The notes under the pieces are model-generated. The model was not told where the DNA came from. It was given only the letters and a program-made list of their open reading frames with translations, and did not search any database. From positions 1 to 22,966 of the IMG/VR virus record IMGVR_UViG_3300025293_000932: a stretch of 22,966 bases of DNA, one strand, 5' to 3'. Positions 1-22,966 of the stretch are shown here, in pieces (the first letter of the stretch is position 1; the number at the start of each line of letters is the position of its first letter). The stretch comes from a virus. Both the position numbers and the translations under genes were made by a program.

Positions 1-1
1 G

Positions 2-619
2 AAGAATCCCTCACCTTCCGGACGGTATGTTGCCGGGGGTGACCTTGCATGGGGCCAGACCGGTGCATATTCCTGCCTCGTAATTGCTGACTACCAGACT
101 GGTGAAGAGGTTGCGGAAATACACGGGAGACTACCTGCCGAGGAAATGGCAAAGATGAGTGTTGACCTGTGCAGGGAATATAACAATGCGTTTGCCGTTA
201 TCGAGGCAAACAATGAGGGCGTGAATGTCGTTAACCGGATGATGGAACTCGGATACGGCGGGAGGATGTTCCACCGTGATCCTGAAGGCGCAGACCGTGT
301 GCCGGAAATCGTAAGGATGCGGCTTGGAAGAGTCCCGAAACGTCCCGGGTGGACAACAACAGGAATAACAAGACCGATTATGCTCGGAGATCTTCATGCT
401 GCTGTACGAAACAGGGAGATCGTCATACATGACCGAGATGCTGTCAGTGAGATGCTGACGTTTGTACGCGACGATAAAGGGAAGCCCGGACCTGCTGAGG
501 GACAGTATTCAGACAGGGTGATAGCATGGGCTCTTGCAGTACAGGGGAGAAAATGGGCTACATTTACATCCGCTTCTGCAAACCAGAGGAGAGAGGCTCT
601 TACGGTGCGGCGATGGTAA
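2..619 (+). CDS. terL: Terminase large subunit, C-terminal nuclease part (partial at left edge)
   Basis: The reading frame is open from base 2 to the TAA at 617-619; the N-terminal ATPase half lies left of the window. The visible 205 residues are the RNase H-like nuclease domain that cuts concatemeric phage DNA during head filling. The three expected acidic positions are present. Asp at bases 41-43 sits in a GGDLAWGQ motif on strand one. Glu at 203-205 sits in VIEANNEG. Asp at 512-514 sits in YSDRVIAWALA, the usual last catalytic Asp just before the C-terminal helix. The protein ends about 35 residues later with a Ser/Arg-rich tail, a normal ending for the family. It is directly upstream of the portal gene, the standard order. 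The internal ATG at 146 is not the start, because conserved sequence continues upstream of it. Confidence 0.9.
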   Translation, partial: KNPSPSGRYVAGGDLAWGQTGAYSCLVIADYQTGEEVAEIHGRLPAEEMAKMSVDLCREYNNAFAVIEANNEGVNVVNRMMELGYGGRMFHRDPEGADRVPEIVRMRLGRVPKRPGWTTTGITRPIMLGDLHAAVRNREIVIHDRDAVSEMLTFVRDDKGKPGPAEGQYSDRVIAWALAVQGRKWATFTSASANQRREALTVRRW

Positions 620-679
620 TGCTTTGGGTTATCGCTTTACGAAAGATGGCTGCACTGCGGAAAAAGCTATTGCATTAAG

Positions 680-693
680 ACCTAAGTTTAGGT
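680..693. promoter_or_regulatory. Perfect 14-bp palindrome in the terL-portal gap
   Basis: ACCTAA (680-685), two bases, then TTAGGT (688-693) form a perfect inverted repeat in the 98-110 base gap before the portal gene. The two-base centre is too tight for an RNA hairpin, so a dimeric protein site is the more natural reading. No clear -35/-10 pair is seen beside it. A chance palindrome is possible. Confidence 0.25.
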
Positions 694-729
694 GTAGACT
701 GTCACAAACCATGCTATATGAGGATGGAA

Positions 730-2592
730 ATGCCTTTAGATCCGACTGAAAAGCCAACTGCTGAAACGATCAAACGGGAACTCCAGCATTATCAGGAAAT
801 CTGGGGTGAAGCCCTTGATGTTATGAAGAAGGCAGATTCGTTCTACTGGAACCGGCACAATATATGGACATGGTTTGAAACACTTGGAAATCCTATTCCT
901 GATGCCGTTGCAAAGCGTTCCCAGTATCATTCGGGAAGAGCGCACGCTATTATCAAGCACGCTGTTGACGCGAACCTGGCGATCATGCCGAAATGGCATC
1001 GTGAAGCCGGCAGTATTTCGCAGTCGCACAAGGAAGCGGCAGACCGGGTTGAGAAAGGGCTTTCTGCTGCGGTGAGGGATGCTTTTCTTGTAGCGTTCTC
1101 GCATCCTCCAAAGGTAACCGGAAAGGACCTGCTCCTTCATAACTATGCGGTGATTTATGTAGGACTCGATGCAGAGTCACTGACAAAGAGACCGGAAAGA
1201 AAGCGCGGAGAAAACCGTGAAGACTTTGAAGAGCGTGAGTACCTCTGGGAAACACAGCGTTCAGGATGGAACCCGTTTAGGATTGAAGCAATAACTCCGG
1301 GCGATGTCCTCATGGAGCCGGGAATCAAGGTTCCCAAGAGCGCCATACGCCGGCGTAAGATCAGGGCATATGAACTCGCAGACCTGACAACAACGAAAGC
1401 CAAGGTGCTGGGAGATGTAGTCAAAATCTACGATATTGTGGGCGATCCCTATGAGGAGATCGAGGTTGAGGAGCGCTGGAGCCAGTATCATTATGCTATT
1501 TCAAGGAGCGGAAGCGAACTCCTGTGGGTTGAGGATAATACCTGGGGATTTCAGCCGTTCATGCACACGTGGGGTGGCGATGCATCGCTTCCTGTAGGAG
1601 AAACATTTAACCCAAAGTGGCTTATCGAGCAGAGTGTCCTGCATAACGCAATGGACACGGTAGTCATGTATGAGCAGTCGGTGGCAGCAAACCACCAGCT
1701 TATCCAGCGTACCGCATTTGCCAAGTTGGGCTATGTCGGGGATGCCGCAGAGGCTGCACAGCAGCTTGAGGGAGATATCATTTCCGGAGACCAGAGCCAG
1801 TGGTGGGCTGAAGTCGTACCGCAACTGGCCCCGCAGTCCATGCAGCACGTTTCGATGCTTAAAGACGCTATCGAGGAGATAACGTATTCCCTTGCGATGG
1901 CGGGATTTGCCCAGACTGGCGTTGATACGGCTACACAGGCTCTGATACAGAGCGAAGCCGGAAGCCGGAAGTCTATGGCAATCCGGAACCAGATGGAATA
2001 TCTCTATTCAATTGCGGGATCGAATATCCTGCGGCTTGTTGTCCGGATGAATGAGGAGTATCCCGATATAGAAGGACTCATTATCGGAAAGGATAAGCTA
2101 CGTGTTACTGATATTGGGAATAACTTCAGGGTACAGGCCAGTTTTGAACAGGTTGACCCTGTTGTCTTTGCACAGGAAAAGCAGGATGCACGTGAGGAAC
2201 TACGGCTCAGGCTGATTGACCGGATGACGTATCACCGGATTGCACGCCATGAGGATGCAACAGGTATCGAGAAGGGGATTATCAAGGACATTATCCGAGA
2301 GATGCCTGATGTACAGAACGAACTCCTGCAACTGGCACTGAGGGAAGAAGGGTTCGGAAATCTGGCAGATCAGCGCCAGCGTGAAGAAAGACTAAGGGCT
2401 ATGGTTGGTGCTGACGGGCAGACCCCGCTCTTCCCCGGAGGCCCGGGAGCCCCTGAAGGCGCTCCTGAAGGCCCACCACCCGGAGGGATTCCGGGAGGAC
2501 CACCTGGTGGGATTCCGGCACAATCACCCGTTCCGGTAGGGCCGGGAGTCCCTGGTATGCCACCGGCACAGGGTATGGAGGGTATGGTCTAA
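730..2592 (+). CDS. Portal protein (probable)
   Basis: The portal forms the dodecameric ring at the capsid vertex through which DNA enters and leaves and on which the terminase docks. The call rests on position (straight after terminase, upstream of scaffold and capsid), on length (620 residues, typical for portals) and on overall character. It has a helical N-terminal part, a central mixed alpha/beta part with ITPGDVLMEPGI and a Trp-rich stretch, then long helices around residues 300-420. The last ~50 residues are a Pro/Gly-rich tail with repeated GGIP, probably disordered. In-frame ATGs occur at 718, 724 and 730. Only the one at 730 has a properly spaced Shine-Dalgarno (GAGG at 720-723, 6 nt away), so I prefer it; starting at 718 would add four residues. 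Its stop overlaps the next ATG by one base. Confidence 0.72.
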   Translation: MPLDPTEKPTAETIKRELQHYQEIWGEALDVMKKADSFYWNRHNIWTWFETLGNPIPDAVAKRSQYHSGRAHAIIKHAVDANLAIMPKWHREAGSISQSHKEAADRVEKGLSAAVRDAFLVAFSHPPKVTGKDLLLHNYAVIYVGLDAESLTKRPERKRGENREDFEEREYLWETQRSGWNPFRIEAITPGDVLMEPGIKVPKSAIRRRKIRAYELADLTTTKAKVLGDVVKIYDIVGDPYEEIEVEERWSQYHYAISRSGSELLWVEDNTWGFQPFMHTWGGDASLPVGETFNPKWLIEQSVLHNAMDTVVMYEQSVAANHQLIQRTAFAKLGYVGDAAEAAQQLEGDIISGDQSQWWAEVVPQLAPQSMQHVSMLKDAIEEITYSLAMAGFAQTGVDTATQALIQSEAGSRKSMAIRNQMEYLYSIAGSNILRLVVRMNEEYPDIEGLIIGKDKLRVTDIGNNFRVQASFEQVDPVVFAQEKQDAREELRLRLIDRMTYHRIARHEDATGIEKGIIKDIIREMPDVQNELLQLALREEGFGNLADQRQREERLRAMVGADGQTPLFPGGPGAPEGAPEGPPPGGIPGGPPGGIPAQSPVPVGPGVPGMPPAQGMEGMV

Positions 2593-2840
2593 TGGCAAAC
2601 AGAAGTATTTATACAGAAGCTGCGCTGGAACTTGCAGCGGAACACTTACAGATGCGGAGAGAATCGCAGAAGATGGCGAAAGACGTCATACCTTTTGGCG
2701 AAGAGAAAGTAAGTAAGGCCAAGCTCCAGAGAATGCTTGCAGATAATCCTACCTTGCGGAAAACAATGCTCCAGAACCCTGCAACAAGGGAACGAGTCAT
2801 TGATATGTACCGCAGGAAGGGAGCAAACGATGCCGTTTGA
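2592..2840 (+). CDS. Small helical protein of unknown function
   Basis: An 82-residue charged protein, predicted by eye to be almost wholly helical: an N-terminal amphipathic stretch rich in Glu/Ala/Leu, then KAKLQRMLADNPTLRKTMLQ and a basic C-terminus. Its ATG overlaps the portal TAA by one base, so it is translationally coupled, and its own end overlaps the next gene by 11 bases. I do not recognise a family. Between portal and a large ejected-type protein it could be a head-completion or chaperone factor, but this is inferred from place only. Confidence 0.75.
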   Translation: MANRSIYTEAALELAAEHLQMRRESQKMAKDVIPFGEEKVSKAKLQRMLADNPTLRKTMLQNPATRERVIDMYRRKGANDAV

Positions 2841-4563
2841 TGGCCAGCTCAGAAGAGAAAACGGTAGATGGGAATACTATATTGCCAGCCCTGATGAAAG
2901 TGGGGAAATCATAGGATGGATTGCCATTTCGGATTTGCCGGGAATTGGTATTGCTGTTAGTCGTGAATTAATAGAAAAAATGCAGGATTTTCAATCCGTT
3001 TCCGGTGGTCAGGGAATGCAGACCCTCACGGATTGGGATAACAAACCGTGGGATTGGCCAACCTTAGTAGGGGCCTCTCAAGAAGATCCGCGTGCCGGGA
3101 GTATCGATCAGCGTTATGAGGTTCTTTTTGCTGGGCCGGAAGGAACATCGCTTACCGTTGACGCATTAGCTAAGGCTGCTGCTGCTGCTACTACTAACCG
3201 AGGCTTTCGCGAAGAGGATAAACCTGAATGGTGGGAAGCGGTAAAACCTATGTCTGGGCCGTGGACTGAACTCGGCAAAATTGATGGGGAGTTTGATCAA
3301 TTTACTGCTACCACTGAATTGAAAAATGCTTGGGATATGTACCAAACACTCTACCCAGAAGAAGCATCAGAAGCAAAAGGACCGGCTAGTGCTAATGCCT
3401 ATTTGAATCAGCAAATGGCTACTGCATATCAAGACTATGATAATGCTATAGCAGCCGGAGATCAGGAAGAGGCTGATAGGCTTTATGCAAAAATCTATAG
3501 ACTGCAAATGGAGAAACAACAACTTGCTCGTATAGGAGAGACTGAAGAAGCGCCTCAAGCAGCCCCCAGAATGACACTTGATCAGGCTATCGATGATGCG
3601 ATCCTGTCCGGTGATACAGCCAGGGCATCAGAACTGATTGCAGCCAGAGACAGATCTGAGGCCGGTAGCGGAATGACGAGAAGTCAGGCAATACAATATG
3701 CGGCTCAGTTTGCACAAACATCAGATGAATTTGACAGGATGCTTGCTGCAATAACACAGCAATACCAGCCACAACAACCTGCCGGGCCAACCCCAGAGCA
3801 ACTACGACAACAGCGCTTGGCTGATATTAGACAGTATATTCAGCCAGCACCCTTCCCAGGTGGGCCACCAGGAACCGGTATTCCTACGCCACCACTTACC
3901 GCTACTGGACAGGTAGCTACACAGCAAATCATTCCACCCCCACTTCCAATCCAAGACGATCCCTTTGCAACAGGAACTGCTACCACTGAACCGGTTCGAC
4001 AAGGGGTAGTCCCGGGAGAACCCTTTATTTCTACTCCTGAAGAGGTTACAGAAGATCCCTCGTTAGGTTTCTATGCTTCAGGACAACCCTTCGATCCCAA
4101 ATTAGCGAGAACGAGAGATATACAACTTTCTCCCGGAGGTGTTCCTATTATTCCTGTACCTGCGGGAACTAAATTCGCAGAAGGAACGGCTGGGTTTGCT
4201 GGAACTTATGATCTCAGTGGTATGCCGAAGTCACAGAATCAGCTTGCTATCGATGCTGAACTTAAACGGCTTAAAGAGATACAGGCACTGCATACTTCAG
4301 AATCCGGTACAGGCTATACCAGCCTCTATGGAGGCAAAATAGATCCTGTGATGGAAGCAGAACACAACAAGCTGCTCCAGAACCAATGGGACAGGGATAA
4401 CCCAAGGCTTGTAGCGCAGCGACAACAACAACAGACCGGCGCACCACGTTTTGGAAGCGGGAAACCGTTTGAGCAGACTCTTATGAATATAAAACAGGGC
4501 AGAACGCAGCGTAAATTAAGTTCGCAAAAGGCAGGACGAACATTTAAATTCGGCTTGTCATAG
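2830..4563 (+). CDS. Gln/Pro-rich probable virion protein, unknown function
   Basis: 577 residues starting at ATG 2830, chosen because AGGAAGGGAG lies 8 nt upstream; an in-frame ATG at 2737 would overlap the previous gene by about 100 bases. The first ~60 residues look like a small beta domain (NGRWEYYIASPDESGEIIGW). After this come a poly-Ala/Thr run, helical segments with Asp-Gln repeats (about residues 190-320), and a long Pro/Gln/Gly-rich, probably disordered region (about 310-440) containing PGGPPGTGIPTP. That motif resembles the portal tail and the linkers of the next gene. The C-terminus is basic. No enzymatic motif is seen. By eye the first part of the gene is richer in A/T than the portal gene. 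It lies 8 bases before the giant gene and probably works with it, perhaps as an ejection or internal head protein. Confidence 0.75.
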   Translation: MPFDGQLRRENGRWEYYIASPDESGEIIGWIAISDLPGIGIAVSRELIEKMQDFQSVSGGQGMQTLTDWDNKPWDWPTLVGASQEDPRAGSIDQRYEVLFAGPEGTSLTVDALAKAAAAATTNRGFREEDKPEWWEAVKPMSGPWTELGKIDGEFDQFTATTELKNAWDMYQTLYPEEASEAKGPASANAYLNQQMATAYQDYDNAIAAGDQEEADRLYAKIYRLQMEKQQLARIGETEEAPQAAPRMTLDQAIDDAILSGDTARASELIAARDRSEAGSGMTRSQAIQYAAQFAQTSDEFDRMLAAITQQYQPQQPAGPTPEQLRQQRLADIRQYIQPAPFPGGPPGTGIPTPPLTATGQVATQQIIPPPLPIQDDPFATGTATTEPVRQGVVPGEPFISTPEEVTEDPSLGFYASGQPFDPKLARTRDIQLSPGGVPIIPVPAGTKFAEGTAGFAGTYDLSGMPKSQNQLAIDAELKRLKEIQALHTSESGTGYTSLYGGKIDPVMEAEHNKLLQNQWDRDNPRLVAQRQQQQTGAPRFGSGKPFEQTLMNIKQGRTQRKLSSQKAGRTFKFGLS

Positions 4564-4571
4564 GGAGAAGC

Positions 4572-7500
4572 ATGGCTAACGGGAGAGATACAGTCCCCAT
4601 TCAGACCCCTGAGTATCTGCGGTTGAGGGCGCTTGCTGCACAAAAGAAAAAACAGGCGCAACAAATCCCCGGTCCTTTTGGGGGTGTAGCTGAACGCCGT
4701 TACCAGATGATCCCCCCAAAGTATCTTGAGCGCATGAGTCCAAGACAACGGGAAGAAGCAAGAAAGCGTCTTGAGGAGAATGAGCGTAGACGCGCAGAGA
4801 TACTTGCTCAACAGGGTGGGGTCTATCCACCACAACAACAACCCGGATTTATTCCGCGAATGATACAGAAGACAATACCGCCAGCGATTGAAAGATTTCA
4901 TCGGTATGCGGGGAGACCGTTAGGGGCGATAGGAACCGCGCTTACAGCCCCCTATGGAACAGCAGTAGTAGGAACCGGAGCGCCTGCTATGGGCGTAACT
5001 ACGCCATCAATACCTGTCCTGCCTGATCAGAAAGTACTTGAGAAGATCTTAGAAGACTATGGAGGAGAAATCCCTCTTCCTAAAACTGCGGAAGCATTTC
5101 GTAGTGCAATTGCTGCTATCCAGACAGAAAAAGGGCTTGACTGGGATGCTGCTGTGAGTGCATTTACAGATGCACATGATGTGCCGGAAGGATATGTTGG
5201 AGCAATGGAAGGTTTGCTTTCCCTTTTTATTCCACCTGGTGCTTTTGGCCCTCTTGCTGGAATAACCAGAGGAACTGTTAAAGCTGGTGTTGGTGGCCTT
5301 ACGAAGATCGCTCCACCTACTGCCAGAGTATTGGGTGCAGGGCTTAAGGCTCCGGCATACATGGCAATGGGAACGGGTGGCGTTGGCGGCCCTCGTATGC
5401 CTAGATTCGGGCCTGGAAGAGAAGTTATTTCTCCTCCAACACCACGAGGTGATGACGATGCCATAAGAGCGCTTAAAGGAATGGTTAAGCCAGAAGGCGT
5501 AAACCAACGTATGTATGACGAACTAGTTGAGTATGCTCCCACATTGTCTGATGCACAATTAGACGAAACTATAAGTGCTTCAGAAAAGATGATAAGAGGA
5601 CTAAAGAGACAACCTGGTGCGGCAACTGATCCTCGGAAGGCTATAGCAATCCATGAACTGGGGATCAGAATAGCTAAAGCTGAAAAAGCCAGAAGGGTTG
5701 CAGCACCCACCGCAGCAATCCCCACGCCCGGTGCAATGGCCGTTGACGAGATGATACAGGACGGCAATAAGCTGGCCAAATGGATGCAGAGGACTGGAAG
5801 GCAACGTGGATTGCTTAGTGGGAAAGCGTTCAACATAGAAGAACTCAACATGGTCCGACGGGGTGTTCGTGCAGAGAAAACCGGCAAGGGTGTCGGGATT
5901 AAAGATCGGAAAAGTGTATTCGACGCACCTATTGGGATCCCTCTGACTCCCGATGAGGCCCGTATCCTTGGTGCAGATTATCATGTATTTAGAGAATGGG
6001 CGAGTAAAGCAGGACTGAGAAATACAGACCCTCAATATGTCAGTGATGCTCTTTGGCTTGCCGAGGCGAAAAGAATTGGCCTTAATGCAGAAGAGTTGAT
6101 ACGGAAATATCCCGACTCATTCCCAACAAGGAAAGCCACACCCCCCGTCACGCCCGTTGCTAGGGCTGGTATGCAAGCTCCCACCCACGCACAGTTACAG
6201 GATGCTATCTCTGCTATGCCAGAGAATGAGTTAAATGAAGTGATAGCCTTAGTGGCTGATGACGTATTTGAGATTATTGGTTCTGGGTCGGGAAAGGCAC
6301 AGCGATGGGGGGTTTACTATAAGGCAAAATACGGCGACGAGGGCGTTCCGAGAGGGTTAAGGTTCCTTGGTTCCACAACGGCACGTTTTGGCGGCGATAA
6401 GACAAAGGCCGCTGCCGAATCGTTTGCCCGTGAGTTTGGTGTACGTAAGAAACTGAAGGAGGCTGTTTCGGAGCGAAATCCAAAAATTTTCGATGCTTTA
6501 ATCCGAACAGGCAGGTTTGATGTCCCCACACCCCCCGTCACGCCCGTTGCTAGGGCTATTGTTCCTGACGACCCTAACAGGTATGGCATACGTCCGAATG
6601 ACCCTGAATATCCGCCGTTACGCCAACCTAATGGCGCACCAGTACGAGGCACACCGATTTCACCAGATGATGCCAGAATCCCAGATGAAGTCTATCACGT
6701 AACGACTAATGCTCCTGCCGTGAGGTCAACGGGGCTGTTGAGGGCTTCAGGAGAAGGTGGTCTTGGTGGAGATGAACTAGACGCAATAGTCTCATTTACT
6801 ACAGATAGGGGAATAGCTAACCAGCTTGCTGATGACTTTAGATTGGCATCTGAAATTGCCAATATGCCAGAGGACTCATTGGCTATTGGCGAAAGATTAC
6901 TAAGGCAAGCAACCGAAGAAGGATGGGGCGAATCTCCGGGCTTCAGCAGGCTTGTTGCACTTGCCAGAGAGGGCAAGCATAAAAGAATAGCAAAAGATTG
7001 GCTCGTTGATTACTTTGGGCAAAGAGCGGCAGCAACACAGAAAAGAAACCCAATACTTTTAGGTGATGCCGAGAAGTTCAGGGGTTGGAACCCTGCTAAT
7101 ATCGAAGTTATACCAGTCCCAAAAACGTCTTTGCGTACCGGGGCAATGGTTACTGATTTTGACGACGCTTTTGGGATCGACGAATTTGGCATAGGACTTA
7201 AAGAGATTCGTGTCTACGGGGATGTGCCTGTCACCCCCACCAAAGCAATCCCCACGCCCACTGCTAGGGCTGCTGCACCTGTCGATACAATGGTCAATGA
7301 TATAGCAAACAGGTTAGGCCATCAGGTAAAGAGAAATCCTCTTAATAATAGAGAATGGGTATTCACTGATGAGGCTGGGGAACTTACGATCAAAGCTGAA
7401 CTTGCTCCATCTTTAGGAGATCCAAATAGAATACGGCTTGTCTCTATGGCATCTCCATCGAAAGGTCTAGGAAATGCAAGCAGGTGGATGGATGAACTTG

Positions 7501-10500
7501 TAAGTGTTGCTGATGAAAATAATATTGCACTTGAATTAAGTGCCGTGCCTTTTGGAAGAGCAAGTGGAGGGCTAACTAAGCGGCAACTTAAAGCATTTTA
7601 CACAAAGCGTGGATTTAAGTTTGAGCAGGGATCAGACAGTGGAGTAAGAGGGGCTAGGGGTCAGACATTAGACCCTTCCGTTACCACTACAGGAAGATTT
7701 CGATTGACCTTTGGGGACGAAGCTATAGCAGCGGAACAGGGAATCCCCACGCCCGGTGCTGCAATAGCAAAAGAGCCTTGGCAGATGACTAAGGCAGAGT
7801 TTAATGCTGCCCGTGTAACGAAGCAGCAGATGTTAGACCGTGGCGCGGAAGGAAATCTTAATAGTGCCGTAGAAATACAAATGCCTATCAGTCGCATAGA
7901 GGGGCTAGAGCCTATTCCAGCAATGGAAGGCGGTTATGTGCCTGGGAGGCTAATAACACAACCAGTTGAGATTAGGTATGAAAAAGACCTAGACCAATTT
8001 ATTTTGTATGCGGGGAATCATCGAGTCCAACAAGCTAGAATCAATGGACAGAGTACAGTTCCTGCATTTGTAGAGGGCATTAAGTATGAAGACTTGAAGC
8101 AAGCAATCCCCACGCCCACTGCTGCAAAAACTGTGAAAAAGATACCGGCTAAAAAACAGGCAAAGTCATCTGATGCACCTTCTTCTGTTAAAGAGGAATT
8201 ACCTGAACGATTTGTAAAACCAAATAATCCTGTAGTCACTGAAACACCGCCGCCAAAGGCAGCGCAAGGGCCGCCAGAGCCTATGGATGACGGGAACTTC
8301 AACAGGAATAATTTCGGAGGGGATGGGCCGCCACCCAAAACGACCGCAGAACCCCCAACCGGACCGGACGATATAGTTCTTGACCTGACGGACACTAAAG
8401 AACTGGAAGAACTTATTTTCACTGACGATTATTTCCGGAAAATCATACAGTTACCGGGAATGCGTCAAACCTTGGGACATTCCAATCCCGCTGGTGCAGC
8501 TCGTACTCCTATGGAGAAATTTGCTGCGCTGCGTACGTGGTTGATGAACGAGTCAACAGAGCGAACTATCAGGGCAATGGGTCATATCGATAGGCACGCT
8601 GAGGACACGTTATTTGGGCCGTTCACTAAAGAGCGTCTGATCAAGAAAGGCCCGCTTAAAGGACTAGGTCTTAACGATATCCGGACATACCCGAAACGGT
8701 ATGCGAAAAAACTTACTCCGGAACAGACTGAATGGATAAAGCAGATGGACGAGATTGAAAGAAGCAAACTGGCTTCTCTAGAGCGTAATGAGGTAGAAGT
8801 CAACCTGCTGGGATTTGAAGAAGGTGGCCAGTATGCTGGACGCCGATGGATGGGTAAGTTCGATAATGACGGGAAGTTGATAGATATCGGATATGTTGGT
8901 GGGGGTAGCCGTAGGAAATTGCCGCCATTTCTTGAACCTCGGGTGCTTAAATCTCAGTCTGAGGGTTTCAAGTTAGGATTTCAGGCTATGAGTGAAACAG
9001 AAGCCTTGGCTCTCAATGTTCAGGGTCATTACACGCATATCATCGATAAGAAGATGTATGACTGGCTTATATATCACTCAGGGATAGGTTATAGAGATGT
9101 TGGAATCTCTGAAGGAATGAAGCTGGCTGATGCGGCTGTAAAGATGAAAGCGGCAGCAGGTAAAAAGGCCATTCTGGCTCTTCAGCGTGCCATGAGAGGC
9201 GAAACGATCCCAACAGGAACCGTCAAGTCTATTGAACGGGTATTCCCCCAGCTTAAAGGGAAGGTCAGAGCGCCAACAAAAGTCTTGGCACAGGACGTCA
9301 TTAAGGCTGCGAAAGAACTGCAAAAGCCTAATGTTGTTCTTGAAGTTCCAAAGATAGGGGCAATTAAGAAAGTCCAGAAACTATTAGAGGAAGCCTCAGA
9401 GCGGCTTAGTCAAAACCCAGCCGATAAGGCTCTCAGACGCGAGGTATCGAGACTGCAAAAAAGTCTTGGCTTTATCCGCTACCGGGTAGGTCTAGGAAAG
9501 CCACTGGAACTCATCCGAGTTCCGGCAAAGGAACTGCGGAAGATGGCTGTTGATTCGCTACAGGAAATGCTTGACGCAATCAGGGGTACACCTACCAAAG
9601 TCGAGGGATATAAAACACTACAATACAGAGGCGGATTACTCAGTGATCTCCTCGTAGAACAAAAAAAGACAAGCAAATCTATAGCCGATTATAAGAAAAA
9701 GTGGGGAGAGCCGGGGCGTGAAGAAGCATACCTCCAAATTCCCGGAGGAGAGAGAAGAATTCTGACTGGGCCTGACGCAAAGACGATAGCAATACGCATG
9801 AACAATATATTCACCCCAGCGGAAAACAAGTTCTACAACATTCTTGCGTTTGCTAATAAGTTCAATGTTCTTTTCCGAGGGCTTCAGTTAACGGCAGACG
9901 GTGGAGTTGGACTGATCCATCTTGCAATACTTGCTGGTGCAGAACCCAAAATATGGACAAAAGCGATGTGGGCTTTCCATAATGAATTGATCCGCTCTGC
10001 TGCCAGTAAGTCAGTCACAAACAGGATATATAAGCAACACGCGGCTCTTCTGAACAGATGGCCTATTGTGCAGTTATCCGAACAGGGTACAGAGGCAACA
10101 GCGGCATTCGCAAGAGGACAGCTCTTAAAAGCAAGGTTGCCTGCCGGTATTCCCCTGATAGGCGGCAGACAGGTACTGGCGTTACCAGATAAATTACTTC
10201 AGCCGTTCAGGAATGCGTTTAACTTTGCTATGGACCAAGCAGCAATTGACCTGATTAAAGCCCTTGAGCATCTGGCAACAACTCCTAGATTGAAGGCAGA
10301 AATTTCACGGTACATAAATAACGTCCGAGGTCTAGGCTCATCTAAGCAGATCGGCGTAGGTAAATGGATGCGTTTAGCCGAACAAAGCGTAATGCTTGCG
10401 CCTAACTATAACCGTTCAATAGTGGCTATTTTTTCCTCTCTTTTCAGGGGTGGAATGGATGCCAAGTTAGCCCGTCAAGCATTAATGCGTGCAACATTTG

Positions 10501-11990
10501 CGTTCATGTTCGTTACCGTTGCCATTGGTCTGGCGCGTGGCGATACACTCAGAGAATCTCTTGATCGCTTCAAGCTTATGAGAAAAGACCCAAAAACCGG
10601 GGAATTAAAATATAACTCTGAATTTATGCTGTTTGATCAGTGGGGGCAAAGAATAGGTGCTGGGTCAAAAATTCGTTCAGTGCTTGCATTGTTAGCCACA
10701 GTGACAACATCCCCAGAGGATCTGCTGGAATCCGGAATGAGAAACCCCGCGTTCCGATTTATGCGGGCTAACCTCGCTCCGCTTCCTTCCAAGGCAACTG
10801 ACCTTATCAGTGGCCGCAATTACATAGGAGACCCAACCAGAGATGGGATGGTCAGCCTGTCAAGGGAAGTTATTGCGCCTACTTTCCTGCCGTTATGGGC
10901 ATCCTCATTGGCACTTGAGGGCGGAGACCTTAAAGGACGGTTTTCACGCGGAACCGCAGATTACTTTGCCTTGAGAGCATACCCACAAGACGCACATCAT
11001 AAGTTTGTTGCGTATGCGGAAGAGCAAACGGGGAAGTCCTACGACGGGCCATCTGAAGGTTGGCTATCCGCACCACCGTACTACTGGTCATGGGGCAAGA
11101 TGGAGTGGATAAAAGAAGAGAAGGAAAAGATCACGCCGTTAGAATTGAAGAAGCTTAAAACTATTGATCCGGAAGGAAGCCGCCTCTGGGAAGCTGCGGA
11201 GCTGGACTGGGCGAGGCGCGATAAAATAAGCCCGGTTATGAGGGAATTTGACAGGGTTGCAGATATCCGAATGGATAAGCTTCAGGACGCTGCGGATGAA
11301 GCAAGAAGAACAGGTAATACTCCCGGATTGAGAGAGGCTATTGTTAAAATCAATTCAGCGTATGGAGCGCAGTTACAGGCCGTACAGAGTAATCCTGAAT
11401 TTGAAAAGGCACTCGATGAGCTTTCAAAAATTCATAAAAACGAGATACCGGAACAAGAGGCAAAACGCCTGTACAACGAAATTGTTAACGATCCTGCGCT
11501 GTTAAATGAATTGCAAGAATATGATTTTGACGAGCGAAACCGCAGGTTAGACCTTCTTGAAAAAGAGGTTGGCGAGGAAATCTGGAACGGCATTCTTGCA
11601 GAAAAGCAACTAGACAGGCAGAGATTCGATCCGCTGGTTCAGCTATGGTATGAGGATAAGGAAAAACTTAAATCGTACTGGGCGTTGCCAGAGGGTGAAC
11701 GGCGCAGGAATGAGCGCAGGAGAAACAAGGGAGCAATCGATGTAATTATGATCCGGTGGTACGGGCTGAAGCCGGGACTGTCAAAGGCAGGGTTTGACGA
11801 ATATCGGCGTATTCAGTCCGGGAAGGCTCCCGAGGCTTCTGGGGCTGCAACAACACTTTTAGATCTTGTAAGGCAACAGCAAGGACAGCCCATGCCAGCG
11901 CCAACACCTGAGCCTACGCCGGGTACAACACTTTTAGACCTTGTAAGACAGCAGCAACAAGAAAGAGAACCTGTAGGAGCGAGGGAATAA
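4572..11990 (+). CDS. Giant modular 'polyvalent' ejected protein (2472 residues)
   Basis: The start at ATG 4572 has GGAGAAG just upstream. Residues 1-380 hold a Lys/Arg/Gln-rich N-terminus and a Gly-rich hydrophobic stretch near 208-270 that could insert in a membrane. Residues 381-1184 are five modules set apart by six Pro-rich linkers of the AIPTP/TPPVTPVARA type: two unassigned (389-521, 533-651), one ADP-ribosyltransferase-like (663-883), one GNAT-like (903-1056) and one ParB/sulfiredoxin-like (1064-1177). A Lys/Pro-rich hinge leads into about 1250 helical residues with a hydrophobic segment at 1974-1989 and an RNYIGDP motif, reminiscent of the C-terminal regions of large polyvalent proteins known from phages and conjugative elements. 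Such proteins are usually carried in the capsid and enter the cell with DNA. The C-terminus carries TTLLDLVRQQQ twice. Catalytic activity of any module is inference. Lying between portal and scaffold is an unusual place for so large a gene. Confidence 0.85.
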   Translation: MANGRDTVPIQTPEYLRLRALAAQKKKQAQQIPGPFGGVAERRYQMIPPKYLERMSPRQREEARKRLEENERRRAEILAQQGGVYPPQQQPGFIPRMIQKTIPPAIERFHRYAGRPLGAIGTALTAPYGTAVVGTGAPAMGVTTPSIPVLPDQKVLEKILEDYGGEIPLPKTAEAFRSAIAAIQTEKGLDWDAAVSAFTDAHDVPEGYVGAMEGLLSLFIPPGAFGPLAGITRGTVKAGVGGLTKIAPPTARVLGAGLKAPAYMAMGTGGVGGPRMPRFGPGREVISPPTPRGDDDAIRALKGMVKPEGVNQRMYDELVEYAPTLSDAQLDETISASEKMIRGLKRQPGAATDPRKAIAIHELGIRIAKAEKARRVAAPTAAIPTPGAMAVDEMIQDGNKLAKWMQRTGRQRGLLSGKAFNIEELNMVRRGVRAEKTGKGVGIKDRKSVFDAPIGIPLTPDEARILGADYHVFREWASKAGLRNTDPQYVSDALWLAEAKRIGLNAEELIRKYPDSFPTRKATPPVTPVARAGMQAPTHAQLQDAISAMPENELNEVIALVADDVFEIIGSGSGKAQRWGVYYKAKYGDEGVPRGLRFLGSTTARFGGDKTKAAAESFAREFGVRKKLKEAVSERNPKIFDALIRTGRFDVPTPPVTPVARAIVPDDPNRYGIRPNDPEYPPLRQPNGAPVRGTPISPDDARIPDEVYHVTTNAPAVRSTGLLRASGEGGLGGDELDAIVSFTTDRGIANQLADDFRLASEIANMPEDSLAIGERLLRQATEEGWGESPGFSRLVALAREGKHKRIAKDWLVDYFGQRAAATQKRNPILLGDAEKFRGWNPANIEVIPVPKTSLRTGAMVTDFDDAFGIDEFGIGLKEIRVYGDVPVTPTKAIPTPTARAAAPVDTMVNDIANRLGHQVKRNPLNNREWVFTDEAGELTIKAELAPSLGDPNRIRLVSMASPSKGLGNASRWMDELVSVADENNIALELSAVPFGRASGGLTKRQLKAFYTKRGFKFEQGSDSGVRGARGQTLDPSVTTTGRFRLTFGDEAIAAEQGIPTPGAAIAKEPWQMTKAEFNAARVTKQQMLDRGAEGNLNSAVEIQMPISRIEGLEPIPAMEGGYVPGRLITQPVEIRYEKDLDQFILYAGNHRVQQARINGQSTVPAFVEGIKYEDLKQAIPTPTAAKTVKKIPAKKQAKSSDAPSSVKEELPERFVKPNNPVVTETPPPKAAQGPPEPMDDGNFNRNNFGGDGPPPKTTAEPPTGPDDIVLDLTDTKELEELIFTDDYFRKIIQLPGMRQTLGHSNPAGAARTPMEKFAALRTWLMNESTERTIRAMGHIDRHAEDTLFGPFTKERLIKKGPLKGLGLNDIRTYPKRYAKKLTPEQTEWIKQMDEIERSKLASLERNEVEVNLLGFEEGGQYAGRRWMGKFDNDGKLIDIGYVGGGSRRKLPPFLEPRVLKSQSEGFKLGFQAMSETEALALNVQGHYTHIIDKKMYDWLIYHSGIGYRDVGISEGMKLADAAVKMKAAAGKKAILALQRAMRGETIPTGTVKSIERVFPQLKGKVRAPTKVLAQDVIKAAKELQKPNVVLEVPKIGAIKKVQKLLEEASERLSQNPADKALRREVSRLQKSLGFIRYRVGLGKPLELIRVPAKELRKMAVDSLQEMLDAIRGTPTKVEGYKTLQYRGGLLSDLLVEQKKTSKSIADYKKKWGEPGREEAYLQIPGGERRILTGPDAKTIAIRMNNIFTPAENKFYNILAFANKFNVLFRGLQLTADGGVGLIHLAILAGAEPKIWTKAMWAFHNELIRSAASKSVTNRIYKQHAALLNRWPIVQLSEQGTEATAAFARGQLLKARLPAGIPLIGGRQVLALPDKLLQPFRNAFNFAMDQAAIDLIKALEHLATTPRLKAEISRYINNVRGLGSSKQIGVGKWMRLAEQSVMLAPNYNRSIVAIFSSLFRGGMDAKLARQALMRATFAFMFVTVAIGLARGDTLRESLDRFKLMRKDPKTGELKYNSEFMLFDQWGQRIGAGSKIRSVLALLATVTTSPEDLLESGMRNPAFRFMRANLAPLPSKATDLISGRNYIGDPTRDGMVSLSREVIAPTFLPLWASSLALEGGDLKGRFSRGTADYFALRAYPQDAHHKFVAYAEEQTGKSYDGPSEGWLSAPPYYWSWGKMEWIKEEKEKITPLELKKLKTIDPEGSRLWEAAELDWARRDKISPVMREFDRVADIRMDKLQDAADEARRTGNTPGLREAIVKINSAYGAQLQAVQSNPEFEKALDELSKIHKNEIPEQEAKRLYNEIVNDPALLNELQEYDFDERNRRLDLLEKEVGEEIWNGILAEKQLDRQRFDPLVQLWYEDKEKLKSYWALPEGERRRNERRRNKGAIDVIMIRWYGLKPGLSKAGFDEYRRIQSGKAPEASGAATTLLDLVRQQQGQPMPAPTPEPTPGTTLLDLVRQQQQEREPVGARE
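5715..5734 (+). repeat. Linker repeat 1 in the giant gene
   Basis: First copy of the linker DNA family. It holds the core aatccccacgccc, encodes AIPTPGA, and opens the first module. The same core recurs at 7245, 7741 and 8103, always in the same reading frame and always at a module edge. Confidence 0.85.
6136..6167 (+). repeat. Linker repeat 2: first copy of a perfect 32-bp direct repeat
   Basis: These 32 bases recur without a mismatch at 6526-6557, exactly 390 bases (130 codons) downstream, so the frame is preserved. They encode TPPVTPVARA. Together the two copies bracket one module like a cassette; recombination between them would remove or swap it without a frameshift. Confidence 0.95.
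6526..6557 (+). repeat. Linker repeat 3: second copy of the perfect 32-bp direct repeat
   Basis: Identical to 6136-6167. It closes the unassigned module (residues 533-651) and opens the ADP-ribosyltransferase-like module. The neighbouring bases on both sides differ between the copies, so the identity is confined to the linker. Confidence 0.95.
6558..7220 (+). other. Candidate ADP-ribosyltransferase-like module inside the giant protein
   Basis: Residues about 663-883. The pattern is EVYHVTT (Tyr708-His709), a GLLRASGEGGLGG turn, VSFTTD (741-745) and, near the end, KEIRVYG with Glu878. This order (His on strand one, a Ser/Thr-Phe-Thr strand, a late Glu before a beta strand) resembles the H-Y-E type ADP-ribosyltransferase / Tpt1 fold. 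The alternatives are an inactive ART relative or another beta-rich domain. The call is by eye and needs a profile or structure search. Confidence 0.45.
7226..7275 (+). repeat. Linker repeat 4 (composite of both linker types)
   Basis: This linker joins both DNA motifs: a 'gtcacccccacc' piece like the 32-bp repeat, then the aatccccacgccc core (from 7247), then 'tgctagggct' shared with the 32-bp repeat. It encodes VPVTPTKAIPTPTARA and sits between the ART-like and GNAT-like modules. Confidence 0.85.
7278..7740 (+). other. Candidate GNAT acetyltransferase-like module inside the giant protein
   Basis: Residues about 903-1056. SPSKGLGNASRWMDEL (Gly965-Leu-Gly967) resembles the acetyl-CoA pyrophosphate loop and following helix of GNAT enzymes. 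NNIALELSAVPFG fits the next strand. LKAFYTKRGFKF (Tyr1010, Gly1014-Phe1015) is the classic last GNAT motif. The usual Arg/Gln at the first position of the loop is not present, so activity is uncertain. Confidence 0.5.
7740..7760 (+). repeat. Linker repeat 5 in the giant gene
   Basis: Carries the aatccccacgccc core followed by ggtgct as in linker 1, and encodes GIPTPGAA. It divides the GNAT-like from the ParB/sulfiredoxin-like module. Confidence 0.85.
7764..8102 (+). other. Candidate ParB/sulfiredoxin-like module inside the giant protein
   Basis: Residues about 1065-1177. The diagnostic part is FILYAGNHRVQQARINGQ, with Gly1148-Asn-His-Arg1151, followed by STVPAFVEG. Families with the ParB N-terminal / sulfiredoxin-like fold have a Gly-Asn/Glu-His-Arg motif at this place, then a helix and a short strand with 'vP'. 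Relatives include nucleases and nucleotide-hydrolysing or phosphotransfer enzymes. A preceding QPVEIRYEKD strand fits. Substrate unknown. Confidence 0.55.
8103..8123 (+). repeat. Linker repeat 6 in the giant gene
   Basis: Carries the aatccccacgccc core followed by actgct as in linker 4, and encodes AIPTPTA. It closes the modular part; a Lys-rich and Pro-rich hinge follows to about base 8390. Confidence 0.85.
11850..11957 (+). repeat. Duplicated C-terminal peptide motif, two 33-base copies
   Basis: Copies at 11850-11882 and 11925-11957 encode the same 11 residues, TTLLDLVRQQQ, separated by a Pro-rich spacer at the extreme end of the giant protein. The copies differ at three bases and all three are silent (GAT/GAC, AGG/AGA, CAA/CAG), which points to selection on the peptide. 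A short helical docking or packaging signal is a reasonable guess. Confidence 0.9.
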
Positions 11991-12172
11991 TGTGTGCAAG
12001 AGGAAACGGTACAATTTGTTATGACGCGCTAGGAATTCTGAGAGCTGATTTGGGTCAACGCGCCCTCTCAAACAGGGTGTTACGCGCTCAGATCAAGACG
12101 CACTATGACGGTATTTGCCCTGTTCAATACGTGAAAACGGTTGACAAAGCAAAAAAGGTAGCGGTAAAGTGA
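11990..12172 (+). CDS. 60-residue protein of unknown function
   Basis: The ATG overlaps the stop of the giant gene by one base and has GAGGGAA upstream, so it is probably translated by coupling. The protein is small and basic with three Cys (two in the first ten residues, one in DGICPV) and a Lys-rich end. I do not recognise a family. Its last 30 bases also hold a promoter-like sequence (12141-12170) for the RNA element that follows, so part of its 3' sequence may be shaped by two roles. It could be a small virion or regulatory protein; a non-coding reading of this stretch cannot be excluded. Confidence 0.6.
   Translation: MCARGNGTICYDALGILRADLGQRALSNRVLRAQIKTHYDGICPVQYVKTVDKAKKVAVK
12141..12170 (+). 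promoter_or_regulatory. Putative sigma-70-type promoter
   Basis: A perfect -35 TTGACA (12141-12146), an 18-base spacer and a -10 TAAAGT (12165-12170, 4 of 6 consensus). The expected start is near 12176-12177, which is where the hairpin of the following RNA element begins. The site overlaps the 3' end of the 60-residue gene. Confidence 0.5.
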
Positions 12173-12176
12173 CAGT

Positions 12177-12249
12177 GACCGCGCAGGGACAAGAGTCTCA
12201 AGGTGCTTGCGGTCAGCGCCCATGAGTCTGAGGACTCGTGGGTTTTTTT
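12177..12249 (+). ncRNA. Candidate small structured RNA or conditional terminator leader
   Basis: About 73 bases with no gene, from the predicted start of the promoter above to a T-run. First comes a long stem: TGACCGC (12176-12182) pairs with GCGGTCA (12209-12215), then GCA with TGC, then GGGAC (12186-12190) with GTCTC (12195-12199) around a four-base AAGA loop, with AAGG bulged at 12200-12203. A strong terminator hairpin follows. GAGTCT occurs both in the first stem (12193-12198) and in the 5' arm of the terminator (12224-12229), so the first copy could pair with the terminator's 3' arm instead and prevent termination. It is either an independent small RNA or a regulated leader of the scaffold-capsid operon. 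It matches no RNA family I recognise. Confidence 0.45.
12219..12249 (+). terminator. Strong intrinsic (rho-independent) terminator
   Basis: CCCATGAGTC (12219-12228) pairs with GACTCGTGGG (12233-12242) in a 10-bp stem with one T-G wobble and a TGAG loop, followed at once by seven T (12243-12249). It lies 45 bases before the scaffold start, so it would separate the giant-gene transcript from the capsid genes unless it is read through or antiterminated. Confidence 0.85.
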
Positions 12250-12294
12250 ATGTATTCGGCGGTTCCCGAATGGGCCGTTCCGGAAGGAGTAAAA

Positions 12295-13083
12295 ATGGTA
12301 GAGCAGGAGATACAGACGCTGCCAGAGCCAAGCGAGGCGGCTGATCCGGTAGAACAACTGGAAGCCACGCCTGAAGAAGCTCAAACAATTGATGGTGAGA
12401 AGGACTGGAAGGTAGAGGCAGAGCAACTACGGGGCCGGGCTGAAAAAGCTGAAAATGATTTAAAAGCCCAACGCAACCAGCGGCAGTCCCTGACTCAACA
12501 GATGCAACAGGCGGTAGCACCGATCATGGAGCGTCTGGAGGCCAGTGAAAAAGCCAATGAGCGTATCCTGAGAGCTTTAGCCAGCGGTGACACGGATCAG
12601 GTCTCCCAAGAACTTGAGGAGATCGGAGAGGAACGAGCCAGAACTACCGAGTTGGACCAGCGGTTCCAGGGCCAGTATGACGGGCTCTACAGGGAACTGA
12701 TGCAAATTCAGGAGGACATTTCGGACGATCAGGGGAATCCAGTTTTCGATATACAGACTGCTCCTGAGATGACCGAGGTGAGAAACGAATGGAATGAAGC
12801 ATACTCCAACCGAGATGTAGCACAACTCGCAATCCTTTTGAGCCGCGCACAACGCATTGCTTTTCAACTTCAGCGTAAAAATACTACTGAGCAGGTAAAA
12901 CGGGCAGACGATGACAGAAAAGAAAATAATGCCCGGAATAACACGCTTGGTGTAGGAGCCCAGACCGGAACATCATCGGCAAGTATGTCAGATGACGCAC
13001 GGTGGGCAGCATTTGGGAGGGGAGAACTCCCCTGGAATGATGAAGTAAAAAGGGCCGGGAAAAGACTCGGCTACTCTGTATAG
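12295..13083 (+). CDS. Capsid scaffold protein (probable)
   Basis: 262 residues. The start at ATG 12295 is chosen for GGAAGGAG at 12282-12289; an in-frame ATG at 12238 would fall within the terminator hairpin. The composition is typical of a scaffold: acidic, disordered N-terminus rich in Glu/Pro (EQEIQTLPEPSE), a long coiled coil (about residues 40-130), further charged helices, and a short basic C-terminus ending in KRAGKRLGYSV, the kind of helix-turn that binds capsid protein. It immediately precedes the capsid gene. No protease motif is seen, so it is not a fused protease-scaffold. It assists assembly of the procapsid and then leaves or is degraded. Confidence 0.75.
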   Translation: MVEQEIQTLPEPSEAADPVEQLEATPEEAQTIDGEKDWKVEAEQLRGRAEKAENDLKAQRNQRQSLTQQMQQAVAPIMERLEASEKANERILRALASGDTDQVSQELEEIGEERARTTELDQRFQGQYDGLYRELMQIQEDISDDQGNPVFDIQTAPEMTEVRNEWNEAYSNRDVAQLAILLSRAQRIAFQLQRKNTTEQVKRADDDRKENNARNNTLGVGAQTGTSSASMSDDARWAAFGRGELPWNDEVKRAGKRLGYSV

Positions 13084-13096
13084 AAGGAGATAAGTA

Positions 13097-13969
13097 ATGG
13101 CAGACGGCAATACCACTACACTGGTTCTTACCGAAAGTCTTGATATCGTGGCAGCTTCTGCCCGATCCAGGCGAGAATATGACGGTGCTGTGCCACAGCT
13201 TGTAGACAGGGTTGATCTCAGTCCAAGCACCGGCACGTCATGGCGGGAAATTTTGTTTGAGCAATTGAGCGCTCAGTCAATAACAGAGACAACAGTTCTC
13301 AATAACCCACAACAGTACGATGACTCAGCTATTTCTATTACGCCGCAGATGGTCCAGATCCAGACCTTTGTGAGTGACAAGACACGGCGTAACCTTGCCC
13401 GAGCAGCCCTTGCCCAGATGGGTAAGCAAGCTGGAGAGGCAATGATGCGGAAGCGGGATGAAGATGGCCTCACGGCCCTCGATGGTTCCACCACTCAGCT
13501 TGGAACGGCCAACACGCCGGTTCAGACTGGTGATGTGGCAGCAGCTCGTTACCGGATCTCATCGAATGCCACAGAGCCCGGGAATCCTCCTTATGCGGGA
13601 GTCTTCCACGGTTTCTGCATCAAAGACTTCTATGACGAGTTGGTATCCGGGGTTGGGACATACCCAGTACCGGAAGGCTCGACAGCTACAGTCTTTATGT
13701 CTGCGTTCAATTTACCAATTGCCAGTGTAACCATTGTTGAAGATGGCAACATCGCTATTGACAGCGCTGGTGACGCAAAGAACTTTGTCTTTGCGAAGGA
13801 AGCATGGGTACTGGTAAACGGCATGTCACTCAGGACTGAAACCCGAAGAGAGCCACATATCGCAGGTGGTGGTGACTCTCTCTTCCTGACTGACGAATAC
13901 GCCTACGGCGAAAGATCAGCGGGTAACTGGAGTTTTGAGATTATCGGAGATGCCACGGCTCCTGCTTAG
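13097..13969 (+). CDS. Major capsid protein (probable, HK97-type fold)
   Basis: 290 residues with an AAGGAGA site 6 nt before the ATG. It forms the icosahedral shell. The evidence is position straight after the scaffold, a length normal for a compact HK97-fold capsid protein, and sequence character: an N-terminal arm, then a helix with RNLARAALAQMGKQAGEAMM in the place of the long spine helix, a Gly/Pro/Thr-rich middle, a hydrophobic VFMSAFNLPIASVTIVEDG segment, and a beta-rich C-terminus with FLTDEYAYGERS. Codon use is even and the ribosome site is strong, as expected for the most abundant virion protein. No N-terminal cleavage site is evident. Confidence 0.78.
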   Translation: MADGNTTTLVLTESLDIVAASARSRREYDGAVPQLVDRVDLSPSTGTSWREILFEQLSAQSITETTVLNNPQQYDDSAISITPQMVQIQTFVSDKTRRNLARAALAQMGKQAGEAMMRKRDEDGLTALDGSTTQLGTANTPVQTGDVAAARYRISSNATEPGNPPYAGVFHGFCIKDFYDELVSGVGTYPVPEGSTATVFMSAFNLPIASVTIVEDGNIAIDSAGDAKNFVFAKEAWVLVNGMSLRTETRREPHIAGGGDSLFLTDEYAYGERSAGNWSFEIIGDATAPA

Positions 13970-13982
13970 TAATTAGTGGCGC

Positions 13983-14025
13983 ACGCTGCAAACGTAGTGA
14001 AACCCTCACATGAGAGCGGCAGCGT
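13983..14025 (+). promoter_or_regulatory. Two-tiered hairpin between capsid gene and next gene
   Basis: ACGCTGC (13983-13989) pairs perfectly with GCAGCGT (14019-14025), and inside it GTGA (13997-14000) pairs with TCAC (14006-14009). No T-run follows, so this is not a standard terminator. It could stabilise the capsid mRNA, be an RNA processing site, or slow the polymerase. Confidence 0.4.
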
Positions 14026-14052
14026 AAAAATAAATGATAAAGGAGACCAGAA

Positions 14053-14724
14053 ATGGGACCAGAGGGATATGTAACTTTATGGGAAGACTTTCTTACAGAC
14101 AACGTAACAAACTTTGTTGAAACCGTTGCAAGTAGTGGAGCGCAGGATATTCACGGCGCTCATGGTGGTTGGTGGGGACAGGTAGTAGGAGCCAACGATA
14201 ACGATGCGGCGGCTATAGCTGGTGAAGTAGTCTGGGAAGTAGACGAGGGGCAAGCACTCACGTTTGAAACCCGGCTTCAGATCGATGATGTGTCTGAAGC
14301 CTCAGTTTTTGTTGGCATGAGCGATGCAAACAATGACGCTGTTGTCATTGAGAACGAGGACGATGCACTTGTTGCCACTGCAACTGATTGTTTCGGTGTA
14401 TTGCTGGAAGGTGAACAGGACCTGACCTTTACTGCTGTAGGGGTTCAGAATGGCGGGACTGCTGAAGAGGACGCTTTGACCGGTGCTGTAGACGCGGCAG
14501 ATGGCATAACCCGGGTTATCCGGATGGTTGCAACAACTGCTGACTCAGGCACAGTACGGTATTACATTGGGACAGCTAATGAATACGGTGGCGGGACTCA
14601 CGTTGCTACGAAAACATCGTGGTATCGATCAGGCATCCTGTACACGCCGATTCTTTCGCTTGACGCTCGGGGTACTGCGGTTAATTCAGACTATGACTAC
14701 ATTTACGTGAGCGCACCGAGGTAA
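14053..14724 (+). CDS. Beta-rich capsid decoration or fibre-like protein
   Basis: 223 residues with AGGAG 7 nt before the ATG. The protein is acidic, Gly/Thr/Val-rich and apparently all-beta. Alternating strands such as QALTFETRLQIDDV, SVFVGMSD, GTVRYYIGTANE and LYTPILSLDARG, ending in a DYDYIYV strand, resemble a concanavalin/laminin-G-like jelly roll as found in many phage head-decoration and adhesion proteins. It has only one Cys and no signal peptide. Its place just after the capsid gene suggests a decoration protein sitting on the shell; a minor fibre is the alternative. No catalytic motif is seen. Confidence 0.65.
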   Translation: MGPEGYVTLWEDFLTDNVTNFVETVASSGAQDIHGAHGGWWGQVVGANDNDAAAIAGEVVWEVDEGQALTFETRLQIDDVSEASVFVGMSDANNDAVVIENEDDALVATATDCFGVLLEGEQDLTFTAVGVQNGGTAEEDALTGAVDAADGITRVIRMVATTADSGTVRYYIGTANEYGGGTHVATKTSWYRSGILYTPILSLDARGTAVNSDYDYIYVSAPR

Positions 14725-14727
14725 GCA

Positions 14728-14988
14728 ATGCGAGTACTGAAGACAACAAAACCTATATCTCCTGCATACCTGAAATCGGGCAAGGATAACTTTGCCTACG
14801 ATCAGGAGAAAAAGGTTTGGTTGCCCGGAAGAACAACGCCGGTTCGCCGGCCTGATCTCCGGTTGGTTCAAACAAATGGGAGCCAGCGTCATAGTCCTCC
14901 CCCCAAGCCTGTGACGCGGCGCCCAATCCTCTATGTAGCGCAACTTGAAAATGCGCGTCCTAGAGAGAAGATCAGGTTACAGCGGTGA
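14728..14988 (+). CDS. Small basic protein, unknown
   Basis: 86 residues, strongly basic, Pro-rich in the middle (SPPPKPVTRRP). GAGG at 14718-14721 gives a 6-nt spacing to the ATG and overlaps the end of the previous gene. The first 40 residues contain an AYDQEKKVWLPGRTTP motif; the rest looks extended. The stop overlaps the next GTG start by three bases. I do not recognise it. A minor virion or head-completion role is inferred from position only. Confidence 0.65.
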   Translation: MRVLKTTKPISPAYLKSGKDNFAYDQEKKVWLPGRTTPVRRPDLRLVQTNGSQRHSPPPKPVTRRPILYVAQLENARPREKIRLQR

Positions 14989-15440
14989 CGCTTCAACCTG
15001 CTGAAAAGGTCTGGAAGTTTAAGCCGGACCAGAGCCTTGCAGAGGCTATTACAAAGGCGGTGTTTAGTGATGAACCGTGCTATTACCTGGGGGAGTTTAA
15101 CCTTCTGCATGAAGGGAGATCTGGCAGGGTGCGGTTTCAGGTATTACGTGTGGTGCGGAATGACAAACTGGTAACAGCTTACGTGCCTCTGGGATCGGCG
15201 GGAGATTTTACCGCGAACCAGTTCCAGACATGGGGTGGCCAGGTTGTCGATGGGCGCGGAACAGCGTGGCATACGGTGGCAGAGTTAAGGGAGATGGCAG
15301 ACGAGATGCGGAGCCAAAAGCCATTGCAAATCGAACATACAGACTTACAACATGCATTTCGTAATCATGCCGAGGAGAAAAAGCGCTGGCCCAGAAGACA
15401 GTCTACGTTTGGCAGGAAAGGATCATTGGTGAGAACATGA
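14985..15440 (+). CDS. Unknown protein with beta-rich N-terminal half
   Basis: 151 residues read from a GTG at 14985 that overlaps the upstream TGA (GTGA junction), so it is probably coupled. The first 100 residues alternate strands (YYLGEFNLLHEGRSGRVRFQVLRVV) with a Gly-rich loop. A helix with AELREMADEMRSQ and a basic, Arg/Lys-rich tail follow. The next gene begins within its stop (ATGA). The tight coupling with both neighbours suggests the three are made in equal amounts. No family recognised. Confidence 0.65.
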   Translation: MTLQPAEKVWKFKPDQSLAEAITKAVFSDEPCYYLGEFNLLHEGRSGRVRFQVLRVVRNDKLVTAYVPLGSAGDFTANQFQTWGGQVVDGRGTAWHTVAELREMADEMRSQKPLQIEHTDLQHAFRNHAEEKKRWPRRQSTFGRKGSLVRT

Positions 15441-16168
15441 CGATCAAAGAAGCCCCGACAATGGACGAACTGACCGGTGGCGGTACAGGGATAGAGGTAG
15501 TTCCCCCTTCACATTTGAAGGTAGGAGACCAGCTTGTACGACCATCCGGCGGCGATCCATCAAGGGTAGAAGTGACCGATATGCGCTTCAAGGGCTATGT
15601 TCAGGTCTGGGACACACGCACTGGCGTGATGAGTCTCCAGCCGTGGTGGCTCTTGTGGCAGACCATGCGGAAACGGCGTGAAGATGGTTCACTTGTTTTT
15701 ACTCAGGAAGACCCTCAGATACCACAGAGGCACGGTGCAGATTTATACTGTCACCTAAACCCACTCTCTGACATGTATGGAAAGTTGGAGTCTCTGGGTT
15801 TTGCAACCTGTGTAAAGATGCATATTCCTCACCAGGATGGGTTGATGAGCCATATCCGGCATTCACACAAGCGGTTATGGGATTTCCTTCAGAACGAGAA
15901 GGAAGATGAACGGGACCGTAAGGCACAGGAAGAAAGAGAAAAGGATCGTGAGCTTCAACGTGAATTTATGAAGGTACTTATGGAAAGGGCGGTAGGATCG
16001 CCAAGTCAGGATAAGTTTCTTGAGGATATAAAGACCGCGTTGAATCTTGATACACCTCTCGCCAGTGTGCAGGAGCGGCCAAAGAGAGCCAAAAGGCCGA
16101 TGACTGAGGAAGTCAAGGCTCTCCTGAGAGAACAAAAACGCCTGAAGCGTGAGACCAAGACGCGCTAA
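15437..16168 (+). CDS. C2H2-like zinc-binding coiled-coil protein
   Basis: 243 residues. The N-terminal ~65 residues contain VPPSHLKVGDQLVRPSGGDP, a small beta-barrel-like part. Cys105, Cys125, His139 and His144 form a C-x19-C-x13-H-x4-H pattern, with GLMSHIRHSHKRLW like the helix of a C2H2 zinc finger but with a much wider Cys-Cys gap. His129, His132 and His142 are alternative ligands. A very charged coiled coil (about 152-185) and a basic tail follow. It starts inside the stop of the previous gene (ATGA). It could bind nucleic acid or simply use zinc to brace a small virion fold. The zinc call is by pattern only. Confidence 0.55.
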   Translation: MTIKEAPTMDELTGGGTGIEVVPPSHLKVGDQLVRPSGGDPSRVEVTDMRFKGYVQVWDTRTGVMSLQPWWLLWQTMRKRREDGSLVFTQEDPQIPQRHGADLYCHLNPLSDMYGKLESLGFATCVKMHIPHQDGLMSHIRHSHKRLWDFLQNEKEDERDRKAQEEREKDRELQREFMKVLMERAVGSPSQDKFLEDIKTALNLDTPLASVQERPKRAKRPMTEEVKALLREQKRLKRETKTR

Positions 16169-16185
16169 GGGGAATAGAGGCAAAC

Positions 16186-16620
16186 ATGAAAATACACCGC
16201 ACGCCCATGACAGTGTTGCCGGGACTTACGGCATCGCCAAATTATGCAAACGGGGATGCGCTCGGAACCAACTTGACAGTAAGCGGGCTCCCAGAGCATG
16301 GGATCATACGAGGTGTAACGGTGGTAGACCGGGCTGATCAGGATGTAAACATTGACTTTGTATTCTCACAGTCATCGCTGACGGTTACTGATAATGCAGC
16401 ATTTGATCCTACCGATGCAGAACTTGAGAACGTGGTGGGTGTGATTCAGGTGAACAGTTGGTTTTCGTTTAATGATAACTCTGTTGGCTGTGAAGCAAAT
16501 ACAGAACTGCCATATCAGACCAACGACGGGAGTCTTATTGTTCAGGGAGTGACAAGAGGAGCGCACAACCTGGCAGCTACAACAGATATAAGGATATCGC
16601 TTCTCATTGAATACGCGTAG
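16186..16620 (+). CDS. Small beta-rich structural protein
   Basis: 144 residues; GAGG lies 5 nt before the ATG. The sequence is beta-rich with Gly/Asn/Thr turns: TVLPGLTASPNYANGDALG at the start, then GIIRGVTVVDRADQDVNIDF, a TDNAAFDPTDAELENVVGVI segment, and a hydrophobic SLLIEYA end. This arrangement ('tasa.YasGDalG ... DnAaFdptDael') is one I associate with conserved uncharacterised phage virion proteins encoded near capsid and fibre genes. The likely role is capsid or fibre component. Confidence 0.65.
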   Translation: MKIHRTPMTVLPGLTASPNYANGDALGTNLTVSGLPEHGIIRGVTVVDRADQDVNIDFVFSQSSLTVTDNAAFDPTDAELENVVGVIQVNSWFSFNDNSVGCEANTELPYQTNDGSLIVQGVTRGAHNLAATTDIRISLLIEYA

Positions 16621-16704
16621 AAAGGCAGCGGACTGATAAAAATCTATAAACCTTTTCAGGTCTTGGCTGTCAGATAAACATAAACCCAAGAAAGGAATGA
16701 TACG

Positions 16705-17739
16705 ATGCCTACACCTTCTTCAAACCATAGTGGATTTGCCAATCGGGCAGGAAATGTCCGAAACGGCTCAGATCTTTCTATATTTTATAATGGAACAGAA
16801 TCGCTTCGGCTCGACGATACTACGTTGACGTTTCCTACTTCTAATATTGCGTTTACGCAAGCATCTGGAAGCCTTGTTCTCAACGAGGCCGGGAACGATG
16901 TGGACTTTCGCATTGAGAGTGATGGCAATGCCAACGCATTTGTCATAGATGCTGGAACGAACACGGTAGCCTTTGGGTCTGCTGTACTCGGTGGGGTTGC
17001 GTTCCGGATGGAATGCCCTGCCAATATCCCAATCGATAACGCACGCGGTCTCGTCCATTTTGGAAATACTGTACCAAATGACACATCCGATTCCGGCACT
17101 ATTGCTCAGATGGCTCACATAGCTATCAGGGCGGTGACCCCAACTGCAACAAATGCCAGAACCTACTCGCTTGCCGCATCTTTGTACATTGATGGACCTC
17201 CGGTAGCGGGTACTAATGTCACTCTAGCCACTACAAATGCATTCTCGATCCACTGTGATACTGGGCGGGCTCGATTTGACGATGGAATCGTAGTTGGTCC
17301 TTTAACTTCAGCGGATGCGTCAATTGATAATGCAACCAACGGGTCTGGCACTACTACCATCTACATTGGAAACCAATCTATCACCACTTCATCTGATTCA
17401 CGGGTGAAGACAAACATCACCCCCTACAAGGACAGTGCGCTTGACCTACTAAATCAGGCTAACTTTGTAGAGTTTAATTACAATCTTGAGGGTGGTGGAG
17501 AGGCTGATGGATACGGTCCTAACGGTAGGGGCCGATACGTTGGGATGCTTGCTCAGGAGACTGTTAAGTGGGCTCCTTGGGCTATCAATGCAGGAGCTGG
17601 GCTGAACTGTCCCGAGTGTGTGGCAGGTGAAGCGTGTGATGAACACTCAACCTGGCACGTTGAGTACCAGCACCTTGTTCCATTACTTGTGAAGGGTATC
17701 CAGGAGTTACGAGCTGAAATCGATCAGTTAAAGAATTAA
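16705..17739 (+). CDS. Tail fibre/spike with C-terminal peptidase S74 chaperone domain
   Basis: 344 residues. Residues 20-90 hold fibre-type repeats (SDLSIFYNGTESLRLDD, DFRIESDGNANAFVIDAGTN), and 100-220 more beta structure. From about 225 comes the intramolecular chaperone: TTSSDSRVKTNI with Ser230 and Lys235 as the expected Ser-Lys dyad, then YVGMLAQE and a terminal YQHLVPLLVKGIQELRAEI helix. In this family the domain helps the trimer fold and then cuts itself off between the Ser and the following Asp (here Ser230-Asp231). An unusual insert has Cys302, Cys305, Cys311 and His314, a possible zinc site. There is an 84-base gap upstream with an AAAGGA site. It probably binds the host surface. 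Confidence 0.9.
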   Translation: MPTPSSNHSGFANRAGNVRNGSDLSIFYNGTESLRLDDTTLTFPTSNIAFTQASGSLVLNEAGNDVDFRIESDGNANAFVIDAGTNTVAFGSAVLGGVAFRMECPANIPIDNARGLVHFGNTVPNDTSDSGTIAQMAHIAIRAVTPTATNARTYSLAASLYIDGPPVAGTNVTLATTNAFSIHCDTGRARFDDGIVVGPLTSADASIDNATNGSGTTTIYIGNQSITTSSDSRVKTNITPYKDSALDLLNQANFVEFNYNLEGGGEADGYGPNGRGRYVGMLAQETVKWAPWAINAGAGLNCPECVAGEACDEHSTWHVEYQHLVPLLVKGIQELRAEIDQLKN

Positions 17740-17749
17740 GCTATGGCAA
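17733..17749 (+). repeat. 17-bp direct repeat at two successive gene starts (copy 1)
   Basis: gaattaagctatggcaa spans the stop-to-start junction here and recurs exactly at 18126-18142. Similar codons follow in both genes (VKKAAK then TGT), so the 5' ends of the two genes look like a duplication. Confidence 0.85.
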
Positions 17750-18132
17750 ATGTAAAAAAAGCTGTACGTAAAGTAAAGAAAGCAGCAAAAACAGGCACAG
17801 CACGGCTGGGAAGGCTACACCCTGTGGCCCGGTTGGCGCTTACTGGTATTGCTGGACTAACAGGAAAGGGCCGAGGGGCGCGAAGGCTACCCCCCGGATA
17901 TACTGGGGCGATGGAGGGTCTTGCTGGTTTGAAGCCTAAGAAAACACTCGCATCAAAAGGTACGAGGGGCTTACCGGAGCAGCAGGAAGCAAGACGGCGT
18001 AGAGTATCGGCTGCACTTGTTGGCCTTAGAGCTTCAGGTACACCAGAAGCCTATCAAAAAATGTGGAAGGCATCACAGGCCACAAAGCGCCGAGGGGCGC
18101 AGAGGCTACGCAAACAAGAACGAAGGAATTAA
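17743..18132 (+). CDS. Small, very basic protein (possible DNA-binding internal protein), paralogue 1
   Basis: 129 residues with many Lys and Arg. The N-terminus is VKKAVRKVKKAAKTGTARLG, a histone-tail-like stretch. A short hydrophobic segment LALTGIAGLTG follows, then GRGARRL, then an octapeptide YTGAMEGL at residues 53-60 that resembles one in the giant protein, and a Lys/Arg-rich end with RRGAQRL. The two RGA(R/Q)RL sites share 18 of 20 bases. No good Shine-Dalgarno precedes the ATG, and the stop of the fibre gene is three bases away, so translation is probably coupled. The function is unknown; condensing or escorting DNA in the head is a guess based on charge. Confidence 0.75.
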   Translation: MANVKKAVRKVKKAAKTGTARLGRLHPVARLALTGIAGLTGKGRGARRLPPGYTGAMEGLAGLKPKKTLASKGTRGLPEQQEARRRRVSAALVGLRASGTPEAYQKMWKASQATKRRGAQRLRKQERRN

Positions 18133-18142
18133 GCTATGGCAA
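18126..18142 (+). repeat. 17-bp direct repeat at two successive gene starts (copy 2)
   Basis: Exact copy of 17733-17749, again covering the stop of one gene and the ATG of the next. Here AGGA at 18123-18126 adds a usable ribosome site. Confidence 0.85.
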
Positions 18143-18606
18143 TTACAAGATTGATCCCACAGGTAAAGAAAGCTGCAAAGAGCACAGGTACAAAACAATG
18201 GGTGAAGTCTGCCACATCGCCAAGGAATGTTGCCGCCGGCATAAAGGGTGTGGCAAGGGACATACAGAAGAACCCTAGAGGCTTAATCGGACAAGTTAAG
18301 CGCGGAGCTAAGGCAGTAGCGTTAAGAGCTGTTGGAAAAGCACCTACGGAATTAGAGAAGACACTTGCAAGGCAAAAAAAATATGGCCCAGACGTACATA
18401 AGCAGAAAGATAGACCATATTGGTGGAAATATCGAGGCGCACCGGAGCATCAGACAGCAAGACAGTCCTTTAGTCAGAGACAACGTGCGTGGGAAAGCAA
18501 AATAAGAAGCCAAGCACCGGTTTCTCTTGCTCAGGAAGCCAAGAAGCTAAAAAGTAAAATCCCTATTCTAAGAAGTAAAATCCCTATTCTAAGGAGAAAG
18601 AAATGA
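18136..18606 (+). CDS. Small, very basic protein, paralogue 2, with C-terminal tandem repeat
   Basis: 156 residues, strongly basic throughout. The start shares 17 bases and a VKKAAK(S)TGT segment with the previous gene, so the two look like partly diverged duplicates. The middle has RPYWWKYRGAPEHQTARQSF, an aromatic patch in a helical, Arg-rich setting. The end is SKIPILR twice, then RRKK, from a 21-bp tandem duplication. The stop overlaps the next ATG (ATGA). No family recognised. The high charge again suggests nucleic acid or membrane contact. Confidence 0.75.
   Translation: MAITRLIPQVKKAAKSTGTKQWVKSATSPRNVAAGIKGVARDIQKNPRGLIGQVKRGAKAVALRAVGKAPTELEKTLARQKKYGPDVHKQKDRPYWWKYRGAPEHQTARQSFSQRQRAWESKIRSQAPVSLAQEAKKLKSKIPILRSKIPILRRKK
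18553..18594 (+). repeat. 21-bp tandem repeat, two copies
   Basis: Two 21-base units, nearly identical (differing only at the last base), each encoding SKIPILR in frame at the C-terminus of the basic protein. The near lack of divergence suggests a recent slippage duplication or a conserved short motif. Confidence 0.9.
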
Positions 18607-18722
18607 CACCGGAACCGGAAGTTGTTGAAGTCGAAATAGTAGAAGAAGAAGAAGTAACTGAAGAGGTTGCTTCCGAAGAGGAAACAGAGGACAATGGCGA
18701 AGACTCAGAAGATGGAGAGTAG
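18603..18722 (+). CDS. Tiny, extremely acidic protein
   Basis: 39 residues. AAGGAG at 18591-18596 gives a 6-nt spacing and the ATG overlaps the upstream stop (ATGA). About half of the residues are Glu or Asp, with IVEEEEVTEEVASEEE at the core and no Lys, Arg or Cys. Such composition fits a DNA mimic or a counter-ion partner for the basic proteins made on either side. It could also be a chance open frame, but the ribosome site and the coupling at both ends support a real gene. Confidence 0.65.
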   Translation: MTPEPEVVEVEIVEEEEVTEEVASEEETEDNGEDSEDGE

Positions 18723-18724
18723 CG

Positions 18725-18826
18725 ATGCCTAAAGTAGGGAAGAAACACTATCCATATACTACTAAGGGCTATACTGCTGCAAAGAAACAAGCAAAGAAAA
18801 CCGGACAGAAGGTTAGGAGGAAGTAA
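18725..18826 (+). CDS. Tiny basic protein (33 residues)
   Basis: GGAG at 18714-18717 lies 7 nt before the ATG. The sequence starts MPKVGKKHYPYTTKGYTAAKKQ and ends with a KVRRK tail. Very short basic proteins of the form 'mPkVGkkhyPYt.kGy.aAKk' are, as I recall, common among virion genes of environmental podovirus-like phages, which supports it being a real gene. The function is not established; binding to DNA or to the membrane is likely from charge. Its stop overlaps the next ATG by one base. Confidence 0.7.
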   Translation: MPKVGKKHYPYTTKGYTAAKKQAKKTGQKVRRK

Positions 18827-19005
18827 TGGCATCAGACGCAGATGTTCAAACACGAATAGCAGCTATTGAGGCAGCAATTGCGACCAAAGAAGCAGAACAA
18901 CGGGTGCTTCAGAATCAGCTTTCAGCCGCAAGGACGCGGTTATCTGAAACTGGCAACCTGAGTGACGCTGGAAAAGCTGCAAAAGAAACTGCCGCAGGTA
19001 TGTAG
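18826..19005 (+). CDS. Small coiled-coil protein (59 residues)
   Basis: A strong AGGAGG at 18815-18820 precedes the ATG by 5 nt. Residues 5-45 form heptad-like helices (RIAAIEAAIATKEAEQRVLQ), followed by an SETGNLSDAGKAAKE tail. It overlaps the previous and next genes by one base each. It probably forms an oligomeric bundle; the role is unknown. Confidence 0.7.
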   Translation: MASDADVQTRIAAIEAAIATKEAEQRVLQNQLSAARTRLSETGNLSDAGKAAKETAAGM

Positions 19006-19247
19006 TGGAACTTACAAAGGTTCAACTTCTTGCACTTAAAACGGCATTGGCAGAAGTTGGAAGGGCTCAGAACAACCTGGAAGAATCTCAGCAACTATTG
19101 TTTGAGGTCATGCAGGAGTTAGAGCTAGACCCTTCCAGAAACTACACCATATCGCCTGAAGGCACAGTTGAAGAAGTGGAAGCAGAGGCTAGTGTCAATG
19201 GCACTGGCCCTGCTTTACTCGATGAAAGCATCGTCAACAAGAACTAG
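19005..19247 (+). CDS. Small acidic helical protein (80 residues)
   Basis: It starts at a GTG overlapping the upstream TAG by one base. Residues 1-45 look like a helical hairpin (LTKVQLLALKTALAEVGRAQ), the rest is acidic and extended with many Glu. Like the preceding gene it has a heptad pattern, so the two may form a pair, possibly a small head-tail or chaperone complex. No known family is recognised. Confidence 0.65.
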   Translation: MELTKVQLLALKTALAEVGRAQNNLEESQQLLFEVMQELELDPSRNYTISPEGTVEEVEAEASVNGTGPALLDESIVNKN

Positions 19248-19261
19248 TCTTTGGAGGATCT

Positions 19262-20566
19262 ATGGCTACCACGGCACAGTCCCGGCTCCGTGAAATGCTG
19301 GTCCGGGCTACTGGACTTTATATCAGCGACACAACGAGCGGGTCTGGAGCTGGCGATGGGACAACCGTTGTCGATACCAGTATTGTTCGTTATGACACGA
19401 CTCTACTAACAGATAAGTGGTTGCTTCTTACGTCAGGTTCTGCCTCTGGGGAATCCCGGCGCATCGCGAGTGTCTCATCTTCCACGATCACAATGGTAAG
19501 TGCATTTTCCGCACAGGTTGCTGGCAGTGTGACCTATGAAATTATGTCGTACCCGCCGGAAATCTACCATGACGCCATCAGGCAAGCGATCCGCACGGTA
19601 TATCCCCTACTCTACTTACCGCTCCGGGATGAAACCCTTGCGGTTGATAACCTGCTTTCCAACTTTGACTTTGAAACCTTTTCCGGTGGTGCGTTCACCG
19701 GATGGTCAAGTATTGGGACGCCTACCCTTGCAGCACAGACAAACAGGGTTATGCATGGCGATCAGTCAGCATCGATGGCTGCTACGGGCGCTACAGAGGG
19801 CTTAGAACAGAACATTCTGGCTAGCTCGGACTTTTCCAGTGCAGTTGGCAAAACACTCCATGTACGGGCATGGCTCTACGCAACAGTGGCCGATGCTTTC
19901 CGGATGCGGGTAACCTTTGACGGCTCCACATATTCTAGTAGCCCGTATCATAGTGGTGACGATGAATGGGAAGGCCCGAACCTGCACCGCATTGACGCCA
20001 CTATTGAGGCTAACGCAACTGAGATGACCATTTCTTTTGAGGCTACATCCGGCAACACTGGATATGCTGATCTCGTAGTTGCGTGGATAGACCCGGTAAC
20101 ACGCTACACAATACCCACAACATTCATTTCCGGCCCGCACAGGGTTTCCCAACAGGTAGACCAGTTGGAGCCTGATGGCGCATATGCTCCTCTTGGTCCG
20201 GGTAACTTCCCGTTGCCTGGGAGACTACTCAGGCTGGAAGGGATGGGCCGGCTTTCGGTTCCAACTGCGGATACCGTTGCAACAGAGGTTGATGAAAGCA
20301 GGGCTGAGATGATCATTGCTCAAGCAGGGGTATACTTCTACCGAACTCTGGGCGGGTATGATCCAGGATCGCGAGACCGCCATGATCAAGAAGTTAATCG
20401 ATGGCAGGTAGATGTTGAGCGCCTGAAGCGTCAGCCTGGTATTGCTATGGCTCCGATGAGCAGCCACTCACACGCTGGATTCAGCTTCTCAGGTGACTCA
20501 AGTAACCGTTACTTGGTTCTGGATAGGCGTCGTTGGGGAGGATATGAGTGGCAGTCATCAGTCTAA
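19262..20566 (+). CDS. Adaptor-like neck protein with embedded carbohydrate-binding-like domain
   Basis: 434 residues; GGAGG lies 4 nt before the ATG. An N-terminal helix (5-18) leads to a small beta domain (20-97: LLTDKWLLLTSGSASGESRRI ... VTYEI, a form seen in many phage structural proteins). Then comes a helix IYHDAIRQAIRTVYPLLYLP (101-120). Residues 131-280 look like a carbohydrate-binding jelly roll: NLLSNFDFETFSGGAFTGW at the start, a HGDQSA strand and VRAWLYA, as in CBM4/9-type modules. The C-terminal part resumes with a long helix AEMIIAQAGVYFYRTLGGYD (348-367). Helices on either side of an inserted lectin-like domain fit a head-tail adaptor. It overlaps the next gene by 19 bases. Confidence 0.6.
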   Translation: MATTAQSRLREMLVRATGLYISDTTSGSGAGDGTTVVDTSIVRYDTTLLTDKWLLLTSGSASGESRRIASVSSSTITMVSAFSAQVAGSVTYEIMSYPPEIYHDAIRQAIRTVYPLLYLPLRDETLAVDNLLSNFDFETFSGGAFTGWSSIGTPTLAAQTNRVMHGDQSASMAATGATEGLEQNILASSDFSSAVGKTLHVRAWLYATVADAFRMRVTFDGSTYSSSPYHSGDDEWEGPNLHRIDATIEANATEMTISFEATSGNTGYADLVVAWIDPVTRYTIPTTFISGPHRVSQQVDQLEPDGAYAPLGPGNFPLPGRLLRLEGMGRLSVPTADTVATEVDESRAEMIIAQAGVYFYRTLGGYDPGSRDRHDQEVNRWQVDVERLKRQPGIAMAPMSSHSHAGFSFSGDSSNRYLVLDRRRWGGYEWQSSV

Positions 20567-22680
20567 ACTCCAATTACTATGTTCTTGCTGAAGAAAATGG
20601 TAAGCCGAGAATCACTGAGCGCTATGTTCAGCGTCAGTCTCCTGCTTATCGTCTTCAGGGAACTGTTATCAGAGAGAATGACCCGTCTATGGTCCACTAT
20701 CAGTTCAAGGATTTCCCGCTTGGGATCGGCTGGGACAGGATGGATAGGGTTACCGGGAGAGGAGTAGGCGGCGTCAAGTTTGCCACGGCTGATATTCGGT
20801 TCGGGACACAGACACTTCAGCATCTTAACCATGCTCATACCCATGCAGGGGATGCAGATCATCCATATCGCGGTTTTGTTGATCATGCCGGTGAAACCTG
20901 GGGGTTCTTTGAAGAGGACCATACAGGGAGCGTGGATATACTGGTTTGTCGTGCCTGGAATGCCGGAACAGATACGTGGGATGCCCCGTCGAGTGGGGCT
21001 ATTGTTGCAACGGCAGTAACCGGGTCTGGTATAAATCATATAGCTCTTTTTGCGGTAGGAAAACACAAAGGGAATATTATCCTTGTCTGTAATGATACCG
21101 TTAACGGGACTGGAGCAAACAGTGTCCGGTCATTCACTGTTTTCAGGAACCCTGATCCTGAAACGGCCACTTGGACTGAGATCAAGGGAACAGGATTCCC
21201 GAATACCAATGACCTCCCGGTTGCTTTTAGCACCAACGCTTTTGACAGCATCTATCAAGCTGCGATGGTGGATGAGGGAAACATCCTGCTTCTTGCCCTT
21301 CACTTTGATGCCAATGCAACGACAGATGCGAATGCTATCAGGGTATATGAGACCTCAGACCTGGGAGCGAACTGGTCACTTACCGCAACCATTGACGGGG
21401 TTGGTGAATACATCATGGGGTTTCACAGGTGGCGAGACCCAACCGATACTGCATCAATGACCTCAGTACTGGTCACCAATTACAATGTCTACAAGATTGA
21501 TTCCGCGAACAACACGGCTGCTCCACTGCTTCCGAGCGGTGTACTGAAAGGGAGCCTTAATGATGGGCGTGGCAATGCGGTGGGCTACGATGGCTCATTG
21601 TATATCTCCCTTTCTACAGGGGATCACCTGAAGCTGACGATTCTTGGCGCAAACAATCTTGAGATACTGAACATAGGTCCGGCCACCGGCGTACAGCATG
21701 ACGGCGAATTTGTCCCGAGTGACGGGCTCCCTGCTGCTTACCAAGGACATTCCAATTACCTACTCGATACAGCATCTGACTGGCTCTATGCAGCGTATGG
21801 TGGACACGCATCCGGTACATACGCAACCGTTCTTGCCTACTCAAAATCACGCATGAAGTGGTACGTGGTATATGACGAGGCTGATGCGAACATCGATATC
21901 TACCTGCTCGGCTTTACGACTGAATCGGATGGGGTTCCGAGACTATTCTTTGTTCTGGAACACGCATCATCTGCCGAGGTATACCATATTGAATACCCCA
22001 ATACGCCGGTCACTGCCGGCCAGACACAGTACTACCAGGCTACTTCCTATATTGATCATCCTTACGATAACCATAGCGATCCCCATGCGAACACCGGGAT
22101 TTTCCATGCCCATATGGATGCGGGAGATCTGACGGCTGGATCGGGCGGTGAGGGTGGTTCAGGTGATGAATTCATAACGGTAAGCTACGGTATAAACGAT
22201 GCGGTGCGTACCACGGCAGAGCTGGGGGATTTCCTTAGTGGACAGCTTACGCTGGACTTTCCTGCCGGAAGCACTTCAGTGGGTATTAGCGCACTGAACA
22301 TAGGGCTCAGAGAGTTACTGGACCGCAGTAGTACTACAACCAAGACTCCAAAGCGCAGGGAGATGACCGTTGAGGCGCGTCCAAAGCTGATTAACAAGAA
22401 GGCTTGGGACTTTGTTGTTGACATTGAGGCCACGGCAAGAGATCATGCGCCAACGAGAGTGGCTAATACAGATGTGCGGGAGACCATCCTTGCCAATATC
22501 GATGCAATCGCAGAGTCAGTAACAAAACTGGCCTTTACAGTGGGGGGTCATGCAGCAACTGAGGTGATCGTCCCGGATTCCCAGCCACCTGATAAAGCCC
22601 TCTGGATTATAGGGAGTTCGGGGATCAATACAGGAGTGAGAACAGGACTTGTGACCATGCGGGTAGAGGAAACTTCCTGA
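20548..22680 (+). CDS. Beta-propeller tail protein (candidate nozzle/hub)
   Basis: 710 residues from GTG 20548, with GGGGAGG at 20535-20541 spaced 6 nt. The ATG at 20544 is in another frame. Residues ~110-480 repeat blade-like four-strand units, one with a canonical Asp-box TSDLGANW at 269-276. Two His-rich clusters flank the propeller (His 92, 95, 97, 99, 105, and about residues 502-525). The end (~590-710) is a separate domain with AWDFVVDIEATARDH. In short-tailed phages the nozzle protein below the adaptor (T7 gp12, P22 gp10) is built round a propeller, which fits its place after the adaptor-like gene. A receptor-binding or sialidase-like role is the alternative, but a full catalytic set is not seen. 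Confidence 0.6.
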   Translation: MAVISLNSNYYVLAEENGKPRITERYVQRQSPAYRLQGTVIRENDPSMVHYQFKDFPLGIGWDRMDRVTGRGVGGVKFATADIRFGTQTLQHLNHAHTHAGDADHPYRGFVDHAGETWGFFEEDHTGSVDILVCRAWNAGTDTWDAPSSGAIVATAVTGSGINHIALFAVGKHKGNIILVCNDTVNGTGANSVRSFTVFRNPDPETATWTEIKGTGFPNTNDLPVAFSTNAFDSIYQAAMVDEGNILLLALHFDANATTDANAIRVYETSDLGANWSLTATIDGVGEYIMGFHRWRDPTDTASMTSVLVTNYNVYKIDSANNTAAPLLPSGVLKGSLNDGRGNAVGYDGSLYISLSTGDHLKLTILGANNLEILNIGPATGVQHDGEFVPSDGLPAAYQGHSNYLLDTASDWLYAAYGGHASGTYATVLAYSKSRMKWYVVYDEADANIDIYLLGFTTESDGVPRLFFVLEHASSAEVYHIEYPNTPVTAGQTQYYQATSYIDHPYDNHSDPHANTGIFHAHMDAGDLTAGSGGEGGSGDEFITVSYGINDAVRTTAELGDFLSGQLTLDFPAGSTSVGISALNIGLRELLDRSSTTTKTPKRREMTVEARPKLINKKAWDFVVDIEATARDHAPTRVANTDVRETILANIDAIAESVTKLAFTVGGHAATEVIVPDSQPPDKALWIIGSSGINTGVRTGLVTMRVEETS

Positions 22681-22808
22681 TGAAAATTATCATGCTGATC
22701 GTTGCATTTCTTGCAGGGTTCCAGGGATATCTTTTTTGGAACAGGCGCAAGGGAATGCCGATACGCAACGATGATGAAGACTACGGCACACCAGTTTTTC
22801 CAGCTTGA
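22680..22808 (+). CDS. Tiny single-pass membrane protein (42 residues)
   Basis: The ATG overlaps the stop of the propeller gene by one base. Residues 3-20 are a hydrophobic helix (IIMLIVAFLAGFQGYLFW) with a basic NRRKG stop-transfer just after, then an acidic tail with DDEDYG. This predicts an N-out, C-in single pass. Possible roles are a lysis accessory (holin regulator or pinholin-like) or a tail or ejection-linked membrane peptide. It is not matched to a family. Confidence 0.65.
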   Translation: MKIIMLIVAFLAGFQGYLFWNRRKGMPIRNDDEDYGTPVFPA

Positions 22809-22819
22809 AGGAGATAATT

Positions 22820-22966
22820 ATGCCTAAAGGTTTTCGCCCCCAGATTATGGCTTCAATACTCTGTGGCACGCTGTTTGGGGTTTTCGGGATGTGGATAGGA
22901 CTACAGATGGGCGCTACCGAAATCGTGACAGCGGTAATCGGATCGGTGTTTGGTTTCCTTGGGGGC
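22820..22966 (+). CDS. Small membrane protein, possible holin (cut by right edge)
   Basis: GAAGGAGA at 22807-22814 precedes the ATG. 49 codons are visible and the frame is open at the window end. Two hydrophobic segments are seen: MASILCGTLFGVFGMWIGLQ, then a polar ATE turn and IVTAVIGSVFGFLGG. Two short helices with a Gly-rich turn fit small class II/III holin-like proteins, and the place next to another membrane peptide after the tail genes is where lysis cassettes often start. Any later residues, and an endolysin, would lie outside the window. Confidence 0.55.
   Translation, partial: MPKGFRPQIMASILCGTLFGVFGMWIGLQMGATEIVTAVIGSVFGFLGG

Follow-up and report, generated by a model that had tools for sequence, protein, structure and literature searches.

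The window analysed here, which is the whole 22,966-base record of an uncultured tailed phage, encodes a giant polyvalent protein, P0001 (2472 aa; positions 4572 to 11990, plus strand), that is probably a payload protein packaged in the head, its cargo having been swapped or converted through recombination at the DNA of its linkers. The gene is a single ATG frame with no internal stop that covers 32% of the window, close to the one third given in the original prediction, and a sister record (L001, 17,996 bases), 99.9% identical to window positions 1-16127, encodes a 2471-aa version of it. The most unusual feature of P0001, absent from the original prediction, is that the six linkers around its five modules are in-frame DNA repeats.

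P0001 sits in the late virion gene cluster of a portal/terminase phage, with every gene on the plus strand. The window opens with the C-terminal part of the terminase large subunit gene (2-619; PHROG phrog_24361, E 3.8e-15; phrog_2, E 1.4e-8), which is complete in L001, followed by the gene of a 624-aa portal-like protein (718-2592). The latter was assigned by position and size; homologs were present in 6 of the 6 related records searched, and profile searches and solved structures gave no match. The giant gene does lie between the portal-like and scaffold-like genes, as predicted, but the portal-like gene is not adjacent, since an 82-aa ORF (2592-2840) and a gene encoding a 577-aa low complexity protein (2830-4563) intervene. 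On the 3' side of P0001 a 60-aa ORF sits ahead of the scaffold-like gene (12238-13083), which was recognized by its position and by a C-terminal YGRGE-type motif common to relatives. Next is the gene of the major capsid protein (13097-13969), which matched Pfam Phage_capsid_4 (PF25209) with an E value of 2.8e-5 and a score slightly below the cut-off; its homologs are annotated as capsid protein, and related capsids were collected from 33 contigs. The scaffold-like proteins are highly variable outside the C-terminal motif YGRGE..W/S..V..AGK.LG, which was seen in 7 of 10 aligned rows (the other three, from L012, L010 and L033, are different genes), and the capsids are about 75% identical. Further downstream, positions 16705-17739 encode a tail-fibre-like protein whose C-terminus resembles long tail fibre/spike proteins (phrog_5668, E 1.4e-20). 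No relative of the capsid protein or of module D of P0001 was found in genome contigs, and for this reason no host was assigned.

No part of full-length P0001 had a Pfam match, and neither the whole protein nor its modules had relatives among named phages (E 0.01 / E 1). The N-terminal region (residues 1-382; 4572-5717) had no family match, nor was it detectably similar to the N-termini of the relatives described below. Five modules follow. Modules A (residues 391-520; 5742-6131) and B (534-650; 6171-6521) gave no family match in Pfam and PHROG profile searches. Module C (663-886; 6558-7229) had no match in profile, named-phage or solved-structure searches and is possibly an ADP-ribosyltransferase (ART), a call made by eye from motifs that we take to be those of such enzymes. 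Judged by its sequence, module E (1067-1178; 7770-8105) is ParB-like: taken alone it matched phrog_3264 with an E value of 1.9e-5, and its matches to PF02195 ParB_N (E 0.061) and other ParB-type models were weak. The modules are not duplicates of one another, as no strong cross-match was found and only a 22-residue segment is common to A and C (E 0.001-0.002). NCBIfam and PADLOC returned nothing useful, and solved structures nothing convincing for C, D and E.

We assign module D (903-1057; 7278-7742) to the GNAT acetyltransferases with moderate confidence. It had no Pfam match and its PHROG match was to a family of unknown function (phrog_14082, E 1.6e-4), but a two-row profile searched against the PDB gave a GNAT protein as best match (E 0.084). 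In Foldseek, a check proposed in the original prediction, the top six matches were all acetyltransferases with E values no better than 0.075, and no match reached 0.001, whereas a second structural aligner (VIA) placed Crl and KA1 folds at the top of its list and acetyltransferases further down. The single-sequence model of the modules that these comparisons used has a mean pLDDT of 39, and its longest stretch of blocks above about 55 falls in module D; the AlphaFold models were consequently rejected as evidence of fold, for the modules as well as for the C-terminus (pLDDT 44). By tblastn against phages, the sole match of module D lay inside the virion RNA polymerase of Stenotrophomonas phage Pokken (two records of one phage), with an E value of 8 that is not significant alone; the same segment aligned to module D with E 2e-6 as a lone pairwise comparison with no correction for a search. 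The Pokken segment in turn matched five GNAT families, all below their cut-offs (best E 0.006), and it follows a Pro/Thr-rich linker in the polymerase (L059; NC_049463.1, 48760-49796). Plasmids yielded noise alone (E 5 or worse). The several enzyme-like modules predicted originally are thus one clear case (ParB-like), one likely (GNAT-like), one assigned by eye (ART-like) and two with no assignment.

The C-terminal region (residues 1252-2380; 8325-11711), common to relatives, is mostly helical as predicted, but in a low-confidence model with a mean pLDDT of 44. LPD38 was tried as a name for it and rejected, there being no Pfam match and an hhalign E value of 0.12 against the LPD38-bearing relative L031. 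Beyond it, the motif TTLLDLVRQQQ is present twice (11850-11882 and 11925-11957; span 11850-11957) and is, purely by analogy, a candidate packaging tag. No peptidase domain was found in P0001, no Pfam or PHROG model of a T7-type RNA polymerase matched it, and neither did the DdrB-ParB model (PF18763), which matches the relative L012.

The six linker repeats are located at 5718-5741 (IPTPGAMA), 6144-6167 (PVTPVARA), 6534-6557 (PVTPVARA), 7248-7271 (IPTPTARA), 7743-7766 (IPTPGAAI, which is IPTPTAIA in L001) and 8106-8129 (IPTPTAAK), all on the plus strand. Linkers 2 and 3 are identical over 32 of 32 nucleotides in the window (6136-6167 and 6526-6557), and ATCCCCACGCCC is common to four of the six. 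The 24-nt cores, set by hand after the repeats had been seen and ahead of the shuffle tests, have a mean pairwise identity of 0.69, and their flanks are at the background level of 0.26-0.33. At linker sites encoding the same residue the codons match in 64 of 72 comparisons, against a mean of 19.5 and a maximum of 39 when synonymous codons were shuffled over the gene (n=2000). Repeated 4-codon pairs in frame number 20 in P0001, where shuffling gave 0.9 on average and at most 4; 19 of them fall in the linkers and one in the duplicated C-terminal motif. The same test was run identically on 16 genes, including nine large relatives: L005, L010 and L031 had no such pair and L006, L012, L019, L026, L028 and L030 had one to four. 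L028 alone exceeded its shuffle maximum (four pairs, in a local tandem repeat); in L012 the word PTRTT stands twice between modules, which is not above the shuffle maximum of that gene, and in the eight other relatives comparable repeats separating modules were not seen. Among the relatives tested, the strong linker repeat is therefore confined to this virus and L001. That the linkers move between viruses as a cassette was also considered and rejected, since no other viral contig carried their DNA in that form. A first linker pattern hit nine stretches in viral contigs, one of them the sister record; most of the other eight lie in a single conserved gene that is unrelated, and one lies in a 1948-aa frame, likewise unrelated; a second pattern hit a single stretch, again the sister record. 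The 1948-aa frame, from another virus (L057:5409-11252), has the linker word IPTPSA in common with P0001, probably by chance, and appears to be a further large phage protein with several domains.

The comparison with L001 bears on how the linkers have changed. Over 16.1 kb the two records differ by 17 events, namely 16 substitutions and one 3-nt gap. Four of the 17 fall in linkers, a number reached by 11 of 50,000 random placements over the whole alignment and by 38 of 50,000 when placement was restricted to the gene. Eight of the 17 lie inside a 191-nt tract (7755-7945) that begins in a linker, where none of 20,000 random placements exceeded five; adjacent events are not independent, so these placement figures make the clustering look more significant than it is. 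In L001, two sites distinguish linkers 2 and 3, whose sequences are identical in the window. For linker 5 the window gives PTPGAAIA and the sister record PTPTAIA; both types occur among the other linkers. From this one pair of metagenome records we infer that the linker differences are the trace expected of recombination or conversion between linkers, and part of the difference could come from strain mixing in the metagenome or from assembly error.

A search with the capsid protein gave 24 related loci and the capsid alignment 33, counting the sister record; identity to the capsid of the window was 74-79% in the first alignment and 64%-81% over best segments in the 33-locus alignment, sister excluded. 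We counted the slot ahead of the scaffold gene only where a locus holds the entire frame, excluding loci cut inside the gene or starting after it. Eight distinct viruses besides the sister, with capsids 73-81% identical, qualified, and in the gene-order comparison called for in the original prediction a large protein of 937-2151 aa fills the slot in all eight: 1619 aa in L005, 1599 in L006 (= L027), 937 in L010, 2151 in L012, 1359 in L019, 1503 in L028 (near-identical L029), 1862 in L030 and 1232 in L031. Because the slot is kept across related contigs, packaging in the head is plausible. The slot proteins are hypervariable and far more divergent than the capsids. The C-terminus of P0001 is common to L019 (37%), L028, L007, L006, L012, L005/L026 and L030. 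A profile built from the C-termini of P0001, L019, L028 and L007 reached L006 (E 2.7e-24), L012 (2.5e-19), L005 (5e-4) and L009, L023 and L026 (8e-7 to 1.2e-4), with L010 and L030 marginal; profile-profile comparison added L030 (3.5e-7) and the L005/L026 pair (2.3e-11) and made no link to L010, L031 or L036. The homology of this C-terminal carrier begins at residue 296 in L019, about 316 in L028 and 1252 in P0001, leaving about 295, 315 and 1251 residues ahead of it, so that the first two proteins are without the five-module block of P0001. Residues 1-299 of L019 match residues 1-309 of L012. In place of the block, the L012 protein has a DdrB-ParB domain (PF18763, E 3.8e-24). The slot protein of L031 bears LPD38 (PF18857, E 7.8e-14) and has a C-terminus of another kind.

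Two observations concern genes next to the giant gene in relatives. In L010, the gene directly upstream (L010:619-4167) encodes a protein with five copies of the motif SxGM[LI][DN]P..V.S.E.AR..A, and the next best matches to a model of this motif among 1942 ORFs were N-termini of giant proteins (L012:1631-8086, E 2.4e-4; L030:2747-8335, 6.3e-4; L019:43-4122, 5.6e-3); it may be a peptide for docking or packaging that these proteins share. In L006, the gene ahead of the giant one (L006:1812-4274) carries near-perfect tandem repeats of the DLVGLDEML type, with 40 repeated 4-codon pairs against a shuffle mean of 1.

Three other explanations were weighed against a packaged payload protein with recombining linkers. 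P0001 might be an ordinary polyvalent or internal virion protein whose linkers are old Pro/Ala-rich spacers derived from short duplications, with no role in the exchange of modules. Such spacers would explain why most relatives with other cargo are without DNA-repeat linkers and why no foreign contig carries the linker cassette, but identity of the linkers at the codon level implies recent copying or ongoing homogenisation, and linker 5 is of one type in the window and of the other in L001; we regard this explanation as unlikely, though one to be taken seriously. That P0001 stays out of the virion, acting inside the cell as a late assembly factor or head chaperone encoded beside its partners, would agree with a gene adjoining the scaffold and capsid region. 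This seems improbable, given that close relatives have no module block and that the ParB-like and GNAT-like modules, like the DdrB-ParB and LPD38 domains of relatives, are described in PMC5512222 as typical of ejected proteins. Very improbable, finally, is a head-lining or tail-plug protein in which all modules are inert and structural. Such a protein would suit the lack of family matches for modules A and B and the helical C-terminus of the low-confidence model, but it is hard to square with a module E that has a ParB-like match and a module D that gives GNAT signals.

As a head-packaged payload protein, P0001 would be made late, be packed into the head and reach the host together with the DNA, as its family and gene context suggest. 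The helical C-terminal half (about residues 1252-2380) may be a conserved carrier for packaging or delivery, and residues about 383-1185 the payload of five modules, among them the ParB-like E, a probable acetyltransferase (D) and a possible ADP-ribosyltransferase (C); these would presumably act at entry on host defences or host machinery. The payload is exchangeable in evolution, three relatives having other cargo or no such block. The linkers would be short homologous DNA tracts at which recombination or gene conversion alters the linkers and the adjoining module ends, as the sister pair suggests. We put forward, more tentatively and as a possibility we would not yet lean on, that in this phage lineage the region between the portal and scaffold genes is a bay for payloads, made of one carrier and cassettes bounded by short homologous DNA linkers, where recombination could insert, remove or exchange effectors for ejection and keep the frame intact. 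If right, phages would have a direct and testable route to renew the proteins sent in with their DNA, by way of matched linkers between modules. Natural forms with other cargo or without the block in the same capsid lineage would make packaging signal, carrier and cargo separable, and the modules of P0001 are candidate counter-defence enzymes.

Among known systems, P0001 is closest in kind to the phage-type polyvalent proteins (Iyer et al. 2017, PMC5512222), including P1 DdrB/DarB, which are likewise large, multidomain, encoded among virion genes and provided with a ParB-type domain. That survey describes LPD38 and DdrB-ParB as phage-type only, and reports domain accretion, GNAT beside ART as a typical pairing, and a polyvalent protein of Helicobacter that is extensively mosaic. 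The GNAT-like module of P0001 adjoins the possible ART, and its relatives carry DdrB-ParB (L012) or LPD38 (L031), all of which is consistent with the polyvalent reading originally proposed; taken as a whole, the original interpretation has partial support. P0001 differs from the proteins described there in its DNA-repeat linkers, its slot between portal-like and scaffold genes, the absence of a detectable peptidase and a C-terminus outside Pfam. The Helicobacter prophage protein jhp1044 is similar in that its orthologs occur in many domain combinations, but the domains are others (PMC5512222). The words 'linker' and 'shuffl' are absent from the main text of that survey, and literature searches on polyvalent proteins, ejection, domain shuffling and phage module boundaries or linkers, largely outside subscription journals, found no description of repeat-bounded modules. 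The N4-like virion RNA polymerase has an N-terminal injection part, the enzyme in the middle and a C-terminal encapsidation part (PMC5512222). This tripartite plan of the Schitoviridae protein resembles the one proposed for P0001, and the Pokken version has its GNAT-like segment after a TP-rich linker. No RNA polymerase model of Pfam or PHROG matched P0001, and N4 has a different capsid and gene order. Distant homologs of the capsid occur in Pelagibacter phage HTVC112P (E 5e-6) and phage DSL-LC06 (E 1e-3), where the order of terminase, portal, scaffold and capsid is the same, but the slot is occupied by one hypothetical protein of 340 aa or by a pair of tiny ORFs instead of a giant protein, which makes the latter a trait of this group and not of the wider capsid lineage. 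The polyvalent class is thus already known, and what is new in P0001 is its location relative to portal and scaffold and its linker DNA. A payload bay of this sort, if it exists, would do for phages what cassette exchange does for polymorphic toxins.

Follow-up and report, generated by a model that had tools for sequence, protein, structure and literature searches.

The adhesin gp38 of the T-even phages reportedly undergoes recombination between conserved glycine-rich motifs, a phenomenon that Tetart, Desplats and Krisch (cited in PMC12529663) are said to have described in 1998. The locus presented here resembles that gene in having short repeated motifs within one gene that would work as recombination points, at which segments are swapped in frame. 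In gp38, however, the segments are small receptor-binding loops, whereas here they are entire modules, belonging to a giant protein unrelated to gp38 and found in diverse phages. Profile searches gave no tail-fibre match for this protein, which is therefore not classed as a tail-fibre adhesin of the gp38 type.

The polyvalent proteins encoded by phages and by conjugative elements (Iyer et al., 2017; PMC5512222) have architectures that vary between phages, and the open reading frame (ORF) studied here is similar to them: it is a giant multi-domain ORF located near structural genes, with a ParB-like module and other enzyme-like modules. A Pfam search of the ORF returned no family at E<=1, and thus no LPD domain was recognised, which is why the protein is called polyvalent-type and is not filed as a member of the class. 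The word “linker” has no occurrences in that article (PMC5512222), and cassette-type recombination is raised there for one kinase locus only. Mosaicism within phage proteins, a feature also of this locus, has been described as a shuffling of fragments that is still under way (Smug et al., 2023; PMC10684548), in a text from which “polyvalent” and “linker” are absent. With respect to the enzymes, phage Red-type recombinases efficiently recombine sequences that are 22% diverged (Martinsohn et al., 2008; PMC2327257). Such homeologous recombination is a plausible enzymatic route for a linker crossover that joins diverged copies, although it concerns general mosaicism, without repeated linkers in one gene. 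In a limited search of the open-access literature, no paper described repeated DNA at the linkers of polyvalent proteins.

Repeated linker DNA within a giant ORF

The window, that is, the whole stretch of DNA that was analysed, is a virus record of 22,966 bases in which one ORF encodes a protein of 2,472 amino acids (Table 1). The capsid-like neighbour of this ORF has a weak Pfam match only. No recombinase was recognised in this 23-kb fragment, and no dedicated integrase of the integron or shufflon type among those of its ORFs that were searched.

The six linkers of the giant ORF, rich in Pro, Ala and Thr, were described in the first-pass annotation as near-identical; the repeats are real, but they consist of two linker types and a hybrid, not of six near-identical copies. 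The core AATCCCCACGCCC, attributed to four linkers, is indeed found exactly four times in the window (at 5717, 7247, 7742 and 8105), always on the + strand and in frame, and when up to two mismatches are allowed there are five matches against 0.63 expected, a number that none of 100 shuffles reaches. The second type includes a 32-bp repeat whose copies lie 390 nt apart and are perfect in the window, as had been stated, but not in the close relative L002. Linker 4 does combine both types, with the AIPTP type joined to the ...GCTAGGGCT end of the other. The stretches of identity are short (16–32 nt), and the GC content of the linkers is 61–72%, against 44–49% in the modules. The claim that all linkers keep the frame also holds: their register spacings (426, 390, 714, 495 and 363) are each divisible by 3, and an in-silico deletion of the 390 nt between the 32-bp copies preserves the frame and introduces no stop.

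Table 1. Features of the giant ORF, in window coordinates
Feature	Position	Strand	Remarks
Giant polyvalent-type ORF	4572..11990	+	flanked by portal-like and capsid-like genes; also in relative L002
Linker 1 (PTAAIPTPGAMA), AIPTP type	5706..5741	+	
Module M1	5742..6135	+	homolog search: none found
Linker 2 (TPPVTPVARA), copy 1 of 32-bp repeat	6136..6167	+	
Module M2	6168..6525	+	homolog search: none found
Linker 3, copy 2 of 32-bp repeat	6526..6557	+	two substitutions in relative L002
Module M3	6558..7235	+	shares 47–54% identity with a module of L256/L258 and L260
Linker 4, hybrid of both types (PTKAIPTPTARAAA)	7236..7275	+	
Module M4	7276..7736	+	probably GNAT-like acetyltransferase (low-confidence model)
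Linker 5 (GIPTPGAAI)	7737..7764	+	3-bp indel and a substitution in relative L002
Module M5, ParB-like, starts with KEPWQMT	7765..8099	+	55–63% identical to modules in L256–L260
Linker 6 (AIPTPTAAK)	8100..8127	+	
C-terminal backbone	8128..11987	+	distant homolog in L205, 24%

Amino-acid similarity alone is insufficient to explain the identity of the DNA, since the repeat pairs exceed those of synonymous-codon shuffles: five exact in-frame pairs of at least 15 nt are observed, the maximum in 1,000 shuffles is two, and just 45 of the 1,000 contain any such pair. Given that TPPVTPVARA appears twice, the probability that the same codons are used is approximately 1.7e-6. A scan of viral contigs with the linker DNA gave 112 matches, which is about chance by our own estimate, and four copies were present only in L002.

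The annotation placed all the linkers at module edges, and for linkers 3–6 this agrees with the limits of the M3 and M5 homologs in other phages. Homology to M3 begins at window residue 661–664, just after linker 3, and ends at 884–889, at linker 4, while homology to M5 begins at residue 1066–1068, just after linker 5; clear identity stops at linker 6, and some alignments continue weakly beyond it. Linkers 1 and 2 are placed by composition and position only, because no homolog of M1 or M2 could be detected. M1 does weakly match a small phage protein, and these matches were rejected as probable chance. The ParB-like character of M5 comes from a match to phrog_3264 (E=5e-4), and the YHVTT motif of M3 invites the guess that this module may be ADP-ribosyltransferase-like; the structure model of M3 is of low confidence, and a fold search with it gave no useful match.

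Three further observations may be added. The ORF at 3–5732 of L205, the distant backbone homolog, has a PWQMT module inside the backbone, and the window has the module before it. A near-identical DNA repeat lies in the C-terminal part of the giant ORF (11850–11960), where TTLLDLVRQQQ occurs twice, 75 nt apart and with ~33 nt per copy, accompanied by an APTPEPTPG spacer. Finally, the C-terminal half of the ORF at 16705–17739 resembles an ORF of L093 (29%) and is similar to the end of a tail-fibre chaperone, the match being weak.

L002, the only close relative found, is 99.88% identical to the window over 16,127 bases, and searches with the portal, the terminase and the full-length protein returned only this contig, or distant terminases unaccompanied by the giant protein. 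Its module set and order are those of the window, and hence the check proposed in the first-pass annotation, the search for other modules between the same linkers, finds no such case in the window's own lineage. The two sequences are separated by 17 difference events, four of them within the 196 nt that the linkers occupy (P=5e-5, or P=0.004 when counted by cluster, 2 of 8); eight differences lie in a 191-nt tract that runs from linker 5 into M5. In L002, linker 5 is one codon shorter and the 32-bp pair is imperfect. The differences thus appear to be concentrated in linkers 3 and 5, and, as they are few in all, this is suggestive only.

Module exchange in other phages

A search with M5 matched L256/L257/L258, L259 and L260, and M3 is also present in L256/L258/L260; L256 and L002 come from one and the same metagenome. 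No other window protein tested had a match in these phages (L256–L260). The window order is M3-M4-M5, whereas M5 precedes M3 in the other phages that carry both; several domains are therefore found in one polypeptide, and at least M3 and M5 are separable and recur elsewhere in other orders. The linkers that surround them in these phages belong to different sequence types, which recur inside each protein and are unrelated to the window linkers. Different modules between copies of the same linkers, which the annotation had proposed to look for in relatives, do occur in these phages. One of them, L259, has an ORF of 2,528 amino acids (4233–11816) with five copies of the linker GLVPQSGDW.KPIRWIRP, in which M5 lies between two different modules.

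One exchange with a resolved crossover was found, and its other arrangement is known from one contig (L260). L256 and L260 are ~87% identical across the 6.6 kb that leads up to the gene. In the gene itself, L260 has an N-terminal linker, two modules, an internal linker and M5, and L256 has an N-terminal linker followed by M5. Along the linker of L256, 27 informative sites match the N-terminal linker of L260 and the next 28 match its internal linker, with one switch (probability 1/C(55,27)=2.6e-16) that is located within 6 nt. This left junction is the same in three contigs (L256, L257 and L258), with ~0.1% differences between them. A block of 494 nt is identical (L261 ~10869–11362) and comprises the 3' part of the long linker, M5 and the EVEVVQAPE linker, with 132 of 132 codons the same in M5 and its linker; on the right the block stops where the EVEVVQAPE linker ends, and the modules beyond it differ. 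The identical M5 block stands beside a flank that is 13% diverged, and for this reason simple deletion was rejected as a full account of how L256 came by its arrangement; an exchange between phages is indicated. The long linker measures ~140–190 nt, the crossover sits in ordinary diverged homology, and the L256 phage contig encodes RecA/UvsX-like and RuvC-like (resolvase) proteins. Recombinant breakpoints in repeated motifs are thus seen for L256/L260, and none was observed in the window phage, for which one close relative was compared.

The L256 phage has linker-like copies in another two of its genes (L261 14971–16644 and L262 9371–11710), one topoisomerase-I-like and the other polyA-polymerase/HD-like (the second match is weak), and linkers may be shared between genes in this phage.

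The codon pattern of PW[QE]MT was found at 119 loci, most of them large ORFs with the motif, often after an Ala/Pro/Glu-rich stretch. Of 78 motif ORFs of at least 700 amino acids, 25 contain in-frame DNA repeats of at least 15 nt, against 7 of 54 control ORFs with the same minimum size, an excess that is only indicative, given that the control ORFs have a lower mean length (50,556 against 140,108 amino acids in all). The window ORF ranks first among the motif ORFs for such repeats; several others have repeats of 25–55 nt, a number of them adjoining module starts. In an independent family, the genes of L250, L252 and L211 are 84–89% identical: a nucleotidyltransferase module (Pfam) between PEVKPEP linkers is present in one of them and absent from two, another module is replaced after a common PKETQ linker, and LPD38 is present in L250–L252. 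At nt ~1924 of the L250 gene a truncated methylase-like module runs straight into the middle of another module, with no linker at the breakpoint, which implies that shuffling is not confined to linkers.

Explanations for the linker repeats

It is likely, in our view, that the giant ORF encodes a polyvalent-type protein made of independent modules set on repeated Pro/Thr/Ala linker DNA, and that the modules have been moved by recombination. The repeated DNA would provide patches of homology inside the ORF, at which phage recombination (homologous or homeologous, of the Red/UvsX type) could delete, add or exchange whole modules in frame, and phage recombinases that tolerate divergence probably act there. 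As judged from the alignments, in the relatives identical linkers bound different modules, one linker is chimeric and an M5 cassette has been exchanged recently, while the window itself has repeats at the DNA level, a conserved frame and module edges for M3 and M5. The proposal that modules are swapped, lost or gained by recombination is thus borne out in relatives, by the M5 exchange and by the presence/absence case; in the window phage the same swapping may take place now or may have done so in the past. Hybrid linker 4 may be a relic of recombination, and the modules may be effectors delivered with the virion. Several observations weigh against this reading: the unchanged module order in L002, the shortness of the window linkers beside the long linker of the L256 phage, the L250 breakpoint within a module, the failure to recognise a recombinase in the window, the small number of differences from L002, and the single resolved exchange, whose other arrangement is represented by L260 alone.

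There is about an even chance that these are ordinary protein linkers, in which only a flexible Pro/Thr/Ala spacer is under selection and the DNA is copied by duplication along with the modules; recombination there would be incidental, tolerated since linkers accept sequence change. This explanation overlaps the preferred one on the events and differs from it on purpose, and the two likelihoods do not sum to one. The Pro/Ala/Thr-rich composition agrees with it, as do the breakpoint inside a module in L250 and the many other polyvalent-type ORFs whose Ala/Pro/Glu linkers are not repeated in the DNA (of 71 ORFs of at least 900 amino acids, 43 lack any in-frame repeat of 15 nt). The exchange that was observed at linkers is compatible with it as well, and the only disagreement is whether linkers are maintained as recombination sites. 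The notion of a built-in domain-shuffling system goes too far, as it implies selection for recombination, when protein-linker function and phage enzymes suffice.

The linkers could also be sites at which a phage protease cuts the giant protein into separate effectors, the repeats reflecting its specificity. Processing of polyvalent proteins by peptidase domains has been proposed (Iyer et al., 2017; PMC5512222), and the adjoining ORF (2827–4560) weakly matches a head-maturation protease (E=3e-4); specificity, however, would conserve amino acids and not synonymous codons, the two linker types differ in sequence, and the linkers of the phages that share M3 and M5 are unrelated in sequence, all of which makes this improbable. 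Less probable still is an assembly artefact, produced by contigs that share repeats, as the source of the linker repeats or of the exchange. Every sequence is a metagenome contig, assemblers err at repeats and the L260 arrangement is found once, but L002 carries the linkers independently, the chimeric junction recurs in three slightly different contigs, and a simple mis-join does not yield a 494-nt identical block between phages that are 13% diverged. The linkers are GC-rich islands within a gene of lower GC, which might point to an RNA structure or a regulatory or attachment site; yet no linker folds better than its shuffles (z -0.7 to 1.1), none has an Rfam match, and the sequence is not common to other viruses beyond chance, L002 excepted, so that this last explanation has very little to recommend it.

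Possible module trading in giant phage proteins

A broader idea, tentative and rather unlikely as it stands, is that the repeated linker DNA of each lineage is homogenised and retained for the in-frame trading of effector modules, across the polyvalent class. If true, the trade in linker cassettes would also take place between unrelated phages of one habitat.

Domain shuffling in giant phage effector proteins had previously been inferred from architectures, and here a joint is resolved at the nucleotide level. It offers one concrete route, in which a crossover in repeated linkers carries a complete module between diverged phages. GC-rich repeated linkers would make module borders readable from DNA alone, even when no domain is recognisable, and the gain and loss of effector domains by phages thus becomes a question that can be tested directly.
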